Under the pieces are notes generated by a model, which was not told the origin of the DNA, did not search any database, and saw only the letters and a program-made list of their open reading frames with translations. Shown here one piece after another: positions 1 through 64,000 of a DNA stretch of 64,000 nt; position 1 is the first letter of the stretch; each line of letters starts with the position of its first letter. The position numbers and the translations under genes were made by a program. The stretch spans positions 62,001-126,000 of the forward strand of contig JANQFK010000023.1 in NCBI GenBank assembly GCA_028277885.1, in the 5' to 3' direction. This DNA is from Myxococcota bacterium. Lineage in GTDB: Bacteria; Myxococcota_A; UBA9160; UBA6930.

Positions 1-2
1 GC

Positions 3-458
3 AGCGAGCAACCCCCCGCCTGGCTGTTCTCCTTCGTCGACCTCGCGTTCCTGCTGCTCATCGCAATGACGCAGATCGGCGGCGACGGCCAGGACATCTC
101 CGTCGAGCTGGGCGAGATCGTGGTGCCCCGCGTCTCCGAGGCGGCGACCACGGAGCTGCCCACGCGCGTGGCCGAGCGCTGGCAGCTGCGCGTGCACCCC
201 GGCGGCAGCGAGGACGCGCCCTTCGAGCTGGTCGACCCCGCCGCCCTGGATCCCGCGGCCGGCGGCGAGGCGCGGCTCGCGCCCGCGGCCCTGCGCGCGC
301 GCCTCGCGGACCTCCAGCAGGCCGGAGCGGACAAGCCGCTCCTGGCGCCCCACGCCGAGTCCCACAGCCAGGACCTGCTCCTCGCGGCGAGCGCCCTCGA
401 GGAGCTCTGGCCGAGGCGTCGCCGCGCGACGGTGGCGCCGGTGTTCGCCTGGCAATGA
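3..458 (+). CDS. ExbD/TolR- or MotB-like membrane protein (5' partial)
   Basis: The reading frame is open from the left edge, so the start lies outside the window; the ORF track begins only at an internal Met (66). The first visible residues read AWLFSFVDLAFLLLIAMTQI, one transmembrane helix with an Asp at its start. That is the proton-path Asp pattern of ExbD/TolR and of the MotB plug segment. About 130 mostly periplasmic residues follow, with DISVELGEI just after the helix, as in ExbD proteins. The known family role is to form, with an ExbB/TolQ/MotA partner, a proton-driven motor in the inner membrane. The stop overlaps the next start (ATGA), and an ExbB-like gene lies four genes downstream, supporting one unit. 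Whether it is closer to ExbD or MotB cannot be settled here. Confidence 0.6.
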   Translation, partial: SEQPPAWLFSFVDLAFLLLIAMTQIGGDGQDISVELGEIVVPRVSEAATTELPTRVAERWQLRVHPGGSEDAPFELVDPAALDPAAGGEARLAPAALRARLADLQQAGADKPLLAPHAESHSQDLLLAASALEELWPRRRRATVAPVFAWQ

Positions 459-1777
459 GCGACTGGCGGATCCGCAACCAGTACGGCTACGGCGTCGCGG
501 GGCTCGAGCTCGCGCCGACCCCGCCGCCCCTGCGCGCGCGCCGGCCCCTCACGCTGCGCGAAGCCCTGGCCGAGCTGCGTCGTCACGGCGCCGGCGGCGC
601 GCTGCGCGCCGCGGGCGAGGTGGCACCCGGCGTGGCCATGGGGGCCATGCTCGTGTTCGCGCTGCTCGCCGCCTGGCTGCGCCCCGACGTGGACGACGGG
701 CGCGTCGAGATGGTGCGGCTCGAGCTGCCGCTGCCGCTCCCCGAGGCGATCCCGGAGCCGCCGGCGGAGCCCGTTCCCGAGCCCCTCGCGCCGCCCGCGC
801 CGGAGCCCGTCGCCGAAGTCGCGCCCGATCCGGTCGCGGCGCCGACCGTGCGCCCGCGTCCCCGGGTCGAGCCCGTCGCCGAGGCCGTGGTCGCCGAGGC
901 GGCGCCGAAGCCCCGGCCTCGCGTCGCGCGTCCGCGCCCCGAGCCCGTGGCGCCCCGTGCCCGCCCGCGCCCCGAGCCGCTGCGCATCGCTCCCGTCGCC
1001 CCGCCCGCCGGGGCCGCCGAGCTCGCCGAGGGGCGGCCCGAGCCCCAGCGGCTCGCGCGCGCGCTGCCGGCCCCGCGTCCGGACGCGCCCCGCGCCCCCG
1101 CGCCGCGCTTCCGCATGGAGCCTCTCGCGCCGGCCCCGTCCGCCCGGCCGAGCCCGGCCCCGCGCGCGTCCTCGCCGACGCGCAGCCGCTCCGCACCGGC
1201 TCCGCGGGGCGCCACACCGGTGGCCGCGCCGCGCTTCGACCTGGCCGCACCCCCCGCCGCGCCGGCGCCGGCCGCCCCGCCGGCGGGCCGCGCCGCTCCG
1301 GCCCGGCGCGCCGCTCCGCCCCGGCCCCAGCCGACGCGCACGGCATCGCGATCCGGCGGCGTGCGCCGGCCGACGCTGACCGCTCCCGCCGCCGCCGTGA
1401 CGACGCCGGCGAAGACCGCGAGCCCGGCGCCGCGGGTCGCGCGCAGCACGCCGGATCCGTCCCGGGCCGCGCGCCGCGGCCCCGAGCCCGAGCGCCTGGC
1501 CGCGGTCCCGCTCAGTGCCCTGGCGGCCTGCGTGTCGGACCGGGAGGAGGATGCGCTCAAGCTCGAGGTGGTGGCGGCCGTGGGCGGAGCCCGCCAGTGC
1601 GTGAGCGAGGCGGGCCGCTACCGCTTCGTCGAGACCAAGAACCTCAATGCCTTTCTGATGAGGATCGAGCGGGCGCCGTCCCGCAGGGCGACGGACCGCT
1701 GCATCGAGCTGCGGCTCGCCCTCGAGTGCCTGCGCGCCCGGCGATCCTCGGGCTCCGGAGGCTCGGGACAGGGATGA
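455..1777 (+). CDS. Proline-rich TonB-like envelope protein
   Basis: 440 aa. A cytoplasmic N-terminus of about 60 residues precedes one transmembrane helix (about 62-77, AMGAMLVFALLAAWL). Roughly 270 residues of Pro/Ala/Arg/Glu low-complexity sequence follow, typical of TonB/TolA-like periplasm-spanning arms. The last 80 residues form a small compact domain with four Cys (ACVSD, QCVSE, RCIE, ECLR), possibly two disulfides. It has no recognisable TonB C-terminal fold. Its start overlaps the preceding ExbD/MotB-like stop by 4 bases, and its own stop overlaps the next start, so translation is probably coupled. The inferred role is transmitting motor motion, or bridging, from inner membrane to outer envelope. 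Several long ORFs in other frames here are composition artefacts. Confidence 0.65.
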   Translation: MSDWRIRNQYGYGVAGLELAPTPPPLRARRPLTLREALAELRRHGAGGALRAAGEVAPGVAMGAMLVFALLAAWLRPDVDDGRVEMVRLELPLPLPEAIPEPPAEPVPEPLAPPAPEPVAEVAPDPVAAPTVRPRPRVEPVAEAVVAEAAPKPRPRVARPRPEPVAPRARPRPEPLRIAPVAPPAGAAELAEGRPEPQRLARALPAPRPDAPRAPAPRFRMEPLAPAPSARPSPAPRASSPTRSRSAPAPRGATPVAAPRFDLAAPPAAPAPAAPPAGRAAPARRAAPPRPQPTRTASRSGGVRRPTLTAPAAAVTTPAKTASPAPRVARSTPDPSRAARRGPEPERLAAVPLSALAACVSDREEDALKLEVVAAVGGARQCVSEAGRYRFVETKNLNAFLMRIERAPSRRATDRCIELRLALECLRARRSSGSGGSGQG

Positions 1778-3846
1778 GACGACTTCGATCGATGCTGGCG
1801 CTCGGCGTGGCGCTGGTGCTGGCCGGCGCCGCAAGGGCCGAGGGCGACGACCGCTGGGCCGGCTACCTCGACTACGCCTACGTGTACTCCTCCGCCGAGC
1901 CCGAGGCCCTGCGCGTGCGCCTGGAGGGCTACGGGCGCGAGGCCGGGATCCAGCTCGAGCGCTACATCACCGAGGAGTTCGAGGCCCGGCCGGCCTCGGA
2001 CGGGCCCATCGACGAGGCGCGCGCCCGGCGCAAGGCCGTCGCGTACCTGCTCGACTACCTGGCCCGGGCGGAGCCCGAGTCCCTGGAGCGCAGCGTGGAC
2101 GCGATCCGCGAGCTGCGGGACCGGCTCGGCCGGCACGAGAACCGCTACTGGTACCACTACATCCTCGCCCACCGCGCCCTCGAGAAGGGACGCCACCACG
2201 ACTTCGTGGGCGAGCTCCTCGAGCTGTGGCTGGCCGTGGTGGTGCCGCTGGAGTCGCCCTACGAGACGCTCCAGACCCTGTCGCTCAGCGAGGCGCCCAA
2301 CTCGGGCTTCGCCTCGGCGCTCCCGTTCATCTACGAGAACGTGTCGCGAATGGTCCTGCTGCGCAGCCAGCAGATGGGGATGACCCGCGGCCTCGACCCC
2401 CTCGGCGCCATCGTGCGGCTCCTCTACGACGGCCGCGTGGGTGCGCACCCCGAGGTGATCCCGCTGGCGGCGTCGTCGCGCGACTACCTCGAGCGGATCG
2501 TGCAGCGGCTCGACGGGGCCGAGTCCGACGCCGGGAGCCTCACCTTCACCCTGACCCTGTTCGAGGCCAGCAAGTACCACGACGAGGCCCGGGCGCTGCT
2601 CGCCACCGAGGGGCTGAGCGAGAACACCCTCGAGGCGATCCGCGTCGCCACCGGCGCCTACCAGGCGGCCCTCGACCGCGCCGACACCGAGCAGGGGCGC
2701 TGCGCGGTCTACACCCGCGTGCTGCGGCAGATCGGCGAGGTGTACGCGGCCAAGCAGCGCCTCGGCGTGGACCCCGAGGTGGAGACCCCCTTCAGTCTCG
2801 AGGAGGCGATCGAGGTGTACGCCACGCTGCACCGTGCCCGCGGTGGCTGGGCGTCCCTCGGCTACGCCAAGACCGGGCGCCAGTCCTACGTGGACGCCAT
2901 GCACGGGCTGTGGGAGGAGATCCAGGAGGCGCACCTCAACGTCGCCGACTACTACCTGACCCGCAGCACCGAGCAGCCCCACCGCGCCGACGAGCACGCC
3001 CGCAACGCCGCCCGGCTGTTCAGCCGCTACCTCGGCTTCTTCCTCGAGTACGCGACCGAGGACGGCAAGGGCGGCGTCCCCGAGTCGGCCTACTTCGCGG
3101 CCCACGAGGCCGCGCGGGGGACCGGCGACGCCTTCCTGCTCTACGCGATCCATCCCGCGCCCGAGGAGATCGACCTCGCCATCCGCCGCTACCACGGGGC
3201 GATCCGCCTGTTCCCCTTCGACCGGCGGGTGTGGTCCTCGCTCACCGCCGCGCTCGAGCGCCAGGGACGCGAGAGCCGCTACATGGGGCTGGTGCAGCCC
3301 GCCGCCGAGGCGGTGTCGCGCTCCCGGGCCCTGGATCGCTGGATCGAGAACCGGGAGCCCGAGGCCGAGCGCGTCGCCACCCTGCGCCGCGCCTTCTCCG
3401 AGAGCCTGGCCCTCGTCTACCTCGGCTTCGCCGAGGAGACGGGCGTGGAGGAGCTCGAGGCGAGCGTGGTGGCGCTGCGCAGCGAGCGCGACGGGCTGGC
3501 CACGCGGCTCGCCGACCTGAGGCACCGCATCGGGGGGAGCCGCGGCGCCGCCGTGCCCGCCTCCCTGGACCCCGACGCACCGGCACCGGCCATGAACGGA
3601 GCCGGCCCGCTGGACGCCGCCGAGCTCGCCGGCCTGCATCGCGAGCTGGAGGAGACCAGCGCCCACCTCGACCGGGTCGAGAAGCAGATCGAGGCCCGCA
3701 CCCGGGCGCTGCCCCTCTACAAGGCGACCCTGCGCACCGACGGGCTGGCCGCCGAGCTGCGCGCCCGGCGCGACCACCCGGTCCACACCCTGCTGCGACG
3801 CATGTTCTACGAGGATCGCAGCGAGCCCCAGGGAGAGGAGCGATGA
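1774..3846 (+). CDS. Large exported helical-repeat protein, unknown function
   Basis: 690 aa from the ATG at 1774, which overlaps the previous TGA. The ORF-track start at 1597 would run deep into the preceding gene and is rejected. MRRLRSMLALGVALVLAGAARA is a clear Sec signal peptide. The mature protein is almost entirely alpha-helical, with alternating Tyr/Leu/Ala packing like TPR or related solenoid repeats (for example around NVADYYLTRSTEQP and AIRRYHGAIRLFPFDRR). The C-terminal ~150 residues are a heptad-rich coiled coil (ELEASVVALRSERDGL; LHRELEETSAHLDRVEKQIEA). I do not recognise a family. Its place between a TonB-like protein and a lipoprotein suggests a periplasmic scaffold of the same machine. 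Confidence 0.7.
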   Translation: MRRLRSMLALGVALVLAGAARAEGDDRWAGYLDYAYVYSSAEPEALRVRLEGYGREAGIQLERYITEEFEARPASDGPIDEARARRKAVAYLLDYLARAEPESLERSVDAIRELRDRLGRHENRYWYHYILAHRALEKGRHHDFVGELLELWLAVVVPLESPYETLQTLSLSEAPNSGFASALPFIYENVSRMVLLRSQQMGMTRGLDPLGAIVRLLYDGRVGAHPEVIPLAASSRDYLERIVQRLDGAESDAGSLTFTLTLFEASKYHDEARALLATEGLSENTLEAIRVATGAYQAALDRADTEQGRCAVYTRVLRQIGEVYAAKQRLGVDPEVETPFSLEEAIEVYATLHRARGGWASLGYAKTGRQSYVDAMHGLWEEIQEAHLNVADYYLTRSTEQPHRADEHARNAARLFSRYLGFFLEYATEDGKGGVPESAYFAAHEAARGTGDAFLLYAIHPAPEEIDLAIRRYHGAIRLFPFDRRVWSSLTAALERQGRESRYMGLVQPAAEAVSRSRALDRWIENREPEAERVATLRRAFSESLALVYLGFAEETGVEELEASVVALRSERDGLATRLADLRHRIGGSRGAAVPASLDPDAPAPAMNGAGPLDAAELAGLHRELEETSAHLDRVEKQIEARTRALPLYKATLRTDGLAAELRARRDHPVHTLLRRMFYEDRSEPQGEER

Positions 3847-4406
3847 TCCGACGGACTCCGACAGGCACCCGACGCGGAGGCGCGCTCGCGGGCGTCGCGC
3901 TCCTCGCCGTCGGCCTGGGCTGCTTCGGCGGCCCGCGGCTCGAGCCCATGGACGTGATGCTCGAGCGGAGCTTCTCCGTCGAGGAGACCAGCCCCCTGGG
4001 CGGCGACTCCCTGGCCCACCGCCGCCAGGAGATGGAGCGCGCCCACCACGACATGGTGCACTTCATCGCCACCCTCGACTCCCTCCGCTACCGGCGCGAC
4101 CGGAGCGGCGCGATCCTGTTCGGGCAGTTCCTCGACGCGTACATGGGCACCCACGTGGCGCCCCTGCTCGAGGGCGACTGGCAGAGCGAGCACCCCGAGC
4201 TGCTCGGTCTCGATGCGACCCTGCGGCTCGTGCAGGCCGAGGTCCTGCTCAAGATGCGCGCTCCGGGCCGCATGCAGGACACGGTGAACGAGATCCGCCG
4301 ACGCTACGCGGGCCGCGAGGACATGCTGGTGGAGTATCCGATCGGCGAGCAGAAGCCCCTCGCCGAGGCGCTCGAGTACCTGACCCATCGCAAGTGGAGG
4401 GGCTAG
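3843..4406 (+). CDS. Small lipoprotein, unknown function
   Basis: 187 aa. The start ATG overlaps the preceding stop (ATGA) and has a GGAGAGGAG Shine-Dalgarno just upstream. The N-terminus is a lipoprotein signal (GVALLAVGLGCFGG), with the Cys near residue 27 as probable lipidation site. The mature part is a soluble helical domain with no motif I recognise (DATLRLVQAEVLLKMRA; DTVNEIRRRYAGRE). It ends 2 bases before the next start, as part of the same operon. By context it may be the outer-membrane-anchored component of the Ton/Tol-like system. Confidence 0.6.
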   Translation: MIRRTPTGTRRGGALAGVALLAVGLGCFGGPRLEPMDVMLERSFSVEETSPLGGDSLAHRRQEMERAHHDMVHFIATLDSLRYRRDRSGAILFGQFLDAYMGTHVAPLLEGDWQSEHPELLGLDATLRLVQAEVLLKMRAPGRMQDTVNEIRRRYAGREDMLVEYPIGEQKPLAEALEYLTHRKWRG

Positions 4407-4408
4407 GC

Positions 4409-5005
4409 ATGGCCTCCGAGGACCTCACGCTCACGTTCCTGCTCACCGCGGTGTCGCTGCTGGCGGTGTGCGTTCCCCTCTGGCGGGGCCTCGGCATCGG
4501 GCTGCGCGCCCTGCTGGTGACGCGCCGCGTGCCGCCCGGGGAGATCGAGCAGCGCCTGAGCCAGGGCGCGAGCCGCAGCGCCGCGGTGACGCTGCAGATG
4601 CTCCAGGTGCTGCGCCGGGCCGCGCGCGAGAACGAGCGGCGCCACCCCATGGACTTCCTGGTGGACGCCTCGCGGCAGTGCGTCGCGAACGACTACGACG
4701 CCCACTACGCCCGTCCGCTCTCGATGTGCGCCAACATCCTGCCGCCCATCGGCTTCATCGGGACCACCGGCGGGCTGATGGTGCTGTTCGTGTCCATGCG
4801 CATCGCGAGCGAGTCCCTGGAGCTCGGGGCCCTGGCCATGGCGCTGGGCTCGAGCATCTTCGCGCTGCTCGGCTACACGCTGCTCGAAGGCCTGCGCTTC
4901 CGGCTCTACCGGCGGCTGCTGGCGCGGCTCGACGAGGCCCTCGAGTTCCAGCGCGACGTCGCGCGGCGCAGCCGCGGGCGCGCCCACGCGACCGCGACCG
5001 CCTGA
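4409..5005 (+). CDS. ExbB/TolQ/MotA-like proton channel protein
   Basis: 198 aa from ATG 4409, which has GGAGG 8 bases upstream; the track's GTG at 4394 lies inside the preceding gene and is less likely. There are three membrane segments: one N-terminal (about 8-28) and two forming the family core, ILPPIGFIGTTGGLMVLF and ALGSSIFALLGYTLLEGL. The 'PxxGxxGTxxGL' helix start and small-residue-rich last helix match the MotA/TolQ/ExbB channel domain. It presumably assembles with the ExbD/MotB-like protein at the start of the window into a proton-driven stator. The C-terminus is a short basic cytoplasmic tail. It is the last gene of this cluster; TerC follows after about 80 bases. Confidence 0.75.
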   Translation: MASEDLTLTFLLTAVSLLAVCVPLWRGLGIGLRALLVTRRVPPGEIEQRLSQGASRSAAVTLQMLQVLRRAARENERRHPMDFLVDASRQCVANDYDAHYARPLSMCANILPPIGFIGTTGGLMVLFVSMRIASESLELGALAMALGSSIFALLGYTLLEGLRFRLYRRLLARLDEALEFQRDVARRSRGRAHATATA

Positions 5006-5040
5006 CCCCGCGAGCCCCTCTCCCGGGAGGGAACAGTCGC

Positions 5041-5046
5041 TAGAGT
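5041..5046 (+). promoter_or_regulatory. Candidate -10 (TAGAGT) upstream of TerC gene
   Basis: TAGAGT fits the TAnnnT pattern seen before several genes in this window and lies 37 bases before the TerC start codon. No good -35 is visible. It would give a short leader of about 30 bases. Confidence 0.25.
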
Positions 5047-5083
5047 CCCGGCCTCCCGAGCACCGGAAGGAGGGGATCCGCCC

Positions 5084-5878
5084 GTGGACCTGGCCAGCTT
5101 CGAGAACCTCGCGAACCTCGGCGTCCTGATCTTCCTGCAGGCCGTCCTGGGCTTCGACAACCTGCTCTACATCTCCATCGAATCCCAGCGCGCGCCGGCC
5201 GCGTCCCAGGCTCGGGTGCGGCGCTGGGGCATCCTGATCGCCCTCGCGCTGCGCATCGTTCTGCTGTTCGGGATCATGCGCCTGCTGACGAGCTTCACCG
5301 AGCCGCTGTTCTCGATCCACTGGACGGGCTGGGTGGAGGGCTCCTTCAACCTCGCCACGGTGATCTTCCTGCTGGGCGGCGCCTTCCTGATGTGGACGGC
5401 GGTGAAGGAGATCTCGCACCTGCTCTCCATCGAACACCTCGACGAGGGCCGGGAGCGCACCGCCAAGCCGGCGGTGCGGGTCATCGCCATGATCGTGCTG
5501 ATGAACCTGATCTTCTCCTTCGACTCGATCCTGTCCGCCCTGGCCATCACCCAGGTCTTCCCCGTGCTCGCCACCGCCATCGTGACCTCCGGGGTGCTGA
5601 TGCTGGTGCTGGCCGACCGCGTCTCGACCTTCATCGAGCGCAACCGCAAGTACGAGGTGCTGGGCCTCTTCATCCTGCTCATCGTGGGGGTGGTGCTGCT
5701 CGGCGAGGGCGGCCACGAGGCGCATCTCGAGCTCCTCGGCTACGAGGTCGAGCCCATGGCGAAGACGACCTTCTACTTCGCGATCGCCGTGCTGGTGATC
5801 GTGGACGTGATCCAGTCCGGCTACCAGAACAAGCTGGCCCTGGAGCGCGCCCACGCCCAGCGGCCCGCCCACGCCTGA
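5084..5878 (+). CDS. TerC-family integral membrane protein
   Basis: 264 aa with seven or more hydrophobic helices. GTG start, preceded by GGAAGGAGGGG. The family pattern is clear: GVLIFLQAVLGFDNLLYISI in the first helix and LMNLIFSFDSILSALAITQ in the middle. These carry the paired intramembrane Asp-Asn / Asp-Ser motifs typical of TerC/Alx/YkoY proteins, which are linked to metal (manganese, calcium) handling at the membrane and to tellurite resistance. Length is somewhat below the usual 300-320 aa. It converges on the P450 gene with a 3-base gap. The upstream space is too short for the yybP-ykoY riboswitch that often precedes this family. Confidence 0.85.
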   Translation: MDLASFENLANLGVLIFLQAVLGFDNLLYISIESQRAPAASQARVRRWGILIALALRIVLLFGIMRLLTSFTEPLFSIHWTGWVEGSFNLATVIFLLGGAFLMWTAVKEISHLLSIEHLDEGRERTAKPAVRVIAMIVLMNLIFSFDSILSALAITQVFPVLATAIVTSGVLMLVLADRVSTFIERNRKYEVLGLFILLIVGVVLLGEGGHEAHLELLGYEVEPMAKTTFYFAIAVLVIVDVIQSGYQNKLALERAHAQRPAHA

Positions 5879-5881
5879 CGC

Positions 5882-7108
5882 TCAGCCGAGGCTCACCGGC
5901 AGGCTCGAGTAGCCCCGCAGCACGAAGCCCGGGCGCCGCGGCGGGGCGTCGCCGGCCAGGGCCATCTCCGGGAAGCGCCGCGCCAGGGCGCCGATGGCGA
6001 TCTCGCCCTCGAGCCGGGCCAGCCCGGCGCCCAGGCAGAAGTGTGCGCCGTGGCCGAAGGAGAGGTGGCGGTTGTCGCGCCGGTCGAGCACCAGCCGGTC
6101 CGGGTCGGGGAACTGCCCGGCGTCGCGGTTCGCCGAGCCCAGCAGGGTGTTGACCTCGTCTCCCTTCGGGATCCGGGTGCCGTGGATCTCGACGTCCTCG
6201 AGGGGGACCCGCGAGGTCACCTGCACGGGGCTGTCGAAGCGCAGCAGCTCGTCCACCGCGGTGGGCAGCAGGGCGGGCTCCCGGCCGAGGCGCTCGAAGG
6301 CCGCGCGGTCCCGCAGCAGGGCCGCCATGCCGTTGCCGATCAGGTTGGTGGTGGTCTCGTGGCCCGCGCCCAGGATCAGCGCGCAGGTGCCCAGCACCTC
6401 CCAGTCGTCGAGGGCGTCGTCGGCCTCCTGGGCCGCCACCAGCGCGCTGACGAGGTCCTCCTGGGGCTCCTTGCGGCGTGCCTCGATGACGCCCTTCAGG
6501 TACTGGACCAGCTCCAGGAAGCTCGGCACCGCCACCGCCAGGTGCTCGTCGCGGAGCGTGCCGTCGAGCAGCATCGCGGCGTGGTCGGACCACACCTTCA
6601 GGCGCTCCCGGTCCTCCACGGCGACGCCCAGCAGCTCGGCGATCACGATGATGGGGAGCGGAACCGCGAGGTCGCGCACCACGTCGAAGCCGCCCTCACC
6701 GGCGTGGGCGTCGAGGATCTCGTCCACCAGCGCCTCGATCCGCGGGCGCAGGTGCTGCACGCGTCGCGGGGTGAAGGCCTTGTTGACCAGTCCGCGCAGC
6801 CGGGTGTGCTCCGGCGGGTCGCGGAAGAGCATGATGCCCTCGTAGGCGCGCACCAGCGGATGGTCGCCGCCTCCCTGCTCCCGAAGCGCCGAGAACATCT
6901 CGAGCAGGTTCTTGCGCGCCGAGAAGCGCGGGTCCCGCAGCACGTCGATGCAGTCCTGCCAGCGGGGCAGGATCCAGATCGGGACCTCGACCCCGTCGAG
7001 GCGCTCGAACAGCTTGAAGTGGACCGGGCCGGCCTCGCGCATGCGCGCGTACACGGGGTAGGGGTCGTGCTGGAAGTCGGGATCGCTCGGCTCGTAGTAC
7101 ACGTCCAA
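5882..7108 (-). CDS. Cytochrome P450
   Basis: 408 aa from a TTG at 7108, which has AGGAG 7 bases upstream; the track's longer start adds an Arg-rich segment unlike P450s. Soluble class I bacterial P450. It shows the I-helix LGAGHETTTNLIGNG, the ExxR motif in DELLRFDSP, and the heme-binding loop FGHGAHFCLGAGLARLE with the thiolate Cys near residue 358. It ends in the usual beta strands. Likely a CYP107/CYP125-like hydroxylase by general look, but the substrate cannot be read from sequence. No ferredoxin or ferredoxin reductase is adjacent, so electron donors must be encoded elsewhere. Confidence 0.92.
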   Translation of the reverse strand: MDVYYEPSDPDFQHDPYPVYARMREAGPVHFKLFERLDGVEVPIWILPRWQDCIDVLRDPRFSARKNLLEMFSALREQGGGDHPLVRAYEGIMLFRDPPEHTRLRGLVNKAFTPRRVQHLRPRIEALVDEILDAHAGEGGFDVVRDLAVPLPIIVIAELLGVAVEDRERLKVWSDHAAMLLDGTLRDEHLAVAVPSFLELVQYLKGVIEARRKEPQEDLVSALVAAQEADDALDDWEVLGTCALILGAGHETTTNLIGNGMAALLRDRAAFERLGREPALLPTAVDELLRFDSPVQVTSRVPLEDVEIHGTRIPKGDEVNTLLGSANRDAGQFPDPDRLVLDRRDNRHLSFGHGAHFCLGAGLARLEGEIAIGALARRFPEMALAGDAPPRRPGFVLRGYSSLPVSLG

Positions 7109-7260
7109 GGCGGGTCTCCTGGGCGCGCGGCGACGTCGGCAGCCCCTGCAAGGAGCCTGCCAGGCCCCTGGGCGAGCGAGCCGCCCCCTGGGCCCCCACA
7201 CGCTGCAGCACGCGGACGACACTGTCGAGCTGGCGCTTCACCCGGCGCGCGGGTGCCGCC

Positions 7261-9483
7261 TCAGGAGAGCCAGTCGCGCACCTTTCCGAGCAGCCGCCGG
7301 GGGCCCCGGAAGAAGCGGCGGCTGCCGAGGCGGAGCTCCCGCAGCAGGTCCGGGCTCGTCAGCTGCGACCGGAGCGCCAGGAAGGGCCAGCTCGCCCCCG
7401 CCGCCTGCCGAGCCGGCAGGGAGCGGATCTCCTGGGGCACGTACTTCCCCGCCTGGAGGTAGCCGCTCAGTATCAGCGCCTGGGCCTCGGTCTCGGAGAA
7501 GGCGTCGAGGTCCGTCCGGATCGCGGCCAGGGCGGCCTGCACGGGCTCGGGGACCCCGTAGGGGGTGGACTTCGGAGCGGCGGTGGGCGTGGAGGCAGCG
7601 CCCGGCTGCTTCCAGTCCACGGTCCCGGCGTCGAGGTCGCGCTTCAGGTGGAGGAAGCTCAGCTCCCGAAGCCGGGAGGAGCGCTGGCGTGCGCTGAGCT
7701 CCCGGTACAGGATCGAGCGGATCGTCGACTGCAGGATGCTGTTCGAGCGCAGCGAGACCCCCAGGGCCGCCCACTTGGGGTCGTCCTGGCTGTCCATCTG
7801 GCCGCTCGCGTCGCTCACGATCATCGCGTTGCAGTCCTGCTCGAGCAGGGTCAGGACGCCCTGGTTGTCCCGCACGCCGCCGTCCACCAGCCGCACGGTC
7901 TTGCCCGGATACAGGCCCTTCAGGACCAGCGGACGGAAGATCCCGGGCACGCAGGCGGAGGCCGCCACCGCGCCGCCCAGGGAGGCGGACGAGTGGGGAG
8001 CCGGCGCCTCGTCGTAGTACATGCGGCGCAGCCGCTCGTTGCGGTCGATGGACTCGTCGATGTGGGCCGTCGGCTCTCCCATGAAGGTCGAGGTGTACTG
8101 CCAGGTGTGTCCCGTGTTGAGCGTCGTGGCGTTGAGCACGAGCACCGGGACCTTTCCGTGGCGTCGCCAGTTGTCCCGTCGCGGGTGGAAGGCCCCGCCG
8201 TGGCCGTGGGGCGAGACGCGCAGATCGCGCAGCGGGATCGGGCCCTCGCGCCCCAGCACGGGTCCGTAGATGCGCTCCTCGTAGAGCTCCGCGATGCGCA
8301 CGCTGCGGGTGTAGCCGGGCTTCGCCAGCAGCTTCACCACGGCGGTCGGGCTCTTGATCACGCTGTTCCGGACGTCGCTCGCGACGGCGGCGACGAAGTC
8401 GCGCGCCACCTCCCGGACGATCTCCACGTAGTCGATCTTGCCGTCGGGGCGGCGCTCGAGCTCCCGCCGCAGCACCAGGTAGTAGTGCGCGCCGAGGATG
8501 GAGCCCCCCGACACGCAGGACAGGACCTCGACGTGACGCAGCAGGTCGAGCTCCGCGAGCTTCGCCAGCACGCCGATGTGGAACAGGGAGGCCCGGAAGC
8601 CTCCACCGGAGAGGGCCAGGCCGAGCTTTCCCGCGAAGGCCGTGGTGAGGGCCTCGGGGTCGCCGCCGATGAGCTTCTGGAGGGCGTCCTTGGCACGGGC
8701 GTCGGCCTCCGCCCCGCGGATCCTCAGGATCGAGGCCAGCTGGCGGGCGGTGGTCTCCACCATCCACTCCTCGGGGTCGCAGCGCGCGGCCTCGGCGAGC
8801 CAGCTTCCGGCCCTGGCGTAGTCGCCCAGCCCCAGGTGGGCCTCGGCCAGGGTCGCGGTCGACCAGTAATCCTTCGCGGCCGGGTCCTGGAGCTTCTGCT
8901 CGAGGTGGTCGCGGATCCTCTCCCGGATGCGCTGCGCCTTCTCGCGGTGCCCCGCGGCGTCGCCGGGCCCGGAGTCGCCCTCCTCGGTCTCGGCGAGCAG
9001 GTCGTGGACGAAGGCGGCGTTGATCCCGGTGTAGCCGTCGTCGACCTCGGGGCCCTGCTGCCAGGCGCGCCGGTAGAAGTCGAGCGACTGCTCGAGATGG
9101 CGCTCGCGGCCGTCGATCTCCCACAGGCGCTTGTGGATCGCGCCGGCGATCCCCAGGGTCTCGGGATCGCTCGTGGTGGTGAGGGCGTCACCCGGGTCGT
9201 CGAGGATGCAGATCGCCTCCCGCAGGCCCTCCTCGCTGATCACCTCGGGGTTCTTGTAGGTGCACAGCGCGTGCTGCTGCCGGAGCCGGGTCGCCAGGGC
9301 CGGGTCGTCGCCGGCGCCGAGGCGCTCCCGGGCCAGCGCGAAGATCCTCTGCGCGTAGGGGAACGCGCGGGCGCGCTTGAGCTCGTCGCCGAGCCTCGCG
9401 AGATCGGCGGGGCTCGCCGGGGTCTCCCCTCCCTCGAGCTGGGCGATGGCGCGGTCGACCGGAGAGCGATGGTCCTGCGGCAT
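7261..9483 (-). CDS. TRAFs-binding/TPR domain fused to patatin-like phospholipase
   Basis: 740 aa from ATG 9483 (GGGAGG upstream; the track start at 9582 would run through a regulatory palindrome). Residues 1-250 are helical and resemble the DUF4071/MAP3K-TRAFs-binding domain (DDGYTGINAAFVHDLL, then TPR-like helices). Residues 285-600 are a patatin-like lipase: oxyanion loop SGGGFRASLFHIG (about 292-304), nucleophile elbow CVSGGS (Ser about 325; the first Gly of GxSxG is Cys), and catalytic Asp in LVDGGVRDNQG. Patatins hydrolyse acyl chains from phospholipids. No signal peptide is visible, so it is probably cytoplasmic or peripheral. Such TPR-patatin fusions occur in signalling or conflict contexts. 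A CRP-type site lies 85-100 bases upstream. Confidence 0.85.
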   Translation of the reverse strand: MPQDHRSPVDRAIAQLEGGETPASPADLARLGDELKRARAFPYAQRIFALARERLGAGDDPALATRLRQQHALCTYKNPEVISEEGLREAICILDDPGDALTTTSDPETLGIAGAIHKRLWEIDGRERHLEQSLDFYRRAWQQGPEVDDGYTGINAAFVHDLLAETEEGDSGPGDAAGHREKAQRIRERIRDHLEQKLQDPAAKDYWSTATLAEAHLGLGDYARAGSWLAEAARCDPEEWMVETTARQLASILRIRGAEADARAKDALQKLIGGDPEALTTAFAGKLGLALSGGGFRASLFHIGVLAKLAELDLLRHVEVLSCVSGGSILGAHYYLVLRRELERRPDGKIDYVEIVREVARDFVAAVASDVRNSVIKSPTAVVKLLAKPGYTRSVRIAELYEERIYGPVLGREGPIPLRDLRVSPHGHGGAFHPRRDNWRRHGKVPVLVLNATTLNTGHTWQYTSTFMGEPTAHIDESIDRNERLRRMYYDEAPAPHSSASLGGAVAASACVPGIFRPLVLKGLYPGKTVRLVDGGVRDNQGVLTLLEQDCNAMIVSDASGQMDSQDDPKWAALGVSLRSNSILQSTIRSILYRELSARQRSSRLRELSFLHLKRDLDAGTVDWKQPGAASTPTAAPKSTPYGVPEPVQAALAAIRTDLDAFSETEAQALILSGYLQAGKYVPQEIRSLPARQAAGASWPFLALRSQLTSPDLLRELRLGSRRFFRGPRRLLGKVRDWLS

Positions 9484-9539
9484 GGCTCGAACCTCCCGCC
9501 TGGCTCCCGGGAGCGGGACGTCCCGGAAGCGCCAGCCCG

Positions 9540-9545
9540 ATTCTA
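9540..9545 (-). promoter_or_regulatory. Candidate -10 (TAGAAT) of the patatin gene
   Basis: TAGAAT on the minus strand (5 of 6 to the sigma-70 -10), about 57 bases before the ATG at 9483. It places a start site near 9533, and the CRP-like palindrome is then centred about 42 bases upstream of it. Confidence 0.4.
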
Positions 9546-9567
9546 CGAGCCCGGAGCGCGCCGGCGG

Positions 9568-9583
9568 TGTGAAGCAGTTCACA
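9568..9583. promoter_or_regulatory. CRP/FNR-family operator, TGTGA-N6-TCACA
   Basis: TGTGAAGCAGTTCACA is a perfect 16-bp match to the classical CRP half-sites TGTGA and TCACA with a 6-base spacer. It stands out as AT-richer DNA in a GC-rich intergenic region. It lies between the patatin gene (minus) and a possible small plus-strand gene. Relative to the candidate -10 its centre sits near -42, the class II activator position. The regulator itself is not in the window. Confidence 0.6.
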
Positions 9584-9653
9584 AGCCGGAGACGGCGTTG
9601 CTGCCCGCGGGCGTGCCGTGGAGGAATGCGGCCCTCTCGGGGAGGACCGCTCC

Positions 9654-9857
9654 ATGCCCTGCGTCCACCCCGCTCTGGCCTTCGCGCTCACCATGCGCGC
9701 CCTCGCGAGCCTGGCGACCCTCTCGATCGAGCCGAGGCTGTTCCACACCCTCATGGAGGACGCGTCCCTGCGCGAGCGCGTGATCGCCCAGCCCGAGAGC
9801 CTCGAGCGCTTCGAGAGGGCCGGGAGGCGATCGTGCCGCCGCTCCCCATGCCGATGA
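9654..9857 (+). CDS. Possible small hypothetical protein, perhaps frameshifted
   Basis: 67 aa (MPCVHPALAFALTMRAL...) with a good Shine-Dalgarno, GGAGGA 7 bases before the ATG, in an otherwise empty gap. The first ~55 residues look protein-like (LFHTLMEDASLRERVIAQPESLERFERAGR); the last 12 are Arg/Ser/Cys-rich and unlike a natural C-terminus. In the next frame, sequence right after this point reads EAIVPPLPMPMTGALIGLVGPFWYDAI up to a stop at 10006, with a plausible membrane helix. A one-base shift would join them into about 117 aa. So it may be a broken gene, a sequencing error or chance. Confidence 0.3.
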   Translation: MPCVHPALAFALTMRALASLATLSIEPRLFHTLMEDASLRERVIAQPESLERFERAGRRSCRRSPCR

Positions 9858-10002
9858 CCGGTGCGCTCATCGGCCTGGTCGGCCCGTTCTGGTACGACGC
9901 GATCCTGTGCCCGGGCCCCCCGCGGAAGGCGCTCCGCGACGGCGGCGATGCCGAGGCGGAGCGCGCGACGGCCTGGGGGCCGACCCGGGACGGCTCGCCC
10001 GG

Positions 10003-11010
10003 CTAGCGCGGATCCGGCGCGACGCGGATCATGCGCTTGCCGCGGTTCTCTCCCGCCAGCAGGCCGATCAGGCCCCGCGGTGCGTTCTCGAGGCCCTCGA
10101 TCACGTCCTCCACCACCACCAGGCGGCCGTCGGCCGCCCAGGCGGCGAGGTCGCGCTCGGCCTCGGCGTCGCGATCCGCGAAGTCGGAGACGATGAAGCC
10201 CTCCAGGCGCAGCCGCTTGATGACGATCAGCCCCGGGACGCCCACGGGGCCGGTCAGCGGTCCGCCGTCGTACATCGAGACGGCGCCGCAGCAGGAGATG
10301 CGCCCGTGGTCGTTCATGGCGAACAGCGCGGCCTGGAGCACCGCGCCGCCGACGTTGTCGAAGTAGACGTCCACGCCCCTGGGGCAGTGCTCGGCGATCG
10401 CGGCGGAGACGTCCTCGCCCTTGTAATCGATGCAGGCGTCGAAGCCGAGGGTGTCCACCACCCAGCCGCACTTCTCCGGGCCGCCGGCCACGCCCACCAC
10501 CCGGGCGCCCTTGAGCTTGCCGATCTGGCCCACCAGGGAGCCCACGGACCCCGCCGCCGCCGACACCAGCAGGGTCTCGCCGGCCTCGATGCCCGAGACG
10601 TCGAGCAGGCCGTGGTAGGCCGTCTTGCCCGCCACGCCGAGCACCGAGATCAGGTGGGTGAGCGGGCGGTGGTCCGGCGCGCGTCCCACGGCCCGCGCGT
10701 CCAGGGCGGCGTACTCCTGCCAGCCCGACTCCGCGAACACCAGGTCGCCGGGCGAGTAGTCCGGGGCCCGGGACTCCACCACCTCGGACAGCGCGTAGCC
10801 GTGCATGACGTCGCCCTCCTCGACGGCCGACTTGTAGGTGGCGCCCTGCATCCAGGCCCGGTTCGCGGCGTCCTGGGAGAGCAGGATCGTGCGCAGGAGG
10901 AGCTGGCCATCCGAGGGCACCGGCATCGGGGCCTGGCGCAGCTCGAAGTGGGACTCCTCGAGCTTCCCCTTCGGACGCTCGCGGAGCAGGATCTGGGTGT
11001 TGTCGGCCAC
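10003..11010 (-). CDS. MDR-family NADP-dependent oxidoreductase (CurA/leukotriene-B4-reductase type)
   Basis: 335 aa, GTG start with GGGAGAG upstream. N-terminal catalytic half of the zinc-free medium-chain dehydrogenase/reductase type (GKLEESHFELRQAPMPVPSDGQLLLRTILLSQDAANRAWM). It is followed by the Rossmann NADPH-binding motif VSAAAGSVGSLVGQIGKLKGARVVGVAGG at about 155-183, and FDNVGGAVL, typical of prostaglandin/leukotriene reductases and CurA. These enzymes reduce the alkene of alpha,beta-unsaturated ketones or aldehydes with NADPH, often in detoxification. No zinc-ligand Cys set is present. It stands alone; one copy of the dispersed two-hairpin repeat lies between its start and the next gene's stop. 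Confidence 0.88.
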   Translation of the reverse strand: MADNTQILLRERPKGKLEESHFELRQAPMPVPSDGQLLLRTILLSQDAANRAWMQGATYKSAVEEGDVMHGYALSEVVESRAPDYSPGDLVFAESGWQEYAALDARAVGRAPDHRPLTHLISVLGVAGKTAYHGLLDVSGIEAGETLLVSAAAGSVGSLVGQIGKLKGARVVGVAGGPEKCGWVVDTLGFDACIDYKGEDVSAAIAEHCPRGVDVYFDNVGGAVLQAALFAMNDHGRISCCGAVSMYDGGPLTGPVGVPGLIVIKRLRLEGFIVSDFADRDAEAERDLAAWAADGRLVVVEDVIEGLENAPRGLIGLLAGENRGKRMIRVAPDPR

Positions 11011-11100
11011 GGGCTCTCTCCCGTCCTCCTCCCGGCCCCCCGGGCCGCGGAAGGTACCGGATCGGCAAGGTCGGGGTGGAGAGCGGCGCTCCGAAGCGAA

Positions 11101-11151
11101 GCGAGCCCTTCGGGCTCGCCTCGCGCTGGAGCCGACCGGTTCCGGGTCGGC
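11101..11151 (-). repeat. Dispersed two-hairpin repeat, copy A
   Basis: Read on the minus strand: hairpin 1 has arms GCCGACC and GGTCGGC (11131-11151); hairpin 2 is GCGAGCCC-gaa-GGGCTCGC (11101-11119). Hairpin 1 starts 5 bases after the stop of the SLOG-like gene, in that gene's orientation. The inter-hairpin spacer (tccagcgcgag) diverges from the other copies. It could act as a transcription terminator or mRNA 3' stabiliser. Confidence 0.75.
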
Positions 11152-11155
11152 CCCC

Positions 11156-11704
11156 CTAGGCGAAGGAGCGGGCGAACAGCTCCTCGATGGCGCGGCGGCC
11201 GTTCTCCTCGAGGAAGCGGGTGCCCGTGCCCGCGAAGTGGGGATGCGTGACGGTGGGGCCCGGGTCGGGCTCCCAGGTCTCGCCGGTCCAGTGGAACCAG
11301 CCGTCGCGCTCCTGGTCGAAGACGTAGAGCGGCTTGTTGCACAGCTTCGCGAACTCGGCGCCCCAGCCCGTGCCGCCCTTCACCGTCTGGTCCTCCAGGA
11401 TCCAGCCGACCACGTAGATCTCCTGGCCCTGGTTGACCTGGTGCCAGATGCTCTGGAGCACCTTCTTGAACAGCGTCGTGTCCGGGTACTTGCGGTTCAT
11501 GAGCTTGCTCACGTAGGCGAGGCTCACGTCGCCGTGGCGCAGCTCCTCCCGGGTCAGCACCCGGATGCCGCGCTGGCGGGCGTCGCGGTGGCCCTCGAAG
11601 GTGAAGTTCACCTCCTCGATGCCGTGGCGCTCGGCGGCGGCGCCGAACTCCGCCTCGGCGCCCTGGGCGGCGCCGCTGAAGAGGATGGTCTCGTCGGGCT
11701 TCAC
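11156..11704 (-). CDS. SLOG/Rossmann-like hypothetical protein
   Basis: 182 aa, GTG start behind GGAGG. It begins with a beta strand and small-residue loop (ETILFSGAAQGAEAEFG), and later has GQEIYVVGWI, VKGGTGWGAEFAKLCNKPLYVFDQ and a C-terminal helix. The alternating strand/helix order and the 'GGTGWGAEFAK...KPLYVFDQ' segment resemble the SLOG (LOG/DprA-like) nucleotide-binding superfamily and a poorly characterised group with relatives in eukaryotes. No experimental function is known to me. No membrane segment or signal peptide. It is monocistronic, and its stop is followed at once by repeat copy A. Confidence 0.55.
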   Translation of the reverse strand: MKPDETILFSGAAQGAEAEFGAAAERHGIEEVNFTFEGHRDARQRGIRVLTREELRHGDVSLAYVSKLMNRKYPDTTLFKKVLQSIWHQVNQGQEIYVVGWILEDQTVKGGTGWGAEFAKLCNKPLYVFDQERDGWFHWTGETWEPDPGPTVTHPHFAGTGTRFLEENGRRAIEELFARSFA

Positions 11705-11752
11705 GGGGTCCTCCGGTCCGGAGGACAGACGATGACGAATTCCGCCGGCCGC

Positions 11753-12703
11753 TCAAGCGGCCCCGGCGGCCGCCGGCGCGGGGCGTGCCCGGCGGGCATT
11801 GCGCACCAGGGGCGGGATGGCGACGGGCAGGGCGGCCCCCCCGTAGAGGAGGGCGACGAAGAAGACCTGGTCTCCGACGGGGTCCTCGACGCCCGCCACC
11901 GCCGGGAACATCGAGGCCTTCACCAGCAGCGCCAGGTTGGTGTTCCGGATCGTCGCCTCGATGGCGACGGTGAGCCGGTCCTGGTCGGGCAGGCCCGCCA
12001 GCCGGCCGCTCCAGATCGCCACCCGCTGGAAGGCCAGGGCGACGGCGAAGATGGCGACCACCGCCCGCCCGCCGTAGGCGCCGGCGTCGATGCGGCCGCT
12101 GCCGGCGCCGCCCACCACCATCCCCAGCAGCACCAGCAGGCTGATCGCGATGCAGATGCGCGTGAAGCGTCCCTTGTGGTCCGGGAGCCCGCGTCCCACC
12201 GCCATGCCCGCCGCGAGGGGCAGCAGCAGGAAGAGCGCGATCTCGGTGAGCAGCCTCGCCACGGGCATCTCGAAGCCGGGCGGAAGGTGGGCGGCGGAGA
12301 ACAGGCGCAGGATGAGGGGCGCCGTCACCAGGCAGCCGAGGGTGGAGAGCGCGGTGAGGGTGATGGAGAGCGGGGTGTTGCCGCGGCCCAGGAACACCGC
12401 CACGTTGGAGATGGTGCCGCCGGGCACGGCCGCCACCAGGATCAGCCCGACGGCGAGCCCGGCCTCGAGGCGCAGCAGCAGCCCCACCGCGGCGGCCACC
12501 AGGGGAACCGCGACGAGCTGGACGAAGAGCCCCGCCCCGATGCTGGCCGGCCGCTGGGCCACCCGGGAGAAGTCCTCGAAGGTGAGGGTCGCGCCCATGC
12601 CCAGCATCGCGAAAGCCAGCTGGGTGGCGGCGAAGACGTGCTCGTAGTCGGGGTAGCGGTCGAACACGGTTCCCGGGAGCCGATCCCACGCCCCGGGCTG
12701 CAT
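11753..12703 (-). CDS. BASS-family (bile acid:sodium symporter) transporter
   Basis: 316 aa with about nine hydrophobic helices in two inverted halves. Diagnostic BASS segments are the discontinuous helix VAAVPGGTISNVAVFLGRGNTPLSITLTALSTL and, in the second half, TIRNTNLALLVKASMFP. The family carries organic anions with sodium: bile salts in animals; pantoate, pyruvate or other carboxylates in bacteria. Substrate here is unknown. ATG start. The gap to the SLOG-like gene is about 50 bases on the same strand, so co-transcription is possible. A gap of about 200 bases with a repeat copy separates it from the thioesterase gene upstream. Confidence 0.88.
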   Translation of the reverse strand: MQPGAWDRLPGTVFDRYPDYEHVFAATQLAFAMLGMGATLTFEDFSRVAQRPASIGAGLFVQLVAVPLVAAAVGLLLRLEAGLAVGLILVAAVPGGTISNVAVFLGRGNTPLSITLTALSTLGCLVTAPLILRLFSAAHLPPGFEMPVARLLTEIALFLLLPLAAGMAVGRGLPDHKGRFTRICIAISLLVLLGMVVGGAGSGRIDAGAYGGRAVVAIFAVALAFQRVAIWSGRLAGLPDQDRLTVAIEATIRNTNLALLVKASMFPAVAGVEDPVGDQVFFVALLYGGAALPVAIPPLVRNARRARPAPAAAGAA

Positions 12704-12848
12704 CCGCGGCCGCGCGTCTCAGCGATCTCATCAAGGTAGGGCGCCACGCTGCGGGGTCCCAGCGCCGCCCCTGTGAGTGGTCATTCTTCCCCTGGGGTCG
12801 CGAGCGCGCCCGGGCGGGGCCGCTCCTCCTTCGTCCTGCTGCCGCCCG

Positions 12849-12903
12849 CCTGGTTGAGCGAGCCCTTCGGGCTCGCTTTTCGGCGGAAGCCGACCCAGGC
12901 GGC
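12849..12903 (-). repeat. Dispersed two-hairpin repeat, copy B (hairpin 1 reduced)
   Basis: On the minus strand, directly after the thioesterase stop. Hairpin 2 is intact (GCGAGCCC-gaa-GGGCTCGC, complement of 12858-12876). Hairpin 1 has lost part of its left arm and reads GCCGCCTGGGTCGGC (12889-12903). The spacer ttccgccgaaaa matches copies C-E, and the tail tcaaccaggc resembles copy D. Orientation follows the upstream gene, as in copies A, C and D. Confidence 0.75.
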
Positions 12904-12907
12904 TCCC

Positions 12908-13738
12908 CTACGCGCTTCGGGGCATGGGCCGGAACAGCAGGGTCCCCGTGCCGCTTCCGGCCAGCGTGCCGTCCTCGCTCCAGATCCGGCTCGCGAAGGC
13001 CAGGCGCCCGGACGCGGCCAGTGGCGCGCGGCACTCCACGAGCAGCCACTCGCTCGCGAGGGGCCGGTGCAGCGCGGCGTGGAAGTCGAGGCTCACGGCG
13101 ATGAAGCGCTCGTCGCGGGGATGGCGCATGCGGGCCGCGGGGTAGGAGAGCGTGTCGAGGAGCACGAGGGCGCGGCCCGCGTCGAGCACGGGGTCGGCGA
13201 AGCTCGCCTCGGGCCGGAATCGGAACCAGCCCCGCGAGACCGGCTCCCGCTCGACCTCCACGGCGTCGACCATGGGGTCGATGGTGCGGCGCTCCACGTT
13301 CCTCCAGAACGGGTGGATGCGATCGGGCGGGAAGACCTTCTCGATGGGGTCCACCCCGTGGGAGGGAGGCACGTCGGGCATGGGGATCCCGTCGTGCTCG
13401 AGGCCGTCGCCCGGGCTCGCGAACCACAGCGTGGCCTCCAGCAGGCGGCGCTCGCCCTGGCTCATCACGACCCGGCGCAGCTCGGCGGTGCGCCCGCTGC
13501 GCAGCACCTCGACGGCGAGGTCCACGGGCTCGAAGCGTCCCGCCGAGAGGAAGTTCACGTGGCTCGTGACCAGCACGGGGAACGCGCAGTCGACGGCCGC
13601 GGCTCGCGCCGCGATGGTGGTCAGGTAGCCGCCGTTGGGGCCGAACAGGTTCCACGCACGGCGGAGCTCGGCCCGGAAGCGGCCGCCGCCCCGGGTCTCG
13701 ACGAGGGAGTCCGGGCCGAGTCCGCGGGTCTCCTCCAC
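12908..13738 (-). CDS. Acyl-CoA thioesterase-like double-hotdog protein
   Basis: 276 aa, GTG start. N-terminal half RRAWNLFGPNGGYLTTIAARAA is the helix-plus-Gly pattern of TesB/acyl-CoA thioesterase II double-hotdog proteins. The second half holds the other hotdog (FRFRPEASFADPVLDAGRALVLLDTLSYPA ... VSLDFHAALHRPLASEWLLVECRA). Such enzymes hydrolyse acyl-CoA thioesters to free acid and CoA. A TAGGCT hexamer ends only 6 bases before the GTG and no Shine-Dalgarno is present, so the transcript may be leaderless. It is divergent from the PlsC gene (146-base gap). Repeat copy B follows its stop. Confidence 0.75.
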   Translation of the reverse strand: MEETRGLGPDSLVETRGGGRFRAELRRAWNLFGPNGGYLTTIAARAAAVDCAFPVLVTSHVNFLSAGRFEPVDLAVEVLRSGRTAELRRVVMSQGERRLLEATLWFASPGDGLEHDGIPMPDVPPSHGVDPIEKVFPPDRIHPFWRNVERRTIDPMVDAVEVEREPVSRGWFRFRPEASFADPVLDAGRALVLLDTLSYPAARMRHPRDERFIAVSLDFHAALHRPLASEWLLVECRAPLAASGRLAFASRIWSEDGTLAGSGTGTLLFRPMPRSA

Positions 13739-13744
13739 GCCCCG

Positions 13745-13750
13745 AGCCTA
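13745..13750 (-). promoter_or_regulatory. Candidate -10 (TAGGCT), leaderless thioesterase gene
   Basis: TAGGCT then 6 bases then the GTG start codon. If it is a -10 element, transcription would begin at or next to the GTG. No Shine-Dalgarno and no clear -35 are visible. Confidence 0.3.
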
Positions 13751-13884
13751 CCCGATCCCCGCTTCGCGCCGCGCACTGGAGTGGCGGCCCCGCCCTGTGT
13801 CAAACTCTCCCCAGCGCTCGGGGGGACGCCGCCACGACCGGCTCGACGCAGACACGATCCCAGCGGGCCCCGCGGCCGCGCCTG

Positions 13885-14625
13885 GTGGACTGGCTCTTCA
13901 CGCCGCTCTTCCTGCTCGCCTTCGGCCTCACCCTGCTCGTGTTCGACCCGCTCCAGCGGATCGCCCGGCTGTTCGGCCAGCGTCCCCAGGAGCTCGTGGC
14001 CGGCGCGCTCCAGAGCACCCTCGTCGCCGCCTTCCGGCTGTGCGGGACGCGTCTCGCGGTGCAGCGCTCCCCCGCCGTGCGCCCGCGCACCGGCTACCTC
14101 CTGATCGCCAACCACCAGAGCATGTTCGACATCCCGATCCTGGGCGCGCTCCTGTTCAGCAACTTCCCCAAGTACGTCTCGAAGCGCGAGCTCGCGAGCT
14201 GGATCCCGAGCATCTCCTACAACCTGCGCCGCGGCGGCAACGCCATCATCGACCGCAAGGACCGCGAGCAGGCGACCCGCACCATCCGGGAGCTCGGGGA
14301 GCGGGTGCAGGCCCGGGGCGTCTCGGCGGTGATCTACCCCGAGGGCACCCGCGCCCGGGGCGGGGAGCTCGGGCCCTTCAAGCCGGCGGGCGCCCTCGCA
14401 CTGCTGAGTGCGGCGCCGGAGCTGCCCGTGGTGCCGGTGGCGATCGACGAGTCCTGGCGCCTGCTGCGCTTCAACCTGCTGCCGGTGCCCTTCGGGACGC
14501 GGGTGCGCGTGTTCATCGGCGACCCCATCGAGCGCCGGCCCGGCGAGGATCCCCAGGCCCTGCTGCTCGAGTGCCGCCGACAGATCGAGAAGACCCTGGC
14601 GGACTGGCGGGGGGAGGCGGCCTGA
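13885..14625 (+). CDS. 1-acyl-sn-glycerol-3-phosphate acyltransferase-type protein (PlsC family)
   Basis: 246 aa, GTG start at DWLFTPLFLLAFGLTLLVF, a membrane-inserting N-terminal helix. PlsC signatures in order: NHQSMFD (HxxxxD catalytic dyad, about residues 77-83), the phosphate-binding Arg region ISYNLRRGGNAIID, PEGTRARGGELGPFK (motif III), and VVPVAIDESW (motif IV). The family transfers an acyl chain from acyl-CoA or acyl-ACP to lysophosphatidic acid in phospholipid synthesis; related members act on other lysolipids. It is convergent with the sulfatase gene (7-base gap). Shine-Dalgarno is weak. Confidence 0.87.
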   Translation: MDWLFTPLFLLAFGLTLLVFDPLQRIARLFGQRPQELVAGALQSTLVAAFRLCGTRLAVQRSPAVRPRTGYLLIANHQSMFDIPILGALLFSNFPKYVSKRELASWIPSISYNLRRGGNAIIDRKDREQATRTIRELGERVQARGVSAVIYPEGTRARGGELGPFKPAGALALLSAAPELPVVPVAIDESWRLLRFNLLPVPFGTRVRVFIGDPIERRPGEDPQALLLECRRQIEKTLADWRGEAA

Positions 14626-14632
14626 GCCGCTC

Positions 14633-16234
14633 CTACTGGAGGTAGCCCAGGGCCTCGAGGGTCTCGACGAGCTCCGGGTCGAGCTCCCGCAGGCCCGCCG
14701 GCCCCGCCCGCCCACCGAGCTCGCGCTGGGCGCGCACGTGCTCGACGAGACGCGGCTCGGGCTCGGTGCCCTCGGGGCTGCGGTAGCCGGGATCGCGCAC
14801 CAGGTCGTAGCGCTGCCAGCGGTCCGGGTGGTCCCATACCACCGCCCGGTCTCCCGAGACGAGCCCGTCCCGGGCGGGCGGCCGCGACGGCATGGCGTGG
14901 AACACGGCGTCGGCGCCGTCCGCGCAGGCGCCCTCGGCGGTGACGCGGGCGCGGCCCTCGCCGAGGCCTTCCGGGAGGCCCGCGAGGCTCAGCAGCGTCG
15001 CGCCCAGGTCGACGTGGGAGACCAGCCCGTCGCAGCGGCGCGGTGGCACTCCGCCCGCGGGCTTGACCACGAGCGGGATGCGCACGACCTCGGGGAACAG
15101 GCTCTTGCCGTGGCCCTCCCGCGGCCCGTGCTCCTCGAGCCCCTCCCCGTGGTCCGAGGTCACGACGACCACGCTCGGCGCGTAGCGGCCCCGCTGCTTC
15201 AAGGCCGCCAGCAGGCGGCCCAGCTCCCGGTCGACGGCGCGCACGCTCGCCCCGTAGGCGACCTCGGCCTCGCGGCCCGGACGCAGGCGCCGCTCCTCCT
15301 CGAGCAGGCGCCGCGGGGGGCGCCGCGGCCGGTGCGGATCCATGTAGTGGAGCATCAGGAAGAGCGGGCGCTGCGGGTCCCGCAGGCGCAGCAGCCACAG
15401 CGCGCGCTCGGTCTGGGTGCGCGCGCTCGCGAAGCGCGCCCGGCTGGTGAACGCGAAGGTGCCGGGGAGCACGAGGTCGTCCTGCACCAGGTTCCGGAAG
15501 CGCGCGAAGCCCCGCTCGATCCCGCTGCCGGGACCGAGCCAGGGGTTCGTGGTGGCGCTCGCGGTCTGGTAGCCGTGGGAGGCGAAGCGCTCGGCGAGGG
15601 TCTCGACGTCGGCGCGCAGCGGTCGGCGCCCGTCGCCGAGCTCGGCCTCGGGGTCGACGCCCGCGCCGTGGTCCCGGGCGTGGCGTCCGGTGAGCAGCGA
15701 GCCGAAGCTCGGGAGCGTCCAGGGTGCGCTCGCGTAGGCGCGGCCGAAGCGCAGGCCCCGCTCGCCCAGGTCGTGGAGGTGGGGCGTGCGTTCGGCGTCG
15801 ACGAAGTCCGCGCGCAGGGTGTCCACCACCACGAGCAGGACGTCGGGCCGACCCTCGGGGCCCGGCCGCACGGGCAGCACGTGCAGCACGCCGAGGGCCA
15901 CCAGCCCGAGCAGGGCCAGGCCGGCCACCGGAGCCGGCAGGCGCGGCGCCCGGGGCTCGCGGCGGGACGCCCGGGCCGCCGCGGCGGCCAGGGCGCCCAG
16001 GGCGAGCCCGGCGACCAGCGCCAGCCCGGCGACGCGCCCGAAGGAGAGCAGGGCCTCGGGAGCCAGGACCGCCAGGGAGAGGCCGTGCCGCAGCAGCGCG
16101 AGGACCAGGGCGGCTCCCCAGACCCCGACCGCCACGGCCAGCAGCCACGCGCCGGGGGCCAGCAGCGCCCGGGCGCGGCGGCGCCAGGGCGCACCGGGAC
16201 GGGCGGCGGCGGAGCGGGCGAGGAGCGGGCTCAC
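14633..16234 (-). CDS. Membrane-anchored sulfatase-family hydrolase
   Basis: 533 aa if started at GTG 16234. The track's 644-aa version begins inside the divergent ligase gene and has an Arg/Pro-rich leader, so a shorter form is preferred, though no strong Shine-Dalgarno fixes the start. Three or four hydrophobic helices (about 30-130) precede an alkaline-phosphatase-fold domain: PDVLLVVVDTLRADFVD (first metal Asp pair), SAPWTLPSFGSLLTGRH, TSDHGEGLEEH. The nucleophile context (PWTLPSFGSLLTG) has Thr/Ser instead of the Cys-x-Pro-x-Arg of formylglycine sulfatases, so it may be a phosphoethanolamine/phosphoglycerol transferase or phosphodiesterase rather than a true sulfatase. The catalytic domain would be periplasmic. 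Confidence 0.75.
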   Translation of the reverse strand: MSPLLARSAAARPGAPWRRRARALLAPGAWLLAVAVGVWGAALVLALLRHGLSLAVLAPEALLSFGRVAGLALVAGLALGALAAAAARASRREPRAPRLPAPVAGLALLGLVALGVLHVLPVRPGPEGRPDVLLVVVDTLRADFVDAERTPHLHDLGERGLRFGRAYASAPWTLPSFGSLLTGRHARDHGAGVDPEAELGDGRRPLRADVETLAERFASHGYQTASATTNPWLGPGSGIERGFARFRNLVQDDLVLPGTFAFTSRARFASARTQTERALWLLRLRDPQRPLFLMLHYMDPHRPRRPPRRLLEEERRLRPGREAEVAYGASVRAVDRELGRLLAALKQRGRYAPSVVVVTSDHGEGLEEHGPREGHGKSLFPEVVRIPLVVKPAGGVPPRRCDGLVSHVDLGATLLSLAGLPEGLGEGRARVTAEGACADGADAVFHAMPSRPPARDGLVSGDRAVVWDHPDRWQRYDLVRDPGYRSPEGTEPEPRLVEHVRAQRELGGRAGPAGLRELDPELVETLEALGYLQ

Positions 16235-16403
16235 GCTGCGGGGATCGGAGCCCGCCGGGCCCCGCTTGAGCGCCGGGCCCCCGCCGCGGGGCGGCTCGCT
16301 GCGCGGCCCCGGTGCCGCGCGGGGGCGACGCGCCCCGGCCGCCCCTACCCTAGGCGGTCCCGCCCGGCCAGGGCCCCGGCGCGCGGATCCGGAGGATGCC
16401 GAC

Positions 16404-18080
16404 ATGGGAGCGACCTGGGAGGAAGCCGTGGCCAGCCTGACCGGGCCCGGCGGGAGCTTCGCGATCGTCGAGGCGGAGGTCCGCGGCCAGCCGGTGCGCG
16501 TGTTCGAGCGGACGCCGCCCTCCCTGCGCGCGCTCTTCGCGGCGGCCCGGGCGCGCGGCGACGACACCTTCCTGGTCTACGAGGACGAGCGCTGGAGCTT
16601 CGCCGAGGTGATGGAGCGCGTCGACGCCCTCGCCGCCGGCCTGGTGCAGCACTGCGGCGTGCGCCCGGGCGACCGCGTCGCCATCGCGATGCGGAACTTC
16701 CCCGAGTGGGTGGTCTCCTTCGCGGCGATCACCTCCATCGGAGCGATCTCGGTCTCCCTGAACGCCTGGTGGACGAGCGAGGAGCTCGACTACGCGCTGC
16801 ACGACTCCGGCAGCCGCGTGGTGATCGCCGACGCCGAGCGACTCGAGCGGATCGCACCGCTGCTCGGCGACCTCGACCTCCAGGGGGTCGCGGTGCGCAG
16901 CCCGGGCCCGCTTCCCGAGGGCGTGCGCTCCTGGGACGAGACCCTGGTACCCGGCGCCGCGCTGCCCGAGGTGGACGTGCAGCCCGACATGGACGCCACC
17001 ATCCTCTACACCTCGGGCACCACCGGCCATCCCAAGGGCGCCGTCTCCACCCACCGGGCCGTGCTCTCGGCCCTGCTGGCCTTCGCCTGCCGCAGCGCCC
17101 TCAACACCGCGCTCGGGGCGGGAGCGCCGAAGGACCACCCGCACCCGACCAGCTTCATCCTGGTGGTGCCGCTCTTCCACGTGACGGGCTGCGTGCCCGT
17201 CATGCTCTCGTGCTTCGCGGTCGGCTACAAGCTGGTGATGATGCGCAAGTGGGAGCCGGCGCGCGCCCTCGAGCTGATCGAGCGCGAGCGCGTCACCCAG
17301 TTCGTCGGCGTGCCGACCCAGTCCTGGGACCTGCTCGAGTGCCCCGACTTCGCCGAGCGCGACACCTCGAGCCTGGTGAACGTGGGCGGCGGGGGCGCGC
17401 CCGCCCCGCCGGAGCTGGTGCGGCGGGTGGATCGCAGCTTTCGCACCGCGCGGCCGGGAATCGGCTACGGCATGACCGAGACCAACGCCTACGGCCCCGG
17501 CAACAGCGGCGACGACTACCTGCGCAAGCCCACCAGCTGCGGGCGCGTGGTGCCCGTGGTGCAGATGCGGGTCACCGACGACGCGGGCCGCACCCTCGGC
17601 CCGGGCGAGGTGGGCGAGCTGTGGTTCCGCGGCCCGAACCTGATCCGCGGCTACTGGAACAAGCCCGAGGCCACCGCGGAGACCCTCGTCGACGGCTGGC
17701 TCCGCTCCGGCGACATCGGCTTCATCGACGAGGAGGGCTTCGTCTTCGTCCAGGACCGCGCCAAGGACATGGTGCTGCGCGGCGGCGAGAACGTCTACTG
17801 CGCCGAGGTCGAGGCGGCCATCTACGAGCACCCGGACATCCACGAGGCCGCGGTCTTCGGCGTTCCCCACGACCGCCTGGGCGAGGAGGTGGCGGCCGCC
17901 GTGGTGCCGAAGGCCGGCCGGAGCCTCGACCCCGAGCAGCTGCGCGGGTTCCTGGCCGAGCACCTCGCCCCCTTCAAGATCCCGAGCCGGGTCTCGGTCC
18001 ACGCCGAGCCGCTGCCCCGCAACCCCGCCGGCAAGATCCTGAAGCGGCAGCTCCGCGACGAGCTCGCGGCGAGCGCCTAG
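16404..18080 (+). CDS. AMP-forming acyl-CoA synthetase
   Basis: 558 aa from ATG 16404 (GGAGG 9 bases upstream). The track's 764-aa ORF includes non-coding and sulfatase-complement sequence. ANL-superfamily motifs in order: P-loop ATILYTSGTTGHPKGAVSTH (about 197-216), GYGMTETNAYGPGNSG (A5), DGWLRSGDIGFIDEEGF (A7), VLRGGENVYCAEVE (A8), and the C-terminal catalytic Lys in NPAGKILKRQL. It activates a carboxylic acid with ATP and loads it onto CoA; chain type is not determinable. The next gene, an enoyl-CoA hydratase, begins 2 bases after its stop, so the two likely act together in fatty acid or aromatic acid beta-oxidation. Confidence 0.93.
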   Translation: MGATWEEAVASLTGPGGSFAIVEAEVRGQPVRVFERTPPSLRALFAAARARGDDTFLVYEDERWSFAEVMERVDALAAGLVQHCGVRPGDRVAIAMRNFPEWVVSFAAITSIGAISVSLNAWWTSEELDYALHDSGSRVVIADAERLERIAPLLGDLDLQGVAVRSPGPLPEGVRSWDETLVPGAALPEVDVQPDMDATILYTSGTTGHPKGAVSTHRAVLSALLAFACRSALNTALGAGAPKDHPHPTSFILVVPLFHVTGCVPVMLSCFAVGYKLVMMRKWEPARALELIERERVTQFVGVPTQSWDLLECPDFAERDTSSLVNVGGGGAPAPPELVRRVDRSFRTARPGIGYGMTETNAYGPGNSGDDYLRKPTSCGRVVPVVQMRVTDDAGRTLGPGEVGELWFRGPNLIRGYWNKPEATAETLVDGWLRSGDIGFIDEEGFVFVQDRAKDMVLRGGENVYCAEVEAAIYEHPDIHEAAVFGVPHDRLGEEVAAAVVPKAGRSLDPEQLRGFLAEHLAPFKIPSRVSVHAEPLPRNPAGKILKRQLRDELAASA

Positions 18081-18082
18081 GC

Positions 18083-18961
18083 GTGGGGGGCGGGCGGATC
18101 CTCGTCGAGGACGCCGACGGCGTCCGGCTCCTCACCCTGAACCGTCCCGAGCGGCGCAACGCCTTCGACCACCGCATGTGGCTGGAGCTGCGCGACGCAC
18201 TCCACGATGCGCGGCGGGACGACGCGGTCCGCGTGGTGGTGATGACCGGGGCCGGGTCCGCCTTCACCGCCGGCGCCGATCTCGGCGAGATGGCCGCGCC
18301 CCCCGCCGTGGAGGGCGCCGGCGAGCACGGCTTCGGGAGCTGCGTCGAGGCCTTCATCGACTTCGACAAGCCGCTGGTGGCGGCGGTGAACGGCGTGGGG
18401 GTCGGGGCCGGGCTCACCCTGCTGCTCTACTTCGACTACGTCTACATCGTGCGCGGCGCCCGGCTGCGCGCCCCCTTCGTGACCCTGGGCGTGGCCCCCG
18501 AGGCCGGCAGCAGCTACCTGCTCCCCGCCACCCTGGGCCACCGCGCCGCCCTGCAGCTGCTCTACGAGTCGGACTTCGTTCCGGCGGAGCGCGCCGTCGA
18601 ACTCGGCATCGCCGACGAGCTGTGCGAGCCCGACGCACTGCTCCCGCGCGCCCGGGAGCGCGCGCGCTGGCTGGCGCGCAAGCCGCTCGGCTCCCTGCGC
18701 GCCACCAAGCGCCTGCTGCTGGCGACCCGCAACGACCGCATCCGCGCCGCCCGCGCCCGGGAGGACGCGGCCTTCGAGCGGCGCGTGGGCTCGCCCGAGA
18801 ACGTCGAGGCCATCCGGGCCTTCTTCGAGAAGCGCGACGCCGACTTCTCGCGCGTGCCGAGCGCCGACCGCGAGCCGGCCGGCTCCGACTCGGCCCAGGG
18901 GGCCGACCCAGGATGGGTCGGCTTCCGCCGCAAGGCGAGCCCGAAGGGCCCGCTCGGCTAG
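18083..18961 (+). CDS. Enoyl-CoA hydratase/isomerase with repeat-derived C-terminus
   Basis: 292 aa, GTG start 2 bases after the ligase stop. Crotonase fold: NRPERRNAFDHRMWLEL, oxyanion loop AGSAFTAGADLGEM (about 57-70), FDKPLVAAVNGVGVGAGL, VTLGVAPEAGSSYLLPATLGH, ending in the usual helices (RKPLGSLRATKRLL). The position usually holding catalytic Glu in hydratases reads Ala-Gly-Ala-Asp-Leu then PEAGSS, which keeps the second acidic residue. It adds water to, or isomerises, 2-enoyl-CoA. The last ~20 residues (ADPGWVGFRRKASPKGPLG) are encoded by copy C of the dispersed two-hairpin repeat, so the normal end was probably near residue 270 and the repeat supplies tail and stop. Its stop overlaps the convergent exporter stop. 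Confidence 0.88.
   Translation: MGGGRILVEDADGVRLLTLNRPERRNAFDHRMWLELRDALHDARRDDAVRVVVMTGAGSAFTAGADLGEMAAPPAVEGAGEHGFGSCVEAFIDFDKPLVAAVNGVGVGAGLTLLLYFDYVYIVRGARLRAPFVTLGVAPEAGSSYLLPATLGHRAALQLLYESDFVPAERAVELGIADELCEPDALLPRARERARWLARKPLGSLRATKRLLLATRNDRIRAARAREDAAFERRVGSPENVEAIRAFFEKRDADFSRVPSADREPAGSDSAQGADPGWVGFRRKASPKGPLG
18902..18953 (+). repeat. Dispersed two-hairpin repeat, copy C (inside a coding 3' end)
   Basis: Hairpin 1: GCCGACCC-aggat-GGGTCGGC (18902-18922), perfect 8-bp arms. Spacer ttccgccgcaag. Hairpin 2: GCGAGCCC-gaa-GGGCCCGC (18935-18953), one arm mismatch. Here the element is translated as the C-terminus of the enoyl-CoA hydratase, and the stop codon lies just after it. Confidence 0.85.
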
Positions 18962-20229
18962 CTCGAGAGCGCCCGCATCCACGGCGCCAGCAGGTGGACG
19001 AGGGCCACGCTCGCCACCCCCACCGCGAGGGCGGCGGCGAGCCCCACCGCCAGGGGCTGGAGGCCCAGGCTGCGCAGGCGGCGCAGGTTGGTGCCGAGGC
19101 CCACCGACGCCATCGCGATGGTGAGGCACCAGGCCGACACCTGGGAGAGGGTGTCGATCCCCGACGCCCAGGCGTCGGCGCCGAGCCACCCGCCGAAGGG
19201 CGCTTCGCCCAGGTCGCCGACGGTGCGCAGCAGCGCCATGGCGACGAAGCCGAACACGAAGAGCGGCACCATCTGGAGCAGCGGCGGACGCGTGCGGCGC
19301 CCCGGCGCGCCGGCGGGGCGCGAGCGGTGGTAGACCAGCGCCATGGCGGGGATCACCACGACCATGAACAGGTTGCGGACCAGCTTGGTCACGGTGGCGG
19401 TGTCGAGGGCCTCGGGGGCGCCGTACTGCTGGCCGTAGAGCAAACCCGCGCCGGCCACCTGGGCGGTGTCGTGGATGGCGGTCCCGAGGAAGAAGCCCGC
19501 CAGCAGCGCATCGCCGCCGAACACCCACTGGGAGACGAAGGGGTAGGTGATCAGTGCGAGCAGGCCGAACACCGTGATCGTCCCCACCGCGTAGCTGACC
19601 TCGTCCTCGCTGGCGTCGATCACCGGCCCGGTGGCGACGATCGCGGTGTTGCCGCAGATCGCGGTCCCCACCGCCACCAGGGTGCCGAGCCGACCCGGCA
19701 GGCCGAGCGCCCGGTTGACGGCGCTCACCAGCAGCAGCGCGGTGAGGATGCAGCCCGCCACGATGGGCAGGGCCACCAGCCCGATGGCGCCCACGGCGCC
19801 CAGGCTCAGGCGGATGCCGAGCAGCGCCACCCCCACCCGGAGGAGCCTCTTGAGCGCGAGCTGGAGACCGACCTCGTAGACGGCGGGCAGGCCCACGCTG
19901 TTGCGGATCGCGAGGCCGGCGAGGATCGCGACCAGGATCGGGCTGATCGGCGACTTCTCCATCCCCAGGGTGACGGTCCCGAGCCAGACCGAGAGCTCGC
20001 GGCCGAGCAGCGCGAGGGTGAAGGCGAGGGCGAGCCCGGGAACGAGCTGCCCGCCCATCTCGAGCAGCGCGTGGCCCCGCGCCCGCCAGCCGCTGCGCTG
20101 CGCCCGCTCCTGGGCGGTCTCCGCCGGGTCCACCCAGTCGGGCACGCCCTCCATGCTGCCGACGAAGCGGAACAGCTCGGGATTGCGGTACGGGTCGCCG
20201 GAGGGAAGCGGGGCTGCCGTCGGGGTCAC
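18958..20229 (-). CDS. YeiH/UPF0324-family putative sulfate exporter-type membrane protein
   Basis: 423 aa from GTG 20229 (GAGGAG six bases upstream). A cytoplasmic N-terminal region of about 60 residues (DPYRNPELFRFVGSMEGVPDWVDP) precedes ten or so helices. Family-typical segments: LRVGVALLGIRLSL, VGTAICGNTAIVATGPVIDASEDEVSYAVGTITVFGLLALITYPF, FLGTAIHDTAQVAGAGLLYG, KLVRNLFMVVVIPAMA. These match the UPF0324 (YeiH/YeeE-like 'PSE') family, whose substrates are unproven; sulfonate or sulfate-related anion export has been suggested. It is convergent with the hydratase gene, overlapping by 4 bases. Confidence 0.87.
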   Translation of the reverse strand: MTPTAAPLPSGDPYRNPELFRFVGSMEGVPDWVDPAETAQERAQRSGWRARGHALLEMGGQLVPGLALAFTLALLGRELSVWLGTVTLGMEKSPISPILVAILAGLAIRNSVGLPAVYEVGLQLALKRLLRVGVALLGIRLSLGAVGAIGLVALPIVAGCILTALLLVSAVNRALGLPGRLGTLVAVGTAICGNTAIVATGPVIDASEDEVSYAVGTITVFGLLALITYPFVSQWVFGGDALLAGFFLGTAIHDTAQVAGAGLLYGQQYGAPEALDTATVTKLVRNLFMVVVIPAMALVYHRSRPAGAPGRRTRPPLLQMVPLFVFGFVAMALLRTVGDLGEAPFGGWLGADAWASGIDTLSQVSAWCLTIAMASVGLGTNLRRLRSLGLQPLAVGLAAALAVGVASVALVHLLAPWMRALSS

Positions 20230-20305
20230 GCCGGACTCCTCGTCTCGAGGGAACGCTCGCGAGAAGATGACGGCTGGCGTGGCGCAGCGCCCGCCGGGCT
20301 GGCCG

Positions 20306-20944
20306 CTAGCGCGGTGGACGGGTGAGCGCCGCGAGGGTGCCGGCCGCGGCACCCACGAGGTGGGCGAGGGGAACCGGCACGACGCCCGGACCGAGATCCG
20401 CGAAGAAGGCGGTGCGCGTGGTTGCCTCCCAGGCGAGCTTCGCAGCGAAGGCCGCGACGCTCGCCAGCACGCCGAGCGCCGCCCCGAGCCGCGCATCGCG
20501 CCAGGCGCTGCGCGCCGAGGCGGTGGCCAGGGCGGCACACAGCGCGGCATCCACGCCCGACAGGCCGCGGTAGACGCCGATCCCCGGCTCGAGCCACAGC
20601 ACCGCGAGCGGGACCGCGAGCACCGAGGCCGCCACGCTGCGCACGAAGAGCACGCGGTCCTCCGCGGCGCAGAGCGCACCGAACACCCCGAAGACCAGCC
20701 CGTCCCAGAGCAGCTGGGAGGCGGTCCAGTGGGTCCAGTGCCCGGAGACGAGGCGCCACCACTCGCCCCGGGCGACGGCGCCGCGGTCGAGGGCCAGGGC
20801 CTCGCTCGCGCCCGGGAGCCCGTGCAGCAGCAGGGCAAGGACCGTCAGGGCGAGGGGCGCGGCCAGGGCGCTCCGGGTCGGCGACGCCGGAGCCGGTCCC
20901 TCGCGCGGGAGCGAGGGACTGGCCGGGAGCGCGCCCGCGCTCAC
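20306..20944 (-). CDS. rrtA: Rhombosortase (rhomboid-family intramembrane serine protease)
   Basis: 212 aa from GTG 20944, overlapping the stop of the VIT/vWA gene (GTGA). About six helices. Rhombosortase features are the loop ARGEWWRLVSGHWTHWTASQLLWD after the first helix, YRGLSGVDAALCAALAT (catalytic Ser in GLSG), and a C-terminal helix with the His, PLAHLVGAAAGTLAAL. Rhombosortases are known to cleave proteins carrying a C-terminal GlyGly-CTERM sorting signal. The coupled upstream gene ends in a Gly-rich stretch, helix and Arg tail, so it is the obvious substrate. The track merges this gene with out-of-frame sequence of its neighbour. Confidence 0.85.
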   Translation of the reverse strand: MSAGALPASPSLPREGPAPASPTRSALAAPLALTVLALLLHGLPGASEALALDRGAVARGEWWRLVSGHWTHWTASQLLWDGLVFGVFGALCAAEDRVLFVRSVAASVLAVPLAVLWLEPGIGVYRGLSGVDAALCAALATASARSAWRDARLGAALGVLASVAAFAAKLAWEATTRTAFFADLGPGVVPVPLAHLVGAAAGTLAALTRPPR

Positions 20945-23049
20945 GAGCGCGGTGCGACGGGAGACCGGCGTCGCCGCGCTGCCCAGACGGCGCCCGCGAG
21001 GCCCAGGGCGAGCGCCCCGGAGAGCGGATCGAAGGCACCGCCGCCTCCTTCCCCGCCGAAGTCGATGTCCCAGCTGCGCGACGCCCGGGGCGGCGTCGAC
21101 GGCGCGCCGGCGGAGGGGGTCGGTCGCGCGCCGGCGCCCGGGGCGGCGCCGGTCGGCGCCGCGGGCTCGCTCCGGCCCGCGGCCTCGGTGGCCGCCACGC
21201 GGCGCAGCGCGGCCAGCTCCTCGCGCAGGCGCGCCTGCTGCTCGCGGTCCCGCGTCACGCGCAGCGCGTTGCGGCGCTCGATCTTCCAGCGGCGGAACTC
21301 GGCGTCGTTCTCGAGCACCAGGAACGAGGTGTACTCCGTCGCGATGGAGAACCCCTCGCCCAGCCGCACGATCTCGGCCACCACCGCGTCCCGGGAGCCG
21401 TTGCGGTCGGCCTCGGAGAGCAGCCGCTGCACCCGGTGCCAGGCCCACATGCGCTCGATCTCGGGGTTGCCCCCGTCGGCCTTCGGCAGGGCCACCTCGA
21501 CCTCGCGGGTCAGCGTGCGGCCCCCGATGTCGGCGGTGAGCGTCGCCTTCACGGGCCCGCTGCCCCGGTAGCGGCCGTACAGCCGCACCGGCATGCCGTG
21601 GTAGAGGTTCGGCAGCACGGGCGGCTCCACGTCGTGGACGCGGTCGCCCTCGAAGCGGATCGCCAGGTTGGTGGCGACCGGGTGCTGGAGCTTGCGCCGG
21701 AAGGCCTGGGCCTGGCGCGCGAAGTCGTCGCCCCGGGAGAGGAAGGCGGCGAGGCCGCCGGCGTCCTGGGCGAGCCGGCGCAGCAGCGGGCGGTCCACCT
21801 CGTTCCCCACCCCCACCGCGAACACCCGGGCGCCCGCGGGCCGCTCGCGGATCAGCCGCAGCAGGGCGGCGCGCTCGGACTGCTCCGTCATGCCGTCGGA
21901 GAGCACGACGACGTTGAGGGTGCGGTCGGGATCGCCGTAGCGGTACGCCGCGGTGAGGGCCGGGTTCAGCACGGTCCCGCCCCGGGCCTGCTGGGAGCCC
22001 AGGAAGCTGCGCGCGCGGGCCCGGCTCGTCTCGTCCACCGCGCGCAGCTGGCCGAACAGGCGCCGCGCCTGGACGTTGAAGGTGATCAGCTCGAAGCGGT
22101 CCTCGGGCCCGAGGGTCTCGACGAAGGCGCCGATGGAGTCCTGGGAGAGCGAGAGCTTGCCGTCCCGCGCCATGCTGCCCGAGACGTCGAGCACGAACAC
22201 GTAGTCCATGCCGCCGCTCGACCCCGCCAGCTCCTCGCCGGCGGTGAGGCTCAGTGCGAAGAACCCGTCCTCGCCGGCCTGGCGCGAGGTGATGACGTCC
22301 ACGCCGGTGTGGGGCCGCGAGGCCCGGTAGGCCAGCACCACGTCCCGGGCCAGGTCGCCCTCGGCGGTCTCGAGGCTCGCCTGGAGGTAGCCCGGCTCGA
22401 AGCGCGCCACCGCGAAGGCGTCGGGGTGGCTCGGGCTCCCGAGCTCCACCAGGGGCACCTCGGAGCGGGCGTCGAGGGTGAGGGCGAACCGGCCGGTGGT
22501 GCGGGAGTCGACGTCGCGGCGGGTCACCGTCGCCAGGGGGTAGACGTAGGTGGCCCAGTCGGCGTCGAAGTCGAGCTCCTGGTAGTAGGTCACGCGTACC
22601 CGCTGGGCGGCGCCCGGCCCGATGGGGAAGATGCGCATCTCGAAGGTCTTGTAGTCGGTCTGCTCGAGCAGGCCCGGGTCCCGGCGCTTCTGCTTGTAGC
22701 TGTCGTAGATCTGGCGCGCGCGCTGCTTCTCGACGACCTCGCCCACCATCTCCTTGCCGCCGATCCACATGCTGAAGTTCGCTATCGAGGCGCTCTTCGG
22801 GACCGGGAAGGTGTAGAGGGCCTCGACCTGCCGGTTCTCGGTGTTGCGGAACACCTGGTCCACCTCGGTGACCGCGATGCCGTTGTTGATCGTGACCCGG
22901 ACGGCGTGCTCCTCGATCTCGAGCACGCCTCCGAAGCCGCCGTCGGCGATCAGCAGGCCCGCGGCCTGGGAGAGCGACGGGGCGAGCAGGAGCAGCAGCG
23001 CGGCGAGGGCCGCGCGGATCGCGGACGCACGGGGGGCGTGGAGCTTCAT
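20941..23049 (-). CDS. VIT and von Willebrand A domain protein with GlyGly-CTERM-like tail
   Basis: 702 aa from ATG 23049 (GAAGGAG upstream). Signal peptide MKLHAPRASAIRAALAALLLLLAPSLSQA. A VIT (inter-alpha-trypsin inhibitor) domain at about 30-150 includes VTEVDQVFRNTENRQVEALYTFPVP and KQRARQIYDSYKQKRRDPGLLEQ. The vWA domain at about 285-460 has the MIDAS motif FVLDVSGSMARDG and LVVLSDG-type strand NVVVLSDGMTEQ. A linker rich in Ala/Gly/Ser leads to GGEGGGGAFDPLSGALALGLAGAVWAARRRR: Gly run, one helix, basic end, the architecture of GlyGly-CTERM signals cut by rhombosortase. Likely an exported surface protein with metal-dependent adhesion. Coupled with the protease by a 4-base overlap. Confidence 0.9.
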   Translation of the reverse strand: MKLHAPRASAIRAALAALLLLLAPSLSQAAGLLIADGGFGGVLEIEEHAVRVTINNGIAVTEVDQVFRNTENRQVEALYTFPVPKSASIANFSMWIGGKEMVGEVVEKQRARQIYDSYKQKRRDPGLLEQTDYKTFEMRIFPIGPGAAQRVRVTYYQELDFDADWATYVYPLATVTRRDVDSRTTGRFALTLDARSEVPLVELGSPSHPDAFAVARFEPGYLQASLETAEGDLARDVVLAYRASRPHTGVDVITSRQAGEDGFFALSLTAGEELAGSSGGMDYVFVLDVSGSMARDGKLSLSQDSIGAFVETLGPEDRFELITFNVQARRLFGQLRAVDETSRARARSFLGSQQARGGTVLNPALTAAYRYGDPDRTLNVVVLSDGMTEQSERAALLRLIRERPAGARVFAVGVGNEVDRPLLRRLAQDAGGLAAFLSRGDDFARQAQAFRRKLQHPVATNLAIRFEGDRVHDVEPPVLPNLYHGMPVRLYGRYRGSGPVKATLTADIGGRTLTREVEVALPKADGGNPEIERMWAWHRVQRLLSEADRNGSRDAVVAEIVRLGEGFSIATEYTSFLVLENDAEFRRWKIERRNALRVTRDREQQARLREELAALRRVAATEAAGRSEPAAPTGAAPGAGARPTPSAGAPSTPPRASRSWDIDFGGEGGGGAFDPLSGALALGLAGAVWAARRRRSPVAPRS

Positions 23050-23210
23050 GGCGTTCTCCTTCGAAGTCGAGCTCGGGCTCGACGTCCGAGGGATCTTCAA
23101 CTCCCGTGCCACCCGCGGCGCACGCCTCGCGGGCGGGGGTGAACGCGCCGCCGGGCGCACACTTGGACGGGGTCCTGCGGGAGCCGCGCGGCGCGCGTGG
23201 CGGCGCTCGC

Positions 23211-23227
23211 CGTACATCGCGTGTACG
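23211..23227. promoter_or_regulatory. Palindrome CGTACA-N5-TGTACG
   Basis: Perfect 6-bp arms around tcgcg in the 222-base gap between recQ (its 3' end) and the VIT/vWA gene (its 5' end, 162 bases away). It could be an operator for the vWA-rhombosortase operon or a weak recQ terminator; there is no T-run to support the latter. Confidence 0.3.
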
Positions 23228-23271
23228 TCGACCGACCTGGGTTGGACCGGCGACCGGCTCCGGTGTCGCGG

Positions 23272-25215
23272 TCAGTCGCCCTCGGGGTGCCGGGCGACGA
23301 CGTCGAGCAGGCCCGCCCCGTAGCTCGCGATCTTCGCCGGGCCGATGCCGTGCACCCGGGCGAGGGCCTCGGCGTCCCGCGGCCGCTGGCGCGCGACGTC
23401 GCGCAGGGTGCGGTCGCTCGCCACCACGTAGGGGGGCACGCCCCCCGCGCGGGCCACGGCCAGGCGGTGGCGCCGCAGGGCCTCGAACAGCGCCTGGTCG
23501 TCGGCGTCGAGATCGGCGTCCGGCGCCTCGCGGCGGGGCCTGCGGTCGCGGGGCGGCGCGTCGGCGTCGGTGACCGGGGCCCGGCGCTCGGTGGGGAGCA
23601 GCAGGCGGGCGGCCTGCTCGCCGCGCATCACCCGCAGGCCCTCCTCGGTGAGGGCGGCCACGGGCCGGTCGCCGCCGAAGAAGTCGACCCAGCCCGCCGT
23701 CACGCAGCGGCGCAGCAGGCGGGTGATCCAGAGCTCGGAGCGCTCCGAGAGCGCGCCGAAGGTCGGCGTGCGGTCGAGGCCGCTCGACTCGAGGCGCGCG
23801 TCCTTAGCGCCGCGCAGCAGCTTGGCGGCGGCCTGAAGGCCGAAGCGGCCGTGGATGCGCGCCACGCCCGAGAGCGCCTTGCGCACCACCAGGTCCACGC
23901 TCTCGGCGTCGGCCACGTCGCGCTCCACGAGGTCGCGGCACACGTCGCAGCGCCCGCAGCCCGCGAGGGTCTCCTCCTCGTCGCCGAAGTAGCGCAGGAT
24001 GGCGTCGTGGCGGCAGCTGCCGCCCTCGGCCCAGCGCATCAGCTCGAGGAACAGGTTCCACTTGTGCTGGGCCACCTCGGCCGAGGGCGCGTCGGCGTCG
24101 ATCAGGTGGCGGCGCAGGGGCATGTCGCCCGCGGAGACCAGCAGCAGGCCCGTCGCCTCGGCGCCGTCGCGGCCGGCGCGGCCCACCTCCTGGTAGTAGG
24201 CCTCCACGGAGCTCGGCGGCGCCAGGTGCACCACCGCGCGCACGTCGGCCCGGTCGATCCCCATGCCGAAGGCGTTGGTGGCCACCACCACCTCGATCTC
24301 GCCCTCGGAGAAGCGCCGGTGCACGGTCTCGCGCACCTCGCCGTGGAGCCCGGCGTGGTAGCCCTCCACCCGGTAGCCGCGCCGCGCCAGGCGCTCGGCC
24401 TCCTGGTCCGTGGCGCGCCGCGTGGGGGCGTAGACGATGGCGCAGCCCGAGACGCTCCCGGGGGCTCCCAGGGCCTGGCCCAGGGTGGAGTCCACCGCGG
24501 CGTCGCGCTCGCGCTTCGAGTGCACCTCCCGGGCGCCGAGGGCCAGGTTCGGGCGCGCGAAGCCGCGCACGAGCTGGGGCGTGTCCTCGGCGAGGCCGAG
24601 GCGCTCGAGGATCTCGTCGCGCACCACCGGGGTGGCGGTGGCGGTGCAGGCCAGCACGCGGGCGCCTTCGAGCTCTCCCAGCACCGAGCCGATCTGGAGG
24701 TACTCGGGCCGGAAGTCGTGGCCCCACTCGCTGATGCAGTGGGCCTCGTCGATCGCGACCAGCGGGCAGTCGAGGTCGCGCAGCAGGCCCCGGAAGCCCG
24801 GGAAGGCGAGCCGCTCCGGCGCCACGTAGGCGAGCTTGTAGACGCCCCGGCCGAGGTCGCGCATGCGGGCGCGCAGCTCGTCGCCCTCGAGGGTCGCGGC
24901 CAGGAAGGTGGCCGGCACCCCCAGCGCATCCAGTGCCGCCACCTGGTCCTGCATCAGCGCGACCAGTGGCGAGACCACCAGGCTGGTGCCCGGCAGCAGG
25001 CTGGCGGGCAGCTGGTAGACGAGGCTCTTGCCCCCGCCCGTCGGTGCCACCAGCAGCAGGCGGCCGACGCGCAGCAGGGTCTCGACGGCCTCGCGCTGGC
25101 CCGGCCGGAACTTCTCGAGCCCGAAGCGCGCCAGGGCGCCCTCGAGGTCCAGGGAAGCGTCCGGCGAGAGCAGGGGGTCCGGGGCAGCGGAACCCGGATC
25201 GGGTGCGTCCGACAC
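23272..25215 (-). CDS. recQ: ATP-dependent DNA helicase RecQ
   Basis: 647 aa, ATG start. Superfamily 2 helicase motifs in order: FRPGQREAVETLL (Q-like motif 0), APTGGGKSLVYQLPA (Walker A), AIDEAHCISEWGHDFRPEY (DEAH box plus the RecQ aromatic-rich loop), CTATATP (III), HAGLHGE, VATNAFGMGIDRADVR (V), YYQEVGRAGRDG (VI). The zinc-binding domain Cys residues are present (GGSCRHD ... GCGRCDVC), then a winged-helix region. A linker leads to a C-terminal HRDC domain (about 565-640, LFEALRRHRLAVARAGGVPPYVVASDRTL). RecQ unwinds 3'-5' during recombination repair. Monocistronic; TAGCTT about 43 bases upstream may be the -10. Confidence 0.96.
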   Translation of the reverse strand: MSDAPDPGSAAPDPLLSPDASLDLEGALARFGLEKFRPGQREAVETLLRVGRLLLVAPTGGGKSLVYQLPASLLPGTSLVVSPLVALMQDQVAALDALGVPATFLAATLEGDELRARMRDLGRGVYKLAYVAPERLAFPGFRGLLRDLDCPLVAIDEAHCISEWGHDFRPEYLQIGSVLGELEGARVLACTATATPVVRDEILERLGLAEDTPQLVRGFARPNLALGAREVHSKRERDAAVDSTLGQALGAPGSVSGCAIVYAPTRRATDQEAERLARRGYRVEGYHAGLHGEVRETVHRRFSEGEIEVVVATNAFGMGIDRADVRAVVHLAPPSSVEAYYQEVGRAGRDGAEATGLLLVSAGDMPLRRHLIDADAPSAEVAQHKWNLFLELMRWAEGGSCRHDAILRYFGDEEETLAGCGRCDVCRDLVERDVADAESVDLVVRKALSGVARIHGRFGLQAAAKLLRGAKDARLESSGLDRTPTFGALSERSELWITRLLRRCVTAGWVDFFGGDRPVAALTEEGLRVMRGEQAARLLLPTERRAPVTDADAPPRDRRPRREAPDADLDADDQALFEALRRHRLAVARAGGVPPYVVASDRTLRDVARQRPRDAEALARVHGIGPAKIASYGAGLLDVVARHPEGD

Positions 25216-25257
25216 GTGACCTTCCGAGGAGGAGCCGGGCCGAGGCGGGGGAGCGCG

Positions 25258-25263
25258 AAGCTA
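25258..25263 (-). promoter_or_regulatory. Candidate -10 (TAGCTT) of recQ
   Basis: TAGCTT on the minus strand, 43 bases before the recQ ATG, in the short gap to the prenyltransferase gene's 3' end. One of the recurring TAnnnT hexamers; no convincing -35. Confidence 0.25.
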
Positions 25264-25280
25264 GCAGCTCGCCCGCCGGC

Positions 25281-26213
25281 TCACAGGTAGACGACGAGCC
25301 CGCCCACCAGCAGGAAGCCCGCCACCGCGGCCACCACCCCGGGGTCGGTGACGGCCAGCTCCGCGGGCTGGCCGCCCCGGCCCTCGGAGTAGGCGAGGTG
25401 GAGGTAGCGGAGCAGGCCGTAGAGCACGAAGGGTGCGCCGGCCAGCATGCCCCGGGAGCCGAACTTCGCCACGGTCTCGGCGTCCATGGCGTAGAGCAGG
25501 TACGTGACGAGGGCGGTGCTCGTGGTGAGCGAGATCGCGGCGTCGAGGAAGCGCACGTCGTACTGGCCGAGCACGGCGCGGTGCAGGCCCGCGTCGTCGC
25601 CGATCAGCAGCAGCTCGTGGCGGCGCTTGCACAGCGCCAGGAACACCGCGAGCACGCCGGTCGCGATCAGCAGCCACTCCGAGGCCGGAACCTCGGCGGC
25701 CAGGGCCCCGCCCTCCACGCGCAGGATGAAGAAGGCGCCGATCACGAGCACGTCCACGATCACCACGTGCTTCAGCCAGACGCTGTAGCCGAGCTGCAGG
25801 ACCAGGTAGGCGGCGAGCACGCCGGCGAAGCCCAGCCCGAGCCGCGAGCCCAGCGCGAAGGCGCCCAGGAGCGCCAGCGCGCCCGCGATCCGCGCGGCGC
25901 GGGGCGTCACGGCTCCCGCGGCGAGGGGGCGTCGGCGCTTCACGGGATGGGCGCGATCGGCCTCCAGGTCGCGCAGGTCGTTCACCACGTAGCCCGCCGC
26001 CGAGGCCAGCACGAAGGCCAGCACCGCGCAGCCCACCCGCAGCAGGGCGTCGGGCTCGAAGATGCGCTCGCCGAAGATGGCGGGCGCCACCACCAGGCCG
26101 TTCTTCACCCACTCCTTCGGCCGCAGCAGCCGCAGCAGGGCGAGGGGATCGGCGACGGCGGCCGCGGGCTCGCGCGGCGCTTCGGAGAGCGTGGACGGAT
26201 CGGGGCTAGGCAC
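25281..26213 (-). CDS. UbiA-family decaprenyl-phosphate phosphoribosyltransferase-like protein
   Basis: 310 aa, GTG start overlapping the CBS gene stop by 8 bases. About nine helices. LRPKEWVKNGLVVAPAIF and NDLRDLEADRAHPVKRRRPLAAG give the NDxxDxxxDxxHPxKxxRP pattern of the 5-phosphoribosyl-1-pyrophosphate-using UbiA branch (mycobacterial DPPR synthase, Rv3806c). The second Asp-rich side is represented by LKHVVIVDVLVIGAFFILR and CKRRHELLLIGDDA. Known members transfer phosphoribose from PRPP to decaprenyl phosphate, the first step to the arabinose donor DPA. Epimerase partners (DprE1/DprE2) are not in the window. In this Gram-negative context it might feed a pentose-containing surface glycan. 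Confidence 0.8.
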   Translation of the reverse strand: MPSPDPSTLSEAPREPAAAVADPLALLRLLRPKEWVKNGLVVAPAIFGERIFEPDALLRVGCAVLAFVLASAAGYVVNDLRDLEADRAHPVKRRRPLAAGAVTPRAARIAGALALLGAFALGSRLGLGFAGVLAAYLVLQLGYSVWLKHVVIVDVLVIGAFFILRVEGGALAAEVPASEWLLIATGVLAVFLALCKRRHELLLIGDDAGLHRAVLGQYDVRFLDAAISLTTSTALVTYLLYAMDAETVAKFGSRGMLAGAPFVLYGLLRYLHLAYSEGRGGQPAELAVTDPGVVAAVAGFLLVGGLVVYL

Positions 26214-26643
26214 GTCCCGCGATGTAGTCCTCGAGCTCCTCGATGGTCTTCTGCTGCTCGCCGATGATGCCCTTCACCACGTCGCCGATGGAGATGATCC
26301 CGGCCAGCTGCCCGTTCTCCACCACGGGCAGGTGGCGGACGCGGTTCTCGGTCATCAGCGCCATGCAGTCCTGGCCGGTCTGCTGGGAGGTGACAGTCAC
26401 CACCTCGGTGCTCATGATCTCGCGCACGCGGGTGTCCTTGGAGAAGCGGCCCTTCAGGATCACCTTGCGGGCGTAGTCGCGCTCCGAGAGCAGGCCCACC
26501 AGCTCGCCCTCGCGCACCACGCACAGCGCGCCGACGTCCCGGCTCGCCATGGCCTCCAGGGCGTCGAGGACGCTCGCGTCGGGGTCGATGGTGTGGACCG
26601 CGTAGCCCTTGTTGCCGAGCAGGGATCGAACCGTCGTCTTCAT
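26206..26643 (-). CDS. Tandem CBS-domain regulatory protein
   Basis: 145 aa made of one CBS pair: MKTTVRSLLGNKGYAVHTIDPDASVLDALEAMASRDVGALCVVREGELVGLLSERDYARKVI and the second with TGQDCMALMTENRVRHLPVVENGQLAGIISIGDVVKGII. The SERDYARK element is typical of small stand-alone CBS proteins that bind adenine nucleotides. GGAGGCG Shine-Dalgarno, ATG. It overlaps the phosphoribosyltransferase gene by 8 bases and may modulate it. TAGAAT lies 22 bases upstream of the start. Confidence 0.88.
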   Translation of the reverse strand: MKTTVRSLLGNKGYAVHTIDPDASVLDALEAMASRDVGALCVVREGELVGLLSERDYARKVILKGRFSKDTRVREIMSTEVVTVTSQQTGQDCMALMTENRVRHLPVVENGQLAGIISIGDVVKGIIGEQQKTIEELEDYIAGRA

Positions 26644-26664
26644 GCGAACGCCTCCAGCGACCCC

Positions 26665-26670
26665 ATTCTA
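26665..26670 (-). promoter_or_regulatory. Candidate -10 (TAGAAT) of CBS-phosphoribosyltransferase operon
   Basis: TAGAAT (5 of 6 to TATAAT), 22 bases before the CBS gene ATG, leaving room for a short leader with the Shine-Dalgarno. No good -35 is seen. Confidence 0.35.
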
Positions 26671-26732
26671 CAGCGCCCCGCGGGGTCTCCGGGATCCGAA
26701 TTGGTGGAGGATCCTTTCCGCAGCAGATCCGG

Positions 26733-27869
26733 CTAGTTGGGGTGCCGCGCGGCGGTCCGCGAGCCGGGCTCGGGGGGCTGCGGGTCCTCGGGAGCCGCCA
26801 CCCGCAGCTTCTCCTCGACGAACACCGCCACCACCACGTCGGGCCGCAGCCGCCGCACCAGCGCGAGATCGAGGGGCCCTCCGGTGCGCACGAAGACCGC
26901 CTCCTGGAGCTGCTCGGCGAGGATCGGGATGAGGGCGTACCCGAAGGAGTCGTGGAAGACCACGGCCCGGGGCAGCCGCGGGTCTCCCGTCGCGAGCTCG
27001 AGGCGGGCGAGGCGGTGCCCGGCCCAGCTCGGGTCGACGGGCGGCGTCTCGCCCACGGGCCGCGCCCGGGGCGGGCTCCGGCGCGCCAGCACGGCCCGGT
27101 CCTCGGCGTAGCGCAGGCCGAAGATCGAGAGCTGGTTGGAGAGGTTGCCGCCGTGCTCGTCGGCGACCCAGCGCACGTCGAAGTCGTCCCGCGCCGGGAG
27201 CCGCACCGCGGGGAAGCGCGCCCGCAGCCGCTCGAGCACGAGGCGGGCGCCGTGGAGCCCGCCGAGCTGGTTCCAGTGGGTGTCGGTGCGGTGGTAGAGG
27301 CGCTCCCGGGCGGCGCGGGTGCGGAACGGGCCGCGCAGGTCGAGGAGCTCCACGCCGTGCTCGCGACGCAGCCGGGCGGCGAGGCCGTCCGTCGGGCAGT
27401 CCTCGGCCAGCCGCTGCCGGGCGGTGTCGGGGAAGAACTCCGGGTGCACGGTATGTTTGTTCGGCGCCAGCACCCACAGGAAGGGGATCCCCTCGGCATC
27501 GAACCAGCGCTGGCGGCGCTCGGCGAGGGCGAGCCAGGGCGCCAGCTCCGCCTCGTCGAGGCGCACGCAGTGGGAGGCGGGAAGCTCCGCCTCCCGGCCC
27601 ATGTAGAGCCAGCCGTCCCGACCGATGGAGATGCCGGCGCGGTCGCGATCGTAGACCCAGACCACCTCGCGGCTCTTGCGGATCAGCAGGCTGCGGAAGC
27701 CGAAGTGGTCGCGGAAGTGGCGATCGAAGGCGGCCGGGAAGCCGGCGAGCCCGTCGAGGGAGAGGGTCGGCGCCTCGGCGAGGCGGCGGTTCTCGGCGGA
27801 GAGCGCCTCGTTCACCCCGCCCAGCCAGCCGAGGGCGGGGAGCCCGACCAGCAGCGCGAACGCCGCCAC
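26733..27869 (-). CDS. AlgX/AlgJ-like SGNH-type acetyltransferase
   Basis: 378 aa from GTG 27869, or about 395 aa from a CTG at 27920. The CTG has GGAGG 5 bases upstream and gives a more complete N-terminal anchor (basic residues then HVAAFALLVGLPALGWL). One membrane helix precedes a periplasmic catalytic domain with AlgX/AlgJ marks: GRDGWLYMGRE, YHRTDTHWNQLGG (catalytic Asp-His pair) and VVFHDSFGYALIPIL (nucleophile Ser). Such proteins acetylate exopolysaccharide hydroxyls with acetyl supplied by an AlgI-type MBOAT protein, here the directly preceding gene. Polymer identity is unknown; no alginate synthesis genes are present. Confidence 0.82.
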   Translation of the reverse strand: MAAFALLVGLPALGWLGGVNEALSAENRRLAEAPTLSLDGLAGFPAAFDRHFRDHFGFRSLLIRKSREVVWVYDRDRAGISIGRDGWLYMGREAELPASHCVRLDEAELAPWLALAERRQRWFDAEGIPFLWVLAPNKHTVHPEFFPDTARQRLAEDCPTDGLAARLRREHGVELLDLRGPFRTRAARERLYHRTDTHWNQLGGLHGARLVLERLRARFPAVRLPARDDFDVRWVADEHGGNLSNQLSIFGLRYAEDRAVLARRSPPRARPVGETPPVDPSWAGHRLARLELATGDPRLPRAVVFHDSFGYALIPILAEQLQEAVFVRTGGPLDLALVRRLRPDVVVAVFVEEKLRVAAPEDPQPPEPGSRTAARHPN

Positions 27870-27930
27870 GTGGAGGCGGTCGCGGACGGGATGGGGGCGC
27901 GGGCGCGGCGGCGGGCTCAGGGCGACCTCC

Positions 27931-29370
27931 TCAGAACCGGAAGTAGATGAAGGGGTCGAAGGTGCGCACCGCGAGCTGGGTCGCGCAGGCCAGCCACACC
28001 GCCGCGATCCCCGCGGTGCTCGTCGCGGCGCCGAGCCCGTCCCAGGCGCCGGCCCAGCGCCCCGGCGCGCGCTCGCGCCAGGCGTCGAGGCGGTCCCGGG
28101 CGGCCGCCCACCAGGGCGTCGCGCCGAGCACGCCCGCCGCGAAGGCCGCCAGCACGGCGCCGTCGGCCTGGTCCACCAGGTAGCCCGGCGCCGCGGTGCT
28201 CGAGCCGCCGAGGGGGAGCATCGCGCCGAGCATCGCCAGGGCGTGGGGCAGGTCGTCGGCGCGGAAGAACACCCACGCCACCATCACCACGGCGAGGACG
28301 TAGAGGTGGGCCAGCGGCCGCGGGACCGCGAGGCGCGGGGCCGCGCGCTCGGCCACCAGGAAGGCGCCGTGGAACAGGCCCCAGACCACGAAGCTCCAGC
28401 TGGCGCCGTGCCACAGACCGCAGAGCAGGAAGACCAGCAGGAGGTTGCGGCCGGTGCGCAGCGCCCCGCCGCGGCTGCCGCCGAGGGGCACGTAGAGGTA
28501 GTCGCGGAACCAGGTCGAGAGCGAGATGTGCCAGCGTCGCCAGAAGTCGCGGATCGACGCCGCCGCGTAGGGGTGGCGGAAGTTCTCGGGGATGCGGAAC
28601 CCGAGCATGCGACCCAGCCCGATCGCCATGTCGGAGTAGCCCGAGAAGTCGAAGTAGATCTGGAGCGTGTAGCAGGCCACCCCGAACCAGGCGACGCCGG
28701 CGTCGAGCTCGCCGGCGCCGAGGGCGAAGATCCGGTCCGCCGGGCCGGCCAGGGTGTCGGCGATCAGCACCTTCTTGGCGAGCCCGATGCTGAAGCGGCG
28801 CACGCCCTCGGCGAAGCCCCCGAGATCGACGCGTCGGGCCGCGATCTGGGGCGCGAGGTCGCGGTAGCGCAGGATCGGGCCGGCGATCAGCTGGGGGAAC
28901 AGGGAGATGAAGAGGCCGAGGCGCAGGGGCCGCGTGGGCTCGCGCACCTCGCCGCGGTGCAGGTCCACGAGGAACGAGATGGCCTGGAAGGTGAAGAACG
29001 AGATCCCGATGGGGAGGTGGACCGGCGCCAGCTCGACGGGGCCGAGGCCCAGGGCCGAGGTGGCGACGGACAGGTTGTCCGCGACGAAGTTCGCGTACTT
29101 GAAGACGCCGAGCAGGAGCAGGTTGGCCGCCACCGCGAAGCCCAGCACGCGCCGCGGCGGCAGCCGCCCGGCCTCGAGGGCGCGCCCGGCGGCGGCGTTC
29201 ATCGCGATGGAGGCGAGCATCACCGCCGTGTAGGCGAGCTCGCCCCAGGTGTAGAAGAGCAGGCTCGCCACCAGCAGCAGGGCGTTGCGCGCGCGCGGCG
29301 GCAGCGCGGTGTGGAGGAGCAGCACCCCGGGCAGGAACAGGAACAGGAAGGTGGGCGAGCTGAAGACCAT
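27931..29370 (-). CDS. MBOAT-family O-acyltransferase (AlgI-like)
   Basis: 479 aa, ATG start, about ten to twelve helices. AlgI/DltB hallmarks: FSSPTFLFLFLPGVLLLH at the start, FKYANFVADNL, PIGISFFTFQAISFLVD, YFDFSGYSDMAIGLGRMLGFRIPENFRHPY, RRWHISLSTWFRDYLYVPLGGSR, and the catalytic His in LLCGLWHGASWSFVVWGLFHG. It moves acetyl groups from the cytoplasm across the inner membrane to a periplasmic transferase. The AlgX-like partner follows after a very short gap, so the two form an O-acetylation module. Confidence 0.93.
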   Translation of the reverse strand: MVFSSPTFLFLFLPGVLLLHTALPPRARNALLLVASLLFYTWGELAYTAVMLASIAMNAAAGRALEAGRLPPRRVLGFAVAANLLLLGVFKYANFVADNLSVATSALGLGPVELAPVHLPIGISFFTFQAISFLVDLHRGEVREPTRPLRLGLFISLFPQLIAGPILRYRDLAPQIAARRVDLGGFAEGVRRFSIGLAKKVLIADTLAGPADRIFALGAGELDAGVAWFGVACYTLQIYFDFSGYSDMAIGLGRMLGFRIPENFRHPYAAASIRDFWRRWHISLSTWFRDYLYVPLGGSRGGALRTGRNLLLVFLLCGLWHGASWSFVVWGLFHGAFLVAERAAPRLAVPRPLAHLYVLAVVMVAWVFFRADDLPHALAMLGAMLPLGGSSTAAPGYLVDQADGAVLAAFAAGVLGATPWWAAARDRLDAWRERAPGRWAGAWDGLGAATSTAGIAAVWLACATQLAVRTFDPFIYFRF

Positions 29371-29467
29371 GGGCGATCCCGGGCACCGCCGGTGCCCCAG
29401 GACCCGCTCTTCGTCCAGCCGCGCGCCGCTCTTGAGAAGCCGTCGCGGGGACGGGGACTTGGGGCGA

Positions 29468-31312
29468 TCAGCTGCGCGAGGACTTGCGCTGGCTGGCGGC
29501 GAGGGCCCGCTTGCGCAGGCGCAGCGCCGCCGGCGTCACCTCGAGGAGCTCGTCGTCGGCGATCCACTCGAGGGCCGACTCGATGGTGAGGGCGCGGGGC
29601 GGCGAGACCACCGCCGCCTCGTCCTTCCCGGCGGCGCGGATGTTGGTGAGCTTCTTCTGGCGGCACACGTTCACGTTCATGTCGCCGGCGCGCCGGTTCT
29701 CGCCCACCACCTGGCCCTCGTAGACGGGCACGCCGGGGCCCAGGAAGAGGGTGGCGCGCTCCTGGATGTGGAACAGCGCGTAGGGGGTGGTGCGGCCGGC
29801 CTCGCTTGCCACGATGGCGCCCACGGGCCGCTCGGCGAGGGCGCCGGCGTGGGGCTCGTAGCCGCGCACGGTGCGGTGCAGCACGCCCTCGCCGCGCGTG
29901 TCCGTGAGGAACTCGCTGCGGTAGCCGAACAGGCCGCGGCTCGGCACGACGTAGTGCAGGTGCATGCGGCCGCCGCGGGGGTCCATGGAGACCAGGCGCC
30001 CCCGGCGCGTGGCGAGCTTCTCCATCACCGCCCCCGAGTACGTCTCGGGCACCTCGATCAGCACGTCCTCCACGGGCTCGCAGGTGCGGCCGTCGATCTC
30101 CCGCGGGATGATCTCCGGGCGCGACACGGCGAACTCGTAGCCCTCGCGGCGCAGGGTCTCGATCAGCACCGCGATCTGCAGCTCGCCGCGTCCCGCCACC
30201 TCGAACACCTCCCGGGAGTCGGTTTCCTCGACGCGGATCGAGACGTTGCCCAGGGCCTCGCGGCGCAGGCGCTCCCCGATCTGGCGGCTGGTGAGGAAGC
30301 GGCCCTCCTGGCCCGCGAAGGGCGAGGTGTTGACCGAGAAGCGCACGCGGATCGTGGGCGGGTCGATGGCGATGCGCGGCAGCGGGTCCGGCTGGCCGAG
30401 GTCGCAGACCGTGTCGCCGATCTCGATGCTGTCGATCCCGGCCAGCATCACGATGTCGCCCGCGAGGGCCTCCTCGAGCTCCACCCGGTCGAGGCCGCGG
30501 GTGCCGAAGAGCTTGGTGACCCGGAAGCTGTCGGCGGCCCCGGCCTCCGCCACCCGCACCACCGTGGCGCCCCGGCGCAGGCGGCCCCGGGCCACCCGGC
30601 CGATCACCAGGCGGCCGAGGAAGTCGTCGTAGCCCAGGGTGACGGCCTGGAACTGGAGCGCCCCGTCGGGGTCCACCCGCGGCGGCGGGGCGTGCTCGAG
30701 CACGGTCTCGAGCAGCGGACGCAGGTCCTTCATCTCGCCCTCGGGGTCGAGGCCCGCCACGCCGGCCTTCGCGGAGCTGAACACCACCGGGAACTCGAGC
30801 TGCTCGTCGCTGGCGCCGAGCTCGACCATCAGGTCGAACACCTCGTCCACCACCGCATGGGCCCGCTGCTCGGACCGGTCGATCTTGTTCACCACCAGGA
30901 TCGTGCGCAGGCCGTGGGCCAGGGCCTTGCCCAGCACGAAGCGCGTCTGGGGCATCACGCCCTCGACGGCGTCCACCAGCAGCAGCACGGCGTCCACCAT
31001 GCCGAGCACCCGCTCCACCTCGCCGCCGAAGTCGGCGTGGCCCGGGGTGTCGACGAGCTGGATGCGGACGCCCTCGAACTCCACGGCGGTGTTCTTGGCC
31101 ATGATGGTGATGCCGCGCTCGCGCTCGAGGTCCTGGCTGTCCATGGCGCGCTCGGGCACGTCCTGGTTGGCGCGCAGCAGCCCGGTGAAGCGGAACAGGC
31201 CGTCCACCAGGGTGGTCTTGCCGTGGTCCACGTGGGCGATGATGGCCAGGTTGCGCAGATCCTTGCGCGGCGGCAGCGCCTCGGCGCCGTGGCTCGGGGT
31301 CTCGGTGGTCAT
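29468..31312 (-). CDS. typA: Ribosome-associated GTPase TypA/BipA
   Basis: 614 aa, ATG start. Translational GTPase: [15 protein letters not shown] (G1, about 26-40), [14 protein letters not shown] (G2), [15 protein letters not shown] (G3), [11 protein letters not shown] (G4), SSAKAGVAG (G5). EF-G-like domain III ([35 protein letters not shown]) and the BipA-specific C-terminal domain ([44 protein letters not shown]) complete it. The family binds 70S ribosomes and helps 50S assembly and stress adaptation. Monocistronic on the minus strand, with 70-100-base gaps on both sides. Confidence 0.97.
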
Positions 31313-31381
31313 GGGCGCGCGGAACGTAGCGGGCAGGTCCGGATCCCGCCCGGAGGCCGCGCGGGGCCCCGGCTCTCTCGG

Positions 31382-33955
31382 CTAGAAGCCGATGTTGGGC
31401 GGCGGCTCGGTCAGGGGGTCGCAGGGCACGAGCCGCCCGCCGTCGAGCTCGTCGGGGTTCGGGTCCCCGCCGCTCGCGAAGCCGTCGCAGACTCCGTCGC
31501 AGGTGTTGGAGATGGCGCCGGGCGTGCCCGCCAGGGAGGGCGGCACCTCCGAGGGGTCCTGGAGCCAGCGCGCGATCTGGAGCTGCTCGGCCAGGGTCTG
31601 GAAGCTGCGGCCGTGGGGCTCGCAGGCCGAGACCACGTCGAAGGGACCGCCGTCGCCCAGCGGCGGCGTGTTGGCCAGCGGCGGGATGAAGGGCAGGTGC
31701 TCGGGGTTCTCGAGGTCGTACATGGCGAGGTCGTACCAGACCTGGGCGCCCACGAAGTCCGGATCGCCGGGGCCGAGGGGGCCGGCCAGGTCGGGCACGA
31801 GCGGGCGCGCGCTCACCGCCGAGCCGGTGGCCGGCACGCCGCCGCGCAGGTTCGGGAGCCCCAGGGTCCGGGCCGTGATCTCCGAGGACTCGTTGGGCAC
31901 GATGCCGTCGAAGCGCGCCACGGTCATCAGCACCTTCTTCGGGTCGCCCGAGCCCGGGAGCGGGTCGCGGGTCACGTGGGTGAGGTAGCCGGCGGGCTCG
32001 CCGCGGGCCCAGAGCTCCTGGGCGAGGCCCCACACGAGCGCCTGGTCCATGGGGTCGGGGATCACTCCCAGCAGCACGGTGGAGATCAGGCCGATGGCGC
32101 CGGAGCGCTGCACCAGCATGGAGAAGTTCGAGCCCGGGATGTCCACCGCGACGTGGCCCACGTCGGGAGACAGGGCCGAGAAGAACAGGCCCATGATGCC
32201 GCCCAGGCTGATCCCGACGTAGCCGAGCTCGGCCTCCGGCCCGGCGAAGACGCCGACGCCGCCGGGGGTCTGGAAGGCCGGGTGCCGGTTGAAGCGCCCG
32301 TCCTTGAGCATGCGGGCCAGGACCAGGGTGTTCACCATGCCCTGCTGGAGCCGGTCGGGGAGCGCGCCGAACTCGTCCAGGTTGCCGAGCAGCCCGAGCA
32401 CGAAGCTCGGCTCGGTGAGGGCGAAGTCGAAGGCCGAGAGGCCCAGCCACTCCGTCGCGCCGGCCACCCGGTCGAAGCTGCCGAGGCCCGCCTCCTGGAG
32501 GGTCTCGGAGATGCCGTCGGCCACGCCCACGATGCTCGGCCCGTTGCCGAAGAGACCGTGGCCCGTGAGCAGCGGGGGCAGCGGCGTGCCGCCGTCCTCG
32601 AGCACCTTGCACGGGATGCGGATCGTGAAGTTGGCGAGCAGGGTGCCCTGCTCGTCCGGGAGCCCGTCGCCGTCGTCGTCCACCAGCCGCGAGGGGGCCT
32701 GCGGGTTCAGGAGCGGGTCGTCGTCGAGGAAGAGCGAGACCTTGTAGGTGCCCCGGACGTCGCGCCAGGTCACGGCGCCGGGCGCGTCGCAGTCGAACTC
32801 CTCGGAGCCGGCACCGAAGGGGAGCACCTGGAAGCTGAGGAACGGGTCGTCGGGGAGCCCCAGCCGCGCGAAGGCGCGCTCGCGCATCGCCAGCATCGCG
32901 CCCGTGAGGTCGGCGTCGCTCTGCACCACGAAGTCGAAGGCGAGCAGGAGGTCCCCCCGCGCCACCCCGGCGGACTCGAGCTTCTGGAAGATCTCCAGCA
33001 TCCCGGAGCGGCGGGCCTCGACCCCGGGGACGGTCGTGGGACGGCCGTCGCGCAGCGCCGCGAAGGCGGACTCGGCCCGGACGGCGCTGCCGCTCGGGTC
33101 CACGAGGTCGCGCAGGGCCACGATGTAGCGGTGCCCCGGCGTGAGGCTCACGCCCGGGCGCAGGTAGAGCACCTCGCGCGGGTTCCCGGCCTCCACGGCC
33201 GGCGCGTCGCGCTCGACGAAGTGCAGCACCGGCTGCATGCCCGCGTCCACGTCGAAGAGCAGGGTGGGGCTGTCGGGATCCAGCGAGCGCGTGCCGTAGG
33301 TGCGGGTCTCGGGGAGCAGGCGCGAGGCCCCGGAGAGCTCGGGATCCACGCCGCCCGGGAAGTGGGTGAGGATCTGCACCATCGGGCTGAAGCCGTCGTT
33401 GCCGTCGAAGCCGTCGGGATCGAGAGGCGCGGGCGCCGCGGGCATCCCCACCGCCGGGTAGCGGACGCGCCAGCCCGTCTCGGTCTCCGCGGCCTCGAGG
33501 AAGCGGGAGGACGGGAAGGGCAGCAGGCACTCGACGCCGTTCAGCACCTCGCACTCGTCCGGGCTCTCGAAGGCCGCGAGGTCCACCCAGGTGATGGCGA
33601 AGACCTCGATCTGGAGGGCCGGCATGCTGGCGGGGCCGACCTTCACCCTCGCCTCGATGCGCTGGCGCCCTGCGTCGAGGCCCGAGAGGCTCGCGATCCA
33701 GCGGTCGCCCTCGAGGCGCGGGCTCTCGGGCACGAGGGTCTCGCCCGTCTCGGCCAGGACCTCGACGGTTTCGGGCAGCGCCATGGGGGGCAGGCTCAGC
33801 ACCACCTCGAGGGGCGCGCCCACGTCCGAGAGCTGCCCCCAGCGCGGCGCCTCGAAGTGGAACAGGCCGTCGCGGCAGCTGCTGCCGAGGGAGGCGAGGC
33901 CGAGGACGAGCAGGGCGAGGACGCGGGTCCAGGACGGCGGCGTGGGGCGCGGCAT
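31382..33955 (-). CDS. Exported alpha/beta-hydrolase (lipase-like), unknown substrate
   Basis: 857 aa. Signal peptide ([19 protein letters not shown]) with a possible lipidated Cys near 27, although the lipobox is atypical. An Ig-like beta region at about 30-120 follows ([28 protein letters not shown]). Then comes a long region with an Asp-rich segment [19 protein letters not shown], reminiscent of thrombospondin-type-3 calcium loops. The alpha/beta-hydrolase core has the nucleophile elbow [14 protein letters not shown] (GxSxG) and [12 protein letters not shown] as likely oxyanion loop. The C-terminus contains paired Cys (CDGVCDG). It matches large secreted hydrolases of deltaproteobacterial type; lipase or esterase activity is inferred only. 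TAGGAT lies 35 bases upstream. Confidence 0.7.
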
Positions 33956-33989
33956 GGGGTCTCCAGGAGCGGGTCGGCCGTGTCGATCG

Positions 33990-33995
33990 ATCCTA
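33990..33995 (-). promoter_or_regulatory. Candidate -10 (TAGGAT) of the exported hydrolase gene
   Basis: TAGGAT on the minus strand, 35 bases before the ATG. It is the same TAGGAT hexamer as before the GHMP kinase. The adjacent cgatcgatc gives a locally less GC-rich patch. Confidence 0.3.
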
Positions 33996-34033
33996 GCAGC
34001 CCCGGAGACTCGCCGCGGGCCGGGGCGCGCCCG

Positions 34034-35509
34034 CTAGCGGCGCGCCGGCACCGCCATCACCTTGGTCTCGAGGTACTCCTCGAAGCCCTCGCGCCCGTTC
34101 TCCCGCCCGATGCCGCTCTGCCCCATGCCGCCGAAGGGGGTGTCCACGTGGAACCACTGGGCGCCGTTCACCGAGAGGGTCCCGCTGCGGATGCGGCGAG
34201 CCACGCCGAGGGCGCGCTCCAGGCTCCCCCCGCTCACCGACCCGGAGAGCCCGTAGGGCGTCCCGTTGGCGATCCGCACGGCGTCGTCGTCGTCCTCGTA
34301 GGGGATCACGCAGAGCACCGGACCGAAGATCTCCTCCTGGGCGATGGTGGAGTCCGGATCGACGTCGGCGAACAGGGTGGGCTCCACGTAGAAGCCCCGG
34401 GGCAGGTGCTTCGGCACGCCGCCGCCCAGCACCAGGCGCGCGCCCTCGCGCCGGCCCTTCTCGACGTAGGCGAGCACGCGCTCCTGCTGGCGGCGGCTGA
34501 TCTGGGGGCCCTGGAGGTTCCGCGGGTCCCGGGGGTCGCCGTAGCTCCAGCTCTCGAAGGCCGCCCGGGCGATGGCCAGGCCCTCGTCGTAGCGCGAGCG
34601 CGGCAGCAGCAGCCGCGTGTTGATCGCGCAGCCCTGGCCGCCGTGGACGCAGGTGGTGCCCACCATGGCCAGCGCCTTGTCGAGCTTCGCGTCGTCGAGC
34701 ACCACGTGGGCGCTCTTGCCACCGAGCTCGAGGAACACCTTCTTCAGCGTCGCCGAGGCGCACTCCATCACGCGCCGGCCCGTCGCCGTCGAGCCGGTGA
34801 AGGTGACGAGGTCGACCCGCGGGTCCGTGGCCAGGATCTCGCCGACGCCGTGGTCCGAGGAGGCCACCACGTTCACCACGCCCGCCGGGAGGTCGGTGCG
34901 CTCGGCGACCAGCCGGCCGAGGTGGGTGGCGCACCAGGGCGTGTCCGGCGCCGGCTTCAGCACCACGGTGCAGCCCGCCGCCAGCGCCGGTCCGAGCTTC
35001 GCCAGGTTCAGGTACAGGGGCACGTTCCACGGCGTGATGGCCCCCACCACGCCGGCGGGCTCGCGGCGCAGGATGCGGCCCTGGGGCTGCCCGAGGTAGG
35101 GCACGTCCTCCAGGCGTCGCTCGAAGGCGTAGCTCTCGGCGAGCTCCGCCCAGTAGGCGACCATCTGGATCGGGTCGTCCACCTGCATGAAGGGCGTCGT
35201 CGAGACGGGCGCTCCCACCTCGTGGACCACGATGGAGCGCAGCGTCTCCTTCTCCTCGCGCAGGGCCTCGAGGAGCTGGCCCAGGCAGCGCGCCCGCAGC
35301 GCCGCGTCCTCGCGCCAGGAGGTCTCGTCGAAGGCGCGTCGCGCCGCCGCCACGGCGGCCAGCGCGTCGTCCTTGGTGCCGTCGGCGCAGTCGCCCAGCA
35401 CATCCCCGGTGGCGGGGTCGACGTTCTCGAAGCGAGCCCCGTTGCTGGCCTCGACCAGCTCGCCGTCGATCAGGTTGCGCGTCTCGGGGCTCGGGGGAGC
35501 GAGGGCCAT
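34034..35509 (-). CDS. NAD(P)-dependent aldehyde dehydrogenase
   Basis: 491 aa, ATG start with AGGAGG upstream. ALDH superfamily: ITPWNVPLYLNLAKLGPALAAGCTVVLKPAPDTPW (about 150-185), FTGSTATGRRVM, KKVFLELGGKSAHVV (general base Glu, about 257), GGQGCAINTRLLLPRSRYDE (nucleophile Cys, about 290), EEIFGPVLCVIPYEDDDDAVRIANGTPYGLSGSV. It oxidises an aldehyde to the acid. Last gene of the P450-SDR-ALDH operon (19 bases after the SDR stop), where it would finish an alcohol-aldehyde-acid sequence started by the P450. Confidence 0.93.
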   Translation of the reverse strand: MALAPPSPETRNLIDGELVEASNGARFENVDPATGDVLGDCADGTKDDALAAVAAARRAFDETSWREDAALRARCLGQLLEALREEKETLRSIVVHEVGAPVSTTPFMQVDDPIQMVAYWAELAESYAFERRLEDVPYLGQPQGRILRREPAGVVGAITPWNVPLYLNLAKLGPALAAGCTVVLKPAPDTPWCATHLGRLVAERTDLPAGVVNVVASSDHGVGEILATDPRVDLVTFTGSTATGRRVMECASATLKKVFLELGGKSAHVVLDDAKLDKALAMVGTTCVHGGQGCAINTRLLLPRSRYDEGLAIARAAFESWSYGDPRDPRNLQGPQISRRQQERVLAYVEKGRREGARLVLGGGVPKHLPRGFYVEPTLFADVDPDSTIAQEEIFGPVLCVIPYEDDDDAVRIANGTPYGLSGSVSGGSLERALGVARRIRSGTLSVNGAQWFHVDTPFGGMGQSGIGRENGREGFEEYLETKVMAVPARR

Positions 35510-35528
35510 GGGTCCTCCTGGGGGTCGT

Positions 35529-36308
35529 TCACGCCGGCTCGTCCCGGTGCCTGCGGCTGCGCCCGCCGGGCTGGACCTCGACCACGGTGGGGTAGGACTC
35601 GTCCACCGGGATCCGGACCGTGCGCACGATGGCGCGGGCGACGCTCTCGGCCGGCATCCAATGCAGGTTGCGGTAGACGCCCCAGTACTTCCAGGAGGCG
35701 AGGATCTCGTGGATGCGGTCCTGGGGCATGCGGGTGCCGAACTCGCTGCCCGTGGGGCCCACGCGGATCAGGATCGAGCGCACCCCGGTGCCCTCGGTCT
35801 CCATCTCGAGCACCCGGGCGAAGGCCTCCAGGCCCGCCTTGGCGGCCGCGTAGGCGCCCTGGTAGGGGCGCGGGCGGGCCGCGCTGTCCGAGCCCACGAA
35901 CACCACGTCGCCGGCGCGGCGCTCGAGCATCCCCGGGAGCAGGGCGCGGGTCACGTAGAGCGCGCCGAGGAGGTTCACCTCGACGTCGGCGCGGAGCTCC
36001 TCGACCCGGGCCTCGTGGACGAGGGCCGCGAGGTTCTGGCCCGCGTTGTTGACCAGCACGTCGCAGGGCCCGAGCTCCGCGCTGGCCGCGGCGCAGAACG
36101 CGTCCACCGAGCCGGGGTCCGCCACGTCGAGGGCGTGGGCGAAGGCCCGGCCGCCCGCCTCCTCGACCTGCTTCGCCACGGCCGCCAGGCGCTCCATGCG
36201 CCGGGCTCCCAGGGCCACGCGCCAGCCCAGGCGTCCGCACTCCACCGCCGTGGCCGCGCCGATCCCCGAGGAGGCGCCCGTCACGAAGACGCTGCGCCCC
36301 TCAGCCAC
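35529..36308 (-). CDS. Short-chain dehydrogenase/reductase
   Basis: 259 aa, GTG start overlapping the P450 stop by 8 bases. Classical SDR: VFVTGASSGIGAATAVECGRLGW (TGxxxGxG, NAD(P) site), DVLVNNAGQN (NNAG), VFVGSDSAARPRPYQGAYAAAKAGLEAF with catalytic Ser and YxxxK. No membrane segment. Arg-41 and Arg-42 after the second strand (GARRMERL) suggest a preference for NADP(H). In this operon it probably oxidises a hydroxyl made by the P450, or reduces a carbonyl; the substrate is not evident. Confidence 0.92.
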   Translation of the reverse strand: MAEGRSVFVTGASSGIGAATAVECGRLGWRVALGARRMERLAAVAKQVEEAGGRAFAHALDVADPGSVDAFCAAASAELGPCDVLVNNAGQNLAALVHEARVEELRADVEVNLLGALYVTRALLPGMLERRAGDVVFVGSDSAARPRPYQGAYAAAKAGLEAFARVLEMETEGTGVRSILIRVGPTGSEFGTRMPQDRIHEILASWKYWGVYRNLHWMPAESVARAIVRTVRIPVDESYPTVVEVQPGGRSRRHRDEPA

Positions 36309-37482
36309 GGCGCAGCTCGAGGGGCAGGGCGGCGAAGCCGCGCACGTTCACCGAGTGCACGCGCACCAGGCCCGCGGGCTCGACCTCGTAGTCCGGGAAG
36401 CGCCGCCAGAACTCCTCGAGCACCACCCGCGCCTCGAGGCGCGCCAGGGACGCGCCCAGGCAGAAGTGCGTGCCCTGGCCGAAGGAGACCATGGCCGAGG
36501 CGTTGCGCCGGATGTCGTAGGCGTCGGGGCTCTCGAAGGCCCGCTCGTCGCGGTTCGCCGAGCCGAGCAGCAGCAGCACCCGGGCGCCCTCGGGCACCCG
36601 CTGGCCGTGCAGGGCGAGCTCGCGGTGGGTGACCCGGCCGATCACCTGGCTCGAGGCGTCGTAGCGCAGGGTCTCCTCGATCCAGCCGGGGATCCGCCCC
36701 GGATCGTCGGCGACGAGCTTGCGCTGGTCCGGGTTCCGCCACAGCCAGTAGAGCGCGTTGGCGAGGAGCTTCGTGGTGGTCTCGTTCCCGGCCACGATCA
36801 TCAGGTTGCAGAAGGAGACGATCTCGGCGGGGGCGAGGCGCTGGCCGTCGATCTCCGCGGCGAGCAGGGCGCTGATCAGGTCCTCGCCGGGGGTGCGCGT
36901 GCGCTCGGCCACGCGCTCCGAGAAGTAGCGCCAGATGTGCTGGAAGGCCTCGAGCCCCTCGGGCGGCACGTCGAGGACGCCCTCCTCGCGGTGCACCAGC
37001 CGATCGGCCCAGGCGCGCAGGGTGCCGCGGTCGGTCTCGGGCACGCCCAGCATCTCGCTGATCACGTCCATGGGGAGCCGGCCCGCGAGGTCGGCGACGA
37101 AGTCCGAGCGACCCGCCTCGGCCATGCGCTCGAGGTGCGCCACCGCCATGGCGCGGATGCGCGGCTCGAGGGCGGCCACGCGCCGCGGCGTGAAGCCCCG
37201 GGAGACCAGCGCCCGCATCTGGGTGTGACGTGGCGGGTCCATGGCCAGGAACGACATGCCGAGGTGGGCGTGGGGCCCCGAGGCCGCCGGGTCGAGGGTG
37301 ACGCCGTGGGCGTTCGAGTAGCGCTCGGTGTCCTTGATGGCCGAGAGCACGTCCGCGTGGCGCGAGAGCGCCCAGAAGTCGAGGGCCTCGTTGCGGTAGA
37401 GGGGCGCCTCGGCGCGCAGGCGCGCGTAGATGGGGTAGGGGTCCTCGTGGGCCTCGTAGGCGTAGGGGTCGTAGACGAGCAA
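36301..37482 (-). CDS. Cytochrome P450
   Basis: 393 aa, TTG start with GGGAG 9 bases upstream. Soluble bacterial class I P450. HAHLGMSFLAMDPPRHTQMRALVSRGFTPRRVAALEPRI (helix B'-C region), I-helix IVAGNETTTKLLANAL, ExxR in IEETLRYDASSQV, heme loop FGQGTHFCLGASLARLE with Cys near 341. It differs from the other P450 of the window (5882-7108) throughout, so this is not a recent duplication. First gene of an operon with SDR and ALDH, overlapping the SDR by 8 bases. TAGCGT 31 bases upstream may be the -10. No redox partner gene nearby. Confidence 0.93.
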   Translation of the reverse strand: MLVYDPYAYEAHEDPYPIYARLRAEAPLYRNEALDFWALSRHADVLSAIKDTERYSNAHGVTLDPAASGPHAHLGMSFLAMDPPRHTQMRALVSRGFTPRRVAALEPRIRAMAVAHLERMAEAGRSDFVADLAGRLPMDVISEMLGVPETDRGTLRAWADRLVHREEGVLDVPPEGLEAFQHIWRYFSERVAERTRTPGEDLISALLAAEIDGQRLAPAEIVSFCNLMIVAGNETTTKLLANALYWLWRNPDQRKLVADDPGRIPGWIEETLRYDASSQVIGRVTHRELALHGQRVPEGARVLLLLGSANRDERAFESPDAYDIRRNASAMVSFGQGTHFCLGASLARLEARVVLEEFWRRFPDYEVEPAGLVRVHSVNVRGFAALPLELRRG

Positions 37483-37512
37483 CGCGGCGCGCTCCCGGGA
37501 TCTCGACGGGCC

Positions 37513-37518
37513 ACGCTA
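37513..37518 (-). promoter_or_regulatory. Candidate -10 (TAGCGT) of P450-SDR-ALDH operon
   Basis: GATAGCGT on the minus strand, about 31 bases before the TTG start, in the 271-base divergent gap with the GGDEF-EAL gene. One of the TAnnnT hexamers of this window. Confidence 0.25.
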
Positions 37519-37753
37519 TCCCATCCGATCTCGCCGCGAAGCCGCCGCGCGCCCGACCGGCCCGGGGGCCCGGAGCGCTCTCCGGGGCCGCCCGCGACCA
37601 AGCCCGGTCCAGCGGATGGCCGCGCCGGCCCGCCCCGCCAGCCCGGTCCGGAGAGCGGCCCCGCGGGGACCAATCGAGTTGGAGTCCTCGGCCGATCCTG
37701 CCGATCCAGGAGGTGCGCGGGCGCGTCCTCGAGGTGCTCCGCGGGAGGGTGGA

Positions 37754-39628
37754 GTGTCCGAGCAGAGCGAGCCCAGGCCCGAGGACGCCGACTCCCTGAC
37801 GCTCCTGCTGGTGGCGGAGGACCCGCTGAGCGCCCGGCGCATCCGCGAGATGCTCGAGCGCCGCGAGGGCGAGGGCTCGCGCTTCTCGATCACCAGCGTG
37901 CCGCGGGTGGAGGACGCCCTCGTGCGCCTCCAGCACGGCGGCTTCGACGTGATGCTCCTCGACCACTCCGTGGACGAGGCCCACGGCCTCGACTCGCTCC
38001 AGCGCGCCCGGGTGGCGGCGCGCGCGGTGCCCGTCGTGGTGCTCACCTACCAGCGCGACGAGGACTTCGCCCTGGAGGCGGTGCGCACCGGCGCCCAGGA
38101 CTACCTCGCCAAGGGCGAGGTCACGCCGGCGCTGCTCGCCCGCACCCTGCTCCACGCCGTGGAGCGCCATCGCATGATGCGCGAGCTCACCCAGGCCCAG
38201 CAGCGCCAGCACTTCCTGGCCAGCCACGACGCCCTCACCAAGCTGCCCAACCGCTACTCCTTCCTCGCGTCGCTGCGCGGGCTGCTCGCCGAGGCCGAGC
38301 GCCGCCGCGAGGAGGTCGCGGTGCTGTTCTTCGACCTCGACGGCTTCAAGCGCATCAACGACAGCCTGGGCCACGCGGCCGGCGACGAGCTGCTCGGCGA
38401 CGTCGCGGGGCGGCTGCGGCGGCTGATCGGCAAGCGCGACCTGGTGGCGCGCCTCGGCGGCGACGAGTTCGTGGCCGCGCTGCCCGCCGTGCGCGACCCC
38501 CAGCGTCCCCTCGAGCTCGCCGAGACCATCCGCGCCGCCATCGAGAAGCCCTACTACCTGAACGGCCTCGAGTGCTGGGTGAGCACCAGCATCGGCATCT
38601 CCCGCCATCCCCGGGACGGGCGCGACGCCGACGCGCTGATCCGCTGCGCCGACGCGGCCATGTACCAGGCCAAGGGGGCGGGCAAGAACCAGATCCGCGA
38701 GTTCGACGAGCAGATGAACGAGAGCGCCCAGGAGCGCTTCGATCTGGTGAACGGCCTGCGCGACGCCATCCACAGCGGCCTGCTCGCGCTGATGTTCCAG
38801 CCCCAGGTCGACATCCAGCGCGAGGAGCTGGTGGCCGCCGAGACCCTGGTGCGCTGGCACCACCCGACCCGCGGCGCCATCTCCCCCACCGAGTTCATCC
38901 CCGTGGCCGAGGAGACCGGGCTGATGGTGCCCCTCGGCGAGTGGGTGCTGCGGACGGCCTGCGCGACGGCGGCGAGCTGGAGGGCGGTGCCCGGCGCCCG
39001 CGTCGCCGTCAACATCTCGGGGCGCCAGCTCGAGCAGCCCGACTTCTCGAGTCGCGTGCAGCGGATCCTCGAGGAGACGGGCCTGCCCCGGGAGCGGCTC
39101 GAGATCGAGCTCACCGAGTCCCTGGCGGCCAGCGACGGCGCGCTGGCCGTGCTCGAGCGCCTGCGGGAGCTGGGCATCCGCACCGCGATCGACGACTTCG
39201 GCACCGGCTACTCGTCCCTCACCCGCCTGCGCCGGCTGCCCGTCGACACCCTCAAGATCGACCGCTCCTTCGTGCACGGCGTGTCGCTGAACGACCCCGA
39301 CGCGGTGATCCTCGAGTCCATGATCCGCATCGCGTCGGGGCTCGGCCTCGAGGTGGTGGCCGAGGGCGTCGAGACCCTCGAGGAGATGGACGCGCTGCGC
39401 GCCCTCGGCTGCACGCTCATGCAGGGCTACCTGTTCAGCAAGCCCCTGCCGAAGATCGACTTCGAGGCCGAGGTGGGGCGCGAGGACGCCGAGTGGCGGA
39501 TGCCCCTCGACCGGCCCGAGGCCTGGCTACCGCTCGGCGAGCGCGCCGCGGAGCCCGAGCCCGGACCCGACGACGAGGGCAACCTGCCCGCCGTCCGCAA
39601 CCTCGGCAGCCGGCCGCGCCACGGCTAG
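37754..39628 (+). CDS. Response-regulator GGDEF-EAL cyclic-di-GMP protein
   Basis: 624 aa from GTG 37754 (GGAGG five bases upstream); the track start at 37616 adds a Pro/Ala/Arg stretch unlike REC proteins. Receiver domain at about 15-130: LLLVAEDPLSA acidic pair, MLLDHSV phospho-acceptor Asp, VVVLTY, DYLAKGE with the Lys. GGDEF domain: FFDLDGFKRINDSLGHAAGDELL and intact RLGGDEFVAALP; the RxxD inhibitory site reads GKRD, so feedback inhibition is probably lost. EAL domain: AETLVRW (ETL instead of EAL, catalytic Glu kept), NISGRQL, ELTES, AIDDFGTGYSSL, KIDRSFV, VVAEGVET. Both activities look possible. Signal and sensor kinase are unknown. Repeat copy D follows the stop by 3 bases. Confidence 0.94.
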   Translation: MSEQSEPRPEDADSLTLLLVAEDPLSARRIREMLERREGEGSRFSITSVPRVEDALVRLQHGGFDVMLLDHSVDEAHGLDSLQRARVAARAVPVVVLTYQRDEDFALEAVRTGAQDYLAKGEVTPALLARTLLHAVERHRMMRELTQAQQRQHFLASHDALTKLPNRYSFLASLRGLLAEAERRREEVAVLFFDLDGFKRINDSLGHAAGDELLGDVAGRLRRLIGKRDLVARLGGDEFVAALPAVRDPQRPLELAETIRAAIEKPYYLNGLECWVSTSIGISRHPRDGRDADALIRCADAAMYQAKGAGKNQIREFDEQMNESAQERFDLVNGLRDAIHSGLLALMFQPQVDIQREELVAAETLVRWHHPTRGAISPTEFIPVAEETGLMVPLGEWVLRTACATAASWRAVPGARVAVNISGRQLEQPDFSSRVQRILEETGLPRERLEIELTESLAASDGALAVLERLRELGIRTAIDDFGTGYSSLTRLRRLPVDTLKIDRSFVHGVSLNDPDAVILESMIRIASGLGLEVVAEGVETLEEMDALRALGCTLMQGYLFSKPLPKIDFEAEVGREDAEWRMPLDRPEAWLPLGERAAEPEPGPDDEGNLPAVRNLGSRPRHG

Positions 39629-39631
39629 GAG

Positions 39632-39692
39632 GCCGACCCAGGATGGTCGGCTCCCGCCGCAAAGCGAGCCCGAAGGGCTCGCTCAGCCAGGC
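39632..39692 (+). repeat. Dispersed two-hairpin repeat, copy D
   Basis: Begins 3 bases after the GGDEF-EAL stop. Hairpin 1: GCCGACC-caggat-GGTCGGC (39632-39651). Spacer tcccgccgcaaa. Hairpin 2: GCGAGCCC-gaa-GGGCTCGC (39664-39682), perfect 8-bp arms. The tail tcagccaggc is close to copy B's. Placement and symmetry fit a 3'-end or terminator role, but no T-run follows. Confidence 0.85.
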
Positions 39693-39719
39693 GTGACGGC
39701 CGGGAGACACGGCCGCGAG

Positions 39720-40535
39720 TCACGACCTGGAGTCGGGCCGGGAGGCCGGGTCCTCCTTCTCGTCCTCGTCGGCCTCGGTCAGCAGGTCGACGGTGGGCAG
39801 CGGCGCGCCCTCGAAGCGCGCCGGGTCGAGCCAGCTGCGCAGCCGGTAGCCGAGGATCAGCACGATCATGCGCAGGCCGAGCCGGGCCGCGACCCACTTG
39901 TTGCCCGTCACCGAGGAGGCGCCGACCCGCTCGGTGTAGTTCACGGGCACCTGGATGATCTTCATCCCCTTGAGGATGCTCAGCACCATCATCTCGGGGC
40001 CGAAGAACGAGCCGTCCACGGTGAAGTGGGGCTGGAGCCGCTCGAGGGCGTCGCGGCGCACGCAGCGCAGGGTGCAGCCGACGTCGGTGAGCGCCGTGGT
40101 GTTGAAGAGCCCCTCCATCAGCTTGGCGACGGCGTAGTTGCCCCACTTGAGGAACAGCCCCATGTTGGCGCCCTGCCAGATCAGCTCCTTCATGGTGCGG
40201 GTGCCGTAGACGACCTCGAAGTCCTCCGCGTAGGCGAGGAGCTTGCGCACGTCCCGGCCCCGGAAGGTGCCGTCGGGCTCCGAGACCAGGATCAGGTCGC
40301 CCGAGGCCTCCCGGAAGCCGCGTCGGATGGCGGCGCCGTAGCCCTGGCGCGGCTCGTGGATCTCCCGGGCGCTGGTGAGGGCCACCTCCTCGCTGGTCCC
40401 GGGAGCCGCGTTGTTGTTCACCACGAGGATCTCGTCCACCACGCCGGTGGCCTCGAACTCCTCGATGCTCGCGCGGATCGAGTCGCGCTCGGCGTAGGTC
40501 GGCAGCACCACGGAGACGCTCCGTCCGCACCACAT
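39720..40535 (-). CDS. Family 2 glycosyltransferase (dolichol-phosphate-mannose-synthase type)
   Basis: 271 aa from ATG 40535, 2 bases after the methyltransferase stop; the track's 349-aa form runs into that gene. GT-A fold: VSVVLPTYAERDSIRASIEEF, VDEILVVNNNAAPGTSE, GYGAAIRRGFREASGDLILVSEPDGTFRGRD (the DxD position reads EPDG), YGTRTM, GCTLRCVRRDALERL, VNYTERVGASSVTGNKWVAARLG. No transmembrane segments, except a weak C-terminal hydrophobic helix (RMIVLILGYRL). It transfers a sugar from a nucleotide donor to a lipid or glycan acceptor. Part of the operon with the methyltransferase and TMTC-like protein. Confidence 0.88.
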   Translation of the reverse strand: MWCGRSVSVVLPTYAERDSIRASIEEFEATGVVDEILVVNNNAAPGTSEEVALTSAREIHEPRQGYGAAIRRGFREASGDLILVSEPDGTFRGRDVRKLLAYAEDFEVVYGTRTMKELIWQGANMGLFLKWGNYAVAKLMEGLFNTTALTDVGCTLRCVRRDALERLQPHFTVDGSFFGPEMMVLSILKGMKIIQVPVNYTERVGASSVTGNKWVAARLGLRMIVLILGYRLRSWLDPARFEGAPLPTVDLLTEADEDEKEDPASRPDSRS

Positions 40536-40537
40536 GC

Positions 40538-41173
40538 CTAGGCGCGCTCCGCCACGACGTACATCTGGGCCGCCAGGGGGCGCAGCGGCGACGCCAGGTA
40601 GAGCCGGATCAGGATCGGCCGCTTGGGCAGGCGGCTCCTCATCGAGAACGGCAGCAGACCCGGCACCACGCGCCGCACGGGCAGGCCGTGGGCCGCCAGC
40701 CGCGGGCCCACGTTGCGGTCGTCGAAGATCGTCTTGTGGGTCGGATCGTCGAAGTAGTGCTCGGCGCACAGCCGGTGGTTGGGCTGGATCAGCACCAGCC
40801 GGCCCCCGGGCGCCAGGACGTCCCGCACGCGGGGCAGCAGCCTCGCCAGCTCCGCCTCGTCGAGGTGCTCGAGGAAGTTGCTCGCGAAGACGAGGTCCAC
40901 GCTGCCGGGCTCGAGGCCCGGAAGCTCCACCGCGTCGGCGAGCCGGAACTCCACCTCCGGGCCCGCGTGGACCGCCATCTCGGGGTTCAGGTCGTAGGCG
41001 ATGCGGCGCTCGGCGGGGAAGGCGTTGGCGAAGTCGCAGTAGCCCGCGCCCAGCTCGACCAGGGTCCCCACCGGCGGGACGTCCCGGGCCACGTAGCGCG
41101 CGATCTCCCGCCAGACGCCGCGGCGGGCCTCGAGCACGGGGTAGGCGCCCACGTAGGGGTTGGCGGCGCTCAC
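40538..41173 (-). CDS. Class I SAM-dependent methyltransferase
   Basis: 211 aa from GTG 41173, overlapping the preceding stop (GTGA). Motif I VGTLVELGAGYCDFANAFP (about 37-55), acidic motif Asp in IAYDLNPEMAVHAG, VEFRLADAVELPGLEPGSVDLVFASNFLEHLDEAELARLLPRVRDVLAPGGRLVLIQPNHR: the usual Methyltransf_11/23 order. The substrate is not evident. By operon context it may methylate a sugar or lipid-linked intermediate. The long track ORFs through this region are shadows that join two genes. Confidence 0.88.
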   Translation of the reverse strand: MSAANPYVGAYPVLEARRGVWREIARYVARDVPPVGTLVELGAGYCDFANAFPAERRIAYDLNPEMAVHAGPEVEFRLADAVELPGLEPGSVDLVFASNFLEHLDEAELARLLPRVRDVLAPGGRLVLIQPNHRLCAEHYFDDPTHKTIFDDRNVGPRLAAHGLPVRRVVPGLLPFSMRSRLPKRPILIRLYLASPLRPLAAQMYVVAERA

Positions 41174-43014
41174 GGGGCGAGGCTCCGGCGCAGGGCCCGG
41201 ATGTCCTCGGCCAGGTACGGGAAGCGCGCCTCGTCGTAGTTGGCGGCCAGCAGGGTCCGGCTCTCGGCCGCGAGCCGCGGGTCGTTCTGGGCGAAGCGCG
41301 TGAAGGCGACGAAGTAGCCGAAGGAGCGCCGCACGAGGGCCTCGCGCTGGGCGGCCTCGGCGCCGGCGGCGAGGTCGAAGTAGCGCCCGGCGAGCTTCAT
41401 CGCGTTGGCGCGGTCCGGGGCCAGCGCGTAGGCGCGCTCGAAGTGGGCCAGCTGCTCCGCGACCGGCGCGGCCTCGAGCACCGCGATGCGGCCGAGCAGC
41501 TGGTGGAGCCGCGAGAGGTGGAGCTGGTCCGGCACCCGGTAGCGGCTCGGCTGCCGGCCCATGGCGCGCTCGCGCTCGAGACCGCGGGCGATCTGCGCGC
41601 GGGCGCGGTCCAGCCACTCGGCCCGGCGCGCCGGGTCGGGCTCCGCCTCGGCGCGCCGCACGTGGATCTTGGCCAGGGCCTGGAGGGAGAGCAGGGAGGG
41701 GGCGTCGAGGCTCGCCTCGTGGGTCCACAGCGTCTCGTTGTTCCGCCACACGCCGAGCTGGCGCCAGGTCTGGACCGCCGAGGCCGTCGCGAAGAGCAGC
41801 GCCAGGGCCACCACGCCGAAGGAGACGAGCGGCGCGCCCTGCGCCCGGGCCCGCAGCTCGAGGCCGAGCTGGGTCGCCAGGGCGAGCAGTCCGAAGCAGG
41901 CGAGGTAGAGGTAGCGGTCCGCGCTCCAGAACCCCACGTAGGCGAAGCCCAGGTAGGGGACGAGCAGCACGCCGAAGGCGAGGGCGTGGAAGGCGAGGTC
42001 GCGGCGCCGCCAGAGCAGGATGGCGAGGACGCCGGCAGCGAGCAGCGCGATCGCGGCCGCGGCGGCCTGCTCGACGGGGCTGAGCGGGATCTCGACGTGG
42101 GGCCAGCGGTAGAACATCGAGAGCTGGCTCGGCCAGACCAGGTGCTTCACGTACAGCCCGAGCAGCAGCGGGGCGAAGCGCGCCATGGTGGCGAGATGGC
42201 CGGGATCGAGCCCGTCGGGCCCGCGCCAGCCGATCACCCCGTAGTCGCGCACGATGCCCTGGTACCAGAGGAAGATGCCGACGGAGAGCGCGGCGTGGGG
42301 CGCGAGCCGGGGCAGGGCCGCCGCGAGCGACTCCCGCCAGCGGAAGGGCGCGTCGGGGGCGCGGCTCCCGTCGAGGTAGGGCTGGAAGACGCGGTGCAGC
42401 CCGAGCAGCACGCAGAGCACGACGGCGCTGATCTTCGAGAGCAGGGCGAGGAGCGTCAGGAGCAGCGTGGTGGCCCACAGCAGGCGTCGCGTGCGGGGCT
42501 CGGGGGAGGCCAGCTCGAGGGTCTGGGCGACGAGCGCCAGCAGCATCCACGTGGTGGAGAGCAGGTCCTTGCGTCCCATCACCCAGCCCACCGGCTCGGC
42601 GTGGACCGGCACCACCACGAACAGGCCGGCCACGATGCCGGCGAAGGCGAGGCGCCGGGTGGCGAGGGCCAGGAAGGCGAAGAGCAGGGCGGCGTTCAGC
42701 CCGTTCAGGAGGACGTTCCCGAGGTGGTAGCCGAGGGGGTTGGCGTGGCCGAAGAGGCGGGCGTCGAGGGCCCAGCTCACGTCGCGCACGAGCAGCGGCT
42801 CCTCGCGCGGGAAGTGCTCCACGAAGATCTGGCCGAGGCTGCTCGTGAAGGAGCGCTCGTCGTAGAGGTTCGGGTGGGCGAGCAGCACCGTGGTGTCGTC
42901 GAAGTTCACGAAGTCGAAGCCGACGGCCCGGCCGTAGAGGGCAAGGCTGGCCAGGAACAGCACGAGCCCGGCGAGCAGGAGCCGCCGGGGCGTCACGGGC
43001 TGGCTGTCGGGCAC
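41170..43014 (-). CDS. TMTC/DUF1736-like polytopic membrane protein with TPR tail
   Basis: 614 aa from GTG 43014 (GGAGG eight bases upstream). About ten helices, then 200 soluble residues. The first luminal loop FDFVNFDDTTVLLAHPNLYD and PVHAEPVGWVMGRKDLLSTTWMLLALV match the conserved Asp-Asp loop and VHPVHxEAVxWxxGRKDxL motif of the TMTC/GT-C O-mannosyltransferase-related family. The C-terminal part carries TPR-like helices (LSLQALAKIHVRRAEAEPD; AHFERAYALAPDRANAMKLAGRYFDLA). GT-C enzymes use polyprenyl-phosphate sugars, and the GT2 two genes on could make such a donor. Transfer to protein or glycan in the periplasm is inferred. Confidence 0.8.
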   Translation of the reverse strand: MPDSQPVTPRRLLLAGLVLFLASLALYGRAVGFDFVNFDDTTVLLAHPNLYDERSFTSSLGQIFVEHFPREEPLLVRDVSWALDARLFGHANPLGYHLGNVLLNGLNAALLFAFLALATRRLAFAGIVAGLFVVVPVHAEPVGWVMGRKDLLSTTWMLLALVAQTLELASPEPRTRRLLWATTLLLTLLALLSKISAVVLCVLLGLHRVFQPYLDGSRAPDAPFRWRESLAAALPRLAPHAALSVGIFLWYQGIVRDYGVIGWRGPDGLDPGHLATMARFAPLLLGLYVKHLVWPSQLSMFYRWPHVEIPLSPVEQAAAAAIALLAAGVLAILLWRRRDLAFHALAFGVLLVPYLGFAYVGFWSADRYLYLACFGLLALATQLGLELRARAQGAPLVSFGVVALALLFATASAVQTWRQLGVWRNNETLWTHEASLDAPSLLSLQALAKIHVRRAEAEPDPARRAEWLDRARAQIARGLERERAMGRQPSRYRVPDQLHLSRLHQLLGRIAVLEAAPVAEQLAHFERAYALAPDRANAMKLAGRYFDLAAGAEAAQREALVRRSFGYFVAFTRFAQNDPRLAAESRTLLAANYDEARFPYLAEDIRALRRSLAP

Positions 43015-43145
43015 GGGGCTCCCCTCCCACCGACTCCAGGCACGGTCCGCCGGCAGCAGGGACGGCGGGCCCACGTCTGGCATCGGCCGGTGGGGGTCGG
43101 GGCTGAAGCCCCTCGGGCGCCGGCTCCGAGGGGCGGGCGGGGCCC

Positions 43146-43967
43146 CTAGATGCCCTCGCCGAGGTTCGGGGTCGGGCCCTGGCGCAGCTCGAGCCGGGGC
43201 TCGCCGATGGTGACCCGGGTGTAGGGCGGCACGGACTCCGAGAGCCACACGTTGCCGCCGATCACCGCGCCGGTCCCGATCACCGTCTCGCCGCCCAGGA
43301 TGGTGGCGTTCGGGTAGATGGTGACGTCGCTCTCGATGGTGGGATGGCGCTTGCTGCCCACGTCGGCGCGGCCGCGCTTGTTCGAGAAGGCCGCGAGGGT
43401 GACGCCGTGATAGAGCTTCACGCGATCGCCGATCACGCAGGTCTCGCCGATCACGACGCCCGTGCCGTGGTCCACGAAGAAGTGCGTGCCGATGCGGGCG
43501 CCGGGGTGGATGTCGATCCCGGTGGCGCTGTGGGCCTCCTCGGTCATGATGCGCGCCACCACGCCCTCGCCCACCTGGTAGAACGCGTGGGCGATGCGGT
43601 AGGTCGAGACCGCGCGGATCGAGGGGTAGGCGGCGATCACCTCGCCGTAGCTGATGGCCGAGGGGTCCCGCTCGAAGGCCGCCGCCACGTCCGTGGCCAC
43701 CAGGCGCCGGATGTCCGGGAGGCGCTCCATGAGCGCGGTGGCCTTCTCGCCGCCGACCAGCGCCGCCACGATCCCGTGCACCACCCGCAGGTCGCTCTCG
43801 AGCTGCTCGGTGGGGGTGTGGTCGGTCACCAGCGCGCGCAGGGCCCCCAGCGCATCGCCCACCCGCCGCGTGTAGGGCAGCACCTCGGTGCCGGCCTCGG
43901 TCACGGGATCGGTCTCGCTGCGGATCTTGCGCAGGGCCTCGGCGACGTTCTCGATGCCGTCCGCCAT
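43146..43967 (-). CDS. cysE: Serine O-acetyltransferase
   Basis: 273 aa, ATG start with GAGGAGGA upstream. The N-terminal helical domain (about 1-125) is followed by the left-handed beta-helix acetyltransferase part: HSATGIDIHPGARIGTHFFVDHGTGVVIGETCVIGDRVKLYHGVTLAAFS, with catalytic His residues, then KRHPTIESDVTIYPNATILGGETVIGTGAVIGGNVWLSESVPP. The length matches the longer CysE/EpsC type. It makes O-acetylserine, the cysteine precursor. No cysK is adjacent. TAGACT 24 bases upstream may be the -10. Confidence 0.93.
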   Translation of the reverse strand: MADGIENVAEALRKIRSETDPVTEAGTEVLPYTRRVGDALGALRALVTDHTPTEQLESDLRVVHGIVAALVGGEKATALMERLPDIRRLVATDVAAAFERDPSAISYGEVIAAYPSIRAVSTYRIAHAFYQVGEGVVARIMTEEAHSATGIDIHPGARIGTHFFVDHGTGVVIGETCVIGDRVKLYHGVTLAAFSNKRGRADVGSKRHPTIESDVTIYPNATILGGETVIGTGAVIGGNVWLSESVPPYTRVTIGEPRLELRQGPTPNLGEGI

Positions 43968-43990
43968 CGGGTCCTCCTCGGGCCGCCGAC

Positions 43991-43996
43991 AGTCTA
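43991..43996 (-). promoter_or_regulatory. Candidate -10 (TAGACT) of cysE
   Basis: GCTAGACT on the minus strand, 24 bases before the ATG. It follows the TAnnnT pattern and is preceded by a run of G/C without a clear -35. Confidence 0.3.
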
Positions 43997-44140
43997 GCGC
44001 CGGCCCCGCGGCGGCCCGCGGGGGGCGAGGGCCGGGCAGGGGCCCGGGGTGAGCCCCGTCACCGCGCGCGGGGCGGCGCCGGGCGATACCCCGGACCGAC
44101 GGCGCCGGCGCCTGCGCGCGCCCCGCCGAGGAGAGGACCC

Positions 44141-44812
44141 ATGACGAACCCCCGCTCCCGATGGCTCCGCCGGCTCGCTCCCGGGCTGGCCTTCGCGCTG
44201 GCCGCGACCCTCGCCTCCGCAGAGGAGGTGGACGTCGAGTCGCCCGGGGCCGGCGCCGCCCCCGCCAAGGCCGCGCCCCTGCCCGAGGTCGGGGTGCAGC
44301 CGGCTGCCCAGCCCGCAGCCCAGCCTGCAGCCCGGATGGACTCCGCCGCCCCGGCGACCGAGGGCCGCGCCGAGCCGGCTCGGCCGGCCGCGAGCGCCAC
44401 CCCTGCGAAGCCTCCGAGGCCGGAGGGCAGCGTGTCGCGCGCCGCCTTCGCCACCTCGATCCACGAGCGCGAGCCCGTCGGCGAGGTCACCCACCTGACC
44501 GAGGACACCGAGCGCGTCTTCTTCTTCAGCGAGCTGATCGGCCTCACCGGGCGCACCGTCGTCCATCGCTGGGAGCACCAGGGCGAGCTCATGGCCGAGG
44601 TTCCCTTCGAGGTGGGCGGGCCCCGCTGGCGCGTGCACTCGAGCAAGCGGCTGCTGCCGGGCTGGACCGGCGCCTGGACCGTCTCGGTGGTCGACGAGGC
44701 GGGCGAGGTGCTCCACACCCGCTCGCTCGTCTACGACCCGGTGGTGTTGACCGGCTCCACCGAGGCCGCGCCCGAGGAGAGCGAGCTTCCCCCCGCCTCG
44801 CTGCTGGAGTAG
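44141..44812 (+). CDS. Exported DUF2914-domain protein
   Basis: 223 aa, ATG start behind GAGGAGAGG. Signal peptide SRWLRRLAPGLAFALAATLASAEE. An Ala/Pro-rich linker of about 75 residues includes three near-identical QPAAQPAA units. The C-terminal ~110 residues match the DUF2914 beta-rich domain: VSRAAFATSIHEREPVGEV, VFFFSELIGLTGRTVVHRWEHQGELMAEVPFEVGGPRWRVHSSKRLLPGWTGAWTVSVVDEAGEVLHTRSLVYD. Function of the domain is unknown; it is usually at the C-terminus of envelope proteins. It stands alone, followed by the CBS protein gene after about 60 bases. Confidence 0.82.
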   Translation: MTNPRSRWLRRLAPGLAFALAATLASAEEVDVESPGAGAAPAKAAPLPEVGVQPAAQPAAQPAARMDSAAPATEGRAEPARPAASATPAKPPRPEGSVSRAAFATSIHEREPVGEVTHLTEDTERVFFFSELIGLTGRTVVHRWEHQGELMAEVPFEVGGPRWRVHSSKRLLPGWTGAWTVSVVDEAGEVLHTRSLVYDPVVLTGSTEAAPEESELPPASLLE

Positions 44813-44872
44813 GCGCGGCCCCAGCCGACGGCGGCTCTCCGGGGCCGCCCGCCGGAGGGCGCCCGGCCGCAC

Positions 44873-44878
44873 TATGCT
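44873..44878 (+). promoter_or_regulatory. Candidate -10 (TATGCT), possible leaderless CBS gene
   Basis: TATGCT, 7 bases before GTG 44886. If active, it would make the GTG the natural leaderless start of the CBS protein instead of ATG 44874, which lies inside the hexamer. Confidence 0.3.
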
Positions 44879-45872
44879 AGGCGGCGTGGCGGAGCACGAC
44901 GGCCGGATCTTCGAGCGGGCCGCCGAGGCGATCGGCGCGCTGCCCTGCGAGGCCGTGCTGCCGGGGGACCGGCCCCTGGAGAGCACGACGCCCGACGCGG
45001 ACCTGCGCACCGCCGCCAACCTGCTGTGGTGGCGCAAGGTCGGCGCGCTTCCGGTGCTCGAGGACGGCCGCCTCGTCGGCTGCTTCGCCGAGGAGGATCT
45101 GCTGCGCGCGCTGGCCCAGCGGCTCGCGGGCGGCGACGCCGCGGCCTCGGCGGACGGTCGCCTGGGCGTCTGGGACGCCGTCCTCGCCAAGACCACGGTG
45201 CGCGAGGCCATGACGCCCGTCGAGCGGCTGCCGGTCGCGGAGCCCGGCGCGACCCTGCTCGGCGCGCTGCGCGAGTCCGTCGCCGACGACGGCTCCCACG
45301 GCCGCTACCTGTTCCTGGTGGACGAGAGCGAGGGCCAGCGGGTCCGGCTCGCCTCCTTCCGCGACGTGGCGCGGACCCTCACCACGCTCTACGACGGCCA
45401 GGGCTCCCTGGGCGCGCTCGGCGGCGACGCGGCGGACCGGGCGCGCCATGCGACCCAGGGCGTGCTGGGCCTGCCCATCGGCTCGGTGCGGCGCAGCAAG
45501 GCCTTCGGCCACGAGCCGCGGGTCGTGGCCTCCACCCTCAACGTGGCCGAGGCGATCCAGGCGATGTGGAGCGGGGGGCGCGGCTACGTGATCGTGACGA
45601 CGCCCGAGGGCGAGCCCATGGGCATCTTCACGCGGCGCGACGTGCTGCGCGCCTGCGTGCCGCGCTACGCCGACCTGGCCGCGCTGCCCCTGGCGGGCGC
45701 CATGAGCCGGCGCGTTCGCACCGTCACCGAGACCGTCACCCTGTGCGGCCTGTTCAAGCTGATGGCGCTCGAGTCCTGTCGCCACATGCCGCTGGTCGAC
45801 GACTGGGACCGGGTCCAGTCCGTGATCTCCATGTGGGAGACCGTCTCGCTGCTGGTGGGTGAGGCTCCCTAG
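44874..45872 (+). CDS. Four-CBS-domain protein
   Basis: 332 aa from ATG 44874, or 328 from GTG 44886; no Shine-Dalgarno supports either, and a TATGCT hexamer overlaps the ATG. Two CBS pairs: STTPDADLRTAANLLWWRKVGALPVLEDGRLVGCFAEEDLLRAL then TVREAMTPVERLPVAEPGATLLGAL; and PRVVASTLNVAEAIQAMWSGGRGYVIVTTPEGEPMGIFTRRDVLRACV then AGAMSRRVRTVTETVTLCGLFKLMALESCRHMPLVD. CBS pairs bind adenosyl ligands and act as energy sensors. No catalytic domain is attached, so it is probably a partner-binding regulator. It converges on the cytochrome c gene with a 4-base overlap. Confidence 0.87.
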   Translation: MLGGVAEHDGRIFERAAEAIGALPCEAVLPGDRPLESTTPDADLRTAANLLWWRKVGALPVLEDGRLVGCFAEEDLLRALAQRLAGGDAAASADGRLGVWDAVLAKTTVREAMTPVERLPVAEPGATLLGALRESVADDGSHGRYLFLVDESEGQRVRLASFRDVARTLTTLYDGQGSLGALGGDAADRARHATQGVLGLPIGSVRRSKAFGHEPRVVASTLNVAEAIQAMWSGGRGYVIVTTPEGEPMGIFTRRDVLRACVPRYADLAALPLAGAMSRRVRTVTETVTLCGLFKLMALESCRHMPLVDDWDRVQSVISMWETVSLLVGEAP

Positions 45873-46453
45873 GGCAGCTCCCCGGGGTAGGCCGGCTCCG
45901 CCAGGGCGCGCATGTACGCCACCACGGCCCAGATCTCGTCCTCGGAGAGCACCGAGCCCCAGGCCGTCATCAGCGGCGACTTGCCCACCGCCATGCCGCC
46001 CTCGTCCACCACCTTGTAGAGGTGGTCGTTGGAGAGCGCGTTCATGTAGCCGCCGTCGGTGTGGTCGGCGGGCTTCGGGTTCATGCCCGCGGCCGCCGGG
46101 CCGTCGCCGGCGCCGGCGGCGCCGTGGCAGCTGGCGCAGTAGCTCGCATAGAGCGGCTCGCCGGTCGCCGCGTCCCGGCTCGCGGCCGGCGCCGTCTGGG
46201 CGGCCGGGCTCGCCGTCGCGGCGGCGGGCACGGCCGCTGCCGGGGCCGCGGCGGGGGCGACGGCCGGCACGGCGGGCGCCTCGACGACCCGCCCCGGGAT
46301 CTCGCCGTTCGCCGCGCGGCGGATCCGCTCCTCGACGCCGTCGTCGGGAAGGATCCGACTCTTCACCATCGCGTCGTCGGAGACGTTGCAGCCCAGGGCC
46401 GGCGCCAGTCCGAGGACCCCGGCCAGGGCGGCGACCACGATTCGCAGCTTCAT
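45869..46453 (-). CDS. Lipoprotein class I cytochrome c
   Basis: 194 aa, ATG start with GAGGAGG upstream. Lipoprotein signal MKLRIVVAALAGVLGLAPALGCNVSDD (lipidation at the Cys of ALGC). A linker of about 60 residues rich in Ala/Pro/Val follows, then a mono-heme domain: YASYCASCHGAAGAGDG (CxxCH) and distal Met in KSPLMTAWGSVLSEDEIWAVVAYMRAL. It would be anchored in a membrane, facing the periplasm, and shuttle electrons on a flexible tether. No oxidase or reductase subunits are adjacent, so the partner is unknown. Confidence 0.9.
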   Translation of the reverse strand: MKLRIVVAALAGVLGLAPALGCNVSDDAMVKSRILPDDGVEERIRRAANGEIPGRVVEAPAVPAVAPAAAPAAAVPAAATASPAAQTAPAASRDAATGEPLYASYCASCHGAAGAGDGPAAAGMNPKPADHTDGGYMNALSNDHLYKVVDEGGMAVGKSPLMTAWGSVLSEDEIWAVVAYMRALAEPAYPGELP

Positions 46454-46576
46454 CGGAACGAGACCTCCTCACCCCCGGGCGGACCCCACCGCCCGACGCG
46501 GTCGGAGGGATACCTGTTGAACGGCGGGGCGGCAACGTCCCACGTCTGAGGCCGCGCCTCAGAGGCTCGACCGCAA

Positions 46577-46593
46577 CCATATGAAAAATATGG
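46577..46593. other. AT-rich palindrome CCATAT-N5-ATATGG
   Basis: Perfect 6-bp arms around gaaaa, 13 bases past the 3' end of the aldehyde dehydrogenase gene, in the most AT-rich patch of the window. A second inverted repeat, CTGAGGC-cgc-GCCTCAG (46546-46562), lies next to it. It could be a terminator of the minus-strand gene or an upstream control site for the cytochrome c gene. Confidence 0.35.
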
Positions 46594-46605
46594 GGAAAGA
46601 CGGAC

Positions 46606-47988
46606 TCAGAGTCGCTCTCGGATCCATACCGTCTTCAGGTTGGTGAACTCCCGGAGCCCCTCGGCGCCGAGCTCGCGCCCGTAGCCCGAGCGACCGATGC
46701 CGCCGAAGGGCAGGCGCGGATCGCTCTTCACCACGCCGTTCACGAAGACCGAGCCCGCCTCGAGCCTCGGCACCAGGGCCTCGGCGCGCTCCGCGTCGCC
46801 GCTCCAGACGCTGGCGCCGAGCCCGTAGTCGGTGTCGTTGGCCAGCGCGACGGCCTCCTCGACGGAGCCGGCGCGCAGCACGGCGGCCACGGGACCGAAG
46901 GTCTCCTCGCAGCCGGCGGCCTGGTCCGGGGTCACGCGGTCGAGCAGGGTGGGGGGGAAGAAGAAGCCCACGCCCTCGGGCCGCTTGCCGCCGAGCACGA
47001 GGCGGGCGCCTGCCGCGAGGCTGCGCTCGACCTGGGACTCGAGGGCGTCGCGCAGGTCCGCCCGGGCCAGCGGCCCCACGTCCACCGAGCGGTCGAGCCC
47101 CGGGCCCACCCGCAGCGCGGCGAGCTCGGCGCGCAGGGCCTCCACGAAGGCGTCGGCCACGGGCTCCATCACCACGAAGCGCTTCGCGGCGATGCAGCTC
47201 TGGCCGGAGTTGAGGGTGCGCGACACGCAGGCCTGGCGGGCCGCGGCGGCGGGGTCGGCGTCGTCGAGCACCACGAAGGGGTCGCTGCCGCCGAGCTCGA
47301 GCACGCTCTTCTTGAGCGCCGCGCCGGCGCGGGCGGCGACGTCGGCGCCCGCGCGCTCGCTCCCCGTGAGGGTCACGGCGCGCACCGCCGGGTGGGCGAT
47401 CAGGGCCGCCACGCGCTCCCGCGCCACGAGGAGGTTCTGGAACGTTCCCTCCGGCGCGCCGGCCCGGGCGAGCAGGGACTCGATGGCCTCGGCACAGCCG
47501 GGCACGTTCTCGGCGTGCTTCAGCAGGCCCACGTTGCCCGCCATCAGCGCCGGCGCGGCGAAGCGGAACACCTGCCAGTAGGGGAAGTTCCACGGCATCA
47601 CGGCCAGCACCGCGCCGAGCGGGTCGTGGCGCACGCCGCTGCGGTCGGCGTCGCTCTCGAGGGAGCGCGGGGCGAGCAGGGCCTCGGCGCTCTCGGCGTA
47701 GAAGTCGCAGCCCACGGCACACTTCTCGATCTCGGCCTCGGCCTCGGCCTGGGCGATGGGCTTGCCCATCTCGCGCACCATGCGCCGGGCGTGCCCGTCC
47801 CGCTCTGCGCGCAGCAGCTCCCCGGCGCGGCGCAGCACCGCGGCGCGCTCGACGAAGGAGGTCTCCCGCCAGGCCGCGAAGCCGCGGGCCGCGCGCTCGA
47901 GCCGGGCGGTCACCTCGGGCTCGGGGTGCTCGTCGTAGCGCGCGAAGCACTCCTCGGTCGCCGGGTCGAGGGAGCGGAACGGGCTCAT
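46606..47988 (-). CDS. Aldehyde dehydrogenase (succinate-semialdehyde-dehydrogenase type)
   Basis: 460 aa from ATG 47988 (GGAGG upstream). The longer track start would translate repeat copy E. ALDH features: AVMPWNFPYWQVFRFAAPALMAGNVGLLKHAENVPG, LTGSERAGADVAARAG, KKSVLELGGSDPFVVLDDAD (general base Glu), NSGQSCIAAKRFVV (nucleophile Cys), CEETFGPVAAVLRAGSVEEAVALANDTDYGLGASV, LPFGGIGRSGYGREL. Length near 455-460 and the PWNFPYWQV/GVGxGxSR-type pattern resemble GabD/Sad enzymes acting on succinate semialdehyde or similar. Monocistronic; flanked by the AT-rich palindrome downstream and repeat copy E upstream. Confidence 0.92.
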   Translation of the reverse strand: MSPFRSLDPATEECFARYDEHPEPEVTARLERAARGFAAWRETSFVERAAVLRRAGELLRAERDGHARRMVREMGKPIAQAEAEAEIEKCAVGCDFYAESAEALLAPRSLESDADRSGVRHDPLGAVLAVMPWNFPYWQVFRFAAPALMAGNVGLLKHAENVPGCAEAIESLLARAGAPEGTFQNLLVARERVAALIAHPAVRAVTLTGSERAGADVAARAGAALKKSVLELGGSDPFVVLDDADPAAAARQACVSRTLNSGQSCIAAKRFVVMEPVADAFVEALRAELAALRVGPGLDRSVDVGPLARADLRDALESQVERSLAAGARLVLGGKRPEGVGFFFPPTLLDRVTPDQAAGCEETFGPVAAVLRAGSVEEAVALANDTDYGLGASVWSGDAERAEALVPRLEAGSVFVNGVVKSDPRLPFGGIGRSGYGRELGAEGLREFTNLKTVWIRERL

Positions 47989-48015
47989 GGGCACCTCCTG
48001 CCCCCATGCCAGGAG

Positions 48016-48067
48016 GCCGACCCAGGATGGGTCGGCTTCCGCCGCAAAGCGAGCCCGGAGGGCTCGC
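48016..48067 (+). repeat. Dispersed two-hairpin repeat, copy E (no gene stop beside it)
   Basis: Hairpin 1: GCCGACCC-aggat-GGGTCGGC (48016-48036), perfect. Spacer ttccgccgcaaa. Hairpin 2: GCGAGCCC-gga-GGGCTCGC (48049-48067), perfect arms. Unlike copies A-D it lies between two divergent gene starts, so no gene ends at its left side; an upstream gene may have been lost, or the element may have moved here. Confidence 0.85.
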
Positions 48068-48213
48068 CCAGCCAGCGCCGGCCGCGCAACTCCCGGATCC
48101 GGCAGGGGTTCCAATCGGGGCCCGGTGCGACCGGCCCGCGCGTTCGAATCCCGGAACGCGAAGGGCGGTCGAACCTCCAGGCCCCCGGGGCGGGTGCCCG
48201 AGGCGGGGCCGGG

Positions 48214-48274
48214 TAGTGTTGGAGGAGCGTCGTCAACACCGCATCGTTGGGTGTGGGGCGCTGGGGGACGACGC
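48214..48274 (+). promoter_or_regulatory. Candidate -10 and structured 5' leader of HTH/TPR gene
   Basis: TAGTGT at 48214-48219 predicts a start near 48226. The following RNA can pair GCGTCGTC (48227-48234) with GACGACGC (48267-48274) and, inside, ACACC with GGTGT. The Shine-Dalgarno AGGAGGA comes about 10 bases after this stem. The shape suggests a leader or 5' stabiliser; it fits no riboswitch class I know. Confidence 0.35.
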
Positions 48275-48296
48275 GTCGGTAGGAGGAGGGCTCGGC

Positions 48297-49418
48297 GTGG
48301 CCGACCAGGAAGACGGAAGCATCGCCTATCCCCAGGTGTTCACCCTCCACTGGGAGGGCCCGGCGGCCGCCGAGGTCCCGGTGGAGGCCGAGCTCGGAGA
48401 GGGCCGGGGGCCCGACGAGGACCCCGACGTGAGCGCGGTCCAGCGCACCGAGCGCGGCCAGGCGCTCTGGGAGCAGATCCGCCGCGAGGCCGAGCGCCGG
48501 GGCGACGCCGACCTCTGGCGCCGCAAGCTCTCCGCCTACGCCTGGGTGAAGCTCGAGGCCCGGGGCACCGCCGGCGACTACGCGCGCCGCTTCGAGGTCA
48601 ACCACGCCACGGTCCGGACCTGGATCAGCGACGTCGCGAAGCTCGCCTACCAGGTCGGCTACCGGCTCCACGAGGATCGGCTGCTGCTGGTGGGCGACGC
48701 GCCCGAGGGGCTGCGGCAGCTGCGCGAGCTGGTGAACCACGACGCCGCCTCCAGCGAGGCCTGGCACTGCCTGCGCGCGGTGGAGGCCGAGTTCCGCGGC
48801 GAGGACGCCTACTTCCATCTGAACGAGGGCCACGTGCTGCGGGCCCGGCGCTGCCTGCGCGAGTCCGACGAGACGCTCAAGGAGGGCCTCGCCATCGCGG
48901 AGGCGCGGCGCATCCGCTCGCTGCTCTGGAACGCCCGGGGCCAGACCTTCTGGGACTGCGAGCCCGAGTCGAGCCACCCGCTTCCCGACCACCTGGAGCG
49001 CGCCGAGAAGGCCTTCCGGCGCGCCGCGATCCTGGACCAGTCCACCTACTTCCCGTTCGTGAACCTCGCCCAGCTGGCGGTGGACGGCGGGGACCTGCGC
49101 CGTGCCGAGTACTGGATCGGCGAGCTCTCGGCGGCGCGAAAGGCGATGGAAGAGCCCATGCGAGACGATCTGGCGCGCTACCTGGACCAGGCGGAGTGGA
49201 GCGGCGCAGTGGCCGAGGAGCGCTTCTGGAAGGGCGGGCCGCTGCGCTGGCTCCGGGAGGCGGCCGGCAAGGGGGTGCTCGTGCTGGCGGCGCTGCTGCT
49301 GCTGGCCTGGACGCTCACCGCCCCCCCGGCGAGTGCCCACCCCGACCCGGGCGTCGAGCCCGTCGTGGCCCACGGCGGCCCGCGCGGCAACGCCAAGGGC
49401 GGCGCCGGCGGCAACTGA
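48297..49418 (+). CDS. Membrane-tethered protein with N-terminal HTH and TPR region
   Basis: 373 aa from GTG 48297 (AGGAGG 7 bases upstream); the track start at 48006 includes repeat copy E. Residues 55-125 are helical, with an HTH-like segment TAGDYARRFEVNHATVRTWISDVAKLAYQVGYR (about 91-123) resembling sigma-region-4/HTH recognition units. Residues 140-300 hold TPR-like helices (AEKAFRRAAILDQSTYFPFVNLAQLAVDGGDLRRAEYWIGEL). One transmembrane helix lies near 326-343 (GVLVLAALLLLAWTLTA), then a ~30-residue Gly-rich periplasmic tail. So the DNA-binding part would be cytoplasmic and anchored by the C-terminus. It may control the envelope operon that starts 200 bases downstream; this is inference. 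Confidence 0.65.
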   Translation: MADQEDGSIAYPQVFTLHWEGPAAAEVPVEAELGEGRGPDEDPDVSAVQRTERGQALWEQIRREAERRGDADLWRRKLSAYAWVKLEARGTAGDYARRFEVNHATVRTWISDVAKLAYQVGYRLHEDRLLLVGDAPEGLRQLRELVNHDAASSEAWHCLRAVEAEFRGEDAYFHLNEGHVLRARRCLRESDETLKEGLAIAEARRIRSLLWNARGQTFWDCEPESSHPLPDHLERAEKAFRRAAILDQSTYFPFVNLAQLAVDGGDLRRAEYWIGELSAARKAMEEPMRDDLARYLDQAEWSGAVAEERFWKGGPLRWLREAAGKGVLVLAALLLLAWTLTAPPASAHPDPGVEPVVAHGGPRGNAKGGAGGN

Positions 49419-49452
49419 GCGCCGCCGCTCCGCGCGGCATCCCGCACCCACC

Positions 49453-49480
49453 CGACGCCCGGGCACTCGCCCGGGCGTCG
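49453..49480 (+). terminator. 12-bp perfect inverted repeat after HTH/TPR gene
   Basis: CGACGCCCGGGC-actc-GCCCGGGCGTCG, 34 bases after the stop, followed by cgcgttt. Very stable stem with a 4-base loop but only a short T-run. The best candidate intrinsic terminator in the window; it separates the HTH/TPR gene from the envelope operon. Confidence 0.6.
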
Positions 49481-49615
49481 CGCGTTTCGGGCCCCTGCCG
49501 CTCGGCTTCCCCCGGCCCGCGTCCGCCTGTTGGGCGGCGCGCTCCGACGCCACGTCGTGGGGTGAAGGCCGGTGCCGGCGGAGGAGGAGCCGGGCTGCGC
49601 CACGGAGGAGTGCCG

Positions 49616-50137
49616 ATGTCGGGTCGAGACGCCGCAAGCGTGCGGGCTTCGAACGGGGGGAGGTCCGCGCGAGCGTTGCGACGTCACGCGCGCAGGGTCG
49701 CGGTCGCTGCGGCGGCCGCGGCCCTCTGCGCGGGCACGGCCTGCGCGGGGTCGCGGGGGCCGGGGCCGATCGCGCCCGGCGCGCTCGCTGCCGAGGTGGA
49801 CGCGGCCCACGGCCTCTACGCCTCGGGCGAGTACGAGCTGGCGGCCCGGCGCTTCGGCTTCGCGTCCACCGAGGCGCGCCGGGCGGGGGACCGCGACCTC
49901 GAGCGCCGCACCAAGGCGGCCGAGTGCACCGCCTGGCTGAGGGCCCAGCGGATCGCGCGCTTCGCGACCTGCACCGACCGCCTCGAGGGCCTCCAGCGCC
50001 GGGCGCGCAGCTCGGACCCCGGCGTCAACACGCTGATCGCGCTCGGCGCCATCGCGGGGGGCCGCCCCGCACCGCCGCTGCGCATCCCGGGCGAGGTGCG
50101 TGAGGTGCTGCGCGCGGCCGCCGGAGAGGAGCGATGA
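49616..50137 (+). CDS. Small exported (lipo)protein, start of envelope operon
   Basis: 173 aa, ATG start with GGAGGAG upstream. N-terminal basic region then VAVAAAAAALCAGTACAGSRG: a signal peptide with a possible lipidated Cys (TAC|AGS). The mature domain is short and helical, resembling one or two TPR units (VDAAHGLYASGEYELAARRFGFASTEARRAGDRDLERRTKAAECTAWL). No known family. Stop overlaps the next start (ATGATG...). By analogy with the cluster at the left edge, it may be the lipoprotein of an ExbB/ExbD/TonB-like machine. Confidence 0.6.
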   Translation: MSGRDAASVRASNGGRSARALRRHARRVAVAAAAAALCAGTACAGSRGPGPIAPGALAAEVDAAHGLYASGEYELAARRFGFASTEARRAGDRDLERRTKAAECTAWLRAQRIARFATCTDRLEGLQRRARSSDPGVNTLIALGAIAGGRPAPPLRIPGEVREVLRAAAGEER

Positions 50138-51048
50138 TGCGCTGGATCGTCTCGACGCTGGTCGGAGTGGCCCTGGCCGCGGCTGGAACGGCGGCCGCCG
50201 CAGCCCCGCGCGAGCGCGCCATTCAACAGATTCCCGAGCTCATGGGCCGCATCCTCGAGTCCCAGGAGGCGATTCGCGAGCAGGAGTCGAAGCTGGTGCC
50301 GCGCATCGAGCGCTGGAACGGCCAGCTCGAGCGGGCCCGGGGCAAGATCGAGTCGGCCAGCTCCGAGGACGAGGCCGCGACCGCGCTGGTCGACTACGTG
50401 GAGGCCTACGCGGAGCGGCTCGAGGAGCAGCAGGCCGGCCTCGACGCCATCCGGCCCTCGATCGTGCGCATGCGGGCCGACGCCCGGCAGCTGATCGACG
50501 CCGCCGAGTCGATGGCCGGCCCGCGGGAGACGCCCGAGGATCGGCGCAGCTTCTTCCAGGACCACTACCAGGGGGTCGCCTCGGCGACGGGTGAGCTCGC
50601 CAGCCGCCTCCAGCGCGAGGAGGAGGCGGCCACCGCGGGCGCGGTGCTCCACGCCAGCTGGGCGTCCCACGCGGCCCTCGACGTTCCCATCGAGGAGCTG
50701 GGCCCGGAGGGCGCGATGGCGTTCGCGCGCAAGGTCGAGGGGCTCTACGCCCGCTACCAGGCGCGCTCGGGCCAGCTGCGCTCGGAGCGCCAGGCCGTGC
50801 GCCGGCTCCTCGACGTGCTGATCGAGCGCCAGCTCGCGCGGCGCCTCGACACGCTCTTCGAGGGCGGCGACTCGATCGGGCTCGGAGCCCTGCTCGCGGG
50901 GGCCGGGAGCTCCCAGGACTGGCAGGACCTGGGCGGCCTGGTGCGCCGCACCCTCGGGCTTCCCGCCGGGGCGGGAGGCGGCCTCCAGCGCGAGACCGCC
51001 TCCCTCGACCGGCTCGATTTCTTCGCCAGCGGCGAGCACCGGGAGTAG
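50134..51048 (+). CDS. Periplasmic coiled-coil protein, unknown function
   Basis: 304 aa. Two Met codons at the start, with GGAGAGGAG upstream. Signal peptide MMRWIVSTLVGVALAAAGTAAAAA. Mature protein almost all helix with heptads: LMGRILESQEAIREQESKLVPRIERWNGQLERARGKIESASSEDEA and LVDYVEAYAERLEEQQAGLDAI, like MotA/TolA-associated or DUF-type periplasmic stalk proteins. A C-terminal Gly-rich stretch (GLPAGAGGGLQRE) follows. It overlaps the preceding stop by 4 bases and ends 5 bases before the next gene. Family not recognised. Confidence 0.65.
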   Translation: MMRWIVSTLVGVALAAAGTAAAAAPRERAIQQIPELMGRILESQEAIREQESKLVPRIERWNGQLERARGKIESASSEDEAATALVDYVEAYAERLEEQQAGLDAIRPSIVRMRADARQLIDAAESMAGPRETPEDRRSFFQDHYQGVASATGELASRLQREEEAATAGAVLHASWASHAALDVPIEELGPEGAMAFARKVEGLYARYQARSGQLRSERQAVRRLLDVLIERQLARRLDTLFEGGDSIGLGALLAGAGSSQDWQDLGGLVRRTLGLPAGAGGGLQRETASLDRLDFFASGEHRE

Positions 51049-51053
51049 CAACG

Positions 51054-51524
51054 ATGAGAAGGCACTCGAAGTCCTGGACGGCTCCGCGGCTCGGCCTCGC
51101 CCTCGCCCTGGCGGGCCTGACGCTGGGTCTGGTGGCCCCCGCGGCCGCGAAGGAGAGCGAGTCCTGCCGGCAGTGGCGCGGCGAGCACCGCGGCTACGAG
51201 GTCGAGGTGGTGCGCCTCTACCTCACGGGCGCCACCCAGCGCGCCCTCGACGAGGCGGTGTTCGAGCTGCTCCAGCGCGAGGCGTACCTCACCTCCTGCG
51301 AGCAGAGCGTGCGCGCCGCGCGGGTCGACCTGGTGGGCTGGCGCCTGGTGGGACGCGTGCCCGAGGAGTACCCGAGCGCCGTGGTGGAGTCGCTGCTGGC
51401 CCGGGCGGGCTTCGACGTCAGCCTGGACGCGCTGCTCTCCGGCGCCGTCGGAGTCGCGTACCGGCCGGCCCCGCCCGCGCGCACCCGGGGCCCGCGGGCC
51501 CGCGACCTCCGTGCTGCGCGCTAG
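51054..51524 (+). CDS. Small exported protein, unknown function
   Basis: 156 aa, ATG start. Signal peptide (RLGLALALAGLTLGLVAPAAA|KES). The mature part has two Cys (SCRQW, TSCEQ) that may pair, and a mixed alpha/beta look: YEVEVVRLYLTGATQRALDEAVFELLQREAYLTSCEQSVRAARVDLVGWRLVGRVPEEYPSAVVESLLARAGFDV. The Arg/Pro-rich last 20 residues run into the next gene if that starts at GTG 51511. No family recognised. Conserved placement before the ExbB-like gene suggests a periplasmic part of the same complex. Confidence 0.6.
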   Translation: MRRHSKSWTAPRLGLALALAGLTLGLVAPAAAKESESCRQWRGEHRGYEVEVVRLYLTGATQRALDEAVFELLQREAYLTSCEQSVRAARVDLVGWRLVGRVPEEYPSAVVESLLARAGFDVSLDALLSGAVGVAYRPAPPARTRGPRARDLRAAR

Positions 51525-52002
51525 CGCGATGGGGTGCGCGCTCGGCGCGCTCCTCGCGGCGCCACTGGTGCTCGCCGGGAGCGGCGGGCCCGGCCTCGCC
51601 GCGCTGCCCGCCGCCGCCGTCGCGGGCTTGGTGGCCGCCGTGGACTCGGTGGGCTGGGTGCTGGTGCCGCAGGTCGTGCTCGCCGTGGCGGTGATCGGGC
51701 TCGCCCTCGAGCAGCTCGCCTCGCGGGTCGCCGGCTTCGGCGCGGCCCCCACCCCGGCGTGGCTGCCGCCCGCCGTGGAGTCGGCGCTGCTGCTGGGCCT
51801 GCTCGGAACGATCAGCGGCATGGTGACGGGCTTCGTCGAGCTCTCGCCCGAGGCCCTCGAGCCCGGCCCGCTGGTGCAGTCCCTGGGCCGGGCGCTGCGC
51901 AGCAGCTTCGTGGGCTTCGGGATCGCGCTGATCGGCGTGTGGACCCAGGCTCCCACCACGCACGCGACCGCCGCCACAGCCGCCGACGGGGCCCCCGCGT
52001 GA
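51511..52002 (+). CDS. ExbB/TolQ/MotA-like proton channel protein (short)
   Basis: 163 aa from GTG 51511, or 157 aa from ATG 51529 just past the previous stop. Three hydrophobic segments: ALGALLAAPLVLAGS..., VLVPQVVLAVAVIGLALEQLA, and the family core ALLLGLLGTISGMVTGFVEL followed by LVQSLGRALRSSFVGFGIALIGVW. The GLLGTxxGM turn and 'LxxALxxSFxGxGIAL' helix match ExbB/TolQ. It is much shorter than usual because the large cytoplasmic loop is missing, a minimal version. Stop overlaps the next start (GTGA), which is an ExbD-like partner. Confidence 0.72.
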   Translation: MLRASAMGCALGALLAAPLVLAGSGGPGLAALPAAAVAGLVAAVDSVGWVLVPQVVLAVAVIGLALEQLASRVAGFGAAPTPAWLPPAVESALLLGLLGTISGMVTGFVELSPEALEPGPLVQSLGRALRSSFVGFGIALIGVWTQAPTTHATAATAADGAPA

Positions 52003-52403
52003 GCACTCCCTCCATGCTCGGCTCCGGCATCTACTTCATCGACGTGCTGGCGTGCCTGCTGTTCTGCCTGGCCCTGGCGCTGGTGGGCGCGCGCTTCGGA
52101 CGTGAGCAGTCCGTGGTGATCGACCTGCCCGGGGCCGAGGCGGCGGCCGCCAGCGGGGCGGACCTCTCCGGCACCTCGCTCCAGGTGAGCACCCGCGACG
52201 GACGCACCGAGATCCGCCTCGACGACGAGCGCGTCGCCCTCGAGGAGCTGGGAGCCCGGCTGCGCGAGGCGCCCCCGCCCTCCCTGGTGGTGCGCGCCGA
52301 GGATTCGGACCTCGCCCGCGTGATCGCCATCGCCCACGCGGCGGGGGTCCACGACATCGAGCTCGCCTACGAGGTGGCGCCGAGCCCGCAGGGCCGGCCG
52401 TGA
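51999..52403 (+). CDS. ExbD/TolR-like protein
   Basis: 134 aa from GTG 51999. One N-terminal transmembrane helix, YFIDVLACLLFCLALALVGA, with the conserved proton-carrying Asp. The periplasmic domain fits ExbD: LQVSTRDGRTEIRLDDERVALEELGARLREAPPPSLVVRAEDSDLARVIAIAHAAGVHDIELAYEV. That is the usual 'dG.i.l....v.leeL...l' then 'v.i.aD....v..v...a...G...v.l' pattern. With the ExbB-like gene, which it overlaps by 4 bases, it should form a proton-driven stator. Its stop overlaps the next start in the same way. Confidence 0.8.
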   Translation: MSTPSMLGSGIYFIDVLACLLFCLALALVGARFGREQSVVIDLPGAEAAAASGADLSGTSLQVSTRDGRTEIRLDDERVALEELGARLREAPPPSLVVRAEDSDLARVIAIAHAAGVHDIELAYEVAPSPQGRP

Positions 52404-52981
52404 TCCGGGCCACCCTCGTGCTGATGGCCGTGGTGCTGGCGGGCGTGGGCGCGGTGCTGTGGACCGCGCGGAACCTCGATCCGCTGCGCGTGGTCGAGCG
52501 CATCGCGCCGGCCCGGGTCCACACCGTGGACCTGAGCGGGTCCGGCGCGTTCCCGCGCGGGCGGCCCGAGGACGAGGCGCCGCCGGTCGAGATCGAGGAG
52601 CGGGCCGCGCCCCCGGCGGCCGCCGCCGCGAGCCCGGTGCCCACCCGGACCGCGCCCCCCGCGTCGCCCGTCCGGCGGCAGCCCGAGCCGGTGCCGGAGC
52701 GGGAGCCGGGTTCGCACGCGGGCTCCGAGCCGGAGCTCCAGACTCGCGACCTGTCGCCGCGGCGCGAGCTGCGCGAGGCGGCCGATCCGGCGTCTCTTGC
52801 CGAGGCCGCGCCGGGGGCCCCGCTGCAGGAGCCCGCCGGTGGGTCCTCGGCCGCGAGCGACGCGACCGCCGCCGTCGCCGAGGTGCCCCTCGCGCTGGAG
52901 CCGCGCCTGGCTCCCGACGAGTCGGCGGCGCTGATCCGCCGCATGCTGGCGCTCTACGAGCGGGCGGGAGAGCCGCGGTGA
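52400..52981 (+). CDS. Single-pass proline-rich TonB-like protein
   Basis: 193 aa from GTG 52400. N-terminal signal-anchor MIRATLVLMAVVLAGVGAVLWTA, then about 140 residues rich in Pro, Glu, Ala and Arg, and a short C-terminal helix (LAPDESAALIRRMLALYERAG). It has no globular C-terminal domain, so it is a periplasmic arm without a TonB receptor-binding end. Translationally coupled on both sides by GTGA overlaps. Probably works with the following protein, which has the same anchor plus a real domain. Confidence 0.6.
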   Translation: MIRATLVLMAVVLAGVGAVLWTARNLDPLRVVERIAPARVHTVDLSGSGAFPRGRPEDEAPPVEIEERAAPPAAAAASPVPTRTAPPASPVRRQPEPVPEREPGSHAGSEPELQTRDLSPRRELREAADPASLAEAAPGAPLQEPAGGSSAASDATAAVAEVPLALEPRLAPDESAALIRRMLALYERAGEPR

Positions 52982-53787
52982 GGCGCCGGGCCTGGCTCGT
53001 GTGGCTGTCGCGCGGCGTGGTGGCGCTCTGGATCGGCGCCTACCTGGCGTCGCAGGTGGGGCCCGCCGCGCCGGTCGAGGCGACGGAGGTGGCCGAGAGC
53101 GCCGCGCGCGTGCAGCCGCGGCCCCTCGAGCCGCCCCGCCGGCCGCCCGAGCCTCGCGAGGCGAAGACCGCGAAGCCCGCGGCCCCGCCCGAGCCGAGCG
53201 CCGAGCCCGAGCCGACCCCGGAGCCCGGCCCGAAGCCCGCCCGGCTGGGCGCCGCCGAGGTGGAGGAGGGCGACCGCATCCTCGCGGGTGGCGGCGACTT
53301 CCCGGTGCTGAGCTGCACCTACGAGGACTTCCCGAGCTTCGACCACTACGCCCGCGCGATGGCGGCGCTGGGCGCGCGCTTCGTGGTGGTGCGCCAGCGG
53401 CGCATCGTGGCCGCCATCGACCCCGCGAGCGGCCGCTTCGAGGAGGCGCGGGTGGACGCCGGCTTCTCTCCCCGCGCCCGGGACTACACGGGGGAGCCCG
53501 CCCTCGCCCCGCTGGCCCGCGCCGCCCGCGAGCGCTTCGGTGGAGGCGCCGTGGTGATGATGCTGGTGCCCCGGACCATCGACGCGGGGCTCTTCGGAGG
53601 GATCTCCCGCGCCCTCGCCGGGCGCGGCGAAGCCCACCAGGCCTATCGCGAGATCCGCGGCCGCTACCAGCGCGCCCCCGGCGGAGGGGTGCGCCTGCGC
53701 GTGGACCGCGGAACCCGCCTGGACGGCTCGGAGGTGGAGATGGACCTGCTCTTCGAGCTCGCCGGGCTCGCGGACCGCTCGGCGTGA
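52978..53787 (+). CDS. Single-pass proline-rich protein with C-terminal domain (TonB-like)
   Basis: 269 aa from GTG 52978. Signal-anchor VRRRAWLVWLSRGVVALWIGAYLASQ, a Pro/Glu/Ala-rich arm (about 30-85, ending PEPTPEPGPKPARL), then about 175 residues of a folded domain: ILAGGGDFPVLSCTYEDFPSFDHYARAMAALGARFVVVRQRRIVAAIDPASG ... VVMMLVPRTIDAGLFGGISRALAGRG. I do not recognise the domain. The architecture is TonB/TolA-like, but the terminal domain is not the known TonB fold. It sits between the ExbBD pair and a lytic transglycosylase, so an effector role at the cell wall is plausible. Confidence 0.6.
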   Translation: MRRRAWLVWLSRGVVALWIGAYLASQVGPAAPVEATEVAESAARVQPRPLEPPRRPPEPREAKTAKPAAPPEPSAEPEPTPEPGPKPARLGAAEVEEGDRILAGGGDFPVLSCTYEDFPSFDHYARAMAALGARFVVVRQRRIVAAIDPASGRFEEARVDAGFSPRARDYTGEPALAPLARAARERFGGGAVVMMLVPRTIDAGLFGGISRALAGRGEAHQAYREIRGRYQRAPGGGVRLRVDRGTRLDGSEVEMDLLFELAGLADRSA

Positions 53788-54389
53788 GGCGGGCCGGCCT
53801 CGCGGCGGGCCTCGTCGTCGCGCTGCTCGGGAGCGCGCCGCTCGTGGCCCGGGCCGACGAGGGCATCGCGCGTCGCCTCCACGCGCTGCGCGTGCTGGCT
53901 CCGCGCGACGGCGAGGCGTCGGCCGCGCTGCCCGAGGGACCCGCGGCGTCCCACGCCGACTGCGCGAGCGGCGCCTGGTGGGAGGCGAGCGCCTACGCGG
54001 TGCGGGCCCGCACCCGCCAGGCGATCCAGGACGCCGCGCTGCGCTTCGCCGTGGACGAGAGCCTGATCCGCAGCGTGATCCGCCACGAGAGCGCCTACGA
54101 GATCCGCGCCGTCTCCCACAAGGGCGCCATGGGTCTGATGCAGCTGATGCCCGCCACGGCCCGGGAGCTCGGCGTGGCCTGTGCGTTCGATCCGCGGGAG
54201 AACGTGCTCGGCGGAACCCGCTACCTGCGCCAGCTCTACGACCGGCTCGGCAGCTGGCCGCGCGCCGTGGCGGCCTACCACGCGGGTCCGAGCCGGGTCG
54301 AGCGCGGCCGCATCCCGGGCGAGACCCGCACCTACGTGCGACGGGTGATCACCACCTGGCGCCCGCACCAGGACTACGCGCTCGACTGA
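53784..54389 (+). CDS. SLT-family lytic transglycosylase
   Basis: 201 aa from GTG 53784. Signal peptide VRRAGLAAGLVVALLGSAPLVARA. C-terminal goose-lysozyme-type SLT domain (about 75-195): AALRFAVDESLIRSVIRHESAYEIRAVSHKGAMGLMQLMPATARELG, catalytic Glu about 102 in the HES motif; then DPRENVLGGTRYLRQLYDRLGSWPRAVAAYHAGPSRVERG. It cleaves peptidoglycan glycan strands with anhydro-sugar formation, making room for envelope structures. Last gene of the coupled operon; its end overlaps the convergent GHMP kinase gene by 16 bases. Confidence 0.92.
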   Translation: MRRAGLAAGLVVALLGSAPLVARADEGIARRLHALRVLAPRDGEASAALPEGPAASHADCASGAWWEASAYAVRARTRQAIQDAALRFAVDESLIRSVIRHESAYEIRAVSHKGAMGLMQLMPATARELGVACAFDPRENVLGGTRYLRQLYDRLGSWPRAVAAYHAGPSRVERGRIPGETRTYVRRVITTWRPHQDYALD

Positions 54390-55459
54390 CCCGCCCGGTC
54401 CGCGGCGTCGGGCGCGAGGCCGAGGGGCAGGCACGCGACGGCGAACTCGCGCTCGAGCCGGCGGGCGAGGGCGTCGCGCTCCTCGGGCCCGCGGGCCACG
54501 AGCTGGGCGCAGCCGTCGCCCTGGGAGCCCACGCCCTTGCCCCCCCAGGCGAGATCGCGCGCCGCGCCGCTCTCGAGCACCTCGTGGAGCCGCGGCGCCG
54601 CGAGCTCGGGGCAGGCCGGCGCCACGAGGGCGTCGAAGAGCGCCTGGGCCTCGCTCATCAGCTCGCCGAGCCCGCGGGCGTCGCCCTCGTGCAGGAGCGC
54701 GCGGGCGCGCCCGAGGAGCGCGGCGTTGCGCGGACCCAGGGCCTCGCGCACGCCCTCGGCGAGCCGGCCCGGGGTGTCGGGGAAGCAGGCGTTCAGGTCC
54801 GACAGGATGCGCCGGGTGTCCTTCCCCCGGCGCAGGTCCACGATCAGCAGCGCGATCTCGCCGCCCGGGGCGACGGGCTCGATCTCGAGGCCGTCGCCGT
54901 CGAAGGTCAGCATCACGGGCCGTCGCCCGTAGGCGCAGATCTGGTCCATGCGGCCGCACGCCGAGCCCGCCAGGCGCTCCCCCGCGTAGGCGAGCTGCAT
55001 CTCGTCCCGGATCGAGAGCCCGAGCTCCCAGGCGCGCCCGAACGCGCGGGCCACCAGCACGCACACCGCCGCCGAGGACGACAGGCCGCTGCCCATGGGC
55101 AGGTCCGCCTCCAGGACGTGCAGCTCGAGCCCGCCGGCGGCGTCGAAGCGGCGCAGGACCTCGGCCGCCACGCCGGCCGCGTAGCCGAAGAAGGCGTCGC
55201 GGCGGGCCACCTCGGCGAGGGCGTCGGGCGAGGCGGGCACGCGCAGCGGCCCGCGCGGGGTGCCGTCCGGAAGCACGCTCTGCACCACGAAGGCGTCGGG
55301 ATGCCGGCGGAAGCGCGCGCGCAGGCCCTGGTCGGTGCCGCTCACCAGGCAGCGGCCGGGCGGGAGCTGCGGCGCGCGGACGCGGTGTCCGCCCGCCCAG
55401 TCCGAGTGCTCGCCGAACAGGCACAGCCGGCCCGGCACGAAGAGCTCGTTCGCGTCCAC
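54374..55459 (-). CDS. GHMP-family sugar kinase (galactokinase-like)
   Basis: 361 aa from GTG 55459; the track's longer start adds unrelated sequence. FVPGRLCLFGEHSDWAGGHR is the galactokinase-type substrate signature (GRxxLxGEHxDxxGG). ADLPMGSGLSSSAAVCVLVARAF is the GHMP ATP-binding motif 2, and LAWGGKGVGSQGDGCAQLVA is motif 3 with its Gly run. It phosphorylates a sugar or small alcohol with ATP. The 'LFGEHSDWAGG' form is also seen in relatives acting on glucuronate or heptose, so galactose is not certain. TAGGAT lies 8 bases before the GTG with no Shine-Dalgarno, suggesting a leaderless message. Confidence 0.85.
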   Translation of the reverse strand: MDANELFVPGRLCLFGEHSDWAGGHRVRAPQLPPGRCLVSGTDQGLRARFRRHPDAFVVQSVLPDGTPRGPLRVPASPDALAEVARRDAFFGYAAGVAAEVLRRFDAAGGLELHVLEADLPMGSGLSSSAAVCVLVARAFGRAWELGLSIRDEMQLAYAGERLAGSACGRMDQICAYGRRPVMLTFDGDGLEIEPVAPGGEIALLIVDLRRGKDTRRILSDLNACFPDTPGRLAEGVREALGPRNAALLGRARALLHEGDARGLGELMSEAQALFDALVAPACPELAAPRLHEVLESGAARDLAWGGKGVGSQGDGCAQLVARGPEERDALARRLEREFAVACLPLGLAPDAADRAGQSSA

Positions 55460-55467
55460 GGGCCGCG

Positions 55468-55473
55468 ATCCTA
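55468..55473 (-). promoter_or_regulatory. Candidate -10 (TAGGAT), possibly leaderless GHMP kinase
   Basis: TAGGAT then 8 bases then GTG on the minus strand. No Shine-Dalgarno is visible and the -35 region is GC-rich without a match. Confidence 0.3.
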
Positions 55474-55590
55474 GCGGCGCTCGCCCGGCGACGTTCCGGC
55501 TCCGCGGCCCGTACCGCGTTGCGGGCCCCAGGGCCGCGTGCCACCCTGGCCGTCTCGCGAGGCGATGCACGTGGCACTCCCGGAGCCCCG

Positions 55591-56481
55591 ATGATGCGGC
55601 GCATCGCCAGGCCGCTCCCCGCGTCGGCGGCCGTCGTCGGCGTCGTCACCGCGGCCGCACTCGGGCTCGGCGCGGTCGCGGGTTGCGGCGAGCCCGGTCG
55701 CGAGCTCGAGCTGGTGGGGCTGGTCGAGCGCTCGGTGATCGAGCTGGTGGCGCCGCGCTCCGAGACCCTGGTGGCCGTGGAGGCGGAGCGCGGCCAGTCG
55801 GTGGCGGCGGGCCACGTCGTGGTGAGCCTCGACCCCACCCTCGCCGAGGCGGACCTGGCGGGCGCCGAGGCCGCGCTGGCCGGCGCCCGCACCGCCGATC
55901 GCGTGGCCGGCCAGGAGCTCGCGCGCCTGCGGGCGCTGCGCCGCGACAACGTGGCCTCCGCCCAGGCGCTGGAGCGCGCCGAGCTCGGGCGGGACGAGGC
56001 GGCGGCGCGGCTGCGCGAGGCCCAGGCCGGGCTCGCGGCGGCGCGCAAGCACCTGGCGGACCTGCGCCTCGCGGCCCCCGGGCCCGCCGTGGTGGACCAG
56101 CTGCCCTTCGAGGTGGGCGAGCGGGTGCCCGCCGGGGCCGTGGTGGCGGTGCTGCTCGCCAAGTCGGCGCCCTGGGTGCGGGTGTGGGTGCCCGAGGACG
56201 CCTACGCGCGGGTCTCGCCGGGAACCCCCGCGCGCGTCGCGGTGGACGGCGTGCCGGGCGTGCTCGAGGGACGCGTCCTCGACCTCGCCCGGGAGCCCGA
56301 GTTCACGCCCCACTACGCCCTCACCGAGCGCGACCGCGTGCACCTGGTCTACGAGGCGCGGGTCGAGATCCGTGGCGCGCCGCCGAACCTGCGCCCGGGC
56401 ATCCCCGCCGAGGTGGTGCTGCTCCCGCGTCCCGCCATGCAGGCCGATCCCACCCCCGGCCGCGCGCTGAGGGACGGCTGA
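55591..56481 (+). CDS. Lipoprotein HlyD-type membrane fusion/periplasmic adaptor
   Basis: 296 aa from ATG 55591 (a second ATG follows at once). Lipoprotein signal with good lipobox: ALGLGAVAGCGEP (VAGC, about residue 33). Adaptor architecture: half-lipoyl LVERSVIELVAPRSETLVAVEAERGQSVAAGHVVVSLD, a helical hairpin rich in Ala/Arg/Glu (EAALAGARTADRVAGQELARLRAL ... RLREAQAGLAAARKHLADL), the second lipoyl half, and a beta domain (VWVPEDAYARVSPGTPARVAVDG). It links an inner-membrane exporter to outer envelope parts, like YbhG. The ABC ATPase starts 4 bases after its stop. Confidence 0.85.
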   Translation: MMRRIARPLPASAAVVGVVTAAALGLGAVAGCGEPGRELELVGLVERSVIELVAPRSETLVAVEAERGQSVAAGHVVVSLDPTLAEADLAGAEAALAGARTADRVAGQELARLRALRRDNVASAQALERAELGRDEAAARLREAQAGLAAARKHLADLRLAAPGPAVVDQLPFEVGERVPAGAVVAVLLAKSAPWVRVWVPEDAYARVSPGTPARVAVDGVPGVLEGRVLDLAREPEFTPHYALTERDRVHLVYEARVEIRGAPPNLRPGIPAEVVLLPRPAMQADPTPGRALRDG

Positions 56482-56485
56482 GCCC

Positions 56486-57457
56486 ATGGCCGCCGCCGTC
56501 GACGAGCCCGGCGTCATCGAGGCCCGCGGGCTCACGCGCAGCTTCGGGAGCCTGGTCGCGGTGGACGGCGTCGACCTCTCGGTCGGGCGCGGCGAGGTGT
56601 TCGGCTGCCTCGGTCCCAACGGCTCGGGGAAGTCCACGCTGATGCGCATGCTCCTGGGCCTGCTGGCGCCGAGCGCCGGCGAGGCCCGGGTGCTCGGCCG
56701 GCGCATCCCCGAGGAGGCCGAGGAGCTGCGCCCGGCGGTGGGCTACATGACCCAGCGCTTCTCGCTCTACGAGGACCTGCGCGTGGGCGAGAACCTCGAC
56801 TTCGCCGCCCAGGCCTTCGGCCTGCCGCGCGCGCGCCGTCGCGCTCGCGTCGCCGCCGCCATCGACGAGTACGGCCTCGAGCCGCACCGCCGCAAGCTGG
56901 CGGGGAACCTCTCGGGCGGCTGGAAGCAGCGCCTCGCCCTGGCGGTCGCCACCATCCACGAGCCCGAGCTGCTGGTGCTCGACGAGCCGACGGCGGGCGT
57001 GGACCCGGAGAGCCGCCGCGAGTTCTGGGAGCGCCTGTTCGAGGTGGCGAGCCGCGGCACCACGATCTTCGTCAGCACCCACTACATGGACGAGGCGGTG
57101 CGCTGCCACCGCCTCTGCATCCTGCGCGACGGACGCCGCGCCGCCCTGGGCACGCCCGGCGGGCTCACCCGCGGCCTGGCCGGGCGCGTCCTCGACCTCG
57201 CCGTGGATCCGCCGGAGCGCGCCATCGCGGCCCTGCGCGGCTCGCCCCGGGTGGCCAGCACCACCCAGCTCGGCGACACCGTGCACGTGCTGCTCGCCGC
57301 GGACGCGCCGCCCGCCGCCCGGGCCGGCGACGAGCTGGTCGCCTTCCTCGAGGCCGCGGGCCTGCCCGGCGCGCGGGCGACGCCGAGCGCCGCGAACCTC
57401 GAGGACGTCTTCGTCGCGCTGCTGCTCGGCGAGGAGCTGGTCGAGGACGCCGGGTGA
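56486..57457 (+). CDS. ABC transporter ATP-binding protein
   Basis: 323 aa, ATG start. One nucleotide-binding domain: Walker A GCLGPNGSGKSTLM (about 42-53), Q-loop YMTQRFSLYEDL, signature LSGGWKQRLALAVA, Walker B LLVLDEPTAGVDPESR, H-loop STHYMDEA. It belongs to the drug/lipid export branch (YbhF/CcmA-like), with a C-terminal ~80-residue extension typical of it (LDLAVDPPERAIAALRGSPRVASTTQLGDTVHVLL). It drives the permease encoded next; stop and start overlap by 4 bases. Confidence 0.95.
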   Translation: MAAAVDEPGVIEARGLTRSFGSLVAVDGVDLSVGRGEVFGCLGPNGSGKSTLMRMLLGLLAPSAGEARVLGRRIPEEAEELRPAVGYMTQRFSLYEDLRVGENLDFAAQAFGLPRARRRARVAAAIDEYGLEPHRRKLAGNLSGGWKQRLALAVATIHEPELLVLDEPTAGVDPESRREFWERLFEVASRGTTIFVSTHYMDEAVRCHRLCILRDGRRAALGTPGGLTRGLAGRVLDLAVDPPERAIAALRGSPRVASTTQLGDTVHVLLAADAPPAARAGDELVAFLEAAGLPGARATPSAANLEDVFVALLLGEELVEDAG

Positions 57458-58692
57458 GCGCGTCCTCCCGCGTGTCCTCCCGCGCGTCCTTCCTGGTGGA
57501 GGCGTCGCTGGGGGCGCTGCGCCGCACCCTCGCCATGGCGAGGAAGGAGTTCCTCCAGCTGCTGCGCGACCGGCTCAGCGTGGGGTTCATCGTCGGCATC
57601 CCGTCGCTCCAGCTCGTGCTGTTCGGCTACGCGATCAACCTCGACGTGCGCCACATCCCGACCGCGGTGCTCGACCGCTCCCAGAGCACGCTCTCGCGCA
57701 AGCTGGTGGGCGAGCTGGCCGCGACCCAGACCTTCCGCATCGTCCGGAGCGCACGCAGCGAGGCCGAGGTGCTGGAGCTGCTCGAGCGCGGCGAGGTCGG
57801 CGCCGCGGTGGTGATCCCGCCGGACCTCGACCGGCGCCTGCACCGCGGCCGCGGCGCCGAGATCTCGATCCTGGCCGACGCCAGCAACCCCACCGTGGCG
57901 AGCGCGGTGGCGCTCTCGGGCCAGGGCTACGGCCGCTCCCTGGCGGCGCGCATGCAGCCCTTCCTGAGCGGCGAGGCCTCGGCGGCGCTGCGCCTGGTGC
58001 CCGGCGACCGCACGGGCTTCGGGCCCGAGTCGGACCTGGTGCGCCCGGAGCCGGTGCGGGTCGAGGTGCTGCCGTTCTACAACCCCGAGAAGCGCACCGC
58101 GGTCTTCATCGTGCCGGGGCTGGTGGGCGTGATCCTCACCATGACCATGATGCTGATGACCGCCCTGGCGCTGGTGCGCGAGCGCGAGCGCGGCACCTTC
58201 GAGTTCCTGATCGCCACCCCGGTGCGGCGCTCCGAGGTGATGGTGGGGAAGATCCTGCCCTACCTGGTGGTGGGCCACGTCCAGGTCGCGATCGTGCTGG
58301 CCCTGGGCGCGCTGCTCTTCGACGTGCCCCTGCGCGGATCGCTGCTCGACCTCGGCATCGGCTCGCTGCCCTTCCTCGGCGCCATGCTCTCCATGGGCCT
58401 GGTGGTCTCGTCCCTGGCGCGCAACCAGTTCCAGGCCACCCAGATGTCGTTCTTCTTCTTCCTGCCCTCGATGCTGCTCTCGGGCTTCATGTTCCCCTTC
58501 GAGTCCATGCCGCGGCCCGCCCAGTGGATCGGCGAGCTGCTGCCCCTCACCCACTTCCTGCGCATCGTGCGCGGGGTGCTGCTGAAGGGCGCGCCCATCG
58601 AGGTGCTGTGGGGCGAGGTGGCGGCGGTGCTGGCCTTCCTCGCCGTGGCCCTCGGGCTGGCGGTGCGGACCTTCCGGAAGCGGCTCGCGTGA
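57454..58692 (+). CDS. ABC-2-type transporter permease
   Basis: 412 aa from GTG 57454. ABC-2 permease: an N-terminal helix (LLRDRLSVGFIVGIPSLQLVLFGYAINLD), a periplasmic domain of about 150 residues (HIPTAVLDRSQSTLSRKLVGELAATQTFRIV ... GYGRSLAARMQPF), then five helices including VIPGLVGVILTMTMMLMTALALVRERERGTFEFLIATPVRRSEVMVGKILPY. The ERERGTFExLxxTPxRxxExxxGK motif is the hallmark of YhhJ/YbhS-type permeases. Only one permease gene is seen, so it likely works as a homodimer. Coupled to the next gene by a GTGA overlap. Confidence 0.94.
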   Translation: MSASSRVSSRASFLVEASLGALRRTLAMARKEFLQLLRDRLSVGFIVGIPSLQLVLFGYAINLDVRHIPTAVLDRSQSTLSRKLVGELAATQTFRIVRSARSEAEVLELLERGEVGAAVVIPPDLDRRLHRGRGAEISILADASNPTVASAVALSGQGYGRSLAARMQPFLSGEASAALRLVPGDRTGFGPESDLVRPEPVRVEVLPFYNPEKRTAVFIVPGLVGVILTMTMMLMTALALVRERERGTFEFLIATPVRRSEVMVGKILPYLVVGHVQVAIVLALGALLFDVPLRGSLLDLGIGSLPFLGAMLSMGLVVSSLARNQFQATQMSFFFFLPSMLLSGFMFPFESMPRPAQWIGELLPLTHFLRIVRGVLLKGAPIEVLWGEVAAVLAFLAVALGLAVRTFRKRLA

Positions 58693-60035
58693 GCGGCGGC
58701 GGCGCCAGGCCCCGGCGCGTGCTGATCCTGGGCGCCGCCGGGCGGGACTTCCACGACTTCAACGTGGCCTTCCGCGACGACCCGGGCGTCGAGGTCGTGG
58801 GCTTCACCGCGGCCCAGATCCCCGACATCGCGGGCCGTCGCTACCCCGCCGCGCTGGCCGGGCCGCGCTACCCCGACGGCATCCCCATCTACGAGGAGTC
58901 GCGCCTCGAGTCGCTGTGCGCCGAGCTCGGCGTGGAGCGGGTGGTCCTCGCCTACAGCGACCTCTCCCACGTGGACGTCATGCACCTGGCCTCCCGGGTG
59001 CTCGCCTGCGGGGCCGACTTCGTCCTGCTGGGCCCGGAGCGCACCATGCTGCGCGCGTCGGTACCCGTGATCGCGGTCTCCGCGGTGCGCACCGGCTGCG
59101 GCAAGAGCCAGACCACCCGCTGGCTGGCGGGCCGCCTGCGCGAGGCCGGCCGGCGCCCGGCGGTGATCCGCCACCCCATGCCCTACGGCGACCTCGCCGC
59201 CCAGGCGGTGCAGCGCTTCGGCTCCCGCGCCGACCTCGACGCCGCCGACTGCACCGTGGAGGAGCGCGAGGAGTACGAGCCCCACCTCGAGGCAGGCGGC
59301 GTGGTGTTCGCCGGGGTGGACTACGCCGGCATCCTGGCCCGCGCCGAGACGGAGGCCGACTGCATCCTGTGGGACGGCGGCAACAACGACTTCCCGTTCC
59401 TGCGACCGGACCTCCACGTGGTGCTGGTCGACGCCCTGCGTCCCGGCCACGAGGAGAGCCACCATCCCGGCGAGGCGGCGCTGCGCATGGCGGACGTGGT
59501 GGTGGTGGCCCGCGCCGACGCCGCGCCGGCGGCGGACGTGGCGCGCGTCGCCGAGGCGGCCCGGCGCCTCGCGCCCCGGGCGCCGGTGGTGCGCGCCGGC
59601 TCGCCGGCCCGCCTCGAGGACCCGTCCGCGGTGGCGGGCCGCCGGGTGGTCGTGGTGGACGACGGGCCCAGCCTCACCCACGGTGGCATGGCGTGGGGCG
59701 CGGGATACGCGGCGGCCCGGGCCGCCGGTGCGGTGATCGTGGACCCGCGCCCCCACGCGGCGCCGCCCCTCGACGCGCTGTTCGATCGCCATCCCCACCT
59801 CGGCCCGGTGCTGCCCGCCATGGGCTACACGCCCGGGCAGCTCGCCGCCCTCGCGCGCACCCTCGAGGCCGCGGACGCCGAGGCGGTGGTGGCGGGGACG
59901 CCCGTGGACCTGGCCCGCCTGGTCGACGTCTCGAAGCCGGTGATCCGCGCCCGCTACGACTTCCGGGAGCTCGACTCGCCCGGGCTGTGGGAGCTCGTGG
60001 CCGCCCGCCTCGAAGCGCTCGCCGGATCGCGGTGA
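58689..60035 (+). CDS. Cyclic 2,3-diphosphoglycerate synthetase-like NTPase
   Basis: 448 aa from GTG 58689, overlapping the permease stop by 4 bases. N-terminal Rossmann-type part (RVLILGAAGRDFHDFNVAFRDDPGVEVVGFTAAQIPDIAGRRYP) and a P-loop NTPase part with VSAVRTGCGKSQTTRWLAGRL (about 131-150). Later DCILWDGGNNDFPFLRPDLHVVLVDALRPGHE and KPVIRARYDFRE are typical of the archaeal cDPG synthetase family (COG2403). Known members form cyclic 2,3-diphosphoglycerate from 2,3-diphosphoglycerate with ATP in methanogens. Bacterial relatives are of unproven function. The phosphoglycerate-mutase-type gene right after it makes a 2,3-BPG link attractive. Confidence 0.8.
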   Translation: MSGGGARPRRVLILGAAGRDFHDFNVAFRDDPGVEVVGFTAAQIPDIAGRRYPAALAGPRYPDGIPIYEESRLESLCAELGVERVVLAYSDLSHVDVMHLASRVLACGADFVLLGPERTMLRASVPVIAVSAVRTGCGKSQTTRWLAGRLREAGRRPAVIRHPMPYGDLAAQAVQRFGSRADLDAADCTVEEREEYEPHLEAGGVVFAGVDYAGILARAETEADCILWDGGNNDFPFLRPDLHVVLVDALRPGHEESHHPGEAALRMADVVVVARADAAPAADVARVAEAARRLAPRAPVVRAGSPARLEDPSAVAGRRVVVVDDGPSLTHGGMAWGAGYAAARAAGAVIVDPRPHAAPPLDALFDRHPHLGPVLPAMGYTPGQLAALARTLEAADAEAVVAGTPVDLARLVDVSKPVIRARYDFRELDSPGLWELVAARLEALAGSR

Positions 60036-60041
60036 TAGGCT
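60036..60041 (+). promoter_or_regulatory. Candidate -10 (TAGGCT) just before histidine phosphatase start
   Basis: TAGGCT, 10 bases before the ATG, overlapping the preceding gene's stop region. It may drive a near-leaderless transcript of the phosphatase independent of the ABC operon. Confidence 0.25.
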
Positions 60042-60051
60042 CGCACCCTTC

Positions 60052-60657
60052 ATGGAGATCGTGCTGATCCGCCACGCCCAGCCCGAGCGCGTCGTGGGCT
60101 CGCGGGAGCGCGCCGATCCCCCGCTCACGGCGCGCGGGCGCGAGCAGGCCGAGCGCACCGCGGCCTGGCTGCGCGAGGAGGAGATCGCCGCGGTGTGGAG
60201 CAGCCCGCTGCGCCGCGCGGTGGAGACTGCCGGGCCCCTGGCCGAGGCCCTGGGTCTCCCGGTCCGGACCGACGAGCGCCTCTCGGAGTTCGACCGCGAC
60301 TTCGCCGACTACCTCCCGATCGAGGAGCTCCGCGCGACCGACCACCCGCGCTGGCGCGCCATGCGGGACGGCCGCTGGGAGGACTTCGCGAGCATCGACC
60401 TCGGGAGCTTCCGCGAGCGGCTGGAGTCGTCCCTGACCGAGCGCATCGCCGACCACCCCGGCGAGCGCGTGGCGGTCTTCGCCCACGGCGGCGTCATCAA
60501 CGTCTGGATCGGCCTCGTGCTCGGCATCGAGCGTCCGCTCTGGTTCGACCCGGGCTACGCGAGCCTCCACCGCGTGGCCGCGGCGCGCAGCGGCCGGCGC
60601 TCGGTGCTCAGCCTGAACGAGACCGCCCACCTCACGGCCCGATCCGCCGGCTCCTAG
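60052..60657 (+). CDS. Histidine phosphatase (phosphoglycerate-mutase-like)
   Basis: 201 aa, ATG start without Shine-Dalgarno. RHG motif VLIRHAQPE (phospho-His 8), ERADPPLTARGREQAERTAAWL, SSPLRRAVETAGPLAEALGL (second Arg), catalytic Glu region DERLSEFDRDF, and the second His in VAVFAHGGVINVWIGLVLGI. The family includes cofactor-dependent phosphoglycerate mutases and many phosphatases (fructose-2,6-bisphosphatase, CobC); this size fits the phosphatase group. Substrate unknown. It lies 16 bases after the cDPG-synthetase-like gene. Confidence 0.88.
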   Translation: MEIVLIRHAQPERVVGSRERADPPLTARGREQAERTAAWLREEEIAAVWSSPLRRAVETAGPLAEALGLPVRTDERLSEFDRDFADYLPIEELRATDHPRWRAMRDGRWEDFASIDLGSFRERLESSLTERIADHPGERVAVFAHGGVINVWIGLVLGIERPLWFDPGYASLHRVAAARSGRRSVLSLNETAHLTARSAGS

Positions 60658-60691
60658 CCGGACTCCCCGGGGGACGTGGGGCAGCGCGCCC

Positions 60692-60719
60692 TTAACCAGC
60701 GGTCAATCCCTGTTATGAT
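60692..60719 (+). promoter_or_regulatory. Candidate sigma-70 promoter of the propeller gene
   Basis: TTAACC, 16 bases, TATGAT. The -10 matches 5 of 6. This is the best conventional promoter in the window, in an AT-richer patch 80 bases before the ATG at 60802. Confidence 0.5.
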
Positions 60720-60801
60720 CGGATGCACGGCGTTCAGGCCCGCCCCGAGCGCCCGACTCCCTTCCCAGCGCCGCCACAGCGCCACCACTCCGGGAGATTC
60801 C

Positions 60802-63800
60802 ATGCCCGCGCGCCCCTTCTCGATCCGTACGTCCTCCACCCTCGTCCTGGTGCTGGCCGCGGCACTGCTCGGTGCCCGCTGCGACAGCGCCGACCTGCCC
60901 GAGTCCGGCGCCGCGCTCTTCACCAGCCCCCAGGCCAACCCCGTGGCGCTCTCCGCCGACGGCAGCCGGCTCTGGGTCGCCAACACCACCGCGGGCTCGG
61001 TCTCGGTGGTGGACGTCTCGGACCCGTCGGCGCCGGTGGAGATCACCGAGATCAACGTGGGGCTCGACCCGGTGGGCATCGCGGTGCGGCCCAAGGCGTC
61101 GTCCGACGACCGCGAGCTGGTCTTCGTCACCAACCACATCTCGGACAGCATCAGCGTGATCGACGCCGCGAGCCTCGACGTGGTGCAGACCCTCCAGGAG
61201 GTGGATCCGGCCACCGGCGTGACCCGCACCGACGAGCCCGTGGGCATCGCCTTCGCCGGCCCCGACCGCGCCTTCGTGGCCCTCGACAACCCCAACGAGA
61301 TCCTGGTCCTCGACGTCGACGCCACGGGCCGCGCCAGCATCAACCCCCAGCGCCTCGCCATCACCGCCCAGGCGCCGCGGGCCCTGGCCGTGGCCGACGG
61401 CCTGCTCTACGTGGCGGCCTTCGAGTCCGGCAACCAGACCGAGGTGCCGACCTGCCTGCCCCTCGACGCGCGCGGGCTCGACGAGAGCGACGACTTCGAC
61501 GAGGGCTGCGAGTTCAACCTGCGGGTCATCGACGGCATCAACAACTTCCAGACCTTCGACCTCGACGTCGGCGTGATCATCGAGTTCGCGGCCCAGAGCC
61601 CGAACATCGGCGGGCGGGTGATCCGCGACCGCGACATGCCGGACCGCGACTTCTTCGTCTTCGACGCCGCCACCCTGGCGCCCGTGGACGTGGTGGACGG
61701 TGTGGGGACCCTGCTCTACGGGGTCGCGCCCGGGGCCGACGGGCGCGTCTACGTGACCAACACCGACGCCCGCAACCAGCTCGACGGGCTGGCGGCCCTC
61801 GACAACCGCATGTTCGACAACCGCCTGGCGATCCTGGACTGCAGCGCGGCGGGCTGCGGCGAGCCCACCCACGTGGATCTCGAGGCCAACGCCCTCGGCA
61901 CCAAGGTGCCCACGCCCTACGGGATCGCGGTGAGCGGCGACGGCGTCACCCTGGTGGCCTCGGTGGCGGGCTCCGACGGCAAGCCCTCGACGGCGCCGGG
62001 GACGCCCCCGGGCCAGGGCGACCTGCCGGGCCTGGTGACCCTCGACGCCGACGGCAACGTGCTGGGCGCCGTGCAGACCGGCGCCATTCCCCAGGGCCTC
62101 GCCCTGGCGTCGGACGCGAGCGGCGCGGCCAGCGTCGCCTACGTGCTCAACACCGTGGAGAGCACGCTCTCCCTGGTGGACGTCTCGGACCCCGCGGCCC
62201 CCGCCGTCACGGCCACCATCCCGGTGGGCTCGGACCCGACGCCCGCCGTGGTGCGCCAGGGCCGCATCGCCTTCAGCACCGCCCGCGCGTCCACCAGCGG
62301 CACCTTCTCCTGCGAGTCGTGCCACCCGAACGGCAACATGGACCAGCTGCTCTGGACCATCAACACGACGGTGGGTCCCGACGACGGCATCGATCCCAAC
62401 GGCGAGCTCGCCGAGCCCCGCACCACCATGCCGATCCGCGGCCTGCGCGACACCCTGCCGCTGCACTGGGACGGCACCCTGGGCGATCCCTTCGGCGGCC
62501 CCAACGGCGCCACCGGGCTCGGCGTGGACCTCGACCCGAACTGCACCGACGAGCAGTCCTGCTTCCGCCACCTCGCCAACGCCAGCCTGAACGGCGTGAT
62601 GTGCCGCAAGACCGGGGAAGGCTGCCCGACCGGCGTCGCCACCAGCGACGAGGGCGCGCTGCTGCCCGGCGCGCTCACCGACTCGGACCGGGACGCCCTG
62701 GCGACCTTCATGGGCTCGGTCTCCTACCCGCCCTCGCCGAGGCGGCGCCCCTCGGACGTGCTGAGCGCCCAGGCGAACCTCGGCGTGCAGGACTTCTTCA
62801 CCGACGAGGACGCGGCGGGCGTCGGCACCGGCCAGGGGATCGGCGGCGCCGTGGGCTTCGCGCCCATCACCTGCGCGGACAACTCCGGCGGCTGCCACGC
62901 GCTGCCTCTCGGAGTGGACACCAACTCCGTCACCGTGGGCGCCTTCGAGGCGCCGACCATGCGCGGGATGTGGGACCGCTGGCTGATCTTCAGCAACGGC
63001 ATCTTCAACTCCGAGGAGGCCCTCACCCTGGGCCAGATGTGCGCCGACGGCACGCCGCCGCCCTCGGGCTTCCTGCCCCGGGATCCCTGCGACCTGGACC
63101 TCTCCTTCGTCGGCCTCGACAGCCTGCGCCCCAACTACCCGAGCGGCGAGGAGGTCTTCGACCCGGCGGTGGGTCCGACGGAGCGTGGCTCCTGGATGGC
63201 CAGCTTCGAGATGATCTTCGAGCTCGCCTACGGCGTGCCCGGAGCCAACATCTGGGAGTTCCTGAACGAGATGAGCGTCGGCCTCGCCGGCCTCGCCGGC
63301 CGCCAGATCTCCATCGACGCCGCCGACGCGGACTCCGCCGAGACCGTCGCCGCCCTGGCCCAGGTGGAGCAGGCCGCCGTCGAGGGCCGCATCACCGCCG
63401 TGGCCCGCAACGCCGCGATCGGGGAGATGCGCCTCGACCCCGCCACCGGCTCCTGGACCAACGTCGGCGGCACCGCCTGGAGCTCGGAGCAGCTGCGCGC
63501 CTTCGCGGTGGACCAGGACGCGGTGGTGACCGTCACCGCCGAGCTGCCCGAGAACGTCTCCATCGGCGGCACGGACCGGCAGCCGCTGCTCGACATCGAG
63601 CCCGAGGCCCGGGAGACCGAGCAGATCGGCGACCTGCTCGCGATCCCGCGCTTCCCGGCGGGCCAGCACAGCCTGAGCGTGCTGGGCTTCTCGTACATCG
63701 AGCCCGGCGCCGTCATCTACGTGGACGGCGAGGTCTGCACGTCGAGCGACGGCTGCTCCGTGGCGCTGTTCCCGGGCGGCGGCTTCGAGGGCGCCGACGC

Positions 63801-63909
63801 CCTGGCGCTGGCCCTGAAGCCGCTCACGCCGGGCACCCACGTCGTGCAGATCCAGAACCCGTCGGGCTGGTTCAGCAACGAGATGCCCGTCTTCGCCGAG
63901 GCGAACTGA
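60802..63909 (+). CDS. Large beta-propeller lipoprotein with heme c motif
   Basis: 1035 aa from ATG 60802 (GGGAG upstream). Lipoprotein-type signal TLVLVLAAALLGARCDSADLP. Residues 40-490 are YVTN/SMP-30-like propeller blades: NPVALSADGSRLWVANTTAGSVSVVDVSDPSAPVEI, VGLDPVGIAVRP, LVFVTNHISDSISVIDAASLDVV, VAYVLNTVESTLSLVDVSDPAAPAVT. Then TFSCESCHPNGNMDQLLW (CxxCH, about 504) and, about 185 residues on, CADNSGGCHALPLG, a second CxnCH with wider spacing. The layout resembles di-heme-peroxidase/MauG-like or 'YncE plus cytochrome' proteins. The C-terminal ~100 residues look like an Ig or carbohydrate-binding beta domain (SFSYIEPGAVIYVDGEVCTSSDGC). Extracellular or periplasmic redox or binding role inferred; one heme is likely. 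Confidence 0.8.
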   Translation: MPARPFSIRTSSTLVLVLAAALLGARCDSADLPESGAALFTSPQANPVALSADGSRLWVANTTAGSVSVVDVSDPSAPVEITEINVGLDPVGIAVRPKASSDDRELVFVTNHISDSISVIDAASLDVVQTLQEVDPATGVTRTDEPVGIAFAGPDRAFVALDNPNEILVLDVDATGRASINPQRLAITAQAPRALAVADGLLYVAAFESGNQTEVPTCLPLDARGLDESDDFDEGCEFNLRVIDGINNFQTFDLDVGVIIEFAAQSPNIGGRVIRDRDMPDRDFFVFDAATLAPVDVVDGVGTLLYGVAPGADGRVYVTNTDARNQLDGLAALDNRMFDNRLAILDCSAAGCGEPTHVDLEANALGTKVPTPYGIAVSGDGVTLVASVAGSDGKPSTAPGTPPGQGDLPGLVTLDADGNVLGAVQTGAIPQGLALASDASGAASVAYVLNTVESTLSLVDVSDPAAPAVTATIPVGSDPTPAVVRQGRIAFSTARASTSGTFSCESCHPNGNMDQLLWTINTTVGPDDGIDPNGELAEPRTTMPIRGLRDTLPLHWDGTLGDPFGGPNGATGLGVDLDPNCTDEQSCFRHLANASLNGVMCRKTGEGCPTGVATSDEGALLPGALTDSDRDALATFMGSVSYPPSPRRRPSDVLSAQANLGVQDFFTDEDAAGVGTGQGIGGAVGFAPITCADNSGGCHALPLGVDTNSVTVGAFEAPTMRGMWDRWLIFSNGIFNSEEALTLGQMCADGTPPPSGFLPRDPCDLDLSFVGLDSLRPNYPSGEEVFDPAVGPTERGSWMASFEMIFELAYGVPGANIWEFLNEMSVGLAGLAGRQISIDAADADSAETVAALAQVEQAAVEGRITAVARNAAIGEMRLDPATGSWTNVGGTAWSSEQLRAFAVDQDAVVTVTAELPENVSIGGTDRQPLLDIEPEARETEQIGDLLAIPRFPAGQHSLSVLGFSYIEPGAVIYVDGEVCTSSDGCSVALFPGGGFEGADALALALKPLTPGTHVVQIQNPSGWFSNEMPVFAEAN

Positions 63910-63939
63910 AGCCCTCGGCCCGGATTCCCGAGACGGATT

Positions 63940-64000
63940 CTAGGGCGCGAGCAGCGGACCCAGCGGATCGAAGCCGCCGCCGAAGGCGGGGTGCAGGTAC
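63940..64000 (-). CDS. 3' end of a minus-strand gene (partial)
   Basis: Twenty codons are visible up to a TAG at 63942-63940: ...YLHPAFGGGFDPLGPLLAP. The gene converges on the propeller gene with a 30-base gap. The GGGFDPL segment looks like the beginning of a GlyGly-CTERM signal, but no membrane helix or basic tail follows, so it does not qualify. Function cannot be judged. Confidence 0.45.
   Translation of the reverse strand, partial: YLHPAFGGGFDPLGPLLAP

Follow-up and report, generated by a model that had tools for sequence, protein, structure and literature searches.

The closest described systems to the one analysed here involve two CRP-family regulators, Corynebacterium glutamicum GlxR and M. 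tuberculosis CRP (Rv3676). Among solved proteins, these are the nearest to the candidate regulator presented below, with which they have in common a RE(S/T)xNK recognition helix. The GlxR operator, TGTGANNTANNTCACA (PMC4254451), is equal in its outer arms and spacing to the sites described in this study, whereas in the latter positions 6 and 11 are almost always A and T, respectively, and the centre, which lacks TA, usually reads [C/G]NN[C/G]. The phylogenetic setting and the targets of GlxR and Rv3676 also differ from those of the regulon found here. The E. coli CRP prefers the inner bases TGTGAT/ATCACA, which again differ from the TGTGAA/TTCACA of our sites. Class II promoters of CRP have the site over the −35 region, with its centre at about −41.5 (PMC5957442); those of E. 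coli resemble the promoters considered here in the TGTGA-N6-TCACA outer arms and in the centre at −41.5/−42.5, although the present regulon shows no class I peak. As for the control of effector-like genes, the nearest precedents found are a CRISPR-Cas operon controlled by CRP-cAMP (PMC4499141) and CRP-like genes that adjoin conflict systems (PMC7159879). In these systems, as here, a cyclic-nucleotide-type regulator is tied to defence or conflict genes; however, in our case several unrelated effector-like genes at scattered loci lie under one operator, together with a cyclase gene and a crp gene.

In the window (the whole 64-kb stretch of DNA that was analysed), the sequence TGTGAAGCAGTTCACA at 9568–9583, centred at 9575.5, is the sole exact match to TGTGA-N6-TCACA. 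A previous sequence-only reading had reported it as single within the intergenic region, and its uniqueness extends to the entire window. The same reading described 16 bases of exact symmetry. The TGTGA-N6-TCACA pattern is indeed exact, but only the arms TGTGAA and TTCACA are self-complementary, which amounts to 12 of the 16 bases, and the middle GCAG is not symmetric. FNR- and LexA-type sites follow the patterns TTGAT-N4-ATCAA and GAAC-N4-GTTC, respectively; the former and the spacing of the latter are absent, and a site of either type was rejected. On the minus strand, the putative −10 hexamer TAGAAT (9540–9545) begins at index 30, counted from the site centre. The transcription start deduced from its position would be at 9533, giving a leader of ∼50 nt, and with +1 placed there the site centre falls at −42.5, in agreement with the class II location at about −42 that had been proposed.

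The gene behind this promoter (7261–9483, minus strand, 740 amino acids) encodes a TPR-S and patatin-like phospholipase, as assigned by Pfam and the coding score. The TPR-S domain (PF20308, 68.2 bits against a cut-off of 27.6) covers residues 58–159 (9007–9312) and the patatin domain (PF01734, 51.3 against 27.7 bits) residues 289–544 (7852–8619), the latter carrying the SGGGFRAS, VSGGS and DGG motifs; the TPR-patatin identity given earlier is thus borne out for both parts. No match of this protein to the PADLOC phospholipase effector models (CBASS-type) was obtained. The longest open reading frame begins at a GTG at 9582, overlapping the operator, but the ATG at 9483 appears to be the best placed start, being preferred on the basis of the coding score and of a ribosome site (GGGAGGT, 9491–9497, minus strand) located 7 nt before it. 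A cytochrome P450 gene identified by Pfam (5882–7108, minus strand), with a likely TTG start at 7108 preceded by AGGAG, is found 152 bp downstream of the patatin gene. We found no terminator-like site between the two genes, and their co-transcription is possible. On the other side of the operator, two short frames with a weak coding score (9654–10007, plus strand), the first without a Pfam match, are perhaps the remains of a gene. We also observed a repeat of ∼45 bp made of two hairpin-like halves, GCCGACCCAGGATGGGTCGGCTTCCGCCGCRARGCGAGCCCGRAGGGC, on the plus strand at 18908 and 48022 of the window and at 3592 of another fetched locus (L036), where it directly follows the stop codon of a P450 gene.

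Within the window alone, one exact match is weak evidence, and it is the genome-wide count that decides against chance. The genome was available as a draft assembly of 5,192,778 bases with ∼90% completeness; expected counts were derived from nucleotide frequencies in the fetched loci and complemented by a reversed-motif control, and genes were called by ourselves based on codon usage. Exact TGTGA-N6-TCACA occurs 32 times in these 5.19 Mb, for 0.55 expected and none in the reversed control (Poisson P ∼1e-44). The tighter form TGTGAA-N4-TTCACA, in which positions 6 and 11 are A and T, accounts for 26 of the 32 (0.01 expected, reversed control 0), the window site among them, and 41 sites are reached when up to one mismatch is allowed (control 1). 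All sites found, exact or with one mismatch, are located outside the called genes, and many of them lie 35–145 bp before a start codon. Beyond the 16 bp, the flanks have nothing in common except a mild preference for G/C, which points to an operator rather than to a repeat. The site at 9568–9583 is therefore real, and the sequence data define a predicted regulon of ∼40 promoters to which it belongs, with the consensus TGTGAA-[C/G]NN[C/G]-TTCACA. Each of 79 other genomes searched contains 9 or fewer sites of the tighter exact form against 26 here, and the motif string did not occur in the literature searched. Two other observations concern the distribution of the sites. Six of them (exact or with one mismatch) are grouped within 55 kb of one contig (C30, 136052–190489), three being near two-component or PAS/LuxR-type genes. 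In a relative (G045), seven exact sites are spread over seven contigs, six of them as the identical self-complementary TGTGAAGTACTTCACA, and these may represent a repeated element there rather than separate promoters.

In 41 site–gene pairs, −10-like hexamers were then scored at each position relative to the site centre, transcription starts being inferred from these hexamers. A peak was obtained at 29–30 nt, where xAxxxT was present in 10 and 8 pairs, other positions having about one; the three-position mean score was 2.94, whereas 2000 shuffles gave 1.73 (sd 0.14) and never exceeded 2.33. When both flanks were considered without gene calls, 15 and 11 of the 82 flanks had such a hexamer at these two distances against 1.6 per position (26 versus 3.2 expected). 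TAGAAT in the window and TATGAT beside the site at 7686 of contig C82 are the two best-scoring hexamers at this spacing, and a recognizable −10 at 29–30 nt is missing in about half of the pairs. When ∼50 sites from other members of the order were treated likewise, the same peak was present (24 and 17 of 102 flanks against 2.2 per position; 41 versus 4.4 expected), and this is a replication on different DNA. A spacing of 29–30 nt puts the site centre at −41.5/−42.5, the class II position. The scan for the motif near −41.5 and −61.5 that had been recommended thus yielded a peak at the first location, recurring genome-wide and in relatives, and no comparable −10 peak at the class I spacing (−61.5) across this regulon.

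The search for CRP/FNR homologues that had also been suggested gave 10 cNMP-binding matches in the genome, three of which have a CRP-type recognition helix: SRESINKHL (RESINK, contig C59), TRESVNKQL (RESVNK, C51) and TREAVGRHL (REAVGR, C66). The C59 protein (1500–2210 of its contig, minus strand), whose gene has an exact site upstream, contains the cNMP_binding (PF00027, 79.7 bits) and HTH_Crp_2 (PF13545, 54 bits) domains. Among solved proteins its nearest relative is CRP of M. tuberculosis, followed by GlxR and then E. coli CAP. Like that of M. tuberculosis CRP, its helix has R and E, and a K takes the place of E. coli R185. The phosphate-binding segment of the C59 protein retains GEVSILDATPRSA, and the genome encodes eight class III cyclase domains; a response of this CRP to cAMP is inferred. 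Judging from these sequence features, the C59 CRP is the most likely regulator of the window site, but C51 or C66 could bind it instead; neither of these two paralogues has a close match upstream. Near the start of the C66 gene (102520–103077, minus strand; helix REAVGRHLKRF), we noted TGCGA-N6-TCGCA, and near that of its relative in G007 TGCGAACCCGTTCACA; these palindromes perhaps constitute a second, related operator.

Taken together, the data make it very probable that 9568–9583 is the operator of a CRP-family activator of the TPR-S/patatin gene, in class II position. A CRP dimer centred at −42.5 would occupy the region where a −35 element would otherwise stand and bring RNA polymerase to the TAGAAT at 9545–9540, leading to activation of the patatin gene; the protein acting there would most likely be the presumably cAMP-responsive C59 CRP, whose gene is itself preceded by a site. 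The CRP-type control initially suggested for this gene is thereby supported by the regulon, the class II geometry and the presence of CRP homologues. The sequences themselves show the regulon, its geometry and its tie to a CRP gene, whereas binding, activation, the cAMP ligand and the paralogue involved are predictions.

The site of the crp gene itself is placed like a repressor site. It is centred 22 bp before the crp ATG, in the region that separates crp from a divergent P450 gene. This distance is too short for crp to be activated in the class II manner, so the site may mediate negative autoregulation or serve the P450 gene, which has a TAGGAT at the right spacing. Since CRP proteins are capable of repressing, the window site might likewise repress the patatin gene, or serve chiefly as a roadblock or in an architectural role. 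We regard this as unlikely, as the common −10 spacing and the lack of a −35 match in the region fit class II activation. An operator for a regulator of another family, for instance of the TetR, GntR or MarR type, that merely resembles a CRP site is slightly less plausible again. In its favour, the inner positions TGTGAA/TTCACA are stricter than in the sites of E. coli CRP or GlxR, but −41.5/−42.5 is the class II activator position of CRP (PMC5957442) and would be unusual for such repressors, a cyclase gene is a conserved target, and the motif adjoins a CRP gene or operon in several genomes and co-occurs with a CRP homologue. The nearest relative of the C59 CRP (G033, 59% identity) has a one-mismatch site upstream of its gene, and an exact site precedes each of the P450–CRP operons of G023, G029 and G034. 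At least one site was found in 13 of the 18 genomes with a strong CRP homologue compared with 1 of the 13 where it is weak or missing, for which the P-value of 0.0007 is optimistic, the genomes being related. In the CRP tree, the C59 protein is resolved with that of G033 but little else, and the orthology of the CRPs of other relatives is uncertain. A chance match or a part of a dispersed repeat, with which a lone exact match in one window would be compatible, is practically discounted by the genome-wide excess, the limited likeness of the flanks, the non-genic placement and the −10 phasing. Finally, it is hardly credible that TTCACA is a plain sigma-70 −35 hexamer with incidental symmetry: it equals TTGACA at five of six positions, but it lies 22 nt from the −10 instead of the usual 16–18, the promoter scan of the region found no sigma-70 promoter, and the left arm is equally conserved across the genome.

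The class II operator proposed for the patatin gene recurs before genes of diverse functions. This genome, G034 and G038 each have a class III cyclase gene preceded by a site (61–62% identity between families), so the circuit may hold feedback. An FAD/NAD/2Fe-2S oxidoreductase gene is in such a position in G001, G005 and G008 (52–58% identity), and PAS/LuxR-type regulators, only weakly alike, are recurrent targets. Further targets in this genome include two-component kinases, sigma-54 activators, HDOD, GDPD, GST, glyoxalase, TauD and P450 proteins. A gene on contig C31 (2560–4530 of locus L061, minus strand) with a site 205 bp upstream encodes a membrane protein whose C-terminal domain is VgrG3-like. 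Among relatives, the closest homologue of the window gene in the patatin domain (G004) belongs to an apparent operon with a non-specific endonuclease, at the head of which an exact site is present beside a divergent KAP-like NTPase gene. In G001, sites were present upstream of a patatin gene (57 bp, two mismatches) and of an HsdM-like gene (60 bp, exact). Most of the remaining patatin homologues of relatives are not accompanied by a site: for those in G040, G009, G023 and contig C53 of G004, none was found within two mismatches in the fetched stretch.

Some of the putatively switched genes resemble those of bacterial immune effectors at the sequence level. Both TPR-S proteins of the genome that exceed the cut-off are behind sites, namely the window protein and a TPR-S/hydrolase (C10) whose operon also encodes a TIR-effector-like TPR protein; no description of TPR-S was found in our literature search. 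Two of the six patatins are behind sites, and the one on C23 matches PADLOC CBASS phospholipase effectors at 5e-48. A SEFIR/TIR protein among the targets (C64) gave a bSEFIR match at 2.7e-40, and targets on C40 gave weaker TIR-like matches. As a class, TIR_2 proteins are not strongly represented (one of five). When TPR-S, patatin and TIR_2 genes are pooled, 4 of 12 are behind sites against ∼0.15–0.2 expected (P ∼1e-5 to 6e-5), an enrichment that is suggestive only, because the families were picked after the targets had been seen. We tentatively propose, as a possibility that we hold less likely than its opposite, that in this lineage one cyclic-nucleotide-responsive CRP governs the expression of scattered immune or self-killing effectors (the TPR-S patatin, the TPR-S hydrolase operon, the CBASS-type phospholipase and the bSEFIR-like and TIR-like proteins), with cAMP as a cell-wide signal for arming defence and with a cyclase and crp in the same loop. 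If the effector link holds, this would be a testable case of costly immune-type effectors placed under second-messenger control.

The type of site and the class of promoter are already known. As far as we have searched, the tighter consensus, the existence of the regulon in this order, its size in one genome and its effector content are new. In a GC-rich bacterial order, a guess about one promoter has thus become a predicted regulon of ∼40 promoters that share a tight consensus and a fixed geometry and have a candidate regulator and a cyclase likely to provide feedback.

Follow-up and report, generated by a model that had tools for sequence, protein, structure and literature searches.

A CTAG-bounded two-hairpin repeat at the stop codons of a Myxococcota genome, probably a miniature mobile element

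Why should one short, strongly structured sequence recur in a Myxococcota bacterium at the very stop codons of its genes? The question is raised by a two-hairpin unit located at 39625..39690 of the window, by which we mean the whole stretch of 64,000 nucleotides analyzed here, and by four further copies within it. An earlier note, drawn up from the letters and their open reading frames, had proposed that the repeat could be a mobile terminator, an mRNA 3' stabilizer or a protein-binding site, perhaps lineage-specific. We favor, with a probability of about 0.6, the reading that it is a miniature mobile DNA element, non-autonomous and mobilized in trans.

Results

The repeat is a covarying two-hairpin unit bounded by CTAG

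An alignment of the five window copies and 28 further copies from the genome gives a 67-nt consensus, CTAG GAG GCCGACCC aggat GGGTCGGC TTCC GCC GC aaa GCGAGCCC gaa GGGCTCGC T CA GC TAG, the layout of which is CTAG-GAG-hairpin1-gcCGCCGCAA-hairpin2-TCAG-CTAG. The five copies are present as the earlier note described them, scoring 63-91 bits with a covariance model (E 3e-16 to 9e-11), but the unit is longer than the ~52-65 bases it was given, extending over ~67 nt from CTAG to CTAG. Similarly, the first hairpin is real, but its arms are longer than first drawn, reaching GGAGGCCGACCC/GGGTCGGCTTCC. The consensus folds into two hairpins with an energy of -46.6 kcal/mol (z = -6.6 versus dinucleotide shuffles). 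Chance hairpins are ruled out by the excess of the 19-nt hairpin-2 motif, which at up to three mismatches has 11 matches in the window versus 0.49 expected in shuffles, and by the hairpin-2 pattern in the host genome, with 137 matches versus 3 for a reversed-pattern control. Curated covariance models from Rfam found no match across the window, nor at the 39625..39690 copy with E values up to 1, and the element had no match in viral contigs and plasmids.

The arms are kept while the sequence changes, as had been noticed in the window. In 22 diverse sequences, pairing holds in 96.3% of cells, versus 82.0 when shuffled and 29-45 when slid. Double changes are seen in 12 of the 20 stem pairs, and at most 1 of 500 shuffles attains any covariation measure. 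Across carrier genomes the terminal CTAGs and the CGMCGCRA spacer stay constant, and in every carrier hairpin 1 and hairpin 2 are unlike in sequence.

Four of the five window copies lie at gene ends

The full element at 39625..39690 (copy D, plus strand; 87.8 bits and E 1.2e-15 with covariance model R1) sits between convergent genes. The upstream GGDEF/EAL gene (37754-39628, identified by gene calls and Pfam) has its stop in the left CTAG of the element, and the right end reads CCAG. On the same strand, the consensus fold and alignment place hairpin 1, GGAGGCCGACCC-aggat-GGTCGGCTCCC, at 39628..39656, with one G missing from its 3' arm, and the fold and a pattern match place hairpin 2, AGCGAGCCC-gaa-GGGCTCGCT, at 39663..39683. 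Copy A (11093..11158, minus strand, 64.2 bits) has a decayed right end and a left CTAG that is the stop of the gene at 11156-11704(-), the orthologues of which in two other genomes (G013 and G010) terminate in a bare CTAG, without the element; for the window copies this comparison covers orthologous gene ends only, the genomes of the host's family being too rearranged for both flanks. In copy B (12850..12912, minus strand, 63.1 bits), stem 1 is shortened and the left end is GTAG, which forms the stop of a thioesterase gene (12908-13738(-), Pfam). Copy C (18895..18961, plus strand, 88.7 bits) has a left CTAG mutated to CCAG, and because of this change an enoyl-CoA hydratase ORF (18083-18961, with Pfam ECH_1 spanning residues 11-256 of 292) continues across the element as far as the right-hand CTAG, a stop common to that ORF and to the gene at 18958-20229(-). 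Copy E (48009..48075, plus strand, 90.7 bits), which reads CCAG at both ends, lies between the divergent genes 46606-47994(-) and 48297-49418(+). The proposed tie to gene 3' ends is therefore upheld for copies A, B and D, whose left-end TAG is the upstream stop, and for copy C, which overlaps a gene end, but not for copy E, placed between divergent starts.

The element is abundant in the host and patchy within its order

The repeat is by no means limited to the window, since in the draft host genome (5.19 Mb) R1 detects at least 142 copies at E <= 0.01, a minimum for which the best 150 candidates were scored. Of the findings that the earlier note had named as refuting it, a mere handful of copies and stems free of covariation are thus both contradicted. 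Among 122 distinct host copies, the left and right ends are CTAG in 62 and 53, CCAG in 22 and 29, and CTGG in 10 and 11 respectively; GTAG is not among the common ends, though copy B carries one. The same genome harbors a sister family of like design with other stems, CTAGGAGGCTGACCC-gagag-GGGTCAGCC-GACGACGCGAGA-GATTCCGC-gaa-GCGGAATC-GCAGCTAG, whose hairpin 2 has ~47 matches versus 0 for a reversed-pattern control (L396-L425). This family is often fused to the first via one common CTAG, and hybrids are found at two loci (L397 and L401).

Beyond the host, R1 and a broader model, R2, identify the element, at E <= 1e-5, in 14 of the 91 members of the class, with several copies each in about ten genomes (G000, which is the host, G023, G032, G035, G044, G046, G054, G056, G059 and G077). 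Diverged versions sit in other families of the host's order. The same search turned up nothing in the remaining 13 genomes from the family to which the host belongs, or in the 11 class members that fall outside the order. A degenerate pattern run over 85,462 species representatives matched in 52 stretches, nearly all of them within MAGs titled Deltaproteobacteria, delta proteobacterium/Myxococcota or Myxococcales; lone matches in Nostoc, Microvirga, Methylotenera and one archaeal MAG were taken as chance or contamination. The suspicion that the element is lineage-specific was thus well founded, its diverged versions being patchy within one order of delta-proteobacterial/myxococcal MAGs, a distribution that suits a mobile element.

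Near-identical copies and empty sites reveal recent mobility

Mobility, which had been one of several suggestions, is confirmed by near-identical copies with unrelated flanks in one genome and by six pairs of filled and empty sites among congeners. In the genome concerned (G023), a 75-nt version is present in 20 copies that share ~96% identity between their CTAGs, seven of them matching the consensus exactly, and identity falls to background from the first base outside CTAG. These copies were mostly gathered with a pattern requiring CTAG, which makes their 100% CTAG ends partly a matter of ascertainment but does not affect the drop in identity.

The six loci come from four species of one genus (g25: G054, G044, G032 and G056), the element or an array of it being present in one species and absent from another. 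Five of the six pairs show a single NTAG in the empty allele and a tetranucleotide of this kind at both ends of the insertion in the filled one. At site 1, gctgtt-CTAG in three sister species corresponds to gctgtt-CTAG-(three elements)-CTAG in G054; at sites 2, 3 and 4 the sister species carry TTAG, GTAG and GTAG; at site 5, ggtc-CTAG-cgtt in G054 faces CTAA-(two elements)-CTAG in G044; and at site 6, which is decayed, an empty CGAG faces a filled CCAG...CGAG. At sites 1, 3, 4 and 5 a called gene has this TAG as its stop codon, whether the allele is empty or filled. Several of the junctions hold extra indels. As the base preceding TAG in the sisters is G or T at three of the six pairs, the target could be NTAG rather than CTAG, and a single NTAG in the empty site versus two in the filled one is what would be seen either with a 4-bp target duplication or with a fixed terminal CTAG joined to a target CTAG. 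Elements also form tandem arrays with single shared CTAGs (L066, L174:6220-6422 and L328:4757-4961), and array size differs between sister species. Together, these observations show a recently mobile, dispersed element bounded by CTAG on both sides.

CTAG is largely confined to stop codons and intergenic DNA

The gene neighborhood was analyzed with a codon-usage gene caller trained on the host genome. In 464 kb of host DNA (G000:C39 and the window), CTAG occurs 154 times versus 573-1067 expected, and only seven non-element sites fall within genes; 79 of 138 sites are stop codons and 53 are intergenic. CTAG is the stop tetranucleotide in 105 of 389 genes, and 13 of the 54 convergent gene pairs overlap by exactly four bases. 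A CTAG serves as a TAG stop on both strands at 13 sites, 12 of which are without the element. With CTAG nearly absent inside host genes, an insertion at this tetranucleotide has to fall mostly at stop codons or in intergenic DNA, and since CTAG reads the same on both strands, the two genes of a convergent pair can each retain a TAG stop. Placement at gene 3' ends is thereby mostly explained without any RNA function. Among the 122 host copies, the left CTAG is the stop of the left gene in 55, the right CTAG that of the opposite gene in 36, and both hold in 11. G023 gives a similar picture (12 of 18 copies convergent, with 12 and 11 stops at the ends). In G054, which has 63% GC, CTAG is not kept out of genes (48 of 138 sites are inside), and therefore selection or another cue must contribute there.

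Both neighbors were called for 118 host copies, which lie between convergent genes in 77 cases, co-directional genes in 36 and divergent genes in 5. The convergent share of 65% exceeds both the 14% of all gene pairs (p = 4e-26) and the 28% (36 of 130) of non-element CTAG sites outside gene interiors (p = 3e-9). This excess over the available CTAG sites hints that copies between co-directional or divergent genes are additionally weeded out by selection, and is best read as the loss of copies that would disturb a downstream gene; a helpful role as a terminator would be compatible with it. The claim that the element always points in the same direction as its gene is true of copies A-D but does not extend to the genome, where co-directional sites have 20 sense and 16 antisense copies (p = 0.62). 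The rule thus describes four copies and does not hold for the family as a whole. A scan of 37500-49000 for T-tract terminators made no call at copies D and E, and what follows hairpin 2 is TCAGCTAG, not the T-tract of an intrinsic terminator.

Y1 transposases are not associated with the element

A mobilizing enzyme was sought among Y1, RAYT and IS200 genes in the host's own genome, eight carriers and 61 genomes, and none was found. The earlier note had advised looking for a RAYT-type transposase. Y1 transposases (PF01797) are no commoner in element-carrying genomes (3 of 9) than in non-carriers (22 of 52), the genomes being drafts that are 77-98% complete, which weakens single absences; one 98%-complete carrier holding 27 copies has no Y1 gene. 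G000, G023 and G032, which are among the richest carriers, each have one RAYT-like Y1 gene, whose open frame spans ~310-370 aa, and at the six Y1 loci checked, theirs included, no element lies alongside. The host's own (L032, G000:C72:24620-24949) encodes a RAYT-like Y1 transposase of ~310-366 aa flanked by its own inverted GGGGACGTTCCTT...AAGGAACGTCCCC, ends that differ from those of the element. Inspection of the host IS200 copy (L031) likewise showed ends unlike those of the element, and no model matched it significantly. RAYT and IS200 were set aside as the likely mover, in view of the missing association between Y1 genes and carriers and of the Y1 loci devoid of elements. Two genomes without a detected element (G005 and G024) have 30 and 11 PF01797 matches, mostly partial, suggesting Y1 expansions in relatives. 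The host's GC skew is too weak to tell the replichores apart, and hence to reveal the replication-strand bias expected of single-strand transposition.

Discussion

How might such an element move? Absence of terminal inverted repeats, subterminal hairpins, a fixed tetranucleotide and arrays sharing CTAGs together resemble the anatomy of single-strand HUH substrates, that is, IS200/IS605 ends and REPINs (PMC6006769, PMC8266576, PMC3116915). By analogy with the Y1 HUH enzymes acting at IS200/IS605 ends, and with REPINs, which are thought to be moved likewise, a nuclease/ligase would recognize the folded hairpins, most simply on single-stranded DNA, cut at CTAG, excise the unit and join it to another CTAG. 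Selection would then purge copies where two strong hairpins harm downstream expression, leaving mostly those at convergent sites, which may incidentally act as bidirectional 3'-end structures. We tentatively go one step further, at somewhat less than even odds: this could be an undescribed transposition system, in which an enzyme other than the known Y1/RAYT moves structured, CTAG-bounded units and the stop codon is a safe landing site that preserves both flanking gene ends.

An ordinary REP/REPIN family, tagged with GTAG, moved by a RAYT and with CTAG as a diverged tag, would account for much of this. The layout is that of a REP doublet: each hairpin has a tetranucleotide at its foot, and the many copies are intergenic, at gene 3' ends and between convergent genes; GTAG REPs likewise supply TAG stops to adjoining ORFs (PMC3733652), classes of TnpA-Y1 without the GT[AG]G motif exist (PMC6006769), and three rich carriers do have RAYT-like Y1 genes. 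We nevertheless find this account improbable, given that GTAG is not common among the ends of the 122 copies, that hairpin 1 and hairpin 2, in contrast to the halves of a REPIN, have unrelated sequences, that Y1 genes do not follow the element (3 of 9 carriers against 22 of 52 non-carriers, and none in the 98%-complete carrier with 27 copies), and that the host RAYT has different inverted ends and no element nearby. Still less probable is a MITE derived from an IS5-type DDE insertion sequence, with duplication of a 4-bp CTAG target. One NTAG in empty sites and two in filled ones do resemble such a duplication, which some other double-strand transposase could conceivably make as well, but there is no terminal inverted repeat: in the carrier genera compared, the left ends are GAGGCCGACC, CAGGCCGACC and GAGCGCGATC and the right ends, read inward, CTGAGCGAGC, CTGACGGAGC and CTGGCGAATC. 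Moreover, the interior is made up of two distinct hairpins with covarying stems, and drift of the ends is accompanied by compensation.

The element could instead be a bidirectional terminator or mRNA 3'-end stabilizer that has spread mainly for its usefulness between convergent genes. Both the convergent enrichment (65% versus 14% of gene pairs and 28% of CTAG sites) and the stable fold, with stems kept by compensation, speak for such a role, although stem compensation is equally expected from recognition of folded DNA. The scanned copies D and E have no T-tract, antisense copies are about as frequent as sense ones, and exact CTAG borders with insertion polymorphism are typical of a mobile element; furthermore, the element is not needed, since it is absent from all 13 other genomes of the host's family. 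We consider selection for such a function an unlikely origin of the family, and the miniature mobile element remains our preferred reading.

Among known systems, REP doublets, REPINs and BIMEs with RAYT (TnpA-REP) come closest, being short intergenic two-hairpin units with a tetranucleotide heading each hairpin (PMC3733652, PMC3116915, PMC6006769). They share with the element compensating stem changes, many copies, enrichment downstream of genes and between convergent ones, and a terminal TAG used as a stop; a position at gene 3' ends, with ORFs borrowing the TAG, is already known for GTAG-tagged REPs (PMC3733652). However, the tag of the element is CTAG at both ends and not GTAG (GT[AG]G), its hairpins are two different sequences (GCCGACCC/GGGTCGGC and GCGAGCCC/GGGCTCGC) with a conserved spacer rather than an inverted pair of one REP, it has no RAYT association, and its empty sites are precise NTAGs. 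PATEs of Haloquadratum are palindrome-associated, hairpin-ended units without a transposase, derived from IS605-type elements (PMC3119063). Like them, the element has no transposase, no terminal inverted repeats, near-terminal palindromes and strain-specific insertions (PMC3119063), and it shows the features of IS200/IS605 derivatives: no terminal inverted repeat, subterminal hairpins and insertion beside a fixed tetranucleotide. PATEs, however, are reported without target duplications and their palindromes match IS605-type transposons, whereas the element has CTAG at both ends, and no parent transposon with its ends was found in a comparison covering the host IS200 copy L031. What is new relative to REPs and PATEs is thus the tag, the unlike hairpin pair, the lack of a RAYT association and the NTAG empty sites. 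Bacterial MITEs such as RUP, Correia/NEMIS, CIR and YPAL are also non-autonomous and under 200 bp, many with target duplication and hairpin transcripts (PMC2229807). They mostly have terminal inverted repeats with a terminal TA, unlike the two internal hairpins of the element, which has no such repeats and targets CTAG and stop codons.

Where CTAG is nearly confined to stops and intergenic DNA, targeting CTAG largely amounts to targeting stop codons. MIRUs of mycobacteria have been reported to insert at the stop codons of genes; they differ from the element in having a small ORF and in being located between co-directional genes. The palindromic CTAG leaves one TAG stop per strand, and a mobile element of this kind would spare a gene-dense genome by landing between genes, with the stop codons on both sides intact. 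It would also bring into the REP-like world an uncultured delta-proteobacterial/myxococcal order in which the tag is another one and the enzyme is apparently different or missing, and so give the hunt for that enzyme a concrete object. A further consequence is seen in copy C: the enoyl-CoA hydratase ORF has been lengthened by ~22 codons via the element, the far-end TAG being in frame at an offset of 63, that is, 21 codons, and the second TAG thus catches read-through once the original stop is lost.
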